A stretch of DNA of 64,000 nt from Bradyrhizobium sp. Ghvi (GTDB taxonomy: Bacteria; Pseudomonadota; Alphaproteobacteria; Rhizobiales; Xanthobacteraceae). The stretch covers positions 1,089,001 to 1,153,000 of the forward strand of contig NZ_FOVU01000001.1 of assembly GCF_900115265.1 (NCBI RefSeq). Direction: 5' to 3'. The notes under the pieces were generated by a model that did no database searches, was not told the origin of the DNA, and saw only the letters and a list, made by a program, of their open reading frames with translations. A program made the position numbers and the translations under genes. Shown piece after piece: positions 1 to 64,000 of the stretch; positions within the stretch are counted from its first letter, which is position 1; every line of letters begins with the position of its first letter.

Positions 1-414
1 CTGTTCCTGAGCATCGTCAGCTTCGCCACCGGCATTGTGTTCCTGATGAAGGGCGCTTGGCCGGTGCTCGGCTTTTTTGGGCTCGACGTGCTCGTGGTGT
101 GGTGGGCCTTCAAGGTCAATTTCCGCACCGCCCGGGCGCGCGAGGAGATCACCGTTACGACCTCGGAATTGCGCGTGCGGCGTATCAGCCATCGCGGTCA
201 GGTCGCCGAATTCACCTTCAATCCGCTCTGGGTCCGCCTCGACATGGAGGTCGACGAGGACTTTGGCATCGAGCATCTCTATCTGATCTCGCGCGGCCAC
301 CAGATCCAGATCGCCAGGTTCCTCGGACCGGATGAAAAGGCAAGCTTTTACAAAGGCTTGATTGAAGCGCTCAATGCCGCCAAACGGGGCCCGACCTACA
401 ACCCGATCACCTGA
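1..414 (+). CDS. DUF2244 domain membrane protein (5' end outside window)
   Basis: The reading frame is open from the first base, so the start lies before the window. The first internal ATG is at 46 (GTG at 37). The visible 137 residues begin with hydrophobic segments (GIVFLMKGAWPVLGFFGL and VLVVWWAF), followed by a soluble part with ITVTTSELRVRR and a conserved tryptophan (PLWVRLD). This is the DUF2244 pattern: two N-terminal membrane helices and a small cytoplasmic domain. Molecular function is unknown. It ends 56 bp before the Ada/Ogt-like gene on the same strand. Confidence 0.7.
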   Translation: MFLSIVSFATGIVFLMKGAWPVLGFFGLDVLVVWWAFKVNFRTARAREEITVTTSELRVRRISHRGQVAEFTFNPLWVRLDMEVDEDFGIEHLYLISRGHQIQIARFLGPDEKASFYKGLIEALNAAKRGPTYNPIT

Positions 415-470
415 TCGGCGGATCGGAAATCGGGTGGTTTCGACCCGGCGCCGCGCCTACATTTCCACTC

Positions 471-1367
471 ATGATGACACTCGCCATACATGACCAGCGC
501 CTGGCCAGGCCGGGCTCCCAGACCGCCGCGCTGCGCGACTACGATTCGGTGCGCCGGGCGATCGCCTTCATCTCGGAAAACTGGCGCGCGCAGCCGACCA
601 TCGAGGCGATGGCTGATGCGGCCGGCGTCACGCCGGATGAGCTGCACCATCTGTTCCGCCGCTGGGCCTCGATCACGCCGAAGGCCTTCATGCAGGCGCT
701 GACGCTCGACCACGCCAAGGGACTGTTGCGGGATTCCGCGAGCATCCTCGACGCGGCGCTCGACTCGGGTCTGTCGGGTCCTGGCCGGCTGCACGATCTC
801 TTCGTCACCCACGAAGCCATGTCGCCGGGGGAATGGAAGAACGGCGGCGCGGGGCTCACCCTGCGCTACGGCTTCCATCCCTCGCCCTTCGGCACCGCGA
901 TCGTGATCGCGACCGATCGCGGCCTGTCAGGCCTCGCCTTTGCCGATCACGGTGAGGAGCAGGCCGCGCTCGCCGACATGACGCGGCGCTGGCCCAACGC
1001 CACCTATGTCGAAGACCACGAAGGCACCGCGCCGCTGGCGGCACGCATCTTCGACACCAGACTGTGGCGGCCGGACCAGCCATTGCGCATCGTGCTGATC
1101 GGCACCGATTTCGAAGTGCGGGTGTGGGAGACGTTGTTGAAGATCCCGATGGGACGCGCGGTGTCCTATTCGGACATTGCCTGCAACATCAAGAGACCGA
1201 AGGCCTCGCGCGCCGTCGGCGCGGCCGTCGGCAAGAACCCGGTCTCCTTCGTCGTGCCCTGCCACCGCGCACTCGGCAAGAGCGGCACGCTCACCGGCTA
1301 TCACTGGGGCATCACCCGCAAGCAGGCGATGCTGGGCTGGGAAGCCGGGCAGCTGGGGATGCAGTAG
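471..1367 (+). CDS. Ada/Ogt-like methylated-DNA-cysteine methyltransferase with AraC-type HTH
   Basis: A 298-residue DNA alkylation repair protein. An AraC-type helix-turn-helix domain (about residues 25-110) precedes a methyltransferase domain whose active site is the PCHR box, VVPCHRALG near residue 263. The cysteine there irreversibly accepts the alkyl group from O6-alkylguanine. E. coli Ada has an additional N-terminal zinc-cysteine domain that takes methyl groups from phosphotriesters and switches Ada on as an activator. That domain is absent here, so induction by phosphotriester methylation is not expected. The start ATG at 471 is followed closely by an in-frame ATG at 474. Confidence 0.85.
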   Translation: MMTLAIHDQRLARPGSQTAALRDYDSVRRAIAFISENWRAQPTIEAMADAAGVTPDELHHLFRRWASITPKAFMQALTLDHAKGLLRDSASILDAALDSGLSGPGRLHDLFVTHEAMSPGEWKNGGAGLTLRYGFHPSPFGTAIVIATDRGLSGLAFADHGEEQAALADMTRRWPNATYVEDHEGTAPLAARIFDTRLWRPDQPLRIVLIGTDFEVRVWETLLKIPMGRAVSYSDIACNIKRPKASRAVGAAVGKNPVSFVVPCHRALGKSGTLTGYHWGITRKQAMLGWEAGQLGMQ

Positions 1368-1384
1368 GCGAGATGCCGTTGCTG

Positions 1385-1497
1385 CGTGGGGTGGGTTAGC
1401 CGAAGGCGTGACCCACCTCTTTGGTTTCCTCAGTGATCGTGGTGGGTTACGCCGAGCAGATGCGCTTCGCGTATCTACTCGGCTAACCCACCCTACG
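1385..1497. repeat. Intergenic inverted repeat (GTGGGTTAGCCGA family)
   Basis: Imperfect inverted repeat in the gap between the convergent Ada/Ogt-like and gpmA genes. The left arm at 1385-1403 (GGGTGGGTTAGCCGA core) is matched by its reverse complement at 1479-1497 (TCGGCTAACCCACCC core). Two further GTGGGTTA/GACCCACC half-units lie between them. Repeats of this kind occur widely between genes in Bradyrhizobium; here it could also end transcription from both sides. Confidence 0.6.
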
Positions 1498-1506
1498 AGA
1501 CCGTCG

Positions 1507-2130
1507 TCAGCCCGCCAGATCCAGCTTCGAGGCGACCGTCGAATCCGCGTTCAGCCGGTAGATGATCGGCACGCCGGTCGCGAGCTCGCGCTTCAGAATG
1601 CCTTCGGGCGAGAGCTTTTCCAGCACCATGATCAGCGCGCGCAGCGAGTTGCCGTGGGCGGCCACCAGCGTGCGCTTGCCGTTGAGCACGCCCGGGAGAA
1701 TCTCCTGCACGTAGTACGGCAACGCGCGCGCCAGCGTGTCCTTCAGGCTTTCGCCGCCGGGCGGTGGCACGTCGTAGGAGCGGCGCCAGACATGCACCTG
1801 CTCCTCGCCCCATTTCTTGCGGGCGTCGTCCTTGTTGAGACCGGAGAGATCGCCATAGTCGCGCTCGTTCAGCGCGAGATCCTTCGAAGTCGGCAGGCCC
1901 TGCTGGCCGAGCTCGGCGAGAATGAGATCGAGCGTGTGCTGCGCGCGCGTCAAGACCGAGGTGAAGGCGACGTCGAACACGAGCCCTTGTGCCTTGAGCT
2001 TGCGCCCGGCTTCCTGGGCTTCCTTGACGCCGAGCTCGGTGAGGTCAGGATCCTTCCAGCCGGTGAACAGGTTCTTCAGATTCCATTCGCTCTGGCCGTG
2101 GCGCACGAGCACGAGAAGACGTTCGCTCAT
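1507..2130 (-). CDS. gpmA: 2,3-bisphosphoglycerate-dependent phosphoglycerate mutase
   Basis: A 207-residue cytosolic glycolytic enzyme that interconverts 3- and 2-phosphoglycerate. The catalytic phosphohistidine lies in [10 protein letters not shown] (His11). The ERDYGDLSG segment and the second histidine in [10 protein letters not shown] complete the histidine-phosphatase active site. Alphaproteobacterial versions are shorter (about 205 residues) than the 250-residue E. coli GpmA, and this one fits. It lies 27 bp downstream of dapB on the same strand and is probably cotranscribed. Confidence 0.93.
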
Positions 2131-2157
2131 TGACTGCTTTCCGTTCGCTATCTTCAG

Positions 2158-2976
2158 TTAGATGTCGGCGAGGCCGAGCACGTCGGCCATCGAGTAGTGC
2201 CCTGGCGCTTTGCCATGCGCCCACATCGCCGCCTTCAGCGCGCCATGGGCGAACAGCATGCGATCCTCCGCCTGATGCGACAGCGTCAGACGTTCGAACG
2301 GGCCGAGGAAAGTCACGCTGTGATCGCCGGCGACGGTACCGCCGCGCAAGGAGGCAAAGCCTATCGCGCCCGGCTTGCGCGCGCCGGTGATGCCGTCGCG
2401 GCCGCGCTCCGAATGCGCCTCGTCGAGCGGGATGCCGCGACCGCTCGCCGCCGCCTGGCCCAGCATCAGCGCGGTGCCGGAGGGCGCATCGACCTTCATG
2501 CGGTGATGGGATTCGACGATCTCGATGTCGAAGCTCTCGTCGAGCGCCTTGGCGACGCGCTTGACCACCGCGGCGAGCAGATTGACGCCGAGGCTCATAT
2601 TGCCTGACTGCACCACGACCGCGCGGTTGGTGACACTCTTGATCACGGCATTGTCCGAGGCCGAAAGCCCGGTGGTGCCGATGACATGAACGAGGCCACG
2701 CTCAGCCGCGATCGCGATATTGGCGATGGTCGCGGCCGGCACGGTGAAATCCAGGATGCCGTCGGCGTCCTTCGACATCGCCCAGAGGTCGGCGGAGAGC
2801 TTGATGCCATTGGCCGGCAGGCCCGCGAGCACGCCGGCATCCTTGCCGAGCAGCTCCGAACCCGGCGCCTCCAGGGCGCCCGCCAGCACCGCACCTTTGC
2901 TCTCGGCAATCGCCCGTACCAGCGCGCGGCCCATCCGGCCGCCGGCTCCGGCTACAATCAAGCGCATGTCTGACAT
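2158..2976 (-). CDS. dapB: 4-hydroxy-tetrahydrodipicolinate reductase
   Basis: A 272-residue enzyme that reduces 4-hydroxy-tetrahydrodipicolinate in the diaminopimelate/lysine pathway. The N-terminal [11 protein letters not shown] is the dinucleotide-binding loop. [16 protein letters not shown] holds the catalytic histidine and the lysine that contacts substrate, with the typical APSGTA loop. Length is normal. The start is the ATG of [13 protein letters not shown]. It probably forms a short operon with gpmA. Confidence 0.95.
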
Positions 2977-3060
2977 GATGTGATCCTCTCAGCTGCGTTG
3001 TAGCGGCGGGATGCAGTTCCGGCAACCGAGGGGGACTGGTGAGGGCGATTCCACGTTCAC

Positions 3061-3163
3061 CGTCATTCCGGGATGGTCCGAAGGACCAGGCCCGGAATCT
3101 CGAGATTGTCAGGTGCGCAATTGCGCACCATAGTTCGGCTCTGCGAGCCGCCCCGGAATGACA
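3061..3163. repeat. Dispersed palindromic repeat (CGTCATTCCGG family), copy 1
   Basis: The element opens with CGTCATTCCGGGA and closes with CCCCGGAATGACA, its approximate reverse complement, with nested smaller stem-loops (GGTCCGAAGGACC, GTGCGCAATTGCGCAC). A second copy lies at 11075-11156. It fills the gap between dapB and the DUF1330 gene, both on the minus strand. Confidence 0.7.
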
Positions 3164-3170
3164 GCGGGCC

Positions 3171-3482
3171 TCAACCGTCCTGCGGCTGCGGGCCGTCATA
3201 GCCCTCGATGATGATGAGGTCGGCGATCGAGTGCGGCTGCCGCACCTTGATGTTGGCCTGGTATTCCGGCGAGTTGTAGCAGGCGATCGCGGTCTGGTAG
3301 TCCGGGAATTCGATGACGACGTTGCGGGTGCGGCTGGCGCCCTCGACGGTGGTGAACTTGCCGGCGCGAACGACGAAGCGACCGCCCCACTTCTTGAAAA
3401 TGGGACCGTTGGCGATGGCATAGGGCTTGTAGCCCTCGTCATTGCTGACATCGACGCGGCCGATCCAGTAGCCTTTTGCCAT
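3171..3482 (-). CDS. DUF1330 domain-containing protein
   Basis: A 103-residue cytosolic protein of the DUF1330 family, a ferredoxin-like (dimeric alpha-beta barrel) fold. MAKGYWIGRVDVSN, RNVVIEFPDYQTAIACYNSPEYQ and the closing IIEGYDG are characteristic; AIACYNSPEY is the family signature. No reaction is established for the family. An AAGGAGAAG ribosome site precedes the ATG. It lies 20 bp downstream of pyrF and is probably cotranscribed with it. Confidence 0.85.
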   Translation of the reverse strand: MAKGYWIGRVDVSNDEGYKPYAIANGPIFKKWGGRFVVRAGKFTTVEGASRTRNVVIEFPDYQTAIACYNSPEYQANIKVRQPHSIADLIIIEGYDGPQPQDG

Positions 3483-3502
3483 TGTTCTTCTCCTTGTGTT
3501 GG

Positions 3503-4213
3503 TTAGGCAAGTGCCCGGGCGATCTCGGCCTGGATGGCGTCAGCCGCAGCCTTGGGGTCAGCAGCTTCCACCACAGGACGCCCGACGACGAGATAATCGG
3601 CGCCCGCGCTGATCGCGCGACCCGGTGTCATGATGCGCTTCTGATCGCCGGTTGCCGAGCCCGCCGGACGAATACCGGGCGTGACCAGAGCCATCTGGTG
3701 GCCGATGATCTTGCGCAAGGCTCCGGCTTCTTCGGGCGAGGACACCAGCCCTTCGATGCCGAGCACCTGCGCCTGCTGCGCGCGCGCTTCGACAAGCTCG
3801 GAAACGCCGAGCCGGAAGCCTGCCGCGTGCAGATCGTCGTCATTGTAGGAGGTCAGCACCGTCACGGCGAGGAGCTTCAGCTTGGAGCTGCCGCGCCCTT
3901 CGACGGCGCCCTTCATGGTCTGCGGATAGGCATGCACGGTGAGGAAGGTCGCGCCTGATTTGGTGATGCTCTCGACGCCCTGCGCGACCGTGTTGCCGAT
4001 GTCGTGCAGCTTGAGATCGAGAAAGACTTTCTTGCCGCTGTCCGCAAGCTTTGCCACCAGCGGCAGCCCACCGGCATAAGCGAGGCGATAGCCGATCTTG
4101 TAGAAGGTGACGCTGTCGCCGAGCCTGGTGACCATCGCCTCCGCGGCCTCAACATTCGGTAGGTCGAGCGCGACGATCAGGCGGTCCTTCGGGGCGATTT
4201 CGGCTGGCGTCAT
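3503..4213 (-). CDS. pyrF: Orotidine 5'-phosphate decarboxylase
   Basis: Final enzyme of de novo UMP synthesis, 236 residues. The catalytic Asp-x-Lys-x-x-Asp array is visible as [12 protein letters not shown] (D66, K68, D71). The phosphate-binding C-terminal region TPGIRPAGS and VVGRPVV is intact. It is separated by only 6 bp from the upstream FMN-reductase gene, and the DUF1330 gene follows. Confidence 0.95.
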
Positions 4214-4219
4214 GTCACC

Positions 4220-4798
4220 TCACATCATGCGTTGGGAAATGTCGATCAACTGCCGCACCAGCTCTTTCAGCGCCGCGATATCGCCCTCGTTCTTCAACCT
4301 GTCCATATCGTCATAGGCCTGGTCGGCAAAAGCGAGCGTGAGCTGGCTGGCGATCACATTGGCGTGGCAGGAGGTCAGGATCAGGCGCAATGCCTGGAGT
4401 GCGCGGGCGGCACCTAACCGGCTCTGCGACGCACCGGCAAGCGCGAAGGCGCGGTTGCGGAACACGTCGCCGCGCGCCTCATGCAGGTCGTGCACGCGGC
4501 TGACCCAGTCGATCGCATTCTTCAGCAGCGGCGGCACCGAGGCGTTGTACTCGGGCGAAACGATCAGCACGCCATGATGCGCACCGATCATGCGCTTCAG
4601 ATTGATCGCATTTTTGGGCACGCCGGATTTGGCCTGGAGATCGCCGTCATAGATCGGCAGCGGAAAATCGGCGAGCGAGATGCGGGTGATTTCGACGCCG
4701 GCCCGGGCGAATTCATACGCAGCAACCGCCGCCAGCTTCACGTTGTGCGAGCCGGTGCGGAGCGAACCAGGAATGATCAGGATTTTCGGGGCTGACAT
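4220..4798 (-). CDS. NADPH-dependent FMN reductase family protein
   Basis: A flavodoxin-like reductase of 192 residues from the ATG at 4798 (MSAPKILIIPGS). An in-frame start at 4837 would add 13 residues outside the fold. The FMN phosphate loop is GSLRTGSHN, and the second flavin-binding segment SPEYNASVPPLLKNAIDW is diagnostic for the NADPH_dep_FMN_red family. Such enzymes reduce FMN, quinones, chromate or azo compounds; the substrate cannot be told here. It lies between a PmtA-like methyltransferase and pyrF on the minus strand. Confidence 0.85.
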   Translation of the reverse strand: MSAPKILIIPGSLRTGSHNVKLAAVAAYEFARAGVEITRISLADFPLPIYDGDLQAKSGVPKNAINLKRMIGAHHGVLIVSPEYNASVPPLLKNAIDWVSRVHDLHEARGDVFRNRAFALAGASQSRLGAARALQALRLILTSCHANVIASQLTLAFADQAYDDMDRLKNEGDIAALKELVRQLIDISQRMM

Positions 4799-4855
4799 CC
4801 AATCCAATGCGTTCGGCGAAACGACCCCGCCGCGCATGGAAGAAAGCCGGCGGAA

Positions 4856-5455
4856 TTAGTCCTTGCGATACACCCAGACGCGGGCCGGCGGAAGGTTCAT
4901 CCAGATCCGTTCCGAGGCCTCTGTGGACACGCCGGGCAGCGATTTCGGGATCGGCGGCACCACCGCATAGGTGAATTGGACGAAGGGCGCGCCGGGCGCG
5001 AGCGCCGTGAAGGCATCGCGGATCAGCCGCAGCCGCGTCAGCATGGGTTTCGTGACCAGCGGCAGGCCGGAGACGACGGCGCTTGCCGGCGCGCTCAGGA
5101 CATTCCAGAGCGTGTCGCGCAGACGGTAGGCATCGCCCTGCACCACCTTGGCCTGCGGATAGCGGTCGCGCAGCAGGGCGCAGAAGCCGGGATTGTATTC
5201 GACGAGGACGAGGCGCTTCTGGTCGATGCCGCGCTCGATCAGTGCCGAGGTAATGGCACCCGTGCCTGGCCCGAGTTCAACCACGGGCGCGTCCGAATCG
5301 GGATCGACATAGTGGGCCATGGTCCGCGCCAGCAGCTTGCCTGACGGCATCACCGCGCCCATATGCAGCGGCTTTTCGATCCACGACCTGAGAAAACGCA
5401 CCTCGTCATCAAGACGGGGCTTCTTCAACGCACGCGCGGACGATGGCAATGGCAT
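4856..5455 (-). CDS. pmtA: SAM-dependent methyltransferase, PmtA-like (phospholipid N-methyltransferase)
   Basis: A 199-residue class I methyltransferase. SAM motif I is VVELGPGTGAITSALIERG and a later motif is VVSGLPLVTKP. Length and motifs resemble the rhizobial PmtA family, which methylates phosphatidylethanolamine toward phosphatidylcholine. That family also resembles KsgA-type rRNA dimethylases, but the basic N-terminus (RALKKPRLDDEVRFLRSWIE) and the GLP(L)VTK box favour PmtA. It follows dnaJ on the same strand. The name is inferred from family resemblance and context, not from a tested activity. Confidence 0.7.
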   Translation of the reverse strand: MPLPSSARALKKPRLDDEVRFLRSWIEKPLHMGAVMPSGKLLARTMAHYVDPDSDAPVVELGPGTGAITSALIERGIDQKRLVLVEYNPGFCALLRDRYPQAKVVQGDAYRLRDTLWNVLSAPASAVVSGLPLVTKPMLTRLRLIRDAFTALAPGAPFVQFTYAVVPPIPKSLPGVSTEASERIWMNLPPARVWVYRKD

Positions 5456-5543
5456 GTCAGGACCGGACGGGACCGCGCGACTGCGGCGTGTCAGAAAATG
5501 GTCATAAAGACGTATAGGCCGAAGGCGATACGGTCAAGCCGGG

Positions 5544-6680
5544 TCAGTTCGCCCGATTACCGAAGAAATCCTTGACCTTGGCGAAGAAGCCCTCGGATTC
5601 CGGCTGGGTGTTGCCGGAGGAGAGTTTTTCGAACTCGGCCAACAATTCCTGCTGCTTCTTGGTGAGGTTCTGCGGGGTCTCGACCACGACCTGGACGTAC
5701 ATGTCGCCCATCTGGCGCGAGCGCAGCACCGGCATACCCTTTGATGCAATGCGGAAACGGCGCGCCGACTGGGTTCCGGCAGGGACTTTCACCTTGGCCT
5801 TGCCCTTGTCGATGGTCGGCACCTCGAATTCGCCGCCGAGCGCGGCGGTGACCATCGAGATCGGCACGCGGCAATGCAGATCGGCGCCGTCGCGCTGGAA
5901 GAACTGGTGCTGGGCGAGCGACAGGAAGATGTAGAGGTCGCCGGGCGGCCCGCCGCGGACGCCGGCCTCGCCTTCGCCGGCGAGCCTGATCCTGGTGCCG
6001 TCCTCGACGCCCTGGGGAATGTTGACCGACAGCGTGCGCTCGCGGGTGACACGGCCCTGGCCCGAGCAGGACGGGCAGGCGTCCTCGATCATCTGGCCGC
6101 GGCCCTGGCAGCCGGGGCAAGTCCGCTCGAGGGTGAAGAAGCCCTGCGACTGGCGCACCCGGCCGGCGCCGCCGCAGGTCGAGCAGGTCTTGGGCTTGGT
6201 ACCGGCCTTGGCGCCGATGCCGGAGCAGGCCTCGCAGGTGACCGAGACCGGAATCTCGATCTGCGCGGTCTTGCCGCCAAATGCTTCCTCGAGGGTGATT
6301 TCCATGTTGTAGCGCAAATCGGCGCCACGCTCGCGGCCGCCGCGGCCGCGTTGCCCGGCCATGCCGAACAGGTCTTCGAAGATGTCGGAGAAGGAGGAGG
6401 CGAAGCCCGCGCCGAAACCGGCACCACCGCCGCCGGGACCACCCTGCTCGAACGCGGCATGGCCAAAACGATCATAGGCCGCACGCTTGTCCTTGTCCTT
6501 GAGGACCTCGTAGGCCTCGTTGATTTCCTTGAACTTGACCTCGCTGGTCGCATCCCCGGGATTGCGGTCGGGATGGAATTTCATCGCCAGCTTGCGGAAC
6601 GATGACTTCAGCTTGCTCTCGTCGGCCGTGCGTTCGACTTCGAGGGTTTCGTAGTAGCAGCGCTTGGTGGACGTGGACAT
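5544..6680 (-). CDS. dnaJ: Chaperone DnaJ
   Basis: A 378-residue Hsp40 co-chaperone that delivers substrates to DnaK and stimulates its ATPase. The order is a J domain with HPD at residues 36-38, a Gly/Phe-rich linker, four zinc motifs ([32 protein letters not shown]) and the C-terminal peptide-binding domains. The start is the ATG at 6680 ([13 protein letters not shown]). An upstream in-frame extension lacks family similarity and is not part of the gene. It is downstream of dnaK in the same direction. Confidence 0.97.
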
Positions 6681-6853
6681 GTCTGACTCAGGTCTATCCG
6701 ATCGCGATTCAAGTCGGGGCGAAACACCGTCGCCACGCGACGATATAGGCAGCCTTCCGCATTTCCGCAGAGGGCTGCATGGCAGTGTTGAGCATAGCGG
6801 CTGGGAATTGATCGATCGTAACGGGCCGATCACCCGTCAATCCCGACACGAAA

Positions 6854-6876
6854 GCCTCCCCCGTCACGGGGGAGGC
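6854..6876 (-). terminator. Stem-loop between dnaK and dnaJ
   Basis: A 10-bp perfect GC-rich stem (GCCTCCCCCG / CGGGGGAGGC) with a 3-base loop lies just downstream of the dnaK stop. On the minus strand it is followed by a short TTTC tract. It may act as a partial terminator or as mRNA protection, lowering dnaJ expression relative to dnaK. Confidence 0.5.
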
Positions 6877-6925
6877 CAGAGAAGCGTGTCGGGTCCAAGC
6901 CGTCCGCATCACACCCTCGCGGGCT

Positions 6926-8827
<1,902 letters not shown>

Positions 8828-9224
8828 GGTCCTGATATCCTTCTTTTTACGGCAGGTTGGTTGGGCCCAGAAGGCACCCAATCCGAAACCCCCTAAGATC
8901 AAACATTCGCGATATTGCGATGGTTGAGGCTCATATAGGAGGGGGGGAGGGGCCCGCAAGGACCGGACGCAAGTTTGGACCGTGAAAACATTGGGTTTTG
9001 GAAGATCATATCCGGGCTCGACCGCCCTTGCGGGTGAGGAATTATTAACAGGTTCAGACTCCGGCCGCCCCTGCCGCCGGTAGCCGGCCCGACCCTGTTA
9101 CCCGAGCGCCAAACCCGCTAAAAGGCGGCCGGCCGGACAGTCTCGCCATGGGGCTGCTTCGCGCGACAAAGCGGCCCAATCGCCGACCATCGTACGGCCT
9201 CAATGTGAACCAATCAGAGTGCCC
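8828..9224. other. Divergent intergenic region dnaK / exported protein
   Basis: About 400 bp between two divergent genes. The dnaK side contains the sigma-32-like promoter described separately. The rest is GC-rich with several short inverted repeats (for example CGGCCGCCCCTGCCGCCGG around 9061-9079). No further gene was recognised. Confidence 0.5.
8933..8960 (-). promoter_or_regulatory. Sigma-32 (RpoH)-type promoter of dnaK
   Basis: On the minus strand, CTTGCG (8960-8955) is followed after 15 bases by CCTATAT (8939-8933). This agrees with alphaproteobacterial RpoH promoters (CTTG at -35, CYTATnT-like at -10, 17 bases between CTTG and the -10 box). It lies about 105 bases before the dnaK ATG. 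No HrcA-binding CIRCE repeat (TTAGCACTC-N9-GAGTGCTAA) was seen here, so heat-shock control through RpoH is the simplest reading. Confidence 0.6.
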
Positions 9225-10163
9225 ATGAAGCTGATCCGCCCCCTCGCCGCGCTCGCTCTCCTCGCCGCCTCCACATTTCCGGCACTCGCTGCCGACGCCG
9301 TCTACCCGCCGGGCCTGCGCCTCGGCATGGTGCCGCTGGTCGGCCTCAGCAAGGCCAAGTCTTTCCCGGGCTTCGAGAACGAGGACGGCAGCGTCAAGGT
9401 GCTGATTACCGAGCTGCCGCCGGCGGCTTACGGCGAGGTCGTGGCCGCCTTCAACGCCAATCCGGCCGGCACCAACGGCGTCAAGCCGGACAAGCTCGAG
9501 ACATCGGCGGGTCTTGCCTATTTCACCGCCGAGAGCGGCAAGGCCGGCACCACCCCGGTGAAGCGCTATTCGATGATCGTGCCGGGCATCGGCTTCTCCG
9601 GCTATGTCGCGGTGCAGGTCCCCGAGAACGCCTCGAAGATCTACACCGACGAGGCGGTTAAGCAGATGTTTGCGACCGCCACCATCCGCAAGGAGGTGTC
9701 GGCCGACGAGCAGATCGGGCTGTTGCCGTTTAAGATCACCGATCTCGCCGGCTTCAAGGACATCCGTACGCTGGTGCCGGGCTCCAGCATCATCCTGGCC
9801 GACGGCAATGAGAGCGCAGGCTATGAATCCAAGCCGTTCATGATCCTCGGCCTGATCGGCGCCACCCCGCAAGCCGCCGACGACCGCGCCCGCTTCGCCC
9901 AGGAGGCGGCGCTCCAGATCCCGGGCTTGCGCGAATCCAAGATCACCATGTCGGAGCCGATCCGCATCAACAGCCAGCCGGGATTCGAGACCCGGATCGA
10001 CGGCGTCAGCGGCAAGGACAAGACGGCGGTGACGGTGGTGCAGTGGATCCGCTTCGGGGGCGGCACCTCGCTGCGCATCATCGCCAGCGCCCCGCGCGAT
10101 CAATGGTCAGACGCCTTCACCCGCTTCCGCGCCGTGCGCGACGGTATCCAGCCGAAGGGGTAG
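9225..10163 (+). CDS. Exported protein of unknown function
   Basis: A 312-residue protein starting at the ATG at 9225; a GTG two codons earlier is possible. A clear Sec signal peptide (MKLIRPLAALALLAASTFPALA, cleavage after ALA-ADA) is followed by a periplasmic domain without recognised catalytic motifs. The domain includes IIVPG-like beta strands and a C-terminal RFRAVRDGIQP, recalling stress- or lipid-binding periplasmic proteins. No confident family assignment was possible. It is divergent from dnaK. Confidence 0.75.
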   Translation: MKLIRPLAALALLAASTFPALAADAVYPPGLRLGMVPLVGLSKAKSFPGFENEDGSVKVLITELPPAAYGEVVAAFNANPAGTNGVKPDKLETSAGLAYFTAESGKAGTTPVKRYSMIVPGIGFSGYVAVQVPENASKIYTDEAVKQMFATATIRKEVSADEQIGLLPFKITDLAGFKDIRTLVPGSSIILADGNESAGYESKPFMILGLIGATPQAADDRARFAQEAALQIPGLRESKITMSEPIRINSQPGFETRIDGVSGKDKTAVTVVQWIRFGGGTSLRIIASAPRDQWSDAFTRFRAVRDGIQPKG

Positions 10164-10338
10164 GCACATCCGCAAGGGCGGTGCGCCCCCGCCTGCGGGA
10201 TCGCAAGCAGGAGAGGTGCACCGAACGCGCCGCGAGCAGCCTAACCCCTCACCAGAGCCGGCTGCATTTTCAGGCTTTCGTTCGTACACGAACGGAACTA
10301 GGCTTGCCCCCTGGATCATCCTTGCAGGGAGGCGGACG

Positions 10339-11061
10339 ATGCTTAATCGACGACAGATCTTGGCCGCGCTGGGAACGACCGCGCTTGCGAGCCTCGCTCC
10401 ATCGGCACTTTTCGCAGCAGCCGCAATCAAGCCGGACGACACCTCCGCGCTGCTCGTGATCGACGTGCAAAACTGCTTCCTGCCCGGCGGCAGCCTCGCC
10501 GTGAAGGAAGGCGAGCAGGTCGTGCCTGTGATCAACAAGATCGCGAAGGGCTTCGCGAACGTCGTGATGACGCAGGACTGGCACACGCCCGGCCACGTCT
10601 CGTTCGCCTCAGTCCATGCCGGCAAGAAGCCGTTCGAGACTATCGATCTGCCTTATGGAAAGCAGGTGCTGTGGCCGGACCATTGCGTGCAGGGCACCGA
10701 CGGCGCCTCGCTCTCGAAGGACCTCTCGATTCCGCAGGCCGAGCTCATCATCCGCAAGGGCTTTCACAAGGACGTCGACAGCTATTCGGCCTTCCTCGAA
10801 GCCGATGGCAAGACAACGACAGGCCTCGCCGCCTATCTGAAGTCCCGCAAGATCAAACGCCTGTTCGTTGCGGGTCTCGCAACCGACTTCTGCGTCGCCT
10901 GGACCGCGCTCGATGCGCGCAAGGCGGGGTTCGAGGTCTATGTCGTGGAAGACGCCTGTCGCGGCATCGACAATCAGGGCTCACTGGCAAAAGCCTGGGC
11001 CGATATGGCCAAGGCCGGCGTGAAACGGATTCAGTCGAGCGATATCGCGGTCAGCGCGTAA
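10339..11061 (+). CDS. pncA: Nicotinamidase / isochorismatase-family hydrolase with a Tat-like signal
   Basis: A 240-residue cysteine hydrolase. Nicotinamidase features are complete: catalytic Asp42 in LLVIDVQNCF, the metal-binding DWHTPGHVSFA, the catalytic lysine in IRKGFHKDVDSYSAF and the nucleophile in GLATDFCVAWTA. It should deamidate nicotinamide to nicotinate in NAD salvage. Unlike cytosolic PncA, it begins with a twin-arginine type leader (MLNRRQILAALGTTALASLA ... ALFA), suggesting export of a folded, metal-loaded enzyme. A GGAGGCGGACG ribosome site supports the start at 10339. Confidence 0.85.
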   Translation: MLNRRQILAALGTTALASLAPSALFAAAAIKPDDTSALLVIDVQNCFLPGGSLAVKEGEQVVPVINKIAKGFANVVMTQDWHTPGHVSFASVHAGKKPFETIDLPYGKQVLWPDHCVQGTDGASLSKDLSIPQAELIIRKGFHKDVDSYSAFLEADGKTTTGLAAYLKSRKIKRLFVAGLATDFCVAWTALDARKAGFEVYVVEDACRGIDNQGSLAKAWADMAKAGVKRIQSSDIAVSA

Positions 11062-11074
11062 GAGCGTCACACGC

Positions 11075-11156
11075 CGTCATTCCGGGGCGGCTCGTAGAGC
11101 CGAACCCGGAATCTCCAGATTCCGGGGTTCGATGCTTTGCATCGCCCCGGAATGAC
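11075..11156. repeat. Dispersed palindromic repeat (CGTCATTCCGG family), copy 2
   Basis: Opens CGTCATTCCGGGGCGGCTC and closes with its reverse complement CGCCCCGGAATGACA, with internal ATTCCGGG half-units. It is the same family as 3061-3163. It lies between the convergent nicotinamidase and grpE genes, where it could serve as a bidirectional stem-loop. Confidence 0.7.
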
Positions 11157-11175
11157 AGCAAAGCGCTGACGCTGC

Positions 11176-11781
11176 TCAGTTCGCTTCGTTGTTGTTGGCC
11201 GCGGGCGCGGGTTTTGCGCCGCCCTTGGCGACACCGACCAGCGCCGGGCGCAGCACGCGCTCGCCGATGGTGTAACCGGCCTGCATGACCTGGACGACGG
11301 TGCCTGCGGGCACCGAGGCGTCCGGCACTTCGTACATCGCCTGCTGGAAGTTCGGATCGAACTTCTGGCCCTGCGGATCGAACTTCTTCACGCCGTGCTT
11401 TTCCAGTGCATTGAGCAGCGAGCGCTCGGTGAGCTCGACGCCCTCGATCAGTCCCTTCAGGCCGGCATCGGCATTGGCGCGCGCTTCCGCCGGAACGGCG
11501 TCGAGGGCGCGCTGGAGATTGTCGGCGATGTCGAGCACGTCGCGGGCAAAGCCGGTGACGCCGTAGAGCTTGGAGTCGGCGACCTCCTTGGCGGTGCGCT
11601 TGCGCAAATTCTCCATCTCGGCCAGCGTCCGCAGCATGCGGTCACGCGCTTCGGCGGCTTCCTTCTGCAACAGCTCGACCGAACCCGGCTCGGGATCGTC
11701 GGGCATGATGTAGGGTTTCGACACTACGGGCTCGCCGGTCGGCGCGGCCGTGTCTTCGGGTTGCCGGGTTGGATCGGTCAT
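11176..11781 (-). CDS. grpE: Nucleotide exchange factor GrpE
   Basis: A 201-residue DnaK nucleotide exchange factor. After an acidic, disordered N-terminus comes a long coiled coil ([33 protein letters not shown]). The beta domain then carries the GrpE signature [19 protein letters not shown] and [19 protein letters not shown]. It is about 100 bp downstream of hrcA on the same strand, the usual hrcA-grpE arrangement. Confidence 0.95.
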
Positions 11782-11880
11782 CGGCTGCTTCTCGAACTCG
11801 TCTCAAGGGGAGGTTTTCTGGCCCGGATATCGTGCTTCGGGCGCTGAAAATCAAGCGCCCGTGATCGGCTCAAATGCTGG

Positions 11881-12969
11881 TCAGCCCCCCAGGAGGCGGC
11901 TGACGATGCGGGCGGCATAGTCCACCGTCGGGATCACACGGGCATAATTCAGCCGCGTGGGCCCGATTACACCCAAAACGCCGACGATACGGCCGGCGGC
12001 ATCCCGATACGGGGAGATGATGGTGGAGGAGCCCGACAGGGAGAACAGCTTGTTCTCGCTGCCGATGAAAATCCGCACGCCCTCGGCGGTTTCGGCGCGC
12101 CCGAGCAGGTCGATCACGCCGCGCTTGGTCTCGAGATCGTCGAACAGCAGCCTGACACGCTCGAGGTCCTCCAGTGCGTGCAGGTCTTCCAGCAAATTGG
12201 CGTGACCGCGGACGATGAGTTGACGGTCCTCGCTCTCGCCGCCCGACCAGCTGGCAATGCCGGCGGAAATTACCTTTTGCGCAAGCTGATCGAGCTCGGC
12301 ACGGGCCTCTGCAAGCGCGGTCTCCAGCTCGAGCCGCGCCTCGGCCAGGGTGCGGCCGCGGATCCGCGCGTTCAGGAAATTGCCGGCTTCGGTGATGGCC
12401 GAGGAGGGAACTCCGGGCGGCAGCGCCAGCACGCGGTTTTCGACCTGACCGTCCTCACCGACCAGGATCACCAAGGCCTTTTCGGGTTCCAGCCGGACAA
12501 ATTCGATGTGCTTCAGCCGCGCATTGGATTTCGGCGTCAGCACCACAGCGGCCGCACGGGTGAGGCCCGAGAGCCGGGTCAGGGCCTGATCGAGCGCTGC
12601 TTCGACAGAGTGAGCCTCCCCGACCGACGTGAGCTGGCTCTGGATCGACTGCCGTTCGGCCTCATTAAGGTCGCCGACCTGCATCAGTGCATCGACGAAG
12701 AAGCGCAGGCCGAGTTCCGTCGGCAGCCGGCCGGCCGAGGTATGTGGGGCATAGATCAGGCCGAGCTGTTCCAGATCGGCCATGACATTGCGGACCGAGG
12801 CTGGCGACAGCGGCATGGCGATCAGCCGCGAAATGTTGCGCGAGCCGACCGGCTCGCCGGTCGCGAGGTAACTTTCGACAATTTGACGAAAGATGTCGCG
12901 GGAACGCTCGTTGAGCTGGGCGAGGCCTGCGTGCGGCGCGATCAGATGGATCGGATCGTGATGGGCCAC
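11881..12969 (-). CDS. hrcA: Heat-inducible transcription repressor HrcA
   Basis: A 362-residue repressor that binds CIRCE operators (usually at groESL) and is kept folded by GroEL. A winged-helix N-terminus ([42 protein letters not shown]) precedes the GAF-like domain and the C-terminal [20 protein letters not shown] signature. No CIRCE element was seen in this window, so its targets lie elsewhere. It is divergent from rph. Confidence 0.95.
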
Positions 12970-13137
12970 AGACGGTAACTCCTCTCAGATGCTCATAATT
13001 TGTCTATCCAGGACGGTTCTGACAAGCGTGGCGTTTGCGGGGTGGATATCAGGGGTGAAAAAGCCTTGCCGCATACCCTCGCCCCACCTACAAGCACCGC
13101 GAATAGCCTAACCCTCGCGAATTTTGGAGGATTTCCC

Positions 13138-13851
13138 ATGCGGCCAAGCCGCCGTGCGCCCGACGAATTGCGCCCCGTGACGCTGGAGCGCGGCGTGGTC
13201 AAATATGCGGAAGGCTCCTGCCTCGTGAAATTCGGCGACACCCATGTGCTGGTCACCGCCACGCTGGAAGACCGCTTGCCGCCATGGCTGAAGGGCCAGG
13301 GCCGCGGCTGGGTCACCGCCGAATACGGCATGCTGCCGCGCGCGACCTCCGAACGCACCCGCCGCGAAGCGGCCGCAGGCAAGCAAAGCGGCCGCACCGT
13401 CGAGATCCAGCGCCTGATCGGCCGCTCGCTTCGCGCCATTGTCGATCTCGAAGCGCTCGGTGAGCGCCAGATCACGGTCGATTGCGACGTGCTGCAGGCC
13501 GACGGCGGCACCCGCACGGCCTCGATCACCGGCGCCTGGGTCGCGCTCGCCGACTGCATCGCCTGGATGAAGGCGCGCAACATGGTCAAGACCAATGTGA
13601 TGCGCGACAACGTCGCCGCGATCTCCTGCGGCATCTATAACGGCACGCCGGTCCTGGATCTCGACTATGCCGAGGATTCCGAAGCCGAGACCGACGCCAA
13701 TTTCGTCATGACAGGCGATGGCCGCATCATCGAGGTGCAGGGCACGGCGGAGCGCGAGCCGTTCACCCAGGACGAGTTCCTGAAGCTGATCGCCCTGGCG
13801 CAGAAGGGCATCGGCCGTTTGGTTGACTTGCAGAAACTGGCCGTCGCGTAG
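13138..13851 (+). CDS. rph: Ribonuclease PH
   Basis: A 237-residue phosphate-dependent 3'-5' exoribonuclease that trims tRNA 3' ends. Conserved segments include [45 protein letters not shown] and the metal-site stretch [19 protein letters not shown]. The ATG at 13138 is preceded by an ideal TTTTGGAGGA ribosome site. In-frame sequence upstream to 13000 has no family similarity. rdgB follows after 10 bp. Confidence 0.96.
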
Positions 13852-13861
13852 TCAATAGACC

Positions 13862-14497
13862 ATGCACCGCCGAATCACCGGAAAGCTCGTCATCGCGACC
13901 CACAATCCCGGCAAGCTCGCCGAGATGAAGGAGCTGCTTGCGCCGCATGGCGTTGCGGCGGTGTCGGCCGGCGAACTCGGCCTTCCCGAGCCCGAAGAAA
14001 CCGGCAACGACTTCCGCAGCAATGCCGCGATCAAGGCGATTGCAGCGGCAAAGGCGACGAAACTTCCCGCCTTCGCCGACGATTCCGGCATCGTGGTCGA
14101 CGCGCTCGACGGTGCGCCCGGCATCTACAGCGCGCGGTGGGCCGGGCCGCAGAAGGATTTCGCCGCAGCGATGGCGCAGATCGAGCGCCTGTTGCAGGAG
14201 CGCGGCGCGACCACGCCGGACCGCCGCAGAGCCCATTTCGTCTCCGCGCTCTGCGTCGCCTGGCCCGACGATCATCTCGAGGAGGTCGAGGCCCGTGTCG
14301 ACGGCACGCTGGTGTGGCCACCGCGCGGCACATCCGGCTTCGGCTACGATCCGATGTTCCTCCCCGACGGCCACACCCGCACCTTCGGCGAGATGGAAAG
14401 CATCGAGAAGCATGGCCTGCCGCCGCTTGGCCTTGGCCTGTCGCATCGCGCCCGCGCCTTCGTGAAACTGGCGGAGATCTGCCTTGAGCCGCGCTAA
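13862..14497 (+). CDS. rdgB: Non-canonical purine NTP pyrophosphatase (RdgB/HAM1)
   Basis: A 211-residue house-cleaning enzyme that hydrolyses dITP and XTP to their monophosphates. The nucleotide-binding N-terminus is [18 protein letters not shown]. The metal site [23 protein letters not shown] and the substrate loop [11 protein letters not shown] are intact. It overlaps the start of hemW by 14 bp, indicating one transcript rph-rdgB-hemW. Confidence 0.95.
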
Positions 14498-15641
14498 CAA
14501 GGATGCGTTCGGCGTTTACGTGCACTGGCCGTTCTGCCTGTCGAAGTGCCCGTATTGCGACTTCAACAGCCATGTCCGGCATGCCGCGATCGACGAGGCG
14601 CGATTTGCGAGTGCGTTCGCCCGCGAGATCGCAACCACGGCCGAGCGCGCGCCCGGCCGCGAAGTGACCTCGATCTTCCTCGGCGGCGGCACACCGTCGC
14701 TGATGCAACCGGCGACCGTCGGCGCCGTGCTCGATGCGATCGGCAAGCACTGGAGCGTCGCCAATGACGTCGAAGTGACGCTCGAGGCGAACCCCACCAG
14801 CGTCGAAGCCACGCGTTTCGCAGGCTATCGTGCTGCCGGCGTCAATCGCGTCTCGCTCGGCGTGCAGGCGCTCGACGATGTCTCGCTGAAAGCTTTGGGC
14901 CGCATGCACAGTGCGCGGGAAGCGCTCGATGCCGTTGCCATCGCGCGCCGCTCGTTCGAGCGCTACTCGTTCGACCTGATCTACGCCCGCCCCGACCAGA
15001 CGCCCGCAATGTGGGCCGATGAGCTGCGCCTCGCCATCGATGAAGCCGCCGAGCATCTGTCGCTCTATCAGCTCACCATCGAGGAAGGCACGCCGTTTTA
15101 CGGCCTGCATCAGGCCGGCAAATTGAAGACGCCGGACGAAGCGGTCGCGCGCGCGCTCTACGACGTCACGCAAGAGACCTGCGACAAGCTCGGCCTGCCC
15201 GCTTACGAGATTTCCAACCACGCGCGGCGTGGCGCCGAATGCCGGCACAATCTGGTGTACTGGCGCGGCGAGGAATATGCCGGCATCGGTCCTGGCGCGC
15301 ATGGCCGCCTCGATATCGACGGGGTGCGCCATGCCACTGCCACCGAGAAGCGTCCCGAAGCCTGGCTGATGCGCGTCGAAAGCAGCGGCGACGGCATCGT
15401 CACCGACGATCTCCTCAACAGCGAAGAGCGCGCCGACGAATTCTTGCTGATGGGATTGCGTCTGGCCGAAGGCATCGACCCCGAGCGCTACAAGACGCTG
15501 TCGGGCCGCCCGCTCGATCCCAAACGCATCGCGATGCTGCGCGAAGAAGGCGCGATCACGGTCGATGCAACGGGCCGTCTGCGCGTGACCAGCAGCGGAT
15601 TTCCGGTGCTGGACGCGGTGGTCGCGGATCTCGCGGCGTAA
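14484..15641 (+). CDS. hemW: Radical SAM heme chaperone HemW (HemN-like)
   Basis: A 385-residue radical SAM protein that binds and delivers heme. The iron-sulfur motif is in [14 protein letters not shown] (CxxxCxxC). FLGGGTPSL, the SAM-contacting LEANPTSVE and [12 protein letters not shown] follow. Absence of the extra N-terminal cysteine of true coproporphyrinogen dehydrogenases favours HemW over HemN. The TTG start at 14484 lies inside rdgB. Confidence 0.92.
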
Positions 15642-15737
15642 AGGCTTTGATAAGCGAACTGCCGGGATTTTCCAGCGGCTGATCCTGTGCCGTGCTAGAT
15701 TGGCTCGCGCGTTATCCTGCCCCGCCACCGGACGGCC

Positions 15738-16841
15738 ATGAACGAGCGAGCCCCTCTCCCTCCAATTCACGATCCCGAACTCGACCGGCGCGTGAAGGAT
15801 GCCGGCGCGAGCAAGACGGTCTACGCCCTCGTCATGCCGGAGACGGAAGCTGCGAAGCACGCAATCCTCGGCAACTGCCCGGCGTCACCGGATGCCGCGC
15901 GGCGACAATATCTCGAGCAATTCCGCGACGCCTGGACCGGCAAGCAGTTTGCGCTTCATGAAGCCTTCCTCGCACGCTGGATGGCATGGGCTGACCCGGT
16001 GGTTGCGCTTTCGCCGGCCGGATTTCCCTGGCGCTATCCCACGGCCGGCGGCAGCGAAGCCCTGTTTCATGTCATAGCTGCCTATGGCAACCGCGCGCGC
16101 AGCGAGCGATTCGAGCCCGAAATCCATGTCTTCTCTGGCGAGTACGAGGGCTACAAGGCCTATGCCGAGGCATGCAGGATAACAGCCGTCGAGCACGACC
16201 GCGCCGATTGGGAAAAGGTCGGACGTTCGCTTCCGCCAACCGCGCTGTTCTGTATCAGCCAGCCCTCTGCGATCGACGGCGATGTCTGGCCGCAGGCAAA
16301 CGCGTTCTTCGAGCTGCTATCGGCCGGCGCCGCAAAACCCCGCGTGCTGCTCGACGTCACCTATATCGGGAGTATTGCCGAAGCGCCCGGATCGCGCATT
16401 GCGGCGGACAGTCCCGCGGTGCAGGCCGTAGCCTTCAGCCTCTCCAAACCGTTCGGGGTCTATTACGACCGCATCGGCGGCATCTTCTGCCGTGAGGCCA
16501 TGCCGTCGCTGTTCGGCAATCAATGGTTCAAGAACCTTACCTCGCTGCAGCTCGGTCTCGCGCTGATCGAGCGTCATGACGTCTACGACCTGGCGCGCCG
16601 CTACAAGCATGTCCAGCGCGAGGCTGCCACGGAAGTCGGCCACCGGCTCGGCATCGCGCTCACGCCGAGTGACGTCACGATCCTTGCGCGGGCATCCCGG
16701 TCTGACACCCTGGACCCCGCGCTCGCCGCCTTCCTGCGGAGACCCGCGAACAATGCGCAGGCGGGCTTGCGCGTTTGTCTCACACCCGCCATGGCGCAAA
16801 TGATCGGCACCGCCGGTCCGATCCCCGGAGGCGCATCTTGA
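15738..16841 (+). CDS. PLP-dependent fold-type I enzyme, uncharacterised
   Basis: A 367-residue protein with aminotransferase-like architecture. A glycine-rich PLP phosphate loop (YPTAGGSEALFHV), an aspartate for the pyridine nitrogen (LLDVTYIGS) and a Schiff-base lysine (AFSLSKPFGVYYD, lysine after Ser-Leu-Ser) are all in order and spacing. The substrate cannot be assigned; the protein matches none of the well-known aminotransferase subclasses by eye. Its stop overlaps the TTG start of the next gene by 4 bp (TTGA), so the two are translationally coupled and probably act in one pathway. Confidence 0.75.
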   Translation: MNERAPLPPIHDPELDRRVKDAGASKTVYALVMPETEAAKHAILGNCPASPDAARRQYLEQFRDAWTGKQFALHEAFLARWMAWADPVVALSPAGFPWRYPTAGGSEALFHVIAAYGNRARSERFEPEIHVFSGEYEGYKAYAEACRITAVEHDRADWEKVGRSLPPTALFCISQPSAIDGDVWPQANAFFELLSAGAAKPRVLLDVTYIGSIAEAPGSRIAADSPAVQAVAFSLSKPFGVYYDRIGGIFCREAMPSLFGNQWFKNLTSLQLGLALIERHDVYDLARRYKHVQREAATEVGHRLGIALTPSDVTILARASRSDTLDPALAAFLRRPANNAQAGLRVCLTPAMAQMIGTAGPIPGGAS

Positions 16842-17683
16842 AGAATCTCGTCGCGCTGACCTACCCCCAAGACATCCATCGCCATGTGCACGGCTTGTGG
16901 CGATGCGAGCCGATCCGCGACTCGCACGCCAATGGCGGCTTCATCCACGACATTGTCGAACAATTCGCGAGCTTGCCGCGCTTGTTTTGCGACACCACCA
17001 ATGACCGGCTCGAACGCGCTCATTTCTGCTCGTGGTGGGGCGTGTCGATGAACCGGACCTACGACAATCCCGCGATCGAGGATCTCTACCGTCTGCACGA
17101 GATGTTTCATTCGGCCTTCATGCCGTACTTTCCGGGTATCGGCTTCGATGCCTTTCATCGCAAGATGGAAGACAACGAACTGAAGGCGAGCGTCTGTTCG
17201 GAGATTCGCGTCTATTTCGAGCTGCCGCATTTGCGCGAGCTTGCGTTCGAGCACCCCATCTATGCCGACCGCTTCCTCTCCGACAGCTCGATGCAGACGC
17301 TCTGGCAGAGGAACAAGCCGGTCGCGATCGAAACGCTGCAGGAAGCGCGCCGCGACGTGATGTTCTCCAAGCCCGAGCATGAGATGGACCTGGCCGAGCG
17401 CTGGATCAGGCGCTTTGCCCTGCAAAACCGTCAGTGGTCGACGTGCTGGTACGATCGCTACCTCGATATCGAGCAGCACATGTACGAATTCCAGATCCGT
17501 GCCCTGCAGGGCGACCGCTCTGGCGCCATGGCGGAGCACATCGGCTGGATCGAAGCGCAAGCCGGCGAGGATACCGACGATCATATTCCTTATCGCCAGG
17601 AAGCCGCTCTGTTCGCAAACATCTATTGGAGCAATCGGCGCCGTTACGAGGCGCAGGTCCCGGCCGTGGCCAAGCCAGGATAG
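16838..17683 (+). CDS. Helical protein with ExxH/HExxH motifs, function unknown
   Basis: A 281-residue, mostly helical protein with no family recognised. It contains LERAHFCSWW, then after 28 residues RLHEMFHSAF, giving Glu-x28-Glu-x2-His. A second Glu-x2-His follows in RVYFELPHLREL. This spacing recalls ferritin-like di-iron proteins; HEMFH also reads as HExxH of zinc hydrolases. Metal binding is inference only. The TTG start overlaps the stop of the PLP-fold gene, which suggests a two-enzyme cassette. Confidence 0.65.
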   Translation: MKNLVALTYPQDIHRHVHGLWRCEPIRDSHANGGFIHDIVEQFASLPRLFCDTTNDRLERAHFCSWWGVSMNRTYDNPAIEDLYRLHEMFHSAFMPYFPGIGFDAFHRKMEDNELKASVCSEIRVYFELPHLRELAFEHPIYADRFLSDSSMQTLWQRNKPVAIETLQEARRDVMFSKPEHEMDLAERWIRRFALQNRQWSTCWYDRYLDIEQHMYEFQIRALQGDRSGAMAEHIGWIEAQAGEDTDDHIPYRQEAALFANIYWSNRRRYEAQVPAVAKPG

Positions 17684-17705
17684 ATTGGTAGGCGAGGCCC
17701 GCTAG

Positions 17706-17804
17706 GGCATGATCCGGAAAAGTGTGAAGCGCTTTTCCGAAAAGATCATGTTCAAGCAAAGAGCCAAAGCGCGATGACGATTCAACCCAATCTCATCGCG
17801 CTTT
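17706..17804. repeat. Rhizobial intergenic repeat (GCATGATCCGGAAAAGTG family), copy 1
   Basis: Two nested palindromes. The first is GCATGATCCGGAAAAG...CTTTTCCGAAAAGATCATG (17707-17750). The second is AAAGCGCGATGA...TCATCGCGCTTT (17766-17804), which runs into the stop of the lppC-like gene. A related copy of the first half lies at 51099-51145. It separates two convergent transcription units. Confidence 0.7.
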
Positions 17805-19035
17805 ACGCCCCAAAACTCTTCGGCGAGCCCGCGACCGCGACACCGCCGCCCGTCGTTACCTTCATCACCGCGAGCCCACGTTCATTGGTGCCGTCGGCAC
17901 GGAAGCGGAACAGGCCGTCAATGCCGGCGAAGCCGGAAGGGTTGGTGAGCACGTCGGAAGAGAAGCGCGTGGTGCCCTGCGTGCGCGCGAGCGCGGCGAC
18001 GAGAGCGACCGCGTCATAGGCGAGCGTCGCGGTACGGATCGGCTCGGCGCCGTATTTGGTGCGGTAGCGGCCGGAGAAGGCGCGGAAGCCGGCCGGATCG
18101 GGCGCGGCGTAAAGGCCGCCTTGCAGCGCCGGGCTCGCATACACGCGCGGATTGTCCCACAGGCCGGTGCCGAGCATCTGGATGTTGCGCAGATTCGCGC
18201 CCGCCGCGGTCATCGCATCCGCGACCGCGACGACGGCATCGCCATCATCGGCAATGAACAGCGCATCCGCGCCGCCGAGCTGCTGCGCCACTGATCGCGC
18301 CGGCGTGGCGCGATCGGCGCCGTATTTCTCGAACGCGACGATGCGTCCGCCGCGCCGCGGCACGGCGGCTTTCACCGTCGCCTCGACCACGTTGCCATAG
18401 GCATTGTCGGGCACCAGCACGGCGACCGAGCGCTTCCCGATGCCGGCGGAATATTCGACGATGCGGTTGACGTCGGACTCCGGCAGGAAGCTCAAGAGGT
18501 AGACACCACGGCCGGCGATGCTCGAATCGGTCGAGAACGCGATCACCGAGATGCCGCGCGTGCGTGCGACCTGCGCCACCGCCGGCACCGATTGTGCGAA
18601 CAGCGGCCCCAGAATGATCTCGGCGCCTTCGTCGACCGCCTGCTGCGCGCCCGCTTGCGCGCCTTGCGGGCTGCCATTGTCGTCCTTGATCAGGAGCTGG
18701 ATGTTCGGGTTCTGGAACTCGGCCAGCGCCATCTCGGCGGCGTTGCGCATGGATTGCGCGGCAAGCCCGGCATTGCCGGCGGCCGAGAGCGGCAGGATCA
18801 CGGCAACCTTCACCCCGCCGGTGCCGGCGGTGGTGGCCTGCTGCGGTGGGCCGGCGGGCTGGGCCGGCGGGGAGGAACTTGAGAACGGACTGGAAAACTG
18901 GCTGAGACTCTGCTGTACGCCGGCGCAAGCCGAGAGCAGGGGCGTGCCGAGCAGCAGGCCCAGCGCGCTTCGCCGGGTCGCCCCCGATATCAGGGGCCCC
19001 TGAACGGGGGACTTTGGATGAGGCGGGCCCTGCAT
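17803..19035 (-). CDS. LppC/LpoA-like lipoprotein, penicillin-binding protein activator family
   Basis: A 410-residue lipoprotein starting at the ATG at 19035. The signal peptide ends in the lipobox LLSAC (LGLLLGTPLLSACAG). A low-complexity Ser/Pro/Gln linker follows, then a periplasmic-binding-protein (type 1, Leu/Ile/Val-like) fold: VKVAVILPLSAAGNAGLAAQ, ILGPLFAQSVPAVAQVA, GVISVIAFSTD-like strands and ATLAYDAVALVAALA. In E. coli the related LpoA activates PBP1A. The divergent rsmI-yraN neighbours match the conserved yraL-yraM-yraN cluster. Confidence 0.85.
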   Translation of the reverse strand: MQGPPHPKSPVQGPLISGATRRSALGLLLGTPLLSACAGVQQSLSQFSSPFSSSSPPAQPAGPPQQATTAGTGGVKVAVILPLSAAGNAGLAAQSMRNAAEMALAEFQNPNIQLLIKDDNGSPQGAQAGAQQAVDEGAEIILGPLFAQSVPAVAQVARTRGISVIAFSTDSSIAGRGVYLLSFLPESDVNRIVEYSAGIGKRSVAVLVPDNAYGNVVEATVKAAVPRRGGRIVAFEKYGADRATPARSVAQQLGGADALFIADDGDAVVAVADAMTAAGANLRNIQMLGTGLWDNPRVYASPALQGGLYAAPDPAGFRAFSGRYRTKYGAEPIRTATLAYDAVALVAALARTQGTTRFSSDVLTNPSGFAGIDGLFRFRADGTNERGLAVMKVTTGGGVAVAGSPKSFGA

Positions 19036-19380
19036 GGCAGCTTCTCTTCTGACCGGCCGTTGCCAGCCCGTCACAACACTCTCGACTCTTGCCGCGACAC
19101 AAGCCGCGGATTCAGGCATATTGTCGGCAAATAGTTAACCAAAACAAAAGGATAATGACCGCTGAAGGCAGCGTACCTCACGTCCTGGCCAGCCATTCGC
19201 CGTCCCTTACGCAGCATCAAGGCGGCCTTTCCGCCGCCAATATGGCGTGAGCGCTTCATTCCCTCTCGAATGCGATCCCGGATGGATCACATTCCGTCCT
19301 TCCTCGCCCCTTGCCTCAGCACGATCTTTTTCGAAGGACCGGTTCCCAGCCTTCCAGATCGTGCCTAAGTTGACCCCATT

Positions 19381-20331
19381 ATGCGCGCAAAGCCGGCCCC
19401 GATAAATACGCCTGAAGCTCAAGACGCCGCCGCGCGCGGCTTCTCGATCGACGCCCATCGCATCACGGTGCCGAAGGCCGCGCCGGGCCTCCACCTGATC
19501 GCAACCCCCATTGGCAATCTCGGCGACATCACGCTGCGAGCGCTGCAGACCCTCGCCGGCGTCGACGTCATCGCCTGCGAGGACACGCGCATCACGCGCC
19601 GCCTGACCGAGCGCTACGCCATCGCGGCGCAGCTGAAGCAATACCACGAGCACAATGCAGAAGCCGCGCGGCCACGAATCCTGGAAGCGCTTGCGGCAGG
19701 CGGTTCGGTCGCGCTGGTCTCGGATGCCGGGACGCCGCTGATCTCCGATCCCGGCTTCAAGCTGGTGCGCGAGGTCTGCGCTGCCGGCCACGCCGTCTAT
19801 GCGCTGCCCGGTCCGTCCTCGGTGCTGGCCGCGCTGTCGGTGGCGGCGCTCCCGACGGATCGTTTCTTCTTCGAGGGCTTTTTGCCGGCGAAGTCGGCGG
19901 CGCGGAGATCGCGCCTTGCGGAACTCGCGCGCATCGATGCCACGCTGGTGATGTTCGAATCCGGCAACCGCGTGCAGGAAACGCTGGCCGAGCTCGCCGA
20001 GATCATGGGCGCGCGCGAGGCCGCGATCTGCCGCGAGCTGACGAAACTCCACGAGGAGATTTCGCGCGCAACCGTGAACGAATTGGCGCGCGATGCTGCT
20101 GGCCTCGAAACACGCGGCGAGTTCGTGCTGGTGATCGGCCCGCCCGCCGCCGGCGCCGAGGTGCTGACTTCAGGTGCGCTGGACAATCTGCTGCGCGAGC
20201 AGCTGTCGGCGCATAGCGTCAAGGATGCCGTGGCGCATGCGGTCGCGCTCTCGGGCCGGCCGCGCCGTGAGGTCTATGCCCGCGCACTCGAGCTCGCAAA
20301 AGACCTGCGGGGCGGCGATGGCGAAGACTGA
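19381..20331 (+). CDS. rsmI: 16S rRNA (cytidine-1402-2'-O)-methyltransferase
   Basis: A 316-residue tetrapyrrole-methylase-fold enzyme that 2'-O-methylates C1402 of 16S rRNA. The hallmark [20 protein letters not shown] and [12 protein letters not shown] are present, followed by [15 protein letters not shown] and the [11 protein letters not shown] region. An N-terminal extension of about 30 residues precedes the domain. Its end overlaps yraN by 14 bp. Confidence 0.95.
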
Positions 20332-20719
20332 GGTCCCGGCGGAACCGAAAATCGCCTCGCCCGAGCGCGTTGCCGCGTTCCGGACCGGCATTTCCGCCGA
20401 GAGCCGCGCCGCCGCCTACCTCATGGCCAAGGGCTACCGCATCCTCGCAAAACGCTACCGCACCCCACATGGCGAGATCGACCTCGTGGCGCGGCGCCGC
20501 AACCTGATCGCCTTCGTCGAGGTCAAGGCGCGCGCCAGCCTCGACGAGGCCGCCTATGCGGTGACCCCGCGCCAGCAGCAACGCATCATCAATGCCGCGC
20601 AGGGCTGGCTTGTTGCGCATCCCGAGCATGCGGAATTCGAATTGCGATTCGACGCCATGCTGATTGCGCCGCGCTCGCTTCCACGCCATGTGTTGGCGGC
20701 ATTCGACGCCTCGACCTGA
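20318..20719 (+). CDS. YraN / UPF0102 family nuclease-like protein
   Basis: A 133-residue protein with the UPF0102 core [21 protein letters not shown], an Asp...Glu-x-Lys arrangement typical of PD-(D/E)xK nuclease folds. The ATG at 20318 overlaps the rsmI stop by 14 bp; the longer frame to 20174 has no similarity. The cellular role is unresolved. Coupling with rsmI and the nearby LppC-like gene is widespread. Confidence 0.88.
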
Positions 20720-20729
20720 AAGGCAGACC

Positions 20730-21674
20730 ATGAAACTGAACGTTGCCGTCCAGATGGACCCCATCGCCCGCATCAATATCAAGGGCGATTCCACCTTCGC
20801 CCTGCTGCTGGAGGCGCAGAAGCGCGGCCATGGCCTGTCTTATTACACACCCGATAAGCTTTCGATGGTCGGCGAGGAGATCGTTGCACCCGTGCAGCCG
20901 CTGACCGTGCGCGACGAGGCCGGCGATCATTTCACCTTGGGCGAACCCAAGCGCGAGGCGCTGAACGACTTTGACGTGGTGCTGCTGCGCCAGGATCCGC
21001 CGTTCGACCTCGCTTACATCACCTCGACGCACCTGCTCGAGCGCATCCATCCGAAAACGCTCGTCGTCAACGATCCGGCTTCGGTGCGCAATGCGCCGGA
21101 AAAGCTGTTCGTGATGAACTTTCCGCAGCTGATGCCGCCGACGCTGATCTCGCGCGACCTCGACGAGATCAACGCGTTCCGCGACAAGTACGGCGCCGTG
21201 GTGATGAAGCCGCTGCACGGCCATGGCGGCGCCGCGGTGTTCCGCGTGATGCCTCAGGACATGAATTTCGGCTCGCTGTTCGACATGTTCTCGGTCACCT
21301 TCAAGGAAGCCTGGGTGATCCAGCAGTTCATCCCCGAGGTGAAGCATGGTGACAAGCGCATCATCCTCGTGAACGGGGAGTTCGCCGGCGCTGTGAACCG
21401 CGTGCCCGCGACCGACGACCTCCGCTCCAACATGGTGCGCGGCGGTGCCGCGCAGGAGACCGAGCTGACGCCACGCGAGCGCGAGATCTGCGCCACTGTC
21501 GGCCCTGCGCTGCGCGAGCGCGGCCTCTTGTTCGTCGGCATCGACGTCATCAACGGCAACCTCACCGAGATCAACGTGACCTCGCCCACCGGCATCCGCG
21601 CCATCGCGCGGCTCGGCGGCCCTGACGTTGCGGCCAAAATCTGGGACGTGATCGAGCAGAAGCGGGCGAAGTAA
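20730..21674 (+). CDS. gshB: Glutathione synthetase
   Basis: A 314-residue ATP-grasp ligase that joins glycine to gamma-glutamylcysteine. Conserved stretches are [57 protein letters not shown] (ATP-grasp lysine and glycine loop) and [21 protein letters not shown] (metal-binding Glu/Asn). The start is the ATG at 20730, 10 bp after yraN. Confidence 0.96.
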
Positions 21675-22059
21675 AAGTTGTTGTGACCCGTCACCCCCGC
21701 GCAAGGGCGAGGCCGTTGTCGCTGGAGGGGGCCGGTTCTTCAGCGGCCCTCGAAGGGCGACGGACCACCGGCATCGTCGCGGCGCGACGCCGTGACATCG
21801 CGACGTCTCGCCGCCCCTTCCTAACCACCCGTTCACCATGACGCCCCGGCGCCTCGTTCGAACGCAGCAGCGCACCTGCGTGAAACTACGGGGCCGCTGG
21901 CCGACCGAATAACGCGACGTTCACCATCCGCCTAAAACGCGGGCCGTCGCCGCTCATCGCATTCGGGCTCGCAACACCCCTTATACCTTTGCTCCCTACT
22001 CATCGATGCGGGGGAACCCGCCACGTGCGGTCCGAGTGCCCCGCGTATGAGTAAAGCGT
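21675..22059. other. Intergenic region gshB-cpaB
   Basis: 385 bp of GC-rich sequence ahead of the pilus operon. CGTTCACCAT occurs twice (around 21830 and 21920). The stretch near 21975-22000 (CCCTTATACCTTTGC) is locally AT-richer and could hold the cpaB promoter, but no clear boxes were identified. No pilin or prepilin peptidase gene was found here. Confidence 0.4.
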
Positions 22060-22875
22060 ATGAACACCGCACGCATTGTCGTTCTCGTCATCGCACTGGG
22101 CGCCGGCGGCGTCGCTGCGTATCTGGCGAGCAGCTACGACAACAAGCCCGCGCCCGTTGTCCCGGTGGCCGAGAAGCTGCCGACGGTCGAGGTGCTCGTC
22201 GCCAAATCCGACATCCAGCTCGGCCAGGCCGTAAAGGCGGAGGATCTGCAATGGCAGACCTGGCCGCAAGCGACCGCCAGCAGCGCCTTCATCCGCCGCG
22301 ACTCCAGGCCCGACGCGCAGACCCAGATCGCCGGCTCGATCGCACGCGTGCCTTTGATGCAGGGCGAGCCGATCCGCGAGCAGAAGCTGGTGAAGGCCGA
22401 CGGCTCCGGCTTCATGGCCGCGATCCTGCCGTCAGGCATGCGGGCCGTGTCCACCGAAATTTCAGCCGAGACCGGAGCCGGCGGCTTCATCCTGCCGAAT
22501 GACCGCGTCGACATCGTGCTGACGCGGCGCCTGAAGACTCCCGATACCAACGGCCCGACCGCGGGCAACGACCTGGTCGTCTCGGAAATCGTCCTGACCA
22601 ACATCCGGGTGCTCGCGATCGATCAGGCGCCGAAGGAAAAGGACGGCCAGAACGCCGTGGTCGGCAAGACCGTCACGCTCGAGCTCCGGCCCGACCAGGT
22701 CGCGACGCTCTCGCAGGCGCGGCAGAGCGGCACACTCGCGCTCGCGCTGCGCAGCATCGCCGATGCCAACGCAAGTGAGGGTTCAGCCGAAGACCTCGCG
22801 CTCAAGCAGCCTCAGAACGGCGTCAACGTGATCCGCTACGGCGTCCAGGCAAGACAACTAACGTCACAGAAGTGA
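22060..22875 (+). CDS. cpaB: Flp pilus assembly protein CpaB (RcpC)
   Basis: A 271-residue inner-membrane-anchored periplasmic protein of the Flp/Tad pilus. One N-terminal transmembrane helix (IVVLVIALGAGGVAAYLA) is followed by a SAF domain (VEVLVAKSDIQLGQAVKAEDL, GFILPNDRVDIVLTRR). In the family it links the inner-membrane machine with the outer-membrane secretin CpaC, the next gene 10 bp on. Confidence 0.93.
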   Translation: MNTARIVVLVIALGAGGVAAYLASSYDNKPAPVVPVAEKLPTVEVLVAKSDIQLGQAVKAEDLQWQTWPQATASSAFIRRDSRPDAQTQIAGSIARVPLMQGEPIREQKLVKADGSGFMAAILPSGMRAVSTEISAETGAGGFILPNDRVDIVLTRRLKTPDTNGPTAGNDLVVSEIVLTNIRVLAIDQAPKEKDGQNAVVGKTVTLELRPDQVATLSQARQSGTLALALRSIADANASEGSAEDLALKQPQNGVNVIRYGVQARQLTSQK

Positions 22876-22885
22876 TGGGGACAGC

Positions 22886-24403
22886 ATGAACTACGGGGAA
22901 TATCGGACGGGCCTGCGCATTCGGGGGAAGCGCGCCGGCTCGTTCTGGGCGGGGGTGATGCTGATGCTGGGGCTGGTCGCGGCCCCGGACTGGGTCCGGG
23001 CTGCCGATGCGCCGGTCGGAGACCAGGCGCCGATGCAGGCGCCGGACCTCGGTGTATCGCCGGTTGCGAGCATCGCGCCGGCAAGGACGCGCTTCCTGTC
23101 GCTCGGCGTCGGCAAGTCGGTCGTCATCGACCTGCCGCGCGAGGTGAAGGACGTGCTGGTGGCCGATCCCAAGATCGCCAACGCCGTGATCCGCTCGTCG
23201 CAGCGCGCCTATATCATCGGCGCCCAGGTCGGCCAGACCAACGTGGTGTTCTTCACCGCCGACGGCCAGCAGGTTGCCTCCTACGACATCGCGGTGAAGC
23301 GCGATCTCAACGGCATGCGCGCGGCGCTGCGCCAGTCGATGCCCGGCGTGCAGATCGAGGGCGTGGGCGACAGCGTCATGCTGACCGGCTCGGTGTCGAG
23401 CCCGGTCGAGGCCCAGCAGGCCGGCGACGTCGCCGCAAAGCTGGTCGGCAGCGCGGACAAGGTCGTCAACAACATCGTCGTGCGCGGCCGCGATCAGGTG
23501 ATGCTGAAGGTTGTCGTCGGTGAAGTCCGCCGCGACATCGTCAAGCAGCTCGGCGTCGACCTCAGTGCCAGCCTCAACGCTGGCACCGCAGTGGTGAATT
23601 TCAACAACTCCAATCCGTTCTCGGTCTCCGGCGGCCCGCTCGTCAGCAGCAATGGCCTCGGCGTCACCAGTTTCGCCAAGGGCGTCGCCACCGTCAACGC
23701 GACGATGCGCGCGATGGAAACCGCGGGCGTGATGCGGACGCTGGCCGAGCCGAGCCTGACCGCGATCTCGGGTGAATCCGCGACGTTCGTCGCCGGCGGC
23801 GAATTCCCGATCCCCGGAGGCTACGCCTGCGACCCGGTCACGCACGTTTGTACCACCCAGGTCACCTACAAGAAGTTCGGCATCTCCCTGAACTTCACTC
23901 CGGTCGTGCTCAGCGAAGGCCGCATCAGCCTGCGCGTGATGACCGAAGTCTCCGAGCTTTCGAATACGAACGCGATCACCTTGACGCAGGCGGTCTCCGC
24001 GAACACGAACAACTCGATCACGATCCCCTCGGTCCAGACCCGCCGCGCCGAAACCACGCTGGAAATCCCTTCGGGTGGTTCGATGGCCATGGCTGGCCTG
24101 ATCCAGCAGCAGACCAAGCAGGCGATCAACGGTCTGCCCGGGCTCGACCAGGTGCCGATCCTCGGCGCGCTGTTCCGCAGCCAGGATTTCGTCAACAACG
24201 AGACCGAGCTGATGGTCATCGTGACGCCCTACGTGGTGCGCGCGGTCGCCCAGAAGGAATTGTCGCGGCCCGACGACGGCTTCGCGCCGTCCTCGGATGC
24301 GCAATCGGCGCTGCTCGGCCGCATGAACCGCCTCTACGGCATCGCGCGCCGCATCGATCCGATCGACGGCGTCAGCGGCGATTTCGGCTTCATCATCGAC
24401 TGA
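22886..24403 (+). CDS. cpaC: Flp pilus secretin CpaC
   Basis: A 505-residue outer-membrane secretin. A signal peptide is followed by the pilus/BON-like region (SLGVGKSVVIDLPREVKDVLVADP-type start). The C-terminal secretin domain includes FVAGGEFPIPGG, TLEIPSGGSMAMAGLI and the closing VPILGALFRSQDF with ELMVIVTPYVV. It forms the pore through which the pilus passes. Confidence 0.95.
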   Translation: MNYGEYRTGLRIRGKRAGSFWAGVMLMLGLVAAPDWVRAADAPVGDQAPMQAPDLGVSPVASIAPARTRFLSLGVGKSVVIDLPREVKDVLVADPKIANAVIRSSQRAYIIGAQVGQTNVVFFTADGQQVASYDIAVKRDLNGMRAALRQSMPGVQIEGVGDSVMLTGSVSSPVEAQQAGDVAAKLVGSADKVVNNIVVRGRDQVMLKVVVGEVRRDIVKQLGVDLSASLNAGTAVVNFNNSNPFSVSGGPLVSSNGLGVTSFAKGVATVNATMRAMETAGVMRTLAEPSLTAISGESATFVAGGEFPIPGGYACDPVTHVCTTQVTYKKFGISLNFTPVVLSEGRISLRVMTEVSELSNTNAITLTQAVSANTNNSITIPSVQTRRAETTLEIPSGGSMAMAGLIQQQTKQAINGLPGLDQVPILGALFRSQDFVNNETELMVIVTPYVVRAVAQKELSRPDDGFAPSSDAQSALLGRMNRLYGIARRIDPIDGVSGDFGFIID

Positions 24404-24454
24404 CACGAACGGTTTGGGGACCGGGACAAGACACGGGGAAGAGGGGACCAGGCG

Positions 24455-25192
24455 ATGACGAAGACATCCGCCGATCGACGCCGCAATCTGCGCATCGCGC
24501 TCGCGCTGACGGGACTCTCCGTCATGCTGGGAGCCTGCAACACCACCGGTGACGTCGTTACCACCCAGACGGTACCGACCGACTACCGCCTGCGCCACCC
24601 GATCGCGGTGCAGGAAGGCAAGCGCTCGATCGTGATCTTCGTCGGCAAGGCGCGCGGCGGCCTCTCGGCGCCACAGCACGCCGACGTGATGGGCATCGCC
24701 CGGGACTGGGTGCGCGAAGGCACCGGCTCCGTCGTCGTCGACGTGCCCGTCGATACCGCGAATTCGCGTGCCGCTGCGGCGACCTATCATGAGATCCGCG
24801 CCGTGCTCGGCAGCGGCGGCGTGCCGTCGCGCGCCATCGTCCAACATGCCTATCGCCCCGAGGATCCTGACCTGCTGCCGACCATCCGGCTGAGCTATTC
24901 CAAGATCACCGCGGTCGCCGGCCCCTGCGGACTATGGCCCGAGGACATGGGACCGTCGATTCTCGACCCCGGCTACAACGAAAACCAGCCCTACTTCAAT
25001 CTCGGCTGTGCCAGCCAGCGCAACCTTGCGGCCATGATCGACAATCCCGCCGATCTCGAACAGCCGCGCGCGGAGACGCCGGCCTATACGGCACGGCGCG
25101 ACATCGCCTTCGATCGTTACCGCAAGGGCACGGCAACCACGAGCGCTTATCCCGAGGCTGACAAGGCCAAACTCAGCGACATAGGCAAATGA
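24455..25192 (+). CDS. cpaD: CpaD family pilus assembly lipoprotein
   Basis: A 245-residue lipoprotein with lipobox VMLGAC near residue 30. The CpaD core is DYRLRHPIAVQEGKRSIVIFVG, ending in NLGCASQRNLAAMIDNPADL. CpaD proteins help place the secretin in the outer membrane. The stop overlaps cpaE (ATGA). Confidence 0.92.
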   Translation: MTKTSADRRRNLRIALALTGLSVMLGACNTTGDVVTTQTVPTDYRLRHPIAVQEGKRSIVIFVGKARGGLSAPQHADVMGIARDWVREGTGSVVVDVPVDTANSRAAAATYHEIRAVLGSGGVPSRAIVQHAYRPEDPDLLPTIRLSYSKITAVAGPCGLWPEDMGPSILDPGYNENQPYFNLGCASQRNLAAMIDNPADLEQPRAETPAYTARRDIAFDRYRKGTATTSAYPEADKAKLSDIGK

Positions 25193-26478
25193 CTGAGATC
25201 CACGACGAAGCGGCGGACGATCCGCAGCACCCCGAGGAGCACATTGCGCCGGTTCCCCGCATCTCGGTGCAGGCCTTCTGCGAAACCGAGCAGACGCTGA
25301 AGGCGGTGACTGCGGCCGGCGAGGATCGCCGTCTCGCCAAGGCGCATCTCACCGCGAAGAGTGGCGGCCTCGCCGCTGCGATCGAAGTCTATGAAACGAT
25401 GCCGACGCCGAACGTCATCGTGATCGAGTCGGACGGCACGCGCGATATCCTCGAAGGCCTCGACGATCTCGCCGGCGTTTGCGATCCCGGCACGCGCGTG
25501 GTCGTGATCGGCAATCCCAACGACACCGCGCCCTATCGCGAGCTGGTGCGCCGCGGCGTCAACGATTACGTGGTCGGGCCGGTCGAGACCATCGACGTGG
25601 TGCGCTCGATCTGCAGCCTGTTCTCGGCCTCGGAAGCCATCATCACCGGCCGCATCATCGCGGTGGTCGGCGCCAAGGGCGGCGTCGGCGCCTCGACCGT
25701 CGCGCACAACGTGGCCTGGACCATCGCGCGCGACCTCGCGCTCGATTCCGTCGTGATCGATCTCGACCTCGCCTTCGGTACCGCGGGCCTCGATTACAAC
25801 CAGGATCCGGCACAGGGCATCGCCAATGCGGTGCTGTCGCCGGACCGGCCTGACACGGCCCTGATGGAGCGCCTGCTCGCCAAATGCAGCGAGCATCTCA
25901 GCCTGCTTGCTGCGCCTGCCACGCTTGATCGCGTTTATGATTTCGGCGCGGAAGCGTTCGACGCGATCTTCGACACGCTGCGCATGACCACGCCCTGCAT
26001 CGTGCTCGACGTGCCGCATCAATGGTCGGCATGGACCAAGCGGGCGCTGGTCAATGCCGACGACATCGTCATCGTGGCCGAGCCCGACCTCGCCAATTTG
26101 CGCAACACCAAGAACATGCTCTCGGTGCTCAAGACGGCGCGGCCGAACGATCGGCCGCCGCTCTACTGCATCAACCAGGTCGGCATGCACAAGCGGGCCG
26201 AGATCGACGTCAAGTCCTTCGCCAAGACGATGGAAAGCCAGCCGCTCGCGGTGATTCCGTTCGATTCGAAGCTGTTTTCGACTGCAGCCAATAACGGCCA
26301 GATGATCGCGGAGGTCTCGAAGAGCCACCGCACCACCGAGCTGTTCCAGAACATGGCCAACCGCCTCGCCGGGCGCGGCGAGGTGCGCAAGCCGAAGCGT
26401 TCGCTGCTCGGGCCGCTGCTGAAGAGGCTGAAGGCAAGGACCGGGCGCGGATCGGCGCCGCATCGCAAGGCGTCGTAA
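25189..26478 (+). CDS. cpaE: CpaE family pilus localisation ATPase
   Basis: A 429-residue MinD/ParA-like protein. An N-terminal receiver-like domain (PNVIVIESDGTRDILEGLDD ... GNPNDTAPYRELVRRG) precedes the ATPase with deviant Walker A IIAVVGAKGGVGASTVAHN and switch residues VVIDLDLAFGTAGLD. CpaE positions the Tad machine. The ATG overlaps the cpaD stop by 4 bp. No cpaF/tadB/tadC follows; the next gene is on the other strand. Confidence 0.93.
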   Translation: MTEIHDEAADDPQHPEEHIAPVPRISVQAFCETEQTLKAVTAAGEDRRLAKAHLTAKSGGLAAAIEVYETMPTPNVIVIESDGTRDILEGLDDLAGVCDPGTRVVVIGNPNDTAPYRELVRRGVNDYVVGPVETIDVVRSICSLFSASEAIITGRIIAVVGAKGGVGASTVAHNVAWTIARDLALDSVVIDLDLAFGTAGLDYNQDPAQGIANAVLSPDRPDTALMERLLAKCSEHLSLLAAPATLDRVYDFGAEAFDAIFDTLRMTTPCIVLDVPHQWSAWTKRALVNADDIVIVAEPDLANLRNTKNMLSVLKTARPNDRPPLYCINQVGMHKRAEIDVKSFAKTMESQPLAVIPFDSKLFSTAANNGQMIAEVSKSHRTTELFQNMANRLAGRGEVRKPKRSLLGPLLKRLKARTGRGSAPHRKAS

Positions 26479-26521
26479 GCGCGGGAGCGCTTCCGGCGAA
26501 CGGGGGAATGGCAGCGGCGGA

Positions 26522-27304
26522 TTACTTTTCCGCTCGCTGCTGCTGCTTCTTCGACAGCAACTGGCGCAGTGCCGTGACCTTGGCTGCGGCCTGATCCGGC
26601 GGCAGATCGGCCCTCACGACGGTCTCGGCCTCGCCCTGCTTGCCTTCCAGTCCCAGCACCAAAGCGAGATTGGCCCGCACGCGAGGATTGGCGGAATCGC
26701 GCGCAAAGGCGCGGCGCATGGTTTCCTCGGCCCGCGGCAGATTGTTCTGGAGCGCGTAGGACAGGCCGAGATTCGACAGCACCGACGGCTCGTCCGGCAC
26801 GATCTTCAGCGCGGTCGCATAATATTGCTGCGCTTCCTCATTGCGCCCGAGCTGATCGAGCACCGCTCCCTGCGCCGACAGGATGTGCCAGTCGGGATCT
26901 TCGGGCGTATGCGCGCGGCTCAGCACATCGAAAGCCTGCTGGAAATTGCCATTGTCGGCGAGCGCGCGGCCGTAGCCGGCGAGCAGCGCCTTGTTGCTGG
27001 GATGAAGGAGCACGGCCTGCTCCATCACCGCGACCGCCTGCGCGCGCTGGCCGGTCTCGCGCAGCGCCTTGCCGTAGTCGAGAGCGATGTTGGGATCGCT
27101 CGGCTTGGCGCGATAGCGCTCGCGCAAGCCGTCCATGTCGGGCCTGGCGTCCGCTGTCGCCGCCGTTTCCGGCTTGCTGCTGACGCCGAGCGCGCCGGTC
27201 ACATCCTCCAGACTCGTCGTCTGGCAGCCACCGAGGGCAAGCGCTGCGAGCGCGGGAAGCAGGAATCTCGCCGGGGACGAGGCAAGGGACGAACGCTTGG
27301 ACAT
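26522..27304 (-). CDS. Tetratricopeptide repeat lipoprotein, TadD-like
   Basis: A 260-residue lipoprotein (ALAALALGGCQTTS lipobox). Tandem TPR helices cover about residues 55-225 (DPNIALDYGKALRETGQRAQ, AQQYYATALKIVPDEPSVLS). TadD is a TPR lipoprotein of Flp pilus systems, and the adjacent cpa genes favour that assignment, though orientation is opposite. The start is MSKRSSLASSPARFLL. Confidence 0.8.
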   Translation of the reverse strand: MSKRSSLASSPARFLLPALAALALGGCQTTSLEDVTGALGVSSKPETAATADARPDMDGLRERYRAKPSDPNIALDYGKALRETGQRAQAVAVMEQAVLLHPSNKALLAGYGRALADNGNFQQAFDVLSRAHTPEDPDWHILSAQGAVLDQLGRNEEAQQYYATALKIVPDEPSVLSNLGLSYALQNNLPRAEETMRRAFARDSANPRVRANLALVLGLEGKQGEAETVVRADLPPDQAAAKVTALRQLLSKKQQQRAEK

Positions 27305-27386
27305 ACTCTGATCACCGCCGGCGGACTGATCAGAGATGCTTTGCCGATTAACCCTAAAGTCCCGTTAAGAAGCCGGCCGGTTCGGC

Positions 27387-27632
27387 TCAGTCCGTAAATT
27401 CCGCACCGAATTCGCAGCCGATGCGCCAGCGCAGCCGGCACTGGCGCGAATAGTCGGGTGCGAAGATGATGGTGAATTGCGGCGGCACTTCCAGGAATTC
27501 CGCCACGACCTTGACGCCCCCGTCCGAAATATCCGTGATGGTGCAGTCTCGCGGCAGCGAGCCCGCGCCGAAATGAATCTTGGCCAGCCGGCTGCACACC
27601 CGTCGTTCGCTTCTGCGGCGATTTGCAAGCAT
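27387..27632 (-). CDS. PilZ domain protein
   Basis: An 81-residue single-domain protein. The RRRSERRVCSR segment matches the c-di-GMP-binding RxxxR loop of PilZ, and ITDISDGGVKVV matches the (D/N)xSxxG motif. It is probably a small c-di-GMP receptor; its partner is unknown, though pilus genes lie upstream. Start is the ATG at 27632. Confidence 0.8.
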   Translation of the reverse strand: MLANRRRSERRVCSRLAKIHFGAGSLPRDCTITDISDGGVKVVAEFLEVPPQFTIIFAPDYSRQCRLRWRIGCEFGAEFTD

Positions 27633-27848
27633 TTGAATTCTTCACCCGTTAGATCACGGCCCATCCCGCGTGCTTAGGAGTAGCGGACATTCGTTGGAAT
27701 GTGCTGAGCGTTGCCGCTCGCATTCGAGGCGTAATGTCCGGAGCCCGTTTACGATTGGTTAGGATTCGCGGCGGCTCCGTTTTCGTTCCTGTATTGTTCT
27801 TGTCAGGGCACTTCCTCTCTGCTACCGTTGATTGTGTGAGGGGGCAGC

Positions 27849-27948
27849 ATGGTTCAGCGGGTTTCGACAGTCGCCTTTGAGGGGATCGAGGCCCGCGCTG
27901 TCGATGTGCAGGTGCAGGTCGCGCCCGGCCTGCCGGCCTTTGCCATTG
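27849..27948 (+). pseudogene. comM: comM (yifB) fragment 1 of 3: N-terminal 33 codons
   Basis: Encodes MVQRVSTVAFEGIEARAVDV through GLPAFAI, the start of a ComM/YifB Mg-chelatase-like AAA+ protein, then the frame enters element 1 and stops at 28106. Host sequence resumes in the same codon at 33246. Joining 27849-27948, 33246-33786 and 39835-40732 gives 1539 nt, 512 residues plus stop, without frameshift. ComM promotes branch migration during natural transformation in Vibrio and Haemophilus, and comM is the AbaR island target in Acinetobacter. Ribosome site GAGGGGGCAGC precedes the ATG. Confidence 0.9.
27937..27948 (+). repeat. attL of element 1 (12-bp direct repeat)
   Basis: CCTTTGCCATTG at the left host/element 1 junction, repeated exactly at 33234-33245. 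The likely crossover dinucleotide is GC at 27942-27943, judged from arm symmetry and from alignment with element 2. Confidence 0.85.
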
Positions 27949-27996
27949 CAGAGTGTGAATGCCAATACTATACGGCAGCATCACACGGAGATTGCA

Positions 27997-28197
27997 ATGG
28001 AATTACGGAACTCGACGACCCTACTGGCCCTACGGAGCATTGTTCGCCTCGCTTCGGCCATAGCACGCGCAGCGGGGGCATTGGGAGACCCAGGGAAGCG
28101 CCTTGAGAGGACCGTGGACCCTCAGGCTCGCAGAAGGCAGGCGGACATTGCCGACGTGCTGGCGACCCTGAATTGCGACGCCGCAGTCCGAGCCTGA
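27997..28197 (+). CDS. Small basic protein of element 1, upstream of recombinase
   Basis: A 66-residue, arginine-rich, probably helical protein (MELRNSTTLLALRSIVRLAS start; GKRLERTVDPQARRR middle). An ACGGAG ribosome site precedes the ATG. It overlaps, in another frame, the tail of the broken comM reading frame, and ends 3 bp before the recombinase start. Element 2 has a 65-residue ORF in the same place with a matching G-[KE]-R-L-E core. A recombination directionality factor or small regulator is possible; nothing proves it. Confidence 0.6.
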   Translation: MELRNSTTLLALRSIVRLASAIARAAGALGDPGKRLERTVDPQARRRQADIADVLATLNCDAAVRA

Positions 28198-28200
28198 CGC

Positions 28201-29868
28201 ATGGACGCCCCTGTGCGCACCGAGGCCCAGACCAAGGCCTACTCATACGTACGGTTCTCGACACCTTCCCAAGCCGCTGGAGCCAGCCTGCAGCGTCAGA
28301 GCGAGAAGGCGGCCAAGTATGCCCTCGAGCATGGGCTTACCTTGGACACCGAGTTGAACATGACGGACTTGGGGGTGTCCGCCTTCCGAGGGAAGAACGC
28401 GCGCACAGGAGCACTCGGGGAGTTCCTTGAGGCCGTCCAGAAGGGCTATGTCCAGCGGGGCAGCTACCTGCTGATCGAGAACATGGACCGCCTGTCGAGG
28501 GCGGACATCATCACCGCACAGGCTCTGTTCAGCCAACTGATCGTCAGCGGCATCACCGTGGTCACCCTAACGAACCTTGAGGCCTACTCGTTGGCTCGCC
28601 TCGAAAGGGAGCCGGAGGCCCTCTTGCTCGTTGTGTTGGAGTTGATCCGGGCGAACAAGGAGAGCGTGCGGAAGGCCCAGCTCATCGGTGACGCTAAGGC
28701 GAGGAAGAAGAAGCGGCTTGCAGAGCACGGACTTGAAGGCAAGCCGTACACCCGGCAGACACCTGCGTGGATCATGTGGTCTGAGGAGGAGCACCGATAC
28801 ACGCTGATTGAGGAGCGCGCGGCCATCGTTCGAGAGATGTTTGAGCGGATGGATGCAGGCGACGGGCTCGTGCGCATAGCCCGCGACCTCAACGTACGTA
28901 GTGTTCCAACGTGGGGGAGGAGCGGAAAGCAGAGAACTGCTGATCACTGGCGTACAAGCTACATCCGAAAGGTCCTCACGAGCACCGCGCCTATTGGCAC
29001 CTTCACGCCGCACATCACAACACACGATGAGGTCACCCGAGCGCGCCGTGACGAGCCCATGGCCCCGGTGGAGAACCTGTTTCCGGCTGCTGTCGATGCA
29101 GACACGTATTGGAGGGTGAACCGCAAGCTCAGCACCACAGCCGCGCGCGGGCGCAACGCCAGACAGCTCCCGAAGTCCATCGTGTCGGGGATCGTGTTCT
29201 GCGCGACGTGCGGGCACGCGGTTACAAGGGTTGCCAAGGGGGACTACGTTTACCTCGTGTGCTCGCGAGCGAACATGCGCGCGAGAGGCTGCGCCTACAA
29301 AGCCGTACGGTACGAGACCGTAGAGAAGGCATTGAGGGAGAACGGGAAGCATCTGGTCAAGGAAGCACCCCGAGGCAAGAGCGCCAGCGCCCTCGATAAG
29401 CAGATTGAGCGGACGCAGCATGAGGCGGACGGAATGGAGGTCCTCACGTTCGAGCTGCTGGAGCTGATTGCCGAAGAGAGAGGAAGCCCCGAAGCGACGG
29501 CAGCATCAAGAAGACTGCGAGAGGTGGAGCGCCGCCTCAAGAGCCTTCAGAGGGAACTTCGCGACCTGAGAACACAACGAGACACGATGACGATTGCAAG
29601 CGTCAGGGATCGTCTCAAGGCGGTAGAACGCGCACTCACCAGTAACACAGATGTGGCCGAGACCAACGCGGTTCTGAGGGACGCCATACGCCGCATCGTG
29701 CTTGATCCCGAGCAGGGCCATCTGTGGATACGCTGGCATCACTCGGAAGACGTGCAGGACGTCCGGTGCTTCACACGGCACATGGACTGGACCGAATTCA
29801 GGGAGACGACACCGCCAATGCACGCGTTGTTTCCCGAGAACTCAAACGCCCTCGACAAGACGCAGTAG
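28201..29868 (+). CDS. Large serine recombinase of element 1
   Basis: A 555-residue site-specific recombinase. The catalytic serine lies in AYSYVRFSTPSQ near residue 20, with ENMDRLSRAD of the resolvase domain (to about 150). A recombinase domain follows (about 185-300, YIRKVLTSTAPIGTF). A zinc ribbon (VFCATCGHAV ... VCSRANMRARGC) and a long coiled coil (about 395-480) complete it. This is the phiC31-type integrase architecture. It should integrate and excise element 1 at the comM repeats. It is homologous to the element 2 enzyme but clearly diverged, consistent with a different target site. The ATG at 28201 follows the small ORF by 3 bp. Confidence 0.95.
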   Translation: MDAPVRTEAQTKAYSYVRFSTPSQAAGASLQRQSEKAAKYALEHGLTLDTELNMTDLGVSAFRGKNARTGALGEFLEAVQKGYVQRGSYLLIENMDRLSRADIITAQALFSQLIVSGITVVTLTNLEAYSLARLEREPEALLLVVLELIRANKESVRKAQLIGDAKARKKKRLAEHGLEGKPYTRQTPAWIMWSEEEHRYTLIEERAAIVREMFERMDAGDGLVRIARDLNVRSVPTWGRSGKQRTADHWRTSYIRKVLTSTAPIGTFTPHITTHDEVTRARRDEPMAPVENLFPAAVDADTYWRVNRKLSTTAARGRNARQLPKSIVSGIVFCATCGHAVTRVAKGDYVYLVCSRANMRARGCAYKAVRYETVEKALRENGKHLVKEAPRGKSASALDKQIERTQHEADGMEVLTFELLELIAEERGSPEATAASRRLREVERRLKSLQRELRDLRTQRDTMTIASVRDRLKAVERALTSNTDVAETNAVLRDAIRRIVLDPEQGHLWIRWHHSEDVQDVRCFTRHMDWTEFRETTPPMHALFPENSNALDKTQ

Positions 29869-29876
29869 AAAGAAGA

Positions 29877-30812
29877 ATGAAGCATCAACTCAGCAAGATC
29901 AGCGCTCTCGATACGATCAAGGCGCTCAAGGAAGCCGAGGCCGACCTCGTGAGACCCGAAGGGAGCGACGGCAAGCCGGTGTATGCCCACGTTCCGCCAC
30001 AGGACATCGCGGAACGCTTGGAGCTGTTTCAGCCCCGAAGGCCGGGCTATGGTCTGCGCAAGGTAGACACCCAGCACGTCAACGCGCTTGCGACCCGCAT
30101 CACACGGAAGGGCGAGTTAGACCCTGTGTTGGTCGTGAAGCTCGGGAGCAAATGGGTGGTGGTTGATGGACACCACCGCATCGCCGCCTATCAGAAGCTC
30201 AAGTACAAGGCACCGATCAAGTGTGAATGGTTCGCAGGGACCGTGCGGGAAGCGATGGATGAGAGCCTGCGTCGCAACGAGAAGACCCACCTGCGAGTGG
30301 AGCAGGCTGACAAGGCCGAGGCCGCATGGACGCGTACGCTGATGGACTGGGATGGAAAAGGCTGGAGCAGCAGCAAGGCCCAAGTCGTGACCCTGACCGG
30401 CGCGAGCGATGGCACGGTCGCTCAGATGAGGCGGGTGGTTAAGTGGCACGATAATTATAAGACAGGTGTCGACAAGCACCCTACCGGCGAGAAGCTCTTC
30501 AGGGCTCTCGGGCCTGACCTACGCAGGCATTCTTGGAACAAGGCCAAGATGGTGCTTTTGGACCTTGCGCCCAAGGAATGGGACATGAACGACGCCGCAG
30601 CCAAGCTCGCCCGTGGCCTCGTCACAAGAATGACCACGAAGCTCTCCGAGGACCCCGAGGTAACCGCGCGCGCCCTGTGGCTCTACGACCGGGACCTATG
30701 CCCAAACCTCGTTAAGGCTCTGCAGGACGTCATGAGGAGCGAGAAGGAGGCCGAGGGGGACGAAGAGTTCTGGGAGCCTTACAAGCGGGTCGGTCTTGTG
30801 AGTGATGATTGA
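29877..30812 (+). CDS. ParB-like nuclease-domain protein of element 1
   Basis: A 311-residue protein with a ParB/sulfiredoxin-type N-terminal domain: RLELFQPRRPGYG, ELDPVLVVKLGSKWVVVDGHHR (the Asp-Gly-His-His-Arg motif) and IKCEWFAGTVREAM. A helix-turn-helix-like middle (SSSKAQVVTLTGASDGTVAQ) and a C-terminal TKLSEDPEVTARALWLYD follow. Start is the ATG at 29877, 6 bp after the recombinase stop. No ParA is present, so classical partition is unlikely; a regulator or DNA-binding accessory of the element is more plausible. Element 2 has a homologue. Confidence 0.82.
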   Translation: MKHQLSKISALDTIKALKEAEADLVRPEGSDGKPVYAHVPPQDIAERLELFQPRRPGYGLRKVDTQHVNALATRITRKGELDPVLVVKLGSKWVVVDGHHRIAAYQKLKYKAPIKCEWFAGTVREAMDESLRRNEKTHLRVEQADKAEAAWTRTLMDWDGKGWSSSKAQVVTLTGASDGTVAQMRRVVKWHDNYKTGVDKHPTGEKLFRALGPDLRRHSWNKAKMVLLDLAPKEWDMNDAAAKLARGLVTRMTTKLSEDPEVTARALWLYDRDLCPNLVKALQDVMRSEKEAEGDEEFWEPYKRVGLVSDD

Positions 30813-31428
30813 TGTCATGCCCCTGAGCGGCTCCGGGGACCACAGGGAGCCCGCGCCCCTCCTCGGGGTGCATTTAGGACCTGCAGGTATGCAATTGCAT
30901 AGGCCGAAAACATGTCCTGCGATTGGGTATCACTAAGTAATTACAATGGGTTAGGTGGAAATCAGTGCTTCCGGGGAGGGCGATAAAGTCAATAACCGAT
31001 TGGTGCCATCCGCGAGCAGACCGGACCTATAGTTTATAACCAATTGGGGCGTGGGACCCCGAAGGATCAAGCCCGCGAGATAAAATTACAAAGCGGGGGG
31101 AAGGGCCGCCCTCTTTGTGATCCCTCGACGCCACAGGCCCGTTTGGTGGCACAGGGAGCCCCACGGGCCGCCGTAAGCAGCACGCGCAGCAGAGCGTCAC
31201 GACGGGACACAGGACGATCAACAAGGCGCACACGCGCCCTATCCTGCCGCGGACCCAAGACAGGTGCTCGCTGCGGTGCTGGTGATTTCTGCTCTCAAGG
31301 CTGGTGCCACCAAGGGAAACCGAAAGCGTCAGCGTTGCAGCTCGGCGGCGGTCGCCCCTTTGAACCAAGAAGGTTTGGAAGAGGACGGACCAAGCGTGCC
31401 GTAGGGGCCCCAGTCAGCCCTGAGAGGC
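30813..31428. other. Non-coding stretch of element 1 with palindromes
   Basis: 616 bp without a convincing gene (the open frames have skewed, shadow-like composition). Visible structure: a perfect 12-bp palindrome ATGCAATTGCAT at 30889-30900; two related sites ATAACCGATTGGTGC (30992-31006) and ATAACCAATTGGGGC (31036-31050), 44 bp apart, each centred on CC[GA]ATTGG; and, at 31339-31366, a copy of a repeat that recurs at 32937-32963. Binding sites for the ParB-like protein or the recombinase are possible. Confidence 0.45.
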
Positions 31429-32040
31429 TCATTCCGCAGCGGGAGCAGCGGCCGCTGGAGGAGCGCCCGGCATCACGAGGGGCAGCTCGGGAGCAGGGTA
31501 CACGGGCTTACAGCGCTCGATTTGAATGATCTTGTTGGCAAGAGCCAATTGCTCAGGTGAGAAGCCCTCACACCACGTCTCATAACCGAGAAGAGGAATG
31601 GAGCGATTTCCATCAAGGTCCTTCTTACCGCCCCCATCGAAGGTGTGGATGCAGTCCAGCTTCACGGCGTACCCCTCGACCAAATGCACGGCAGTAGCGA
31701 GCATTATGGCATCGGGCGTGGAGAGCCTTCGATTGGTGGAAGTGCCTTTTCGATAAGGAAGGTCTCGGAAGCGGCCAGACAGGGTCATGACGATGGGGTT
31801 AGGCTCAATGGGAACGATGGCTCCCTCAAAATCGGCCATGAAGTCCTCGAACGACGCCGCAGCCTTCATCTGGCTGGGCAGCACTTCTGCCGATGAAATC
31901 GTCGAGGCGTAAATCTTGAGGCTCCCCTGCTTAGCGTCCTCAAGGAAGCTCTCAATACTCGGGATGTCATACGCCGCCTGCTCATCCATGAGGTACGCAG
32001 AGAAGACGCAGCTGTCCCAGAAGACATTTTGAAAGGACAC
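31429..32040 (-). CDS. PIN-domain protein (VapC-like) of element 1
   Basis: A 203-residue protein with PIN-domain acidic residues: FWDSCVFSAYL (Asp9), SSAEVLP, and STPDAIMLATAVHL (Asp). A helical extension and an Ala/Pro-rich tail follow. PIN proteins are metal-dependent RNases, often toxins. It starts with GTG at 32040, sharing one base with the stop of the upstream gene (TAGTG), so expression is coupled to that partner. It is larger than typical VapC (about 130 residues) and the partner is not a typical VapB antitoxin. Confidence 0.8.
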   Translation of the reverse strand: MSFQNVFWDSCVFSAYLMDEQAAYDIPSIESFLEDAKQGSLKIYASTISSAEVLPSQMKAAASFEDFMADFEGAIVPIEPNPIVMTLSGRFRDLPYRKGTSTNRRLSTPDAIMLATAVHLVEGYAVKLDCIHTFDGGGKKDLDGNRSIPLLGYETWCEGFSPEQLALANKIIQIERCKPVYPAPELPLVMPGAPPAAAAPAAE

Positions 32041-32834
32041 TACCAGTCCTCCCTCTCGGAGGGAGCACGGAAGGCCCCACGCCAGCGCTTCAGGTCCGCA
32101 TCTGTCTTGACAGGACGGACGCTATGGATGTCGAGCCGCACCGGCAACTGCGTCAAGCCGTTGTAATGCGCGGTGCCCTCTACGCGAACCCGAACGTCGA
32201 AATAGTTACGAACTTCGGGGATGCGAACCTTGTTGATGACGCAGTCAATCTCAAGGCTCCCGGCCGTCGTGACGAGCTTGGCCAATAGGGCATCGCCGCG
32301 AGCGTCCATAACTCTCAGGACGCCATCGAAACTCCCTACAGCCAAGCCTTTGTAGAGACGACTGCTTTGAGTGCGTATTTCTTCGGAGACAGACAACGCG
32401 CGCTCCGCTTGCGTCAACAGGAACTGATCCACTCGGATTACGTCGCAGTCCTGGAAGCGGACCTCGGCATGGGAAAACTGCGAGCCGACGCCCGCACCAA
32501 GCTGTTTGATGCTCCGAAGTAGCGGGCGAGGCAATGTGACAGTAGACCGATCACCATTGTAGACCGCACGGAGGGCTTTCTCGTAGGTGATGATACCGGA
32601 AGCCACAGCAGGCCGGGTAAAACGCCTGCGCTCACCGATCTGAACCTGAGCGCTGCCCTTCCGAAGGTCCTCAATCATGAACCGATGGAGAGACTTCCCG
32701 TTTGCGGCCTTATCAGCCACAGCGAGACCCGCGAGGAGGGCCCGGAGCTTCCGCGTGAAAACGTCGGCACGAACGGCTTTGTTGTCTCCATCCAAACCGT
32801 GAACGGTGAGCGTTGTTTGACTGTCGTAAGCCAT
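32040..32834 (-). CDS. Unknown protein coupled to PIN gene, element 1
   Basis: A 264-residue soluble protein (MAYDSQTTLTVHGLDGDNKA start) with no family recognised. It reads as an alpha-beta N-terminal half (KAVRADVFTRKLRALLAGLA) and a beta-rich C-terminal half (YFDVRVRVEGTAHYNGLTQLP). The ATG at 32834 has a TTAGG ribosome site; an in-frame TTG two codons earlier is less likely. It precedes and overlaps the PIN gene by one base. By position it may be the antitoxin, sensor or adaptor of a two-gene module. Confidence 0.6.
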   Translation of the reverse strand: MAYDSQTTLTVHGLDGDNKAVRADVFTRKLRALLAGLAVADKAANGKSLHRFMIEDLRKGSAQVQIGERRRFTRPAVASGIITYEKALRAVYNGDRSTVTLPRPLLRSIKQLGAGVGSQFSHAEVRFQDCDVIRVDQFLLTQAERALSVSEEIRTQSSRLYKGLAVGSFDGVLRVMDARGDALLAKLVTTAGSLEIDCVINKVRIPEVRNYFDVRVRVEGTAHYNGLTQLPVRLDIHSVRPVKTDADLKRWRGAFRAPSEREDW

Positions 32835-33077
32835 TGCCAACCTAAGCCGGAAGATACCCGCAGAACTGAACCGACCCTATCATCGACCCATTAAGCATTC
32901 CGCCACAATGCCTTTCTGAGGGACACTACTGCGGGAAGCTCGGCGGCGGCTGTCCCTTCAACCTGAGCAGTTTGAAGCACGGGGGCGGCGGTCGGCTAAA
33001 ATGGGGCCCGGTACGTCGAAGGGGACCCGTTGATTTAGCTCAAAGGCTCGACCGGCAGTCCCCTGCTGGATGAGGAA

Positions 33078-33215
33078 ATGGAACGGCCCAAGGACCGCAC
33101 AGAGCCTGAGCCCGAGCCCTCGCCTTCGCGAACAGAGGAGGCGCGCCGGATCATCGCGCAATACGCGGAGGACCTGAAGGAAATCTTGCGTAGACTGCGG
33201 CGGAAGCTCAATTGA
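33078..33215 (+). CDS. 45-residue charged small protein at right end of element 1
   Basis: A short ORF too small for routine gene calls: MERPKDRTEPEPEPSPSRTE followed by EARRIIAQYAEDLKEILR and a basic end. A disordered Glu/Pro stretch leads into one amphipathic helix. A GATGAGGA ribosome site precedes the ATG. It ends 19 bp before attR. The non-random composition supports coding; function unknown. Confidence 0.5.
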   Translation: MERPKDRTEPEPEPSPSRTEEARRIIAQYAEDLKEILRRLRRKLN

Positions 33216-33233
33216 ATTGTCATTGACAGTCTA

Positions 33234-33245
33234 CCTTTGCCATTG
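33234..33245 (+). repeat. attR of element 1 (12-bp direct repeat)
   Basis: CCTTTGCCATTG, identical to 27937-27948. To its left, GTCATTGACAGTCTAC (33219-33234) matches, at 12 of 16 positions, the reverse complement of the element's left end (27948-27963), so the joined ends form an imperfect palindrome as expected for attP of a serine integrase. Confidence 0.85.
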
Positions 33246-33786
33246 TCGGCCTTCCCGACAAGGCGGTGTCGGAGGCGCGCGAGCGGGTTCGTTCGGCGCT
33301 GATCGCCTCGGGGCTGGCGCTGCCGGCGCGGCGGATCACTGTCAATCTGGCACCCGCCGATGTCCCGAAGGAAGGCAGCCACTACGATCTTCCGATCGCG
33401 CTCGGGCTGATGGCAGCGATCGGCGCAATTCCGCCGGATGCGCTGACCGGCTTCACCGTGCTCGGCGAGCTCGGTCTCGACGGATCGATCGCACCCGTCG
33501 CAGGTGTGCTTCCCGCCGCGATCGGCGCCAATGTGCGCGAGGAAGGCTTGATCTGCCCTGCCGCCTGCGGCTCCGAAGCGGCCTGGGCGAGCCCTGATAT
33601 CCAGATCGTCGCCGCGCATTCGCTGATCCAGATCGCCAATCATTTCAAGGGCACGCAGGTGCTGTCGCGGCCCGTGCCGAAGGTGCATGAAGCCGTAAGC
33701 TCGCCGCTCGATCTGCGCGACATCAAGGGCCAGGAGAGCGCCAAGCGGGCGCTGGAGATCGCGGCCGCCGGCGGCCATCATCTTCT
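33246..33786 (+). pseudogene. comM: comM (yifB) fragment 2 of 3: middle part
   Basis: Encodes V-G-L-P-D-K-A-V-S-E-A through GGHH-L, the rest of the N-terminal domain of ComM (ITVNLAPADVPKEGSHYDLP, FTVLGELGLDGSIAPVAGVL and the link LDLRDIKGQESAKRALEIAA). It lies between the two elements with no start codon of its own in a good context; a GTG at 33266 is the first candidate. The frame ends at a TGA (33791) contributed by element 2. No internal stop or frameshift is present, so the sequence has not decayed. Confidence 0.9.
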
Positions 33787-33795
33787 CATGTGATT
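33776..33795 (+). repeat. attL of element 2 (CT core)
   Basis: Host CATCATCTT joins the element end CATGTGATT through CT at 33785-33786. The same CT occurs at 39833-39834 with AATCACATG on its left. CT is the only shared sequence that restores Leu-Leu-Met-Ile-Gly in comM. Confidence 0.8.
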
Positions 33796-33832
33796 GCTTC
33801 GATGCCCATAGTGGGCTAACGGAGACATCACC

Positions 33833-34030
33833 ATGACACGCCTCACCACCGCCCTGACACGGTGCATCGCCACAACCGCAATCCGCCATAGCTGGGCCAT
33901 CCTGAGTTCCGCCGACAGGCGACAAGCCCGTGGGGAACGCCTTGAGACCTGGGCCCACCACTTTGCCGTGCGATGGGGTTGCGTTGACGAAGTGTTAAGC
34001 ACGCTTGCTGATCAAGCTTCGAGAGGCTGA
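33833..34030 (+). CDS. Small basic protein of element 2, upstream of recombinase
   Basis: A 65-residue arginine-rich protein (MTRLTTALTRCIATTAIRHS start, GERLETWAHHFAVRW middle). ACGGAG precedes the ATG as in element 1. Place, size and the G-[KE]-R-L-E core parallel the 66-residue ORF of element 1, though overall identity is low. Possible excision factor or regulator; unproven. Confidence 0.6.
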   Translation: MTRLTTALTRCIATTAIRHSWAILSSADRRQARGERLETWAHHFAVRWGCVDEVLSTLADQASRG

Positions 34031-34040
34031 GAGCGGGCCC

Positions 34041-35645
34041 ATGGACACGCAGCGGCCTCCAAGAGCCTATAGCTACGTTCGGTTCAGCACGCCCGAGCAA
34101 GCCAAGGGACATTCGCTCCAGCGCCAGACCGACGCGGCACAGGCGTGGGCCGCTGCGAACAAGGTGGTGCTGGACGATGAGTTAACCTTTCAGGACAGGG
34201 GTGTCTCAGGGCTCCACGGCGCCAACATGGAAACAGGAGCGCTCGGGGTGTTCCTTGAGCGCGTCAAGGACGGCACGATCCCGCGTGGCTCGTGGCTGTT
34301 GGTCGAGAACCTTGACCGCATCAGCCGACAGGTTGCTCGCAAGGCTGTCCGGGCGATTGAGGACATCGTTGAGGCGGGCGTGACCGTAGTGGACATGTCA
34401 GACGGTGGACGGGAATACAGTGCCGAGACGCTCGACCGCGATCCGATGCTGTTCATGATGATGGTAGTTAGGTTCATCAGGGCTAACGAGGAGAGCGCAA
34501 CCAAGGGCGTGCGTGTGGCCAAGGCGCATGCTGCCAGACGGCAGAAGTTCGCAGGCCCGGAGAAGATCACCAAGCCATACACGCTCAGGCTCCCGGCGTG
34601 GATACGCTGGAGCGCCGAGACCTGCTGCTATGAGCTGATCGAAAAGCGCGCAGAGTTGCTGCGGTGGATGTTCGAGATGGCCGCAGACGGCACGGGCGTG
34701 CATAGCATTGCCGCCCACCTCAACGACACCAAGGAACCCACTTGGGGAGCTGGTGGATGGAAGGCCCGCTATTGGCATCGCAGTTATATCCGCAAGCTTC
34801 TCACCAACAAGGCGGCCATAGGCATCTTCGTGCCCCACACGGTGCGGAAGGTCGAGGGTAAGCGCACGAAGCAGCGGACACCGCAAGAGCCCATTGCACA
34901 CCGCTTCCCGGCCGCCGTGGATCGAGAGCTATTCGAGCGCGTCAATGCACGACTGGGCACCACAGAGCCACGAGGGAAGAACGCCAACGCTCCGGTGCGG
35001 TCAATCTTCGCCGGGATCATGAAATGCCAGCACTGCGGTGGCACAGTTACGAGGGTCAACAAGGGGGAGCACGTCTACTTGGTCTGCGCAGCAGCACACG
35101 CGAAGGCAGGCACATGCCGATATGAGAGCGTCCCCTACGCTGAGGCAGTCAGTACCTTCAGGCTTCGATTGCTGGGAGTGCTCGAAGATGCACCAACCGG
35201 CAACAACACCGCCGACTTGGATGCCCGAATAGAACAACTGAAAGGGATGGTGGACGCAGGTGAGGAATACGTGAACGAACTGCTGGACCTGCGGATTTCG
35301 GACAAGAGCAGGGCCGCTGGGCAGCGACTACGGGATGCTGAGCAGGAACTTGATGGACACCGTGAGGAACTGAGGGCGCTGCTGGAGCGCAGGGAGACCT
35401 TCAGGAGCACCAACGTTCTAAAGCGGCTGGAAGCCGTGGAGAAGGCGCTCATCGCGGAACCCTTGGACACCGAGGCGGCCAATAAGGCGCTGCGAGGGGC
35501 GGTGCGCAAGATGGTCATGCGGCCACAGGAAGGTCGCTTGGACATCCTTTGGCATCACGCCGAGGAGCCGCAGGAGACCCAGTTCATCACGAGCCGCTTC
35601 GACTTCGAGGCGCAGGACATGGAAGACTTAACGGAAGAGGACTGA
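34041..35645 (+). CDS. Large serine recombinase of element 2
   Basis: A 534-residue phiC31-type recombinase. The catalytic serine is in AYSYVRFSTPEQ (about residue 17), with VENLDRISRQ of the catalytic domain. A recombinase domain (YIRKLLTNKAAIGIF), zinc ribbon (MKCQHCGGTVTRV ... CAAAHAKAGTC) and coiled coil (about 390-470) follow. Domain layout matches the element 1 enzyme. The ATG at 34041 (MDTQRPPRAYSY) is preferred over an in-frame ATG at 34005 that lies inside the small ORF. Confidence 0.95.
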   Translation: MDTQRPPRAYSYVRFSTPEQAKGHSLQRQTDAAQAWAAANKVVLDDELTFQDRGVSGLHGANMETGALGVFLERVKDGTIPRGSWLLVENLDRISRQVARKAVRAIEDIVEAGVTVVDMSDGGREYSAETLDRDPMLFMMMVVRFIRANEESATKGVRVAKAHAARRQKFAGPEKITKPYTLRLPAWIRWSAETCCYELIEKRAELLRWMFEMAADGTGVHSIAAHLNDTKEPTWGAGGWKARYWHRSYIRKLLTNKAAIGIFVPHTVRKVEGKRTKQRTPQEPIAHRFPAAVDRELFERVNARLGTTEPRGKNANAPVRSIFAGIMKCQHCGGTVTRVNKGEHVYLVCAAAHAKAGTCRYESVPYAEAVSTFRLRLLGVLEDAPTGNNTADLDARIEQLKGMVDAGEEYVNELLDLRISDKSRAAGQRLRDAEQELDGHREELRALLERRETFRSTNVLKRLEAVEKALIAEPLDTEAANKALRGAVRKMVMRPQEGRLDILWHHAEEPQETQFITSRFDFEAQDMEDLTEED

Positions 35646-35650
35646 GCCGA

Positions 35651-36700
35651 GTGGCGAAGAAGAAGTTCAGAAGTGAGCACACCGCTGCAACACTTGACGT
35701 CGAGGTGAAGAAGGCCACCGAGGAGCTACAACAGCCGGCCAAGGGAGATGAGCGGGACCTCAAGCTACCTTTGGACGACATCGAAACAAGGCCTGAGCTA
35801 TTCCAGCCACGTATCTTCTCGCACGGGATGAAGGAAGTGGATGAACGTAACGTCCACGACCTCCTCAAGATCATCAGCGCTATAGGCGAGCTTGACCCGA
35901 TCACGGTGGTCAAGCTGGACAATCGGTGGACGTGCGTCGATGGGCACCACCGACTGGAATGCTACAGAAGGCTGAAGTGGAAGGACCCGATCAAGGCCAA
36001 CTGGTTCGCAGGCAGCGTGCGAGAAGCGTTGGACTACGCGGTGACGAGCAACGAAGTCATAAAGCTCGCCATACCCGACCGCGACCGCTACGAACTGGCA
36101 TGGCAAAGGGTTGTGTTGGGCTGGGGAAGCAAGGCCGAAATCGCACGCTTCGCAATGGTCAGCGAGCGCCTTGTGGCCAACATGCGAATGGTCAAGGCCA
36201 AGTTCGAGAAGGGAGACGCCTTCGCGAAGGAGTTCCGGCTGAACCTCGGAGCTGAACTAAAAGACGTGTCGTGGCGGAGGGCGAAGATGGCTCACGACGG
36301 TGCGACACCGGGAGAAATCGACAAGCACGAGGTGGCCGTAAGGCTGGCCAAGGTCATCAGAAACCGGATGCACCACAAGCTGTCGGAGGACCCCGAGGTG
36401 ACCGCGCTGGCTCTTGCACTCTACGATCCGCACCTGCCCCAGCCTCTCGGAGAGCTGCTCCGCAAATACACGACCAAGGAAGGCGACCTGGAGGTCCCCA
36501 CGGTCCCAAAGGCCTCCATCGCCAACATGTCGGACCGAGAGCTGTTAGAGACGGTCGAGAGGATCGCCCAGGCCCGTCAGACGCTACTCAGGAGCCAGAG
36601 GGAAGCCGAGGCGGAGCAGGAGCGCCGGAACGCCGGCTGGACACCCTCGGATGACACATGGGACCAGTGGGTTCAGGAAGCCGGGGAGGTCGAGGAGTAG
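35651..36700 (+). CDS. ParB-like nuclease-domain protein of element 2
   Basis: A 349-residue homologue of the element 1 protein: RPELFQPRIFSHGMKEVDER, ELDPITVVKLDNRWTCVDGHHR (ParB motif), IKANWFAGSVREALD, and KLSEDPEVTALALALYDP. It adds a C-terminal coiled-coil tail (LLRSQREAEAEQERRNAG). The GTG at 35651 lies 5 bp after the recombinase stop, giving the same recombinase-ParB pairing as in element 1. Role unknown; DNA binding is likely. Confidence 0.82.
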   Translation: MAKKKFRSEHTAATLDVEVKKATEELQQPAKGDERDLKLPLDDIETRPELFQPRIFSHGMKEVDERNVHDLLKIISAIGELDPITVVKLDNRWTCVDGHHRLECYRRLKWKDPIKANWFAGSVREALDYAVTSNEVIKLAIPDRDRYELAWQRVVLGWGSKAEIARFAMVSERLVANMRMVKAKFEKGDAFAKEFRLNLGAELKDVSWRRAKMAHDGATPGEIDKHEVAVRLAKVIRNRMHHKLSEDPEVTALALALYDPHLPQPLGELLRKYTTKEGDLEVPTVPKASIANMSDRELLETVERIAQARQTLLRSQREAEAEQERRNAGWTPSDDTWDQWVQEAGEVEE

Positions 36701-36869
36701 ACCAAGGTGTGCACGATGGACACTGCTTATGCACGTGCACACCCTGATCCAGCAGGATGCGGTATTCAGGCACCGGGAATTAGTTCATAGCTAGCTGGTA
36801 CCCCGGCACTCCGCTAAATCAACGCTGGCCCAGAGGACCCCTGCTTAGCCACCAGGCACCACCAAGCCC

Positions 36870-37391
36870 CTACCTCTCCTCATGCCACTGTTCGTCGGCA
36901 GGCTCCCGTGGGGCGAACCGGCGCTCGTAGCTCTGGAGGGCGCTCTCGTAAGCCATCGACAACTGCATGGCATACAGCCCGTTGCCAGCCGCTCGGATGC
37001 CCGCGAGCACCCCAAGCTCGGTGGCGGCCTTCAGTCTCACTTGTCCAGACACGTTGCTGTTGTCAGCCACGCCGGCAAGGTAATCATCAACACCCCCGAT
37101 GACCTCAGGCGGGCAGGGAAAGCGCTGCTTGTGCAGGAAGTCTTCCAGATGCGTCGTCATCTTGCGGCGGTTCGACACCCAGAACAGCACCCAGCCCCAC
37201 ACAATACGCCGGAGCCAAATAGCGAAGTAGACCGCTTGGAGTGCAAGAAAGATGAGCACGGCGTTGGCGGCCACATCCCTATCGCCGTTGAAGAAACTGC
37301 TCGCGACCCACGCTATTGCGACATCTGGAATGCAGTTGATGAGCAGGGCGGCGATGAAGCCGCGCTCCTGTTGTTTTCGTATTTGGACCAT
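36870..37391 (-). CDS. Predicted membrane protein of element 2
   Basis: A 173-residue protein starting at the ATG at 37391 with a GAGAGGG ribosome site; an in-frame ATG at 37430 lacks one. Hydrophobic segments FIAALLINCIPDVAIAWVAS and AVLIFLALQAVYFAIWL, plus IVWGWVLFWV, suggest two or three membrane helices. A soluble C-terminal half (about 90 residues) follows. No family recognised. As cargo beside nuclease-like genes it could be an effector or anchor. Confidence 0.6.
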   Translation of the reverse strand: MVQIRKQQERGFIAALLINCIPDVAIAWVASSFFNGDRDVAANAVLIFLALQAVYFAIWLRRIVWGWVLFWVSNRRKMTTHLEDFLHKQRFPCPPEVIGGVDDYLAGVADNSNVSGQVRLKAATELGVLAGIRAAGNGLYAMQLSMAYESALQSYERRFAPREPADEQWHEER

Positions 37392-37576
37392 AGCCCGCCC
37401 TCTCAAACCCCACGTTGAGAACACCGCCATAGCACGTGATTTGCAGAACCGTCGTCACCCTCAAGCGCGCTGCAACTGCGACTTTGGCAGCATTCAACCG
37501 CTTTAGTCCGCGCATTTTGAAGCCGGGCGCCGGGTTCGATCAAAAACGGGACCCTGCCAGCCAGATGGGACCCAAA

Positions 37577-38473
37577 TCATGCTTGGGGTAGCGGTGGCAA
37601 GCCAATCAAGACGGTGCGGAGCCGAAGCGGACACTCAGGCTTACGTTCCTCAGGTGGGATAATCGCAAACCCAATGTGTGGAGAGATGGGCCGCATTTGG
37701 ATCGAACATACGAGTAAGTCCTCACCAAAGGTCAGCAGATTTTCGATCAGGACTTCAAGGTCTCGAAACAGGGATGTCTCTCGCCGAGCGTCCTTACCCT
37801 CGCGGCGCCAACTAGGATCAAGGCGGCCGTCCGATGTTGCGCGATAGTTCTCCAGCACCATGGCTGTGCCCGCATCCGGATGCTCGACCGCATTTCTGAA
37901 CTTGATGATGTCAGAAACCCACGGCTCCTCAGAACGAAGCATCTGCGTGAAATCGGCGTCCGAGCCGAACATGTCGGCGGCCCATGTGATCACAGCGCCT
38001 TCTTTGATCTTTCCTTTGTCGATCCAGCTAATAAGGCGGCTCGCATCCGCAAACTTCGTCCCAAAGAACAGGTTCAGCACCCGCAGCGCGTCACGCAGGT
38101 ATAGCTTTGCTTCATACAAGAATGTGTTGACCTCATCCTCCATGCCGATGACGAAAGGGAAGCTTCGGGCACCTTGGTCCACCGCAGCAGCGACTTCTTG
38201 AAGCGATATGTCCCTAGCTTGGCAGAGGCGCGTGTAGGCGTCGAAGCACCGCAATAGACTTCGTTGAAGGCAATCGTGGTAGAGCCGAAAAACCTGATCT
38301 TGACCTTCCTTGGGAAGGTTGGAGCAGTTGAGCACCTCCAACGTTTGGACGGAGAGCCGCGCAACGATTGGGTTGTTGGTCCCATGGTTGGAGCGCTTCT
38401 GGACAATGAACGGCTGCGGGCTGACGGGCTGATCCATGGCATGTTCTATCATTGAACAAAGCCGGAACGCCAC
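37577..38473 (-). CDS. HEPN-like protein of element 2
   Basis: Up to 298 residues, mostly helical. The segment IIKFRNAVEHPDAG contains Arg-Asn-x3-His, the RNase motif of HEPN domains, preceded by helices suited to that fold (VNTFLYEAKLYLRDALRVLN). HEPN proteins include toxins and abortive-infection RNases. The start is uncertain: in-frame starts at 38473 (GTG), 38452 and 38437 (ATG) all lack strong ribosome sites. HEPN assignment is by motif only. Confidence 0.6.
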   Translation of the reverse strand: MAFRLCSMIEHAMDQPVSPQPFIVQKRSNHGTNNPIVARLSVQTLEVLNCSNLPKEGQDQVFRLYHDCLQRSLLRCFDAYTRLCQARDISLQEVAAAVDQGARSFPFVIGMEDEVNTFLYEAKLYLRDALRVLNLFFGTKFADASRLISWIDKGKIKEGAVITWAADMFGSDADFTQMLRSEEPWVSDIIKFRNAVEHPDAGTAMVLENYRATSDGRLDPSWRREGKDARRETSLFRDLEVLIENLLTFGEDLLVCSIQMRPISPHIGFAIIPPEERKPECPLRLRTVLIGLPPLPQA

Positions 38474-38701
38474 CTCAAGGTTCGGTGAGGGCGTACTTCA
38501 GGCCGAGCGCTGGCAAAACGAGACACACGTAACCACGGCCTATTCGTCAACCACGCAGCGGGCGGGATCATCTGCGACCCTGTGGGATTTCAATCCAACC
38601 GTTCGGGAGGCGACGCCGCCAGCGTAGCGATGCCGCCAGTAGAGGGCCACCAATACCAACGCAACTAGGACCGCCCCCATCGAACTAGCCACCGCATCGG
38701 G

Positions 38702-39559
38702 TCACTCGGGCTTTGTGGAGTTGGGCACTGCACTAACGCTGATCGTTCCGTCCGCCTGGGTGGTGAGCACCAAATCAACGTGCTGGCCCGGCGCAAGCTC
38801 TGCGGTCGCCACTGCCGCCTGCGTAATGGGCGTGGCAGTATCGGCGCTTGAGTAGACTTGGAATGACAAAGGCACCTCCTCCCGAGTTACCGTGTAGGAA
38901 ACGAGGAGCACGCCAAGCGAAGCCTGAACTCGCTGATCCCCGTCCATGATGTAAATCAGAGGACAACTCTGACGAAGGCTGACGTTATGCTCCCCGACCG
39001 TAAAAGGAGCATTGGGCGTTTCTGTCAGGGTTGCTTGCGCAATAGGGAGCACACGGTCCTTGTCTATCACCGCGCCGTTTTCGTCGTACAGCACCGGGTG
39101 CTCAAGGTTCACTCCGTTTGGAAACTCAACATGGAAGAAGGCGTTCGTGATGACTTTCCTAAACAGGGTCACTGACGTGGGTGGGCACCAGTTGAACCCA
39201 TCTGCTTGATCGAGAGACAAGCAATGGATGTTGTAGACCGCAGCCTTCCGTATGGCGGTGCGAGTGAACCCCTTGCTTGAAACCATCACGCCTTTATGGA
39301 CCCCTGTGTCAGCACACTTGCTACGAAAGGCCTCCACAGCCTCAACACCAATCGGACGCGAGCGGTCGCGACACTCCAAGGCGACCACTAGGGCGTGATG
39401 CTCGTGAGTAATCGTTAGAACCACATCGTGCTCTCGGAGCTTTCCGGTGATCTTGTCCCGGACACGCTTCGGGCTTTCGATTTGGATTGGTTGTCCAGCA
39501 GCACGTGCCCCTTCGATGGCGCGTACGAGCCGTTGTAGGTCTCTACCTGTCTTGGCCAT
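38702..39559 (-). CDS. Mrr-like restriction endonuclease-fold protein of element 2
   Basis: A 285-residue protein. Residues about 1-120 resemble the Mrr catalytic domain: HDVVLTI, VVALECRDRSRPIGVEAVEA, then KGVMVSSKGFTRTAIRKAAV. The usual Glu-x-Lys of the PD-(D/E)xK site is Glu-Cys-Arg here, so activity is uncertain. The C-terminal half is beta-rich (YSSADTATPITQAAVATA) and unrecognised. Probably a defence-type nuclease or a relative that senses foreign or modified DNA. Confidence 0.7.
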   Translation of the reverse strand: MAKTGRDLQRLVRAIEGARAAGQPIQIESPKRVRDKITGKLREHDVVLTITHEHHALVVALECRDRSRPIGVEAVEAFRSKCADTGVHKGVMVSSKGFTRTAIRKAAVYNIHCLSLDQADGFNWCPPTSVTLFRKVITNAFFHVEFPNGVNLEHPVLYDENGAVIDKDRVLPIAQATLTETPNAPFTVGEHNVSLRQSCPLIYIMDGDQRVQASLGVLLVSYTVTREEVPLSFQVYSSADTATPITQAAVATAELAPGQHVDLVLTTQADGTISVSAVPNSTKPE

Positions 39560-39822
39560 GTCTGCCCCCAGCGCCCTTGTGGGCGGCCACTGCCCACTGC
39601 GGGTTAGCCTTATACTTCTTCAGAGAGACGGGGGCAGCAACGAGCCGGGGAACACGTGGCTTTGGGGCAGCAAAGGGCCTACGCTGCACCGAGCCTGAAA
39701 GACGCCAGCGGCCTCAAGCCCCAAACTTTGAAGCGTGGGGGTGGCATCGCGGCCTTTTAGGGTCCGGTGCGCGAGATGGGACCCAAAACTTCTTCGAAGC
39801 GAGGGCCATTTTCCCATTGACG

Positions 39823-39843
39823 AAATCACATGCTGATGATCGG
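39823..39843 (+). repeat. attR of element 2 (CT core)
   Basis: Element end AATCACATG (39824-39832), core CT (39833-39834), host GATGATCGG. The element's last bases include an ATG (39830-39832) in frame with comM fragment 3. Confidence 0.8.
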
Positions 39844-40732
39844 CGCGCCAGGTGCCGGCAAATCGATGCTGGCGGCGCGCCTGCCCTCGATCCTGCCGCC
39901 GCTGTCGCCGGGCGAATTGCTCGAGGTCTCGATGATCGCCTCGGTCGCCGGCGAGATCGAGGGTGGCGCGCTGACCTCGCGGCGGCCGTTCCGCTCGCCA
40001 CATCATTCCGCCAGCATGGCTGCGCTCACCGGCGGCGGCGCGCGCGCCAAGCCCGGCGAGATCTCACTGGCGCATCAGGGCGTGCTGTTCCTCGACGAGC
40101 TGCCCGAGTTCGATCCGCGCGTGCTGGATTCGCTGCGCCAGCCCTTGGAGAACGGCGAGGTCTCGGTCTCCCGCGCCAATCACCGCGTCACTTACCCTGC
40201 GCGCTTCATGCTGATCGCTGCGATGAATCCCTGCCGCTGCGGCAACGCGTTCGAGCCCGGCTATGCCTGCAAGCGCGGCCGCGTCGATCGCTGCACCGGT
40301 GACTACCAGGCACGCATCTCCGGCCCGCTGATGGATCGCATCGATCTGCGTATCGAGGTCCCCGCCGTCACCGCAGCCGATCTGATCCTGCCGCCCCCGG
40401 CGGAAGGCTCGGCCGAAGTCGCCGCGCGCGTGGCAGCCGCGCGCGACATCCAGCTCGCGCGCTACAGAGATGCAGGCCTGCCGCAAGTCCGCACCAATGC
40501 CGAGGCGCCGGCTGCGGTGCTCGAAGACATCGCCAAGCCTGATACCCAGGGACAAAAGCTGCTGCGCGATGCCGCCGAGACCATGCGGCTGTCGGCGCGC
40601 GGCTATCACAGGGTGTTGCGGGTGGCACGCACGCTCGCCGACCTCGACCGCGCCGAGAAGATCGGCCGGCTGCATCTCGCCGAGGCGCTGTCCTACCGCG
40701 CACTCGCGGAGGATGTGCGGCAGTTGGCGTGA
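39835..40732 (+). pseudogene. comM: comM (yifB) fragment 3 of 3: AAA+ and C-terminal domains
   Basis: Encodes the ATPase part: Walker A MIGAPGAGKSMLAARLPSIL, Walker B GVLFLDELPEF, the Mg-chelatase motif AMNPCRCGNAFEPGYACK, the arginine region YQARISGPLMDRIDLRIEVP and the C-terminal helical domain (RGYHRVLRVARTLADL). All are intact. An ATG at 39830, supplied by element 2, followed by a native ATG at 39836 would allow this 300-residue half to be made alone. No decay is seen, so reconstitution by double excision remains possible. Confidence 0.9.
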
Positions 40733-40834
40733 TCATCCCGCGCGTCAACCCGGCGGTAACGAGTTTCCTTTACGCTCTGCAAACCATAAGGAAGGCCCAC
40801 AAGTTCCCGTACCGGGCCCGGCGAGTAGCGTGTC

Positions 40835-41302
40835 ATGTTGCGTTTCAAGGTCCTGACCTCGGTTGTTCCCCTGTTGGCGGCTGCGGTGTTCGCGCGGAGC
40901 GAGATCGGATCGGTGTCGCATCCCTGTATCGCCATCGGCGACACCTCGGTCGAGCTCACCTCGTTGTTCTGGACAGCCCCCATCCAGATCGCCTTCACAG
41001 ACGATCCCGCGCGGGCGACCGTGCGGGTGCAGATCACCGACGATGCGGACGCTGCCGACTTTGCCGTGGTCGACGACGGCGCCAGCGACGAGCCGAGCGC
41101 CTGCCAGGACAATCCCTCCACGCATCTGGTTGCAATTTCCAGCCAGGGCGGCCGCGACGGTCCGACGGTCTATCTCACCACCGAAGGCCCGGCCGACTAT
41201 CGCATCTATGTCCGTTCGAAGAATTTTTCGCAGAAGGAAGCCGCGGCCCTGATCGTCGGCGCCCGCGGCGGCCATAGCCATCTCAAGGCGGCCTCGCTCT
41301 GA
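40835..41302 (+). CDS. Small exported protein of unknown function
   Basis: A 155-residue protein with an N-terminal hydrophobic leader (VLTSVVPLLAAAVFA) and a beta-rich domain with two cysteines (SHPCIAIGD, PSACQDNP) that could form a disulfide. No family recognised. It starts 102 bp after comM and runs toward a hybrid histidine kinase on the same strand. Confidence 0.7.
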   Translation: MLRFKVLTSVVPLLAAAVFARSEIGSVSHPCIAIGDTSVELTSLFWTAPIQIAFTDDPARATVRVQITDDADAADFAVVDDGASDEPSACQDNPSTHLVAISSQGGRDGPTVYLTTEGPADYRIYVRSKNFSQKEAAALIVGARGGHSHLKAASL

Positions 41303-41422
41303 AGCACGTTAATGCCGCGTCAACCCTGTTTCGAGGCCGGCCCAGCCCCTCAAGCTGTTCGCAAGGTCGGCAAGACATCGTCGCGCACGGCGGTGGCAGG
41401 TTTCGGGTAAGAGTCGGGGTCG

Positions 41423-43654
41423 GTGGCAATGGGTCGGACGTTCCGGATCAAGGTGCGCATGCGCCGCTTCAGGCGACAGCACCCCAGAATTGCCTTCGCG
41501 ATCCGCTCCTTCATGATCTTCTCGGCGACGTTCGGCGGGGCCTATGGCTTCGTCACCGGCAGCCGCTCGGAAAATTCCGGCTACGATCCCAACACCTTCG
41601 CGATCGGCGCGAGCTTCCTGTTCGCGCTCGCCTGCCTCGGCCTTGCCACGCTCAGCATGCGGCTGCGCTTCGTCAACAAGCGGATGCGCAAGCTCGCGGC
41701 CCACAACGAGGCGCTGATCGACCGCAATTGGGAGCTGAAGGAAGCCGAAGAGCGCGCCCGCAGCCTGTTCGAGCAGCAGGGCGATCTCATCGTTCTGCGC
41801 GACCATCAGGGCCGCATCACCTTCGCCAACGATGCCTATTGCGCCCTGGCCGGACAGGCGCGAAGCGCGCTGATTGGCACACGCTTTGACTTCGACGTGC
41901 TGGAACAGGGCGACAGCGCGCGCGAGAGCAACGGCACGCGCATTCACGACCAGAGAATCTCGACGTCCTCAGGCGCGCGCTGGATCGCCTGGCGCGAAGG
42001 TTTTGTGCGGCTCGATGCCGGCCAGCCCGCCGAACTGCAGAGCGTCGGGCGCGACGTCACCGACCGCACCGAGACCGAACGCGCGCTGTCGGATGCCCGC
42101 GACCAGGCCGATGCCGCCAACCGCGCCAAATCGCGGTTCCTCGCGATGGCCTCCCACGAGATCCGCACCCCTCTCAACGGCATCATCGGCATGGGCGGGC
42201 TCCTGCTCGACACCACGCTGACGCCGGAGCAGACGACTTATGCCAGGGCGGTGAAAACATCAGGCGAAGCACTGATGGCGCTGATCGAGGAGCTGCTCGA
42301 CTATTCCAAGATCGAGGCCGGCAAGCTCGATCTCGACCAGCGTCCCTTCGCGCTCTCGACCCTGATCGAAGAAGTCACCGAACTGCTGGCGCCGCGCGCC
42401 CAGGCCAAGAAGCTCGAGATCGCCGCTTACGTCGACGAGCAATTGCCGCTCGAGGTCGTCGGTGACGCCGCGCGGCTGCGCCAGGTGCTGCTCAACCTCG
42501 CCGGCAATGCCATCAAATTCACCGCATCAGGCGGCGTGGCGCTGCTCGTCGAGCCCGGCATCTGGCCGAATGAAATCAGCTTTCTGGTGCGCGACACCGG
42601 CATCGGGATCGCGCCCGAAGCACAGTCGCGCATCTTCCGCGAATTCGAGCAGGCCGACGACCGCGTCGCCCGCACCTATGGCGGCACCGGCCTTGGCCTC
42701 GCCATCAGCGAACGCATCGTCAAGCGTATGGGCGGCCGCATCACGCTGGAGAGTGAGCCCGGCAAGGGTTCGACCTTTGAGGTCGCAATTCCGCTCGCGC
42801 CCTCGCAAGGCAGCGCCGGACAGACGACATTCCCTAGCCCGGACCTCGCTGGCAAGTCGATCCTGCTGGTGGCTGCTGGCATCGAAGCGTCTCTGATCGC
42901 GCGGCGGCTGGAACGCTGGGGCGGCCAGACCTGCCTGGTCACGGATGCGACCGTCGCCGAAGCGTTGCTGCCTGAGCGCTCGTGGCATGCGGTGCTGCTC
43001 GATCGCGCGTTCGGTTCAGATATCACCGATCGCCTGGGCGAAGCCGCCCGCGCGCATGCGACGCAACGGCTCGTGCTGCTGACGCCGAGCTCGCGCCATG
43101 AAAAACTCTCGACCGCCTTCACCGGCTTCCTGGTGAAGCCGCTCCGCGCAGCCTCGCTCGCCGCGCGCCTTGCGCTGGCGCCGGAAATCGCCTCGCCCGA
43201 TCTCGCGCCAGAGCCTGCCGAACCGGCGTCGGTCAGACCGCGCACGAGCGGCCTCTCGATCCTGGTCGCCGAGGACAATGAGATCAACGCGCTCTTGATG
43301 CGGTCGCTGCTGACGAAGCTCGGCCATCGCGTCGTCATCGCGGTTCATGGTGAGGCCGCGCTGGAATCCTGGCTCGCGGCCTCATCGGCCGGCACGCCAT
43401 ACGATCTGGTTCTGATGGACATCCAGATGCCGCAGCTCGATGGCATCGAAGCGACCAAACGCATCCGCGCCCACGAGGCCGCTACCGGCGGCCACCACAC
43501 GCCGATCCTCGCGCTCACGGCGAACACGCTGGTGGAGGATCGCTACGCCTGTTTCGAGGCTGGCATGAATGGATTCTTGATCAAGCCGCTCGATCGCGAA
43601 AAGCTGGATGAGGCGCTCGCGGGGCTCGCGGCCTCGCGGCAACTTACCGTTTAA
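41423..43654 (+). CDS. Membrane hybrid sensor histidine kinase
   Basis: 743 residues (GTG at 41423; ATG two codons later). Order: two N-terminal helices ([36 protein letters not shown]), a PAS domain (about 110-215), HisKA with [18 protein letters not shown], HATPase_c ([31 protein letters not shown]), a receiver-like domain without the usual acidic pair, and a complete receiver ([24 protein letters not shown], Lys in FLIKPLD). The middle receiver is probably degenerate. No output regulator is adjacent. Confidence 0.9.
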
Positions 43655-43686
43655 CCGGCCGCGAAATCCGCGGCGTCAGGAAGTAG

Positions 43687-45657
43687 TCATCCGGGTACGA
43701 GGCGGTCCAGGATCTCTCGCACACGCAGGGCCAGTTTCGCCTGCGAGACCGGCTTTTCGAGGACATCCACACCTTCATCCAGCCGCCCCTGATGAACGAC
43801 GGCGTTCCTGGAGTATCCGGTCATGTAGAGGATCTTCAGTCCCGGCCGGATTTGCTGCGCCCTTCGCCCAAGCTCACGTCCGTTAATTCCGGGCATGACG
43901 ACATCGGTCAGGAGCAGATTCACCTGCGGCTCTTCCTGAAGGAGGATGGTCAGGGCGCCCTGAGCACTAGGCGCGGACAGGATGCGATAGTTCAGGTCCC
44001 GCAGAACGTCGCATACATAGGTTCTGAGGTCGGCATCATCCTCGACAACGAGGATCGTCTCCACCTTTTCGCCTTCAGGCAGCAATTCGTCCGGCTCCGC
44101 GGCGGGCACCAAGCCAGCACCGAGGTAGCGCGGGAAGTACAGCTTGATGCTCGTGCCGTGGCCGACCTCGCTGTAAATCTTCACGTGCCCGCCGGATTGC
44201 TTGACGAAGCCATAGACCTGGCTGAGCCCGAGTCCGGTCCCTTGGCCCGGCTCCTTGGTCGTGAAGAAGGGTTCGAAGGCATGATCGAGCACCTCGGCCG
44301 TCATTCCGCTGCCGGTATCGGTTACGCAGATGACGACGTACTGGCCCGGCGGCAGCTCTGGATTGGCGCGACTGTAATCATCGTCCGCCGAGACGTTGAC
44401 GGCTTCGACTGTCAGCTTGCCGCCATCGGGCATGGCGTCGCGGGCGTTGATCGCGAGATTGATGATGGCTGATTCCAGATGATTGGCGTCAGCTTCGATC
44501 TGCCACAGACCCGCACTCCCAACGGTTTGGACCTCGACACGCTCGCCGAGCGTTCGCTGCAGGAAGTCCTGCACGCCGTTCAGGAAATTGTTGACGTTGA
44601 TCGGCTTCGGATCGAGCGCCTGCCGGCGCGAAAAGGCAAGCAGGCGGCTGGTGAGCGCTGCAGCTCTTTGGGCGCCGCGCTTGGCATGGCCCAGAGCGCG
44701 CTGCAGATTGGCGCTGCCGGCCAGTTGGCGAGCATTGCGCTCCGCGGTTTCGATATTGCCGAGCACGATCATGAGCAGGTTGTTGAAATCGTGAGCGATG
44801 CCGCCGCTGAGCTGGCCCACGGCCTCGAGCTTCTGTGACGCGAGCAATTGCTCCTGCACCAGCTTCAGCTCGTCCTGCGCGCGCTTGCGCTCGGTAAGAT
44901 CGCGCGTGACCTTGGCAAAGCCGATGATTTCGCCTGCCTCATCGACGATGCGGTCGATGATGACTGACGCCCAAAACCGTGTTCCGTCCTTTCGCACGCG
45001 CCAGCCTTCGGCCTCGAAGCGGCCGTGCTCGCGGGCTTCGGCCAAGGCTCGTTTCGGCACCTCGATTGCGAGGTCCTCCGGAGTATAGAATTGGCTGAAA
45101 TGGCGCCCGATGATCTCGTTCGGGGCATAGCCCTTGATGCGCTGGGCGCCGGGATTCCAGGTCGCGACGTGGCCCTCCGGGTCGAGCTGGAAAATGGCAT
45201 AGTCGATCACCGCCTCGATCAAGCGACGGTAGCGTCGTTCGCTTTCGACTAGCTCGGTATGAGCCTGCTGTCGCTCGGTGATATCCCGCGTCACCTTGGC
45301 AAAGCCGATCAGCTTGCCGTGCTCGTCCCTGATGGCATCGAGTACGACGAGCGCCCAGAACCGGCTGCCGTCCTTGCGGACGCGCCAACCTTCGGAATTG
45401 AAGCGCCCGGTCTCGCGCGCCGTTGCCAGCGCCCTTTGCGGCAGACCCGCAGCGCGGTCTTCCGGGGTATAGAAGACCGAAAATGGCTCGCCGATGATTT
45501 CGCTGGCGGCATAACCCTTCAGACGTTCGGCGCCCGAGTTCCAGCTTCGTACGATTCCGTCGGTGTCGAGCATGAAGATCGCATAGTCGACGATTGCATT
45601 GACCATCAGCTCGAGACGGCGCGCGTCTCCGAGTTGGTCGAGCGTCGTCTGGCTCAT
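43687..45657 (-). CDS. Soluble PAS-PAS hybrid histidine kinase with receiver
   Basis: A 656-residue cytosolic kinase. Two PAS/PAC units (about 15-135 and 145-265, each ending in GFAKVTRDITER or GFAKVTRDLTER) precede HisKA with LSGGIAHDFNNLLMIV. HATPase_c follows (NLAINARDAMPDGG, TDTGSGM, GQGTGLGLSQVYG). A C-terminal receiver ends it (ILVVEDDADLR, LLTDVVMPGING, Lys in LEKPVSQ). No membrane segment. It is convergent with the preceding kinase. The input signal is unknown. Confidence 0.9.
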   Translation of the reverse strand: MSQTTLDQLGDARRLELMVNAIVDYAIFMLDTDGIVRSWNSGAERLKGYAASEIIGEPFSVFYTPEDRAAGLPQRALATARETGRFNSEGWRVRKDGSRFWALVVLDAIRDEHGKLIGFAKVTRDITERQQAHTELVESERRYRRLIEAVIDYAIFQLDPEGHVATWNPGAQRIKGYAPNEIIGRHFSQFYTPEDLAIEVPKRALAEAREHGRFEAEGWRVRKDGTRFWASVIIDRIVDEAGEIIGFAKVTRDLTERKRAQDELKLVQEQLLASQKLEAVGQLSGGIAHDFNNLLMIVLGNIETAERNARQLAGSANLQRALGHAKRGAQRAAALTSRLLAFSRRQALDPKPINVNNFLNGVQDFLQRTLGERVEVQTVGSAGLWQIEADANHLESAIINLAINARDAMPDGGKLTVEAVNVSADDDYSRANPELPPGQYVVICVTDTGSGMTAEVLDHAFEPFFTTKEPGQGTGLGLSQVYGFVKQSGGHVKIYSEVGHGTSIKLYFPRYLGAGLVPAAEPDELLPEGEKVETILVVEDDADLRTYVCDVLRDLNYRILSAPSAQGALTILLQEEPQVNLLLTDVVMPGINGRELGRRAQQIRPGLKILYMTGYSRNAVVHQGRLDEGVDVLEKPVSQAKLALRVREILDRLVPG

Positions 45658-45811
45658 GAAATCCTCGGCCTGCGCGCGGATGGGGTGTGTTCAACCGCCT
45701 CCAAGCATGGAAAGTTCCCGCGGTGCTTGCGATTGCGCGTACTCTGGCTTGGAGGAGAGCACGATCGCTCTCAGCCGGGGTTGCAAGTGATTGGCCGGCG
45801 AGTGAGGTCCA

Positions 45812-46051
45812 TTATGCGGCGTGAGCGACAAAACGCGGGGCAGAGAGCTTCTCAGGCGGTCCTTTGTCGTTCCTGAAGATGGTGTCTGCCCGGGCGGCCC
45901 GCTTGCAATGCGGGCAAACGAAGAGATGCGCGATAACCGGGACCGGTTCCTCCGCCAGCAGTTCCGACCGGTACCACCTCATCTCGATATGGCAGTCCGG
46001 GCACGTCGGCGCTTCCAGATGTTCCGCAGCAGTTTTGAGACGATCGACCAT
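45812..46051 (-). CDS. Small zinc-ribbon protein
   Basis: A 79-residue protein with two Cys pairs, TCPDCHIEM and FVCPHCKRA, spaced about 28 residues apart, typical of a treble-clef or zinc-ribbon fold. Start is the ATG at 46051. It stands alone between the PAS kinase and coaA. Function unknown. Confidence 0.65.
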   Translation of the reverse strand: MVDRLKTAAEHLEAPTCPDCHIEMRWYRSELLAEEPVPVIAHLFVCPHCKRAARADTIFRNDKGPPEKLSAPRFVAHAA

Positions 46052-46148
46052 TGGCCCCTCGTGTTTTCGACGGCCATAACCGATTACCCTCCGTCAGTCT
46101 GCAACAAAAGACGCCCAGCCTGAAAATTCAGCTAAGGCTCGCCAAAGA

Positions 46149-47105
46149 TTACAGTCGCCTGAGCGCCACGCTCTCCACCGCGTGGTCGGCGGCCTTCTTC
46201 AGGATCAGCGTCGCGCGCGGCCGCGTCGGCAGAATGTTGTCCTCGAGATTGGCGAGGTTGGTGCGTTCCCAGATCGCAGTCGCGGTGGCGATGGCCTCCT
46301 CGTCCGACAGCAGCGCATAACGGTTGAAGTAGGATTTCGGATTGGTGAACGCGGTGTCCCGCAGCGCCAGGAAGCGCTTGATGTACCAGCGCCGCAGCGC
46401 CTCCTCGTCGGCGTCGATGTAAACCGAAAAGTCGAAGAAGTCGGAAACGACGGGCACCGCCTTGCCGTCCCGCGGCAGCTTGCCGGTCTGCAGGACGTTG
46501 ACGCCCTCGACGATCAGGATGTCCGGCTGGTCGATCTCGGCCCATTCGTTCGGCACGATGTCGTAGGTCAGGTGCGAATAGACCGGCGAGCGCACATGGC
46601 GGCGGCCCGACTTGATGTCGGACAGGAAATTGAGCAGCAGCGGAAGGTCGTAGCTCTCCGGAAAACCTTTCTTCTGCAGGATACCCTGCTGCTCGAGCAG
46701 GGCCTTCGGGTAGAGGAATCCGTCGGTGGTGATGAGATCGACCTTCGGGCGCGGCGACCAGCGCGCGAGGAGGGCCTGGAGCACGCGGGCCGTGGTGGAT
46801 TTACCGACCGCGACCGAACCGGCGACGCCGATGATGTAGGGCACCTTGCGGTCGCGGATGTTGAGGAACTGGCGCTCCGCGTAGTACAGGCGCTGGGTAG
46901 CATCGACATAGATCGAGAGCAGGCGCGAGAGCGGCAGATAAATGTCCTCGACTTCCTTGAGATCGAGGCGGTCGTGCAGCGAGCGCAGCCGGTCGAACTC
47001 ACCGGGCTCCAGCGTCATCGGCGTGTCGTCGCGCAGACGCGCCCACTCCTCGCGCGAATAGACGCGGTATGGATTATACTGCTGCTCGGGTGCGCGGATA
47101 TCCAT
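46149..47105 (-). CDS. coaA: Type I pantothenate kinase
   Basis: A 318-residue P-loop kinase, first step of coenzyme A synthesis. Walker A is [49 protein letters not shown] and [12 protein letters not shown] match the prokaryotic type I family; CoA feedback residues lie in this fold. It follows hisE by 36 bp on the same strand and closes the his block, a common alphaproteobacterial arrangement. Confidence 0.96.
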
Positions 47106-47141
47106 GACCGACCTTTCCGTTGCGATCTGCTCGCCCCTTGC

Positions 47142-47465
47142 CTATGCGCCCTTGCGCGACGCCTTCTCTTCCAATCCTGACATATTGGTCCGCTTGTCCA
47201 GCGCCGCCTCGACCTCCTCCAGCTTTACGCCGCGTGCCTTGAGGAGCACAAGGAAATGGTAGAGCAGGTCGGCGCTTTCAGCGATCAGATGCGCGCGATC
47301 GTTTTCGACTGCTGCGATTACGGTTTCGACTGCCTCCTCACCGAACTTCTTGGCGCAATGTTCGGCGCCCTTGTCGAGGAGCTTGCGAGTATAGGAGGCC
47401 TCGCCACCGGAAGCCGCGCGGGCATCGATGGTCTCGGCGAGATCGTGGATGGTGAAACGCGGCAT
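47142..47465 (-). CDS. hisE: Phosphoribosyl-ATP diphosphatase
   Basis: A 107-residue enzyme of the second step of histidine synthesis. The MazG-like core with [18 protein letters not shown] and [17 protein letters not shown] supplies the metal-binding acidic residues. It stands alone, not fused to hisI. It lies 79 bp downstream of hisF on the same strand. Confidence 0.95.
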
Positions 47466-47544
47466 CGGAATTACTCGAAAAACACTCAGAGGCCAGGAGG
47501 CACAGTCCCACTGGTCTGTGTAGCATTTTTATGGACGGGAGTCG

Positions 47545-48318
47545 TCAGGCATCCAGGCGCATGGGCAGTCCGCGCCTGGCCATATGCTCCTTGGCTTCAC
47601 GGATGGTGAATTCCCCGAAATGGAAGATCGAAGCCGCCAGCACCGCGGTGGCATGGCCATCGCGGATACCGTCGACGAGATGGTCGAGATTGCCGACGCC
47701 ACCCGAGGCGATCACGGGGACCGAAACGCTGTCGGCGATCGCCCGGGTGAGCGGAATGTCAAAGCCCTGCCGCGTGCCGTCGCGGTCCATCGAGGTGAGC
47801 AGGATTTCACCCGCCCCGAGCGAGACCACTTCCTGGGCATATTCAATGGCGTCGATGCCGGTCGCGTTGCGGCCGCCATGGGTGAAAATCTCCCAGCGAT
47901 CACCGCCTGGGCGCTTGACCCGCTTGGCGTCGATCGCGACCACCACGCACTGCTCGCCGAACTTCTCGGCGGCTTCCTTGACGAACTCGCGCCGCGACAC
48001 CGCGGCGCTGTTGATCGAGACCTTGTCGGCGCCGGCACGCAGCAATGTCTTGATGTCGTCGACCTCACGCACGCCGCCGCCGACGGTTACCGGCATGAAG
48101 CAGGCCTCCGCCGTGCGCCGGACCACGTCCAGCATGATGCCGCGGTTCTCATGGGTCGCGGTGATGTCGAGGAAGGTCAGTTCGTCGGCGCCGGCCGCGT
48201 CATAGGCGATCGCGGCTTCGACGGGATCGCCGGCATCGCGGAGGTCGACGAAGTTGATGCCCTTGACGACGCGGCCATCCTTGACGTCGAGGCAGGGGAT
48301 CACGCGCACCTTGAACAT
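47545..48318 (-). CDS. hisF: Imidazole glycerol phosphate synthase, cyclase subunit
   Basis: A 257-residue (beta-alpha)8 barrel that, with HisH, makes imidazole-glycerol phosphate and [25 protein letters not shown] carries the catalytic Asp of the N-terminal half-barrel; [20 protein letters not shown] carries the second Asp. It begins 3 bp after hisA. Confidence 0.97.
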
Positions 48319-48321
48319 GTG

Positions 48322-49059
48322 TCAGCTCCTGCGCGCGTTGCGGATCAAGGTGAGGGCGGCCGCCGGATCGAGCCGGCCGTCATAGAGCGCACGGCCGGCG
48401 ATCGCGCCGGCGAGCTTTTTCGCGCGTGGCGTCAGCATGGCTTTCACATCGTCGATCGAGGCGAGGCCGCCGGAGGCGATCACGGGGATCGAAATGGCGT
48501 CGGCCAGCGCAATGGTCGCATCGAGATTCAAGCCCTTGAGCAGGCCGTCGCGCGCGATGTCGGTGAAGATGATGGCGGCAACGCCGGCATCCTCGAAACG
48601 CTGCGCGATCTCCAGCACCGTGACTTGCGAGGTCTCAGCCCAACCTTCGACCGCGACCTTGCCGTCGCGTGCGTCGAGGCCAACCGCGACGCGGCCGGAG
48701 AATTTCTTCGCGGCAGCCTTCACCAGCTGGGGATCGCGCACCGCAGCGGTGCCGATGATGACGCGGGTGATGCCTTTTTCGAGCCAGGCTTCGACGGTCT
48801 TGAGATCGCGAATGCCGCCGCCGAGCTGCACCGGGATCTTGATCGTCTTCAGCATGGCTTCGACGGCTTGCGCATTCACCGGCTTGCCGGCGAAGGCGCC
48901 GTCGAGATCGACGACATGGAGATATTCAAAGCCCTGCGTGACAAAGCTCTGCGCCTGGGCGGCGGGATCGAGATTGAACACGGTCGCGCGCGCCATGTCG
49001 CCTTGCTCGAGGCGCACGCACTGGCCGTTCTTGAGATCGATGGCAGGAAAAAGGATCAT
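48322..49059 (-). CDS. hisA: Phosphoribosylformimino-5-aminoimidazole carboxamide ribotide isomerase
   Basis: A 245-residue barrel isomerase of histidine synthesis. [20 protein letters not shown] has the catalytic Asp8; [16 protein letters not shown] has the second. The start is the ATG at 49059; upstream in-frame sequence belongs to an intergenic repeat. Separated from hisH by about 170 bp that hold that repeat. Confidence 0.96.
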
Positions 49060-49096
49060 GATTGAGCCAGGAGTTTTCCGCGCAGACGGTGCGCTC

Positions 49097-49207
49097 CCTC
49101 CCCCCTTGTGGGGGAGGGTTGGGGAGAGGGGTAAGCCACGGACACCGCCGTTGCGGCTACCCCCCTCCCGAATGCTTCGCATTCGACCTCCCCCACAAGG
49201 GGGGAGG
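49097..49207. repeat. Intergenic inverted repeat (CCTCCCCCTTGTGGGGGAGG family)
   Basis: The 21-bp sequence at 49097-49117 is itself a hairpin, and its exact reverse complement stands at 49187-49207. A smaller palindrome (CGAATGCTTCGCATTCG) lies between. It sits in the hisH-hisA gap, where an RNA stem may tune readthrough. Confidence 0.7.
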
Positions 49208-49231
49208 TAACAAGAGAGAGGGAAGCGGCCA

Positions 49232-49882
49232 TCACGGTTTCCATCGCAAAAAGTTCGAGATCAGGGCGAGGCCAAAGCGCTGGCTCTTCTCGGGGTGAAA
49301 TTGCGTGCCGATGGCGGTGTCCTTGGCGACGATCGCGGTGACAGGCCCGCCGTAATCGGCGCGCGCGAGCACATCCGCCTCATTGGCGGCGTTGAGGTGG
49401 TAGGAGTGCACGAAATAAGCGTGCTGGCCCTTGGGGCCGAGCGGCAGCTTGTTCAGCACTGGGTGCTCCTGCAGCAGATCGAGCGTGTTCCAGCCCATGT
49501 GCGGGATCTTCAGACTCTCGTCGCGCGGCGTGATCTTCTCGACGTCGCCGCCGATCCAGTTCAGGCCTTCAGTGACGACGTGCTCCTTGCCGCGGCTCGC
49601 CATCAGCTGCATGCCGACGCAGATACCGAAGAACGGCCGCGCCTTGACGCGCACGGCTTCGGTGATCGCCTCGACCATGCCATTGACCGCATCGAGCCCG
49701 CGCCGGCAATCGGCGAAGGCGCCGACACCAGGCAGCACAAGACGATCGGCCTCGTAGGCCTGATCGGGATCGCTGGTGACGAATACCTTTTGCGGATTCT
49801 CAAGGCTGCGCGCGGCGCGCTCAAATGCCTTGGCGGCGGAATGCAGATTCCCGGAACCGTAATCGATGATGGCGACGCTCAT
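49232..49882 (-). CDS. hisH: Imidazole glycerol phosphate synthase, glutaminase subunit
   Basis: A 216-residue class I glutamine amidotransferase that feeds ammonia to HisF. The oxyanion/nucleophile segment is [17 protein letters not shown] (catalytic Cys), and the catalytic His and Glu are in [13 protein letters not shown]. The start is the ATG at 49882, which overlaps the stop of the DUF2628 gene by 4 bp. Confidence 0.96.
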
Positions 49883-50409
49883 CTTGACCCTCCCGGTTCT
49901 GGAAACAATCCAATGATGCCGCCGGCCGGAATCGGCGGCGGATTCGAAAATGGCTGGCCGGGCACGCCCCGGGTCGGCGGCGGGCCGCCGCGATCGACGG
50001 CCCATTGATCGCCAGCTATGCCACCCTGCTTGTCGCTCCAGCGCTCGAAGAAGCGGCGCTCGGCGGTGTCGCGGTTGTCGGCGACGACGATGTCGAGCTG
50101 CCGCCACTTGCCCCGTGACAGCGTCCAGCGACGCAGGCTCGAAGCTTCAAAACCCATCAGGAGCGCGACGATGATGTTGGCGAGGAAGATCGAGCGGCGG
50201 CCGAGGCCGAGGCTGGACAGCCCGGCATCGAACGCGGCGAGGAACACGATCCAGCCGATCAGCGCCAGCCAGAGCCTGTTCCAGAGCAGCCAGAGCGGGC
50301 CGAAGATCATCGCCCAGAAATGGAAACCGTCGCGCACGAACACGAACTTGTCGGTCGCGCGCAGATCCGCCCCGCCTGGGGTGGGAGCATGAACTGTGTA
50401 GACAGGCAT
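49879..50409 (-). CDS. DUF2628 membrane protein
   Basis: A 176-residue protein. The DUF2628 core includes [20 protein letters not shown] with following helices ([32 protein letters not shown]) and a Pro/Gly-rich cytosolic tail. Placement between hisB and hisH is seen widely in Rhizobiales, but no role in histidine synthesis is known. Confidence 0.85.
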
Positions 50410-50477
50410 TGTCGATGCCCCGTGCTCGAGAATTCAAGTCAATGCCGCCGGCGGCGTTTCGTTGACCGGCGGAGATG

Positions 50478-51071
50478 TCAGCCGCCGAGCGAGCCCTTGG
50501 TGGACGGGATTTCGCCCGCCGCCTTGGGGTCGATTGCGACCGCGGTGCGCAGCGCCCGCGCCAGGCCCTTGAAGCAGGACTCGGCGATATGGTGGCTGTT
50601 ATCGCCATATAGGGTCTCGACGTGGAGAGTCACACCCGCGTTCATGGCGAAGGCCTGGAACCACTCGCGCACCAGCTCGGTGTCGAACTCACCGATCTTG
50701 TCGCGGAGGAAGTCGGCCTTGAACACCAGGAACGGGCGACCCGAGATGTCGATGACCACGCGCGACAACGTCTCGTCCATGGGCATGTGCACGCCGGCAT
50801 AGCGGGTGATGCCCGCCATGTTGCCGAGCGCCTGCTTGACCGCCTGGCCGAGCGCGATGCCGGTGTCTTCGGTGGTATGGTGATAGTCAATGTGCAGATC
50901 GCCCACCGCCTTGACCGTGAGGTCGATGCGGGAATGGCGGGCGAGGAGATCGAGCATATGGTCGAAAAAGCCGATGCCGGTCGCGATATTGGCCACGCCC
51001 GTGCCATCGAGGTTCACGGAGACCTCGATGTCGGTTTCCTTGGTCTTGCGCTTGATCGTCGCGGTGCGCAT
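50478..51071 (-). CDS. hisB: Imidazoleglycerol-phosphate dehydratase
   Basis: A 197-residue dehydratase of histidine synthesis, the stand-alone form without the HisB phosphatase domain. Metal-binding motifs [14 protein letters not shown] and [17 protein letters not shown], and the repeated-half counterpart [18 protein letters not shown], are intact. First gene of the minus-strand his block. Confidence 0.97.
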
Positions 51072-51098
51072 GGAAAATCGGTTTCCACTTTAGTTTTG

Positions 51099-51145
51099 AG
51101 CATGATCTTGTCGGAAAACCGGTACCCACTTTTCCGGATCATGCT
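51099..51145. repeat. Rhizobial intergenic repeat (GCATGATC family), copy 2
   Basis: AGCATGATC...GATCATGCT inverted repeat with the inner TCGGAAAACCGGTACCCACTTTTCCGGA typical of this family; related to 17706-17804. It lies between the divergent hisB and hslV genes. Confidence 0.7.
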
Positions 51146-51311
51146 CTTTGAGCCGAAAACGCCAGTCTCTTAACAGCCAAATGATGCCTTCGCTACTGCG
51201 GGAACGGCTGGCCGGGTCTCTACTTCCGCCTATGGTGAGCGAAATTCGGCCCGGAGCGGCCCGTTGTGCCCCTGCCCCCGAGGGCCTAAATCAGGCCGAA
51301 CAACGAGGGTT

Positions 51312-51875
51312 ATGATGCAGGATTCCCAGAACAGCTCGCCGGTCTGGCACGGCACCACGATTCTGACGGTCCGCAAGGGCGGCAGGGTGGTGGTCGGCGG
51401 CGACGGCCAGGTCTCGATCGGCCAGACCGTGATCAAGTCCAATGCCAAGAAGGTCAGGAAACTCGGCAAGGGCGACGTGATCGGCGGCTTTGCCGGCGCC
51501 ACCGCCGACGCCTTCACGCTGTTTGAGCGGCTGGAGAGCAAGCTGGAGCAATATCCGGGGCAATTGACCCGGGCTGCCGTAGAGCTGGCCAAGGACTGGC
51601 GCACCGACCGTTACCTGCGCCGGCTGGAGGCCATGATGATCGTCGCCGACAAGGACGTTTCCCTGGTCCTCACAGGCACCGGTGACGTGCTCGAACCCGA
51701 GGCCGGCGTGATGGCGATCGGCTCCGGCGGCAATTACGCCCTGGCCGCAGCCCGCGCCCTTGTCGACACCGACAAGGACGCCGAGACCATCGTCCGTCGC
51801 TCCCTCGACATCGCCGCCGACATCTGCGTCTACACCAACCGCAACGTCACCATCGAAAGCCTGGCAACGGGTTAG
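51312..51875 (+). CDS. hslV: ATP-dependent protease subunit HslV
   Basis: A 187-residue threonine peptidase, a proteasome-like beta subunit. The pro-peptide is cut before Thr in [37 protein letters not shown] and [15 protein letters not shown] are typical. Start may be either of two adjacent ATGs (51312 or 51315). It assembles with HslU, encoded 1.1 kb downstream; two unrelated genes lie between. Confidence 0.95.
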
Positions 51876-51881
51876 GCCACG

Positions 51882-52364
51882 GTGCCCGCCTATACCTTCC
51901 GCCCGATGAGCAGGGACGATCTGCCGCTGATCCGGCGATGGCTGGGCGAGGCGCATGTGCGGGAATGGTGGGGCGATCCGGACGAGCAATTTGCACTCGT
52001 CAGCGGCGATCTCGACGAGCCGGCGATGGACCAGTTCATCGTATTGGCCGCGATGCGGCCGTTCGGCTATCTTCAGTGCTATCAGCTCACGGATTGGAAT
52101 ACGGGCTTCGGGCCGCAACCGGAGGGCACGCGTGGGATCGACCAGTTCATCGGCGAAAGCGACATGATCGGACGCGGCCACGGCTCGGCGTTCATCCGCC
52201 AATTTGTCGACGACAGCTTCCGGCAGGGCCTGCCGCGCATGGTCACCGATCCGGATCCGCGCAACGCACGGGCCCTGCGTGCTTATGAGAAGGCAGGCTT
52301 CGTCGTTGATCGGATGGTCGATACCCCGGACGGGGCCGCTCTTTTGATGGCGCGTGAGCCGTGA
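51882..52364 (+). CDS. GNAT acetyltransferase, AAC(6')-like
   Basis: A 160-residue GNAT-fold protein (GTG start). The N-terminal [18 protein letters not shown] and the acetyl-CoA segment [20 protein letters not shown], then [13 protein letters not shown], match the AAC(6')/siderophore-type subgroup. It may act on an aminoglycoside or another amine; the substrate is unknown. It starts 6 bp after hslV and overlaps the next gene by 4 bp. Confidence 0.85.
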
Positions 52365-52966
52365 CGCTGACACGCACGCACCAAAGCAAGGCCGCCGTTT
52401 CGCCGCTCACCTGGGTCGGCATCGCGCTGCTCTTGCTGGCCTTGCAGGCCTCGATCCTGTTTGCGATGGGGCGAGTGCCGATCTGCACCTGTGGCTATGT
52501 CAAGCTCTGGCATGGCGTGGTGAACAGCTCGGAGAATTCCCAGCACATCGCGGACTGGTACAGCTTCTCGCACGTGCTCCATGGCTTCCTGTTCTACGGG
52601 CTGACGTGGCTATTGTTCTCGCGGCGTCTTGGCTGGCCGGCCCGCCTGATCATCGCCATGCTGATCGAGGGCGCCTGGGAGATCGTCGAGAACTCGCCCT
52701 TCATCATCGAGCGCTATCGCGCCGGCACGATCTCGCTGGATTATTACGGCGACAGCATCGTCAACTCGGTCTCTGACACCCTGTTCATGGTGCTGGGGTT
52801 CCTCACCGCACGCGTGCTGCCCGTCGCGGCGACCGTCGCGCTCGGGCTTGCCTTCGAGATCATGCTGGCGCTGCACATCAGAGACAATCTGACGCTCAAT
52901 ATCCTGATGCTCATCCACCCGATCGAGGCCGTGAAGCAATGGCAATCCGGCCCGCCGATCATCTGA
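52361..52966 (+). CDS. DUF2585 / UPF0314 membrane protein
   Basis: A 201-residue polytopic membrane protein. The first helix is [20 protein letters not shown]; the family signature [20 protein letters not shown] and [13 protein letters not shown] follow. DUF2585 proteins are common in Rhizobiales near hslVU; function unknown. GTG start within the GNAT stop (GTGA). Confidence 0.85.
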
Positions 52967-53018
52967 CGGCCAAAAAAGCGGCTTGTCGCCGCCGGCTTCT
53001 GATCCTAGCTAAGGTCCC

Positions 53019-54323
<1,305 letters not shown>

Positions 54324-54351
54324 TTTTGGCCTGCCGCGCTATGGATGCGAC

Positions 54352-55476
54352 GTGACCGCGCGCATCCTGCAAAACCCCTGGCGATTTCTGCTCCCGATCA
54401 ACGCAGCGGTGATCGCCGGCGTGTTCGTGCACAAGATCCAGCTGCCGCCTTACGTCCCCTATATCCATCTCCTCGTCGACTATCATTTCGGCTTCATCAA
54501 GCGCGCGCTGATCGGGGCGATCGTCGCGCTGTTTACCGACACGGTGCCGGTCTGGCTGGTGTTTGCGCTCGGCGGGATGACGTGGCTCACGACGCTCGGC
54601 CTCTACGCCAGGCTGTTTCAGAAGACGTTCGGCTTCACGGCGAAGACGCTGCCGTTGTTCGTCTTCATTGCGGGCTCGCCGTTCTTCTTCAAAAATTTCA
54701 TGCATACGCTCGGCCATTTCGACATCTATGGCTGCGCCTTCGCGATCGTCCTGCTGTTGATGCCGGCGGGATCATTGCTGTTCGTGGCGATCGCGGCGCT
54801 GTTCTCGATCATCCTCGTCCTGATCCACCACATTCATCTGTTGATGTATGTGCCGACGATCATCACCATCGTCGTGATCAGGCACTATCTCGTTTACGGC
54901 CTCAAGCGCGGAAACCTCGCGTTCGGCGCCGTCGCTTTCGTGCTGGTCTCCTCGCTGTTCTTCGCCGCGCAATTCCTGGGAACGATGCCGATCCCGGAAG
55001 CGGATTTCGTCGCTTACTTGAAGACCCGGATGGCCGACCCTTCGCGGAACGATCTCCTGCAATTCGCCTATATCTGGTACCAGCCGCTGGCGAAGGAAGT
55101 CACCGATACCTGGGCCCGGCTGCCGCACAACAGTCTCGGCATTCCCGTGTTCGCCCTGCTGATCTGGCTGCACACGCCGCTGTGGCGCTATTTTGCGAAG
55201 CTGATCGCTGCACTCGCGAGCGAGACCCACCGCAGGCTCGTCATCGCGGCCCTGGTCGGCGTCAGCCTCGCCTATCTCGTGATGTTCGCGATGGTGTTCG
55301 ACTATTCGCGCTGGATCTCGAACTGGGCGGTCTGCATGTTCCTGATCCTGCACGCTGTGAAGATGCTGCCGGCGAGGCAGGAGACAGCGCCGATTCCGGA
55401 AGAGGATCAGGGGACGAATGTCTTCGGCTTGATCGTCACGCTGATCCCGCGGGTCGGAATCGTCCGCCCGTTCTAG
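54352..55476 (+). CDS. Polytopic membrane protein of unknown function
   Basis: A 374-residue protein with about eight to ten hydrophobic helices, for example LIGAIVALFTDTVPVWLVFAL, LLFVAIAALFSIILVLI and VVFAFVLVSSLFFAA-like segments, with long loops near 230-260. It resembles EpsG- or glycosyltransferase-type polytopic proteins in outline only; no family assigned. GTG start 28 bp after hslU. Ends just before the convergent Smr gene, overlapping it by 4 bp. Confidence 0.7.
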   Translation: MTARILQNPWRFLLPINAAVIAGVFVHKIQLPPYVPYIHLLVDYHFGFIKRALIGAIVALFTDTVPVWLVFALGGMTWLTTLGLYARLFQKTFGFTAKTLPLFVFIAGSPFFFKNFMHTLGHFDIYGCAFAIVLLLMPAGSLLFVAIAALFSIILVLIHHIHLLMYVPTIITIVVIRHYLVYGLKRGNLAFGAVAFVLVSSLFFAAQFLGTMPIPEADFVAYLKTRMADPSRNDLLQFAYIWYQPLAKEVTDTWARLPHNSLGIPVFALLIWLHTPLWRYFAKLIAALASETHRRLVIAALVGVSLAYLVMFAMVFDYSRWISNWAVCMFLILHAVKMLPARQETAPIPEEDQGTNVFGLIVTLIPRVGIVRPF

Positions 55477-56063
55477 AAACGGGCCCGCCGGATCCGCACG
55501 TACAGCGCGCCCTCGCCGCCGTGACCGATCCCGGCTTCCTCGAACCCCACGACGAAGCCGCGAAACTCCGGCAGGCTCAGCCATTCCGGCACCTGGCGAC
55601 GGAGCACGCCGCTTTCGCCGCCGCTCCGGCCCTTGCCGGTGATGACGAGGACAAAGGTCAGGCCATCGTGATGGGCGCGGTGCAGGAAGCCGGTGAGGGC
55701 CCGGTGCGCGCGCATCTGGGTCATGCCGTGCAGATCAAGCCGCGCCTCGATCTCGCTGCGGCCGCGCGACAGTTTTGTGCGTTCGCGCTTGCCGATCGGG
55801 GCGAGCGGCGGCATCGCCGGTTTTGACGGACGCGAAGCGGGAGCCGCAGCCGATGGCCGCGGCGATGGCGCGGGCTTGGCAACAGACATTGCGGGCGCAG
55901 GCTCGGTGCGCGCCACGGCGTGCACTTTCGTCGCGCGGTGCTTTCGCAGCGGCTTGACTTGTTTTGCGACGAGGTCCCACAGTTCGCGATCTTCGTCGCT
56001 GAGCCCACGGCGGCGCGGCGAGGGACGCGGATCCAGCACGGGCGGACGGGACGATCGCTTCAT
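55473..56063 (-). CDS. Smr/MutS2-like domain protein
   Basis: A 196-residue protein from the ATG at 56063. A disordered, Ala/Pro-rich N-terminal half precedes a Smr domain (about 105-196): ARLDLHGMTQMRAHRALTGF (Asp-x-His-Gly) and FVLVITGKGRSGGE. Smr domains can be endonucleases acting on DNA or on stalled-ribosome mRNA. It overlaps the mltA stop by 4 bp, so it is part of the Tim44-like-mltA-smr unit. Confidence 0.87.
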   Translation of the reverse strand: MKRSSRPPVLDPRPSPRRRGLSDEDRELWDLVAKQVKPLRKHRATKVHAVARTEPAPAMSVAKPAPSPRPSAAAPASRPSKPAMPPLAPIGKRERTKLSRGRSEIEARLDLHGMTQMRAHRALTGFLHRAHHDGLTFVLVITGKGRSGGESGVLRRQVPEWLSLPEFRGFVVGFEEAGIGHGGEGALYVRIRRARF

Positions 56064-57559
56064 TGCTGGTGGGAACGGGTTTTCATATGCCTGCGTGGTT
56101 CGCGCACAGGCTCTATCACAGGACGCGGTGCCGGCAACGGCACCGGGCCGGCAATGGCCACGGTCTCGGCCTTGGGATCCTTGGCCGGATCGCCCTGCGG
56201 AAACAGTTTTGCGATCTTCTCCGACGGCCGCGGATCCGGCACCGGCAGCCGCGCCGCGCGCAAATTCGGATCGAGGCTCTTCGGCACCAGCATGACGAAA
56301 TGCATGGGGTGGCGCAGCCGCCCCGAGAGGCGGCCGGCCTCGGCGCCCGCGCCAAAATAGAGATCGGCGCGCGCGGGACCGATGATGGCCGAGCCGGTGT
56401 CCTGCGCGATCATCAAGCGATGGAACGGCGTCTTGGCGCGATCGGACTCGATCGGCAGCTCGCCTTCGATGAAGAACGGCGTGCCGTAGACGTGCAGCGA
56501 CTTGTCGACCGCGATCGAGCGGCCGGCGGTCAGGGGGATGCCTTGCGCCCCCACCGCCTCGTCCTTGTCGGACAGATTGACCTCGTGGAAGAAGATGTAG
56601 GACCTGTTCTGGCGCCGCAGCTCCTTGGCGCCATCGGGATTTTGCGCCATCCACTCCCTGATCTTCTGCATCGACATCTCTTCCTTCGGAATGATGCCGC
56701 GCTCGATCAGGACGCGCCCGACGGCGGTGTAGGGATAGCCGTTATAGGAATCGTAGTTGATCCGGATGGTCGCCCCGTCGTCGAACTTGATCCGCGCCGA
56801 GCCCTGGATCTGGGCGAACAAGAGATCGGTCGGATCCTTCAGCCAGGCGATCTCCAGCCCGCGGCCGGCGATCTTGCCGTCCTCGATCTCACCGCGATCG
56901 TAATAGGGCACCAGCTTGCGGCGGCCGATCTTGCGATAGACCGGGCCCTTGTTGGGCAGGCTGACCGAAGCCTGATTGAAGCCGCGCACGAACAGGTTCG
57001 AGGGGCGGCGGTAGACCGGAACGTTGTAGACGTCGGTCTGCGTGCGCGATCCCTCCAGCACCGGCTCGTAATAGCCGGTGACGAAGCCGTCGGGCTCGCC
57101 AAGGCGCGAAATGCGCAGCGGCGAAAAGTTTTCTTCGAAGAAGGCTTTTGCCTTCGCGTCGTCGGTCGCGTCGAGCGATTTGGCGGCCCGGCAGGGCTCG
57201 CTCAACGAGCCAGCCAGAGCTTTCGGCTCGAGCGCACCGGTCTGCGCGTTGATCGAACGGCAGCTGGCGCGAAAGGTCTTGTACGCCGCGAGATGATCGT
57301 CTTCGTTCCAGCCTTTCACGTCGGGCCAGGCCAGCGGCAGATATTGCGCGCCGGCAATCTCGAACGGGAGAGGCAGCTGCGGGTAGAGCAGCGCGCGCGG
57401 GGGGATCGCGGCCGCTTCGGGGAGGCGATGATGATGGCTGCGGTAATGGCGCCGAGCCGCCTCGGCGCCGAGCGAAAACGACGACAGCACGACGAGGCCT
57501 GCGCAAAGCGTCGTCGCGCCGTTCTTCAGAAAGTTCTTAATTCGCGCTTCCGGTGCCAA
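56060..57559 (-). CDS. mltA: Membrane-bound lytic murein transglycosylase A
   Basis: 499 residues from the TTG at 57559, which lies inside the upstream Tim44-like gene and has GGAAG before it. Longer frames upstream are shadow sequence. A signal segment (TTLCAGLVVLSSFSLGAEA) is followed by the MltA domain (VTGYYEPVLEGSRTQTDVYN, KDPTDLLFAQIQGSARI) and the 3D domain (RLMIAQDTGSAIIGPARADLYFG), which carries the catalytic Asp. It cleaves peptidoglycan to 1,6-anhydro products. No lipobox was seen, unlike E. coli MltA. Confidence 0.9.
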   Translation of the reverse strand: MAPEARIKNFLKNGATTLCAGLVVLSSFSLGAEAARRHYRSHHHRLPEAAAIPPRALLYPQLPLPFEIAGAQYLPLAWPDVKGWNEDDHLAAYKTFRASCRSINAQTGALEPKALAGSLSEPCRAAKSLDATDDAKAKAFFEENFSPLRISRLGEPDGFVTGYYEPVLEGSRTQTDVYNVPVYRRPSNLFVRGFNQASVSLPNKGPVYRKIGRRKLVPYYDRGEIEDGKIAGRGLEIAWLKDPTDLLFAQIQGSARIKFDDGATIRINYDSYNGYPYTAVGRVLIERGIIPKEEMSMQKIREWMAQNPDGAKELRRQNRSYIFFHEVNLSDKDEAVGAQGIPLTAGRSIAVDKSLHVYGTPFFIEGELPIESDRAKTPFHRLMIAQDTGSAIIGPARADLYFGAGAEAGRLSGRLRHPMHFVMLVPKSLDPNLRAARLPVPDPRPSEKIAKLFPQGDPAKDPKAETVAIAGPVPLPAPRPVIEPVREPRRHMKTRSHQQ

Positions 57560-58241
57560 CCAGCTTCCAGTTCGGATCGCGAGAGGTGATGTCGCGGGCG
57601 AAAGTCCAGATGTCGGTGATGTCGGCGACCTTGTCGGCATTGCCGTCGACAATGTTGCCGGCCTTGTCGCGGGTGACCGAGATCATCTGCGAGACGAAGC
57701 GCACGGTGAGCTGCGCGGTGCGCTCGCGCAGCTCGGCGCCGACGAGCTCGGCCTTGTCGATCGAGACGAAGCGGGTCTCGGTCTTCTGCTCGTTCTTCTC
57801 GCGTTCCCTGATCGCGGCGTCAAAACTCTCATAGACCTCCGAGGACAAGAGGTCGCGCAACGAACGGCGGTCGCCGTTGGCAAAGGCCAGCACGATCATC
57901 TCATAGGCGCCGCGGGCGCCCGAGATGAAATGGCGCGGATCGAAGGTGGAATCTTTTTCGACGATGGCGTCGAGGCCCTGGGCCAGTGCCGTGCCAGGCT
58001 CGGCCAGGCCCTTCCAGCGGTCGGAGGGCGGGGTCGGCTCGGCTGTGGGCGCGAGCGGCGGCTGGTCGATCACCTTGCCCGGCATGGTCACGACGTTCTT
58101 GTCCGGGGCACCCCCGAGCGCATTGCGAGCCGTGCGGTCGAACGGCGGCCGCTCATTGCCAGTCCGCTGCCCCAGCACACTGCGCAGCCGCAGGAAGATG
58201 AAGACCGCCAGCGCTAGGAAGATGATGGTGTAGATGTCCAC
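57537..58241 (-). CDS. Tim44/TimA family protein
   Basis: A 234-residue protein starting with GTG (DIYTIIFLALAVFIFLRLRS, one N-terminal helix). The Tim44-like domain (about 85-230) has GAYEMIVLAFANGDRRSLRD and WTFARDITSRDPNWKLVGTG. Bacterial relatives are membrane-anchored; the mitochondrial homologue helps preprotein import, and a role near SecB (divergent neighbour) is suggestive only. Confidence 0.87.
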   Translation of the reverse strand: MDIYTIIFLALAVFIFLRLRSVLGQRTGNERPPFDRTARNALGGAPDKNVVTMPGKVIDQPPLAPTAEPTPPSDRWKGLAEPGTALAQGLDAIVEKDSTFDPRHFISGARGAYEMIVLAFANGDRRSLRDLLSSEVYESFDAAIREREKNEQKTETRFVSIDKAELVGAELRERTAQLTVRFVSQMISVTRDKAGNIVDGNADKVADITDIWTFARDITSRDPNWKLVGTGSAN

Positions 58242-58652
58242 GTCGTATCGCTTTCTGGTCTTGAACTCAGGTCTGCTTTGGGGTCGCTGCCGGGAAAATC
58301 GATCCGGCAAGTAGACCGTTCCATACCCGAACGGCAAGATGACATCACCATTTTGGCCCGCGCGTCATGTCCGCTGGATGTAGGCACGAAATTTGGCCCG
58401 GCCAATGGCGCCTTTTGGCACAGTGGGAAGTGTAGCGCGTTTTATGCTTAAGGGGAAACCCGATCGTGGGTGGAAATCGCGCATCTTCAAGCGCTTAACG
58501 TGTTATTTTGTGTTCGGGGGCGGGTCAAACGTCGCAGTGGTGGGCGCAGCCGGGACCGACCCGGCAAAGCCCTTCGTCCTTGTGGAATGAGGCAGCCCTA
58601 TGTTAGCCAACCGCCGCGAAATTCAGCCCCAATCGGGTAAGGAGACACTCTG
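58242..58652. other. Divergent intergenic region Tim44-like / secB
   Basis: About 410 bp. A weak open frame at 58393-58590 has no similarity or ribosome site. AT-richer stretches around 58435-58520 probably hold the secB promoter, but no clear boxes were fixed. GGAGACACTCTG before 58653 is the secB ribosome site. Confidence 0.4.
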
Positions 58653-59138
58653 ATGACCAATGGTAACGGCACCCCTCCCGAGGCGGCCCAGGCTCCCCAG
58701 CTCAATGTGCTGGCGCAATATACCAAAGACCTCTCGTTCGAGAATCCGAACGCCCCGAGCTCGCTCCAGCCGCAGAGCCAGCCGCCCCAGATCAACATTC
58801 AGATCAACGTCGGCGCCAATAATCTCAGCGAAACAGAGTTCGAGGTGACGCTGTCGGTCGAAGGCAAGGCCGAGACCGCGGGCAAGGTGATGTTCTCGTT
58901 CGAGCTCGCCTATGCCGGCGTGTTCCGCATTGCAAACGTGCCGAAGGAGAACTTGCATCCGCTGGTCATGATCGAGTGCCCGCGCCTCTTGTTCCCGTTC
59001 GCCCGCGAGATCATTGCGACCGCCGTGCGCGACGGTGGGTTCCCGCCCCTGATGCTCGACCCCGTCGATTTCGTCGGTCTCTATCGCCAGAACATGGAGC
59101 GGCAAATGGCCGCCCAGCAGCCGGCCGGTCAGGCCTAA
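58653..59138 (+). CDS. secB: Protein-export chaperone SecB
   Basis: A 161-residue tetrameric chaperone that keeps preproteins unfolded and passes them to SecA. Recognised by [38 protein letters not shown] and the C-terminal [18 protein letters not shown]. Convergent with dnaQ, 8 bp apart. Confidence 0.96.
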
Positions 59139-59146
59139 GCTGCAGA

Positions 59147-59860
59147 CTACTCGGCTGGGGCGGCTGGAGCGGGCAGGAACTCGTTCCAGATTGCCTTGTC
59201 GCCCATGGTCGCGATGAAGGCGCGATGGGCCTCGCGCTCGGCGTCAGATACCCGCGGCGCAAGCGGCACCGGCCGCTGCCGCCGCGGCGCGTCGCCGCCC
59301 GCCTTGATGCGGATTTCCTGGGATTCCGACGCCAGCAGCAGCTGTGACTGCCGCGCCCCGACGAGATCGACATAGACCTCTGCCAACAATTCGGAGTCGA
59401 GCAGCGCGCCGTGCTTGGTGCGATGTGAATTGTCGATCGAATAGCGTGAGCAGAGATCGTCGAGCCGGTTCGACACGCCGGGATGCTTGCGCCGCGCCAG
59501 CAGCAGCGTATCCACCAGCCGCTCGCGCGGGATCGGAGCGCGCTTGATCCGGTCGAGCTCGGCATTGATGAAGCTGATATCGAACGAGGCGTTGTGGATC
59601 ACCAGCGGCGCATCGCCGATGAACTCCAGGAACGAGTCGACGACCTCGTGGAACAGCGGCTTGGTCGAGAGAAACTCGGCCGACAACCCGTGCACCGCGA
59701 ACGCTTCCGCCGGCATGTCCCGTTCGGGGTTGATATAGACGTGATAGGTCTGCCCCGTCGGCATGCGGTTAAGTATCTCGACACAGCCGATTTCGACCAG
59801 CCGATCGCCGCGAAGGGGATCGAGGCCGGTGGTTTCGGTATCGAGAACGATTTCACGCAT
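59147..59860 (-). CDS. dnaQ: DNA polymerase III subunit epsilon (proofreading exonuclease)
   Basis: A 237-residue 3'-5' exonuclease. ExoI motif EIVLDTETTGLDPLRGDRLV (Asp and Glu ligands), ExoII VIHNASFDISFIN, ExoIII HRTKHGALLDSELLAEVY (His and Asp). The C-terminal tail, which binds the alpha subunit, is present. Downstream of coaE. Confidence 0.95.
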   Translation of the reverse strand: MREIVLDTETTGLDPLRGDRLVEIGCVEILNRMPTGQTYHVYINPERDMPAEAFAVHGLSAEFLSTKPLFHEVVDSFLEFIGDAPLVIHNASFDISFINAELDRIKRAPIPRERLVDTLLLARRKHPGVSNRLDDLCSRYSIDNSHRTKHGALLDSELLAEVYVDLVGARQSQLLLASESQEIRIKAGGDAPRRQRPVPLAPRVSDAEREAHRAFIATMGDKAIWNEFLPAPAAPAE

Positions 59861-59901
59861 GATTTTGAGATGCCGCGCAGGAAGCCATAGAGGTCGGCGA
59901 A

Positions 59902-60501
59902 TCAGGCCCGCCGCTGCGGCATCTTAACGACCTCGGCCAGGATGTGCGTGATTTGCGCGCGCACCGGCTCAAGTCCGTGTGACGTATCCACCACGAAATC
60001 GGCCCGCTTACGTTTTTCGGCGTCGGGCATCTGCTTGGCAATGATGGCCTCTAATTTGGCCTCGTCCATGGTTCCCCGCGCCAGCACGCGCTCGCGCTGC
60101 AATTCCGGCGAGGTCGAGACCACGACCACGGCATCGACGCGCTTCTCGCCGCCGGTTTCGAACAGCAGGGGGATGTCGAGGACCACGACCGGTGCCTTCG
60201 CCGCTTCCGCATCGGCAAAGAATTTTTGCCTGGAAGCGCCGAGCATCGGATGGACGATTTGCTCGAGCTGCTTGATCGCGGCCTGGTCGTGCACCACGCG
60301 CGCCGACAATTTCTGCCGGTCGACCTTGCCGTGTGCGGTGGTGCCGGGAAAGGCGGCCTCGATCGCGGGCGCGGCCTCACCTTCATAGAGCTGATGGACG
60401 GCAGCATCGGCGTCGTAGACGGGCACGCCCGCCTCCGCAAACAATTTCGCGGTGGTGGATTTGCCCATCCCGATCGAGCCGGTCAGTCCGAGGATCCGCA
60501 T
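59902..60501 (-). CDS. coaE: Dephospho-CoA kinase
   Basis: A 199-residue P-loop kinase, last step of CoA synthesis. Walker A is [33 protein letters not shown] and [20 protein letters not shown] are typical. The ATG at 60501 fits family length. A GTG at 60528 overlapping the maf stop (GTGA) would add nine residues and is an alternative, translationally coupled start. Confidence 0.93.
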
Positions 60502-60524
60502 CAGCGCAAAATCATCCTTGTCAG

Positions 60525-61142
60525 TCACACCGCAACTAGCCGCTCGCGCCGCAGGAAGGCAAGCAACGGCAGCAGCGGCAGGCCGAGGATGGTGAAATGG
60601 TCACCCTCGATCCGCTCGAACAGATGGATACCAAGGCCTTCGAGCTGATAGGCGCCGACGCTGGCGGTGACGGCATCGCCGGCGGCATCGAGATAGGCTG
60701 ACAGCTCGGCTTCTGACATTTGCCGCATCGTCATACGGGCGATCGATACATCCTCAAAAACAATCTTGGCGTCATGCGCCACGGCGACGGCGGAATTCAG
60801 CTCGTGAGTGCGGGCGGCGAGATCACGCAGTTGCGCCATTGCCGCGACGCGGCCGGCGGGCTTGTTGAACAGACGGTCGCCAAGGGCCAGCGTCTGGTCG
60901 GCGCCGATCACATAGCTACCAGGACGATTGACCGAGACCGCTTTGGCCTTCTCGCGCGCCAGCAGCAGGCCTATCTCGCGCGGGTTCGAAAGTCCGGACG
61001 CGGCCTGAATACCGCGCTCGTCGATATCGGCGGTCACAGCCTCGAATTGCAGCCCGGCATTCGCCAGCAGCATTTTTCGCGCGCTGCTCCGCGAGGCCAG
61101 GATCAACGGAGATTTACCGTGCCACAGACCCATCGCCGCCAC
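60525..61142 (-). CDS. Maf-like nucleotide pyrophosphatase
   Basis: A 205-residue Maf/YceF/YhdE-family protein. [20 protein letters not shown] carries the Ser-x-Ser-x-x-R motif; [19 protein letters not shown] carries the catalytic Asp. Family members hydrolyse dTTP/UTP or modified nucleotides. It directly follows ppsR without a gap; aroE, which lies between maf and coaE in some alphaproteobacteria, is absent here. Confidence 0.9.
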
Positions 61143-61982
61143 TTACTCGGAAGGCCGGTTGCGCTGGCGATCGCTGTAGAGCTTCATGATCGCCGCCGCG
61201 GTTTCCTCAATCGAGCGCCGCGTGACGTCCAGCAGCGGCCAATCGTGCTTGGCGCTCAGTTTGCGCGCAAACGCAACCTCCTCGGTCACCGATTGCTTGT
61301 CGGTATAGGTGTCGCTGCCGGATTCGGCGCCCATGGAGAGCAGGCGGTTCTGGCGAATCTGGATCAGGCGTTCCGGCGTCGCGTGAAGGCTGACCACCAG
61401 CGGCCGGGTCAGCGTCTCCAACTGCGCGGGCACGGGAATGCCTGGAACCAGTGGTACATTGGCGGTGCGGATGCCGCGATTGGCAAGATAGATCGACGTC
61501 GGCGTCTTCGAGGTGCGGGACACACCGACTAGGACGACGTCGGCCTCCTCGAGGCCTTCGACATGCTGGCCGTCGTCATGGATCATCGTGTAGTTCAGCG
61601 CGTCGATGCGCTTGAAATATTCGGCGTTGAGCACGTGCTGCGCGCCGACGCGGCCCGTGGTCGCCGCGCCAAGATAGGCTTCAAATAATTGCATGACCGG
61701 GCCGATGATCGAGAGGCTCGGAACATTGATCGTCTTGCACTTGTCCTCGAGTCTCGAAACCAGGTCCTTCTCCAGCAACGTGAACAGCACGATGCCGGGC
61801 GCTTCCTCGATTTCGTCGAGCACGCGGTCGAGCTGCTTCTGGCTGCGCACCAGCGGATAGACATGCTCGACCGGCGTGACGTTGGCGTATTGCGCGGCGA
61901 CGGCGCGCGCGACCGTGATCAGGGTCTCGCCGGTGGAGTCGGAGACGAGATGCAGATGGAAATAATTGCTCGAGGTCGGCAC
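61143..61982 (-). CDS. ppsR: Pyruvate, phosphate dikinase / PEP synthase regulatory protein (DUF299)
   Basis: A 279-residue bifunctional kinase/pyrophosphorylase of the DUF299 family, with [20 protein letters not shown] and the P-loop [20 protein letters not shown]. It controls PPDK or PEP synthase by reversible phosphorylation. The GTG at 61982 is chosen because similarity begins there; the frame upstream to 62312 runs through a regulatory region. This is the gene called RP001 beside the replication origin in Rickettsia and Caulobacter. Confidence 0.92.
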
Positions 61983-62441
61983 AAAAACTCTTTGAATGTC
62001 GTTGGGTGGTTTGTGGATTTCTGTGGAGCTTAACCCCTCGGAAAGGGATGCGCGACACCACGGGCGGGATAAGTGCCGATTTTCTTCACACCGCTGCCCG
62101 TCAGAACAAGTCCGGCGCCATGCCGGGAGAGAAGCGGGATTGCGCGGACAACCCCCTTGATAAGCTGCCGACAAAAAGGCGCAAGCCTTTGAAGCGCGGC
62201 GGCTTATCTGAACGGGCCAGGTCTGCCCGGAACATGTTGAGGGATGTGAACAAGCGCGTGCGAACGCGCGGATGGCGTTGCGTGAGTCCAATCCACGGTC
62301 ACTCAGACTCAAACCTTTAAGAATCTAAGATTCTAGATTTGAGGAAGGCGCTACGGACGGATATGTGTGCAGGTGAGACCTTAACGAGTTCTTACTATCC
62401 CCAGACCGGCTGATGGCTGGGCGCAAAGTCGGACGCCGGAT
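61983..62441. other. Candidate chromosomal origin region (ppsR-hemJ gap)
   Basis: 459 bp between divergent ppsR and hemJ. Four CcrM sites (GANTC) are packed into 50 bp at 62284, 62306, 62321 and 62329. A locally AT-rich, palindromic stretch lies beside them (62316-62340, GAATCTAAGATTC). DnaA-box-like sequences are TGTGGATTT at 62012 and TGTGAACAA at 62245. In Caulobacter and Rickettsia the origin adjoins the ppsR homologue. This could also be just the divergent promoter region. Confidence 0.45.
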
Positions 62442-62876
62442 ATGTTTGAAGACGTCTATCTCTGGATCAAAGCGCTGCACGTGATCGCGGTCATCTCCTG
62501 GATGGCCGGCATGCTCTATCTGCCGCGGCTGTTCGTCTATCATTGCGAGGCCGAGATCGGCTCGAAACAGTCCGAAACCTTCAAGGTGATGGAACGCCGC
62601 CTGCTCAAGGCGATCATCAACCCCGCGATGATCATCACCTGGCTCGCCGGGCTTTACCTCGCCTGGTCGGGCCATTGGTTCACCTTCGGTTGGCTGCACG
62701 TCAAACTGGCAATGGTGCTCGCAATGTCCGCGGTCCACGGCTTTTTTTCCCGCTGGGTGAAGGATTTCGCTGCCGACCGGCGTCCCCGTAGCCAGAAATT
62801 CTTCCGGATTATCAATGAGGTGCCGACCGTCCTGATGATCATCATCGTCATCATGGTGATCGTGAAGCCGTTCTAA
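62442..62876 (+). CDS. hemJ: Protoporphyrinogen IX oxidase HemJ
   Basis: A 144-residue membrane protein of the HemJ family. Four helices, with the conserved histidine in [20 protein letters not shown] and [13 protein letters not shown], and basic residues in [19 protein letters not shown] C-terminal part. It oxidises protoporphyrinogen IX in heme synthesis in bacteria lacking HemG/HemY. It precedes rho. Confidence 0.92.
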
Positions 62877-62910
62877 GCAGCAATCACGAACGATCGCTCA
62901 GCGCTTCGGC

Positions 62911-62939
62911 TTGCGGAGTGGGAAGCGATTTTCTATATT
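62911..62939 (+). promoter_or_regulatory. Sigma-70-type promoter of rho
   Basis: TTGCGG (62911-62916) and TATATT (62934-62939) with exactly 17 bases between. The rho ATG is 191 bp downstream, leaving a C-rich leader of about 185 nt. Confidence 0.5.
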
Positions 62940-62944
62940 ATCGA

Positions 62945-63130
62945 TATCCCACCCAACGCAGGCGGATGTGGTTGTGTCCGAGCTTTCCAGAGGCCGGACA
63001 CCGCATCAGGTTTGAAGCCCTACGGGCACTTAACCTTGCCAGACCTGCGGACCTTACCTGCACCTGCTCGCGTCCGCATTTCAGAGCCACCTCGCACCCC
63101 CTTCCAAGGTTACCCCACAGGACCACCCCA
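62945..63130 (+). promoter_or_regulatory. rho mRNA leader, C-rich
   Basis: The leader contains long C-rich, G-poor runs (63080-63130, e.g. CACCCCCTTCC and CCCCACAGGACCACCCC) of the kind that Rho loads on. Autoregulation by premature termination in the leader is known for E. coli rho; here it is inference from base composition. Confidence 0.35.
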
Positions 63131-64000
63131 ATGCGGGAAATCAAACTCGAAGACCTCAAGTCCAAAACGCCGGCCGAACTCGTCTCGTTTGCGGAGGAAA
63201 ATGGGGTCGAGAACGCCAGCACCATGCGCAAGCAGGAGCTGCTGTTCGCCATCCTCAAGCAACTCGCGCTGGCCGAGACCGACATTGTCGGCCAAGGCGT
63301 CGTCGAAGTGCTGTCCGACGGCTTCGGCTTCCTCCGCTCACCCGATGCCAATTATCTGCCGGGTCCGGATGACATCTACGTCTCGCCGTCGCAGATCCGC
63401 CGTTTCGGCCTGCGCACCGGCGACACCATCGAAGGCCACATTCGCAGCCCGAAGGAGGGCGAGCGCTATTTTGCGCTGCTGAAGGTCAATACGCTCAATT
63501 TCGAGGACCCGGAAAAGGCCAAGCACAAGGTCAATTTCGACAACCTCACACCGCTGTTTCCGAATCAGCGTTTCCGTATGGAAATCGACGATCCGACGCG
63601 GAAAGACCTGTCTGCGCGCGTGATCGACATCGTCGCGCCGATCGGCAAGGGCCAGCGCGCATTGATCGTGGCGCCGCCGCGCACCGGCAAGACCGTGCTG
63701 ATGCAGAACATCGCGCATTCGATCACGGCCAATCATCCCGACTGCTACCTGATCGTGCTGTTGATCGACGAGCGTCCGGAAGAAGTCACGGATATGCAGC
63801 GCTCGGTGAAGGGCGAGGTGGTGTCGTCGACCTTCGACGAGCCGGCGGTGCGTCACGTCCAGGTCGCCGAGATGGTGATCGAGAAGGCCAAGCGCCTCGT
63901 CGAGCACGGCCGCGACGTCGTCATCCTGCTCGATTCGATCACGCGGCTTGGCCGCGCCTACAACACGGTGGTGCCGTCATCTGGCAAGGTGCTGACCGGC
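63131..64000 (+). CDS. rho: Transcription termination factor Rho (3' end outside window)
   Basis: The first 290 of about 420 residues. N-terminal helical domain ([20 protein letters not shown]), RNA-binding cold-shock-like domain with [20 protein letters not shown], and the ATPase core: Walker [20 protein letters not shown] and Walker [16 protein letters not shown]. Rho is a hexameric RNA helicase that terminates transcription. Confidence 0.97.

What the first reader, a model, noticed from the sequence alone, without database searches (positions are those of the whole stretch)
27849..40732. One comM gene precisely split twice by two related recombinase elements
Sequence shows ComM codons in three blocks (27849-27948, 33246-33786, 39835-40732). 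Joined, they give 1539 nt and 512 residues with no stop or frameshift, restoring Gly-Leu-Pro-Ala-Phe-Ala-Ile-Val-Gly-Leu-Pro and Leu-Leu-Met-Ile-Gly-Ala-Pro-Gly-Ala-Gly-Lys-Ser. Two related elements using different sites in the same gene, about 540 bp apart, is unusual. comM is a known island target (AbaR in Acinetobacter), and other elements that split genes reversibly exist (comK prophage in Listeria, nif elements of cyanobacteria). The lack of decay suggests recent insertion or selection for occasional excision, so transformation could be switched by the elements. The switch is inference.
Basis: partly seen in the sequence, partly recalled or inferred. Interest (0 to 1): 0.93.

Follow-up and report, generated by a model that had tools for sequence, protein, structure and literature searches.

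The report
comM split twice by docking elements
In this soil bacterium (Bradyrhizobium) the gene comM is cut cleanly into three pieces by two small related mobile elements sitting at two different docking sites that are hit again and again in its relatives; each element's own integrase enzyme likely put it there, and the cuts would be expected to weaken uptake of foreign DNA, which is untested.

Summary
The three comM blocks join to 512 codons without a stop, and intact comM of same-genus genomes reads through both joints. The inserts (5,297 and 6,048 bp) are related serine-integrase elements (integrases 42% identical), each with a ParB-like gene and cargo.

The double split is not a one-off. 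In 265 genomes of the genus, insertions were assigned to site A (codon 32) in 16, site B (codon 214, Walker A) in 20, and a third site (IS1595-type transposon) in 5; 3 of 38 affected genomes carry two, near chance (1.85 expected). Relatives elsewhere mostly use site B.

New details: the 9 small site-A elements share a self-complementary crossover dinucleotide (GC) and lie in both orientations; site-B ones have CT/TT and one orientation, except one with AG that is inverted. Sites A and B are each other's best match within comM (one tie). ParB-like genes are shuffled between A and B elements.

A regulated switch is not supported; excision was not testable. Interrupted copies are little decayed, so insertions are probably young or short-lived. 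comM as an integrase hotspot is already published.

The parts
27849..27943 (+). comM block 1 (codons 1-32), ending with crossover dinucleotide GC at 27942-27943
   Evidence: intact relatives
27944..33240 (+). element 1 (5,297 bp) in site A, forward orientation; attP arms TTGTCATTGAC..CCTTT-GC-CATTGCAGAGTGTGAATGCC
28201..29868 (+). element 1 large serine recombinase, 555 aa
   Evidence: Pfam; catalytic-domain residues invariant in alignment A1, (roles recalled)
29877..30812 (+). element 1 ParB-like protein, 311 aa
   Evidence: fold like ParB/Noc/KorB N-terminal region, (model pLDDT 77)
31429..32040 (-). element 1 cargo, 203 aa, no family (looks PIN-like to the eye, recalled motif, untested)
   Evidence: no match over cut-off
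32040..32840 (-). element 1 cargo, 266 aa, no family; a fragment also lies in the site-A element of G174
33241..33786 (+). comM block 2 (codons 33-214), ending with crossover dinucleotide CT at 33785-33786
33787..39834 (+). element 2 (6,048 bp) in site B, forward orientation; attP arms CCCATTGACGAAATCACATG-CT-CATGTGATTGC..ATGCCC
34041..35645 (+). element 2 large serine recombinase, 534 aa
   Evidence: Pfam
35651..36700 (+). element 2 ParB-like protein, 349 aa
36870..37430 (-). element 2 cargo, 186 aa; a relative lies in the site-B element of G188
   Evidence: no family
37577..38440 (-). element 2 cargo, 287 aa, no family
38702..39559 (-). element 2 cargo, 285 aa, Mrr-type restriction endonuclease domain
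   Evidence: Pfam PF04471, E 1.3e-7
39835..40732 (+). comM block 3 (codon 214 on, to the stop)

Best explanation
comM is interrupted at two separate attachment sites by two related serine-integrase elements, each likely inserted by its own integrase in an independent event at a recurrent hotspot. Shown from sequence: exact ends, a shared dinucleotide at each site (GC at site A, CT at site B), repeated use of both sites by related elements, and orientation that follows the dinucleotide. Inferred: the integrases cut at those dinucleotides as known serine integrases do; because GC pairs with itself in either direction, site-A elements can go in either way round, whereas CT fixes the direction. 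Also inferred: site A was colonised by retargeting from a site-B-using ancestor, helped by the likeness of the two sites; the different dinucleotides would keep the two resident elements from recombining with each other and losing the middle of comM; ComM is inactive while interrupted; insertions are young or quickly lost.
For: Joined gene intact. Junctions of 9 small site-A elements: GC at both ends in 9 of 9, 3 forward and 6 inverted, with attP arms that align only after turning each element into its own orientation. Of 11 small site-B elements 10 are forward (8 CT/CT, 1 TT/TT, 1 CT/TT) and the one inverted (G237) has AG in its own orientation; 3:6 against 10:1, Fisher P 0.017. Five site-B islands examined are all inverted with AG. 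Intact hosts: core A is G in 86 and C in 89 of 90; core B is C 72/T 18 then T 90 of 90. Site A and site B are each other's best match within comM: B to A best of 1,477 positions, A to B best with one tie. Integrase tree: the site-A and site-B small clades each 100/100. In genome contigs 65 of the 80 loci kept lie beside comM pieces, 58 at site B and 7 at site A counting L127 by hand. Recent movement: elements in G020 and G057 are 99.94% identical over 9,608 bp while their comM pieces match 579 of 639 and 805 of 894 bases.
Against: No integration or excision was observed; mechanism rests on sequence and on known serine integrases. One junction set does not fit cleanly: G056 reads GA on the left and GC on the right, and G020 reads CT and TT. 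Orientation counts are small and related elements are not independent. Inversion in place after insertion would give the same site-A picture. Site-A origins number 3 or 4 depending on whether L127 is counted, and the root is not inferred. 15 of 80 loci showed no comM piece; whether they sit elsewhere or the flank is too short was not tested.
Confidence: 0.85

Rival explanations
1. Reversible switch: the elements excise in some cells or conditions, restore comM and so turn transformation on and off, as in the comK prophage or nif elements.
For: Precise ends and an undamaged joined frame. The window's comM branch shows 1 amino-acid-changing against 36 silent changes. Pooled over 33 interrupted genomes the ratio is 146:1135, far under the neutral site ratio of about 2.7.
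Against: The same follows from young insertions. Pooled interrupted copies are slightly less constrained than their intact sisters (146:1135 against 101:1145, P 0.006); this rests on G083 and G068 (without them P 0.13; against the wider intact control 312:2964, P 0.06 with and 0.69 without them). 4 of 20 small elements lack a full-length integrase frame (G011, G174, G057, G012). ParB-like genes are swapped between integrase types, so they do not look like an integrase-matched excision factor. No excision factor was recognised.
Confidence: 0.12
2. Selected sabotage: elements that break comM persist better because transformation can no longer cure them, so comM damage itself is what is selected.
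For: Three unlike machineries hit comM in this genus (two integrase lineages, an IS1595-type transposon), and published work finds competence genes enriched among serine-integrase targets (PMC10083194, passages) and argues for this conflict (PMC4774983, passages).
Against: Sites A, B and C encode conserved protein motifs, and conserved DNA alone could draw integrases. A second insertion is neither rarer nor clearly commoner than chance. No phenotype was measured.
Confidence: 0.4
3. Assembly artefact or one composite element mistaken for two.
For: The genome is a draft of 41 contigs.
Against: The locus lies inside a long contig (window at C26:1089001-1153000); each element has its own integrase, its own att arms and independent relatives at the same exact site in other assemblies, complete chromosomes included.
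Confidence: 0.02

Closest known systems
Large serine recombinases that target the magnesium chelatase (ComM-like) gene, Durrant et al. 2022, PMC10083194 (passages seen)
   Same: Same enzyme class and target gene; the paper reports this gene as target of 12.4% of predicted site-specific enzymes and competence genes as enriched.
   Different: In the passages seen nothing is said of two sites in one copy, a self-complementary core, or two-way insertion.
Phage WO (sr1WO) in the Wolbachia magnesium chelatase gene, PMC9203015 (passages)
   Same: Serine recombinase, same kind of gene, split by the insert.
   Different: A prophage; the present elements are 5-6 kb with no phage structural family in PHROGs.
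AbaR/Tn6022 and Tsy in comM, PMC11472951 and PMC10293859 (passages)
   Same: comM is the target; interruption is linked there to low transformation.
   Different: Tn7-like or tyrosine-recombinase machinery aimed at Walker B; here serine integrases at codon 32 and at Walker A.
MGEs in two distinct sites of comFA with 34%-identical integrases, PMC4774983 (passages)
   Same: Divergent integrases using two sites of one competence gene.
   Different: There in different genera; here both sites are filled in one copy.
Bxb1 dinucleotide rule, Ghosh 2003 and Smith 2004 (not read; cited in PMC3783163 and PMC4111918, passages)
   Same: Central dinucleotide fixes orientation.
   Different: Here natural elements show both cases: GC in both orientations, CT and AG in opposite ones.

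Membership tests
Serine-integrase (large serine recombinase) element | Resolvase, Recombinase and zinc-ribbon domains in one protein | tested here: met
   both integrases
Serine-integrase (large serine recombinase) element | attP and attB inverted repeats around a shared 2-bp core | tested here: met
   attB palindromy 26 of 42 (A) and 20 of 42 (B) against mean 13.0
Serine-integrase (large serine recombinase) element | Asymmetric core that fixes direction | tested here: not met
   not met for element 1 (GC is self-complementary); met for element 2 (CT). Usual rather than strictly defining
Serine-integrase (large serine recombinase) element | Integration and factor-dependent excision shown | not testable with these tools
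   needs an assay
comM-targeting serine-integrase elements | Repeated insertion at a fixed place in comM by related integrases | tested here: met
AbaR/Tn6022-type | Tn7-like transposition genes and Walker B target | tested here: not met
   none of the nine element proteins matches such a family; site is codon 32 or 214
Prophage | Phage structural genes | tested here: not met
   PHROGs finds only integrase and ParB-like families
ICE or IME | Relaxase or conjugation genes | tested here: not met
   no such Pfam or NCBIfam match in the nine proteins
Developmentally excised element (fdxN/nif type) | XisF-type recombinase over the curated cut-off, programmed excision | tested here: not met
   XisF model scores 49.9 and 37.1 bits, cut-off 375; programmed excision not testable

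The most novel reading that the evidence does not exclude
comM is a multi-dock: one integrase lineage has moved to a second look-alike site in the same gene and there uses a self-complementary crossover core, making it a natural direction-blind integrase; elements at both docks come and go so fast that comM flickers between broken and whole across the genus, acting at population level as a competence switch.
Probability: 0.2. Interest if true: 0.8.

Novelty: new variant of a known kind. Interest (0 to 1): 0.5.

Why it matters
It gives a natural experiment on how a serine integrase changes its target and how its crossover dinucleotide sets direction: two sister integrase clades, two sites in one gene, one core self-complementary. 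Native pairs with an orientation-blind core could be useful tools, and the hotspot lets one ask directly whether mobile elements gain by breaking comM.

Tried and rejected
Viral contigs hold no relative of the element 1 integrase. Plasmid and phage records hold only relatives under 60% identity (22 and 50 records). No solved structure matches by sequence. PADLOC gave only weak matches. ParB-like protein as excision factor: disfavoured, since its tree mixes site A and B (6 changes; 435 of 500 shuffles as low; one clade for A rejected, p-AU 5e-74) while the integrase tree does not. It matches ParB/Noc/KorB structures by Foldseek (E 2e-6, TM-score to query at most 0.37), from a model of moderate confidence. 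tRNA and Rfam searches of the window found nothing.

Counts corrected on checking: site A was first put at 15 and 37 genomes in all; a re-search of 31 genomes whose match range had not been printed found G176, giving 16 and 38. Of the 16, G320 and G069 were seen at the left junction only; of the 20 at site B, G299 at the right only. G256 (probable B, contig ends) and G032 (one weak comM match) were not examined and not counted; nine genomes had no comM match. Frameshifted copies without an element were not counted as insertions. In one search G218 was dropped for want of an outgroup; G069, G320, G299 and G176 were not in that test. G083 had one stop close to a junction, outside the codons kept; G068 has one in both.

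Full report
What is there. The joined comM is 1,539 nt and 512 codons with no stop, and same-genus copies align over the full length. Both inserts carry a large serine recombinase, a ParB-like gene and cargo; element 2 has an Mrr-type nuclease domain. Neither has phage structural, relaxase or transposon families among the nine proteins scanned.

How common. A genus search covered 265 genomes; 61 with reduced or split matches were searched again and 31 more whose ranges had not been printed. By junction sequence, insertions lie at site A in 16 genomes, site B in 20 and site C in 5, 38 genomes in all. Three have two: this one and G218 (A and B) and G068 (A and C). Independent hits would give 1.85, P 0.28 for three or more. 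Site C holds an element with 23-bp inverted ends and an 8-bp target duplication in all five cases (read by eye); the transposase of one of them (G246) is IS1595-type. Besides 5-10 kb elements, sites A and B hold islands of about 26-39 kb with integrases of a separate clade; some carry defence-like genes.

Mechanism. Turned into its own orientation, each small site-A element shows the same attP arms around GC, 9 of 9, although 3 lie forward and 6 inverted in comM. Close relatives G011 and G018 differ in orientation. The 11 small site-B elements are forward with CT or TT, save G237, which is inverted and has AG; all 5 site-B islands examined are inverted with AG. One island, G056, has GA/GC at site A, and G020 has CT/TT, so single mismatches or later mutations occur. 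This is what the known dinucleotide rule predicts (PMC3783163, PMC4111918, passages). The outer arm motif CATTGAC sits at the same distance from the core in E1 and E2 attP (by eye), while the inner bases differ, which fits retargeting by change of the inner recognition part; that is inference.

Origin of the two sites. In the genome-contig scan 269 relatives were found and 80 kept; 65 of 80 lie beside comM pieces, 58 at site B and 7 at site A with L127 placed by hand. They include Pseudomonadota, a Gemmatimonadota MAG (L135) and Geomonas (L153). On the 92-row tree (quick method) the A/B label needs 3 changes, 4 with L127; shuffled labels never did as well (0 of 500). Site B scores best of 1,477 positions for likeness to site A (one tie) and the reverse holds without a tie; none of 476 other anchors ranks site B so high.

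Module exchange. A ParB-like gene stands by the integrase in 18 of 20 small elements (in pieces in G159 and G281), as a fragment in G012, and was not found in G174. Its tree of 16 rows mixes A and B elements; G188 (site B) has the ParB-like type of element 1. Two elements in one comM, as here, would bring such modules together; that is inference.

Age. The element shared by G020 and G057 is 99.94% identical over 9,608 bp, their comM pieces about 90%, so it moved recently. comM of the window shows no relaxed selection (1 changing, 36 silent). Pooled, interrupted copies are slightly relaxed, owing to two genomes. Young or short-lived insertions explain this; repeated excision is not excluded.

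Prior work. Searches found comM known as a hotspot of serine recombinases and of other elements (PMC10083194, PMC9203015, PMC4774983, PMC11472951, PMC10293859; passages only). In these listings and passages I saw no report of two integrase elements in one comM, of comM insertions in Bradyrhizobium, or of natural two-way insertion with a self-complementary core; the library lacks most subscription papers.

Noticed in passing
L068:747-842: In G052 a stray comM piece (residues 30-61) lies about 1.3 kb upstream of the comM start piece, perhaps a remnant of another site-A event.
   Followed up: no
L061, L062, L088: Large comM islands carry defence-like genes: SIR2 with HerA, PIN with Abi_C, a NACHT C-terminal domain; one G244 protein matches a Tle1-like phospholipase.
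   Followed up: partly
L095-L098, L059, L110: IS1595-type element aimed at one spot of comM in several families.
   Followed up: partly
comM nt 640-641 in 90 intact copies: The site-B core differs between hosts (CT 72, TT 18), which may act as lock and key; element G083 has TT at both ends.
   Followed up: partly
22886-26478: Tad/Flp pilus genes upstream of comM: secretin, CpaD, CpaE-like ATPase.
   Followed up: no
41423-43654 and 43687-45657: Two convergent hybrid sensor kinases downstream of comM.
   Followed up: no
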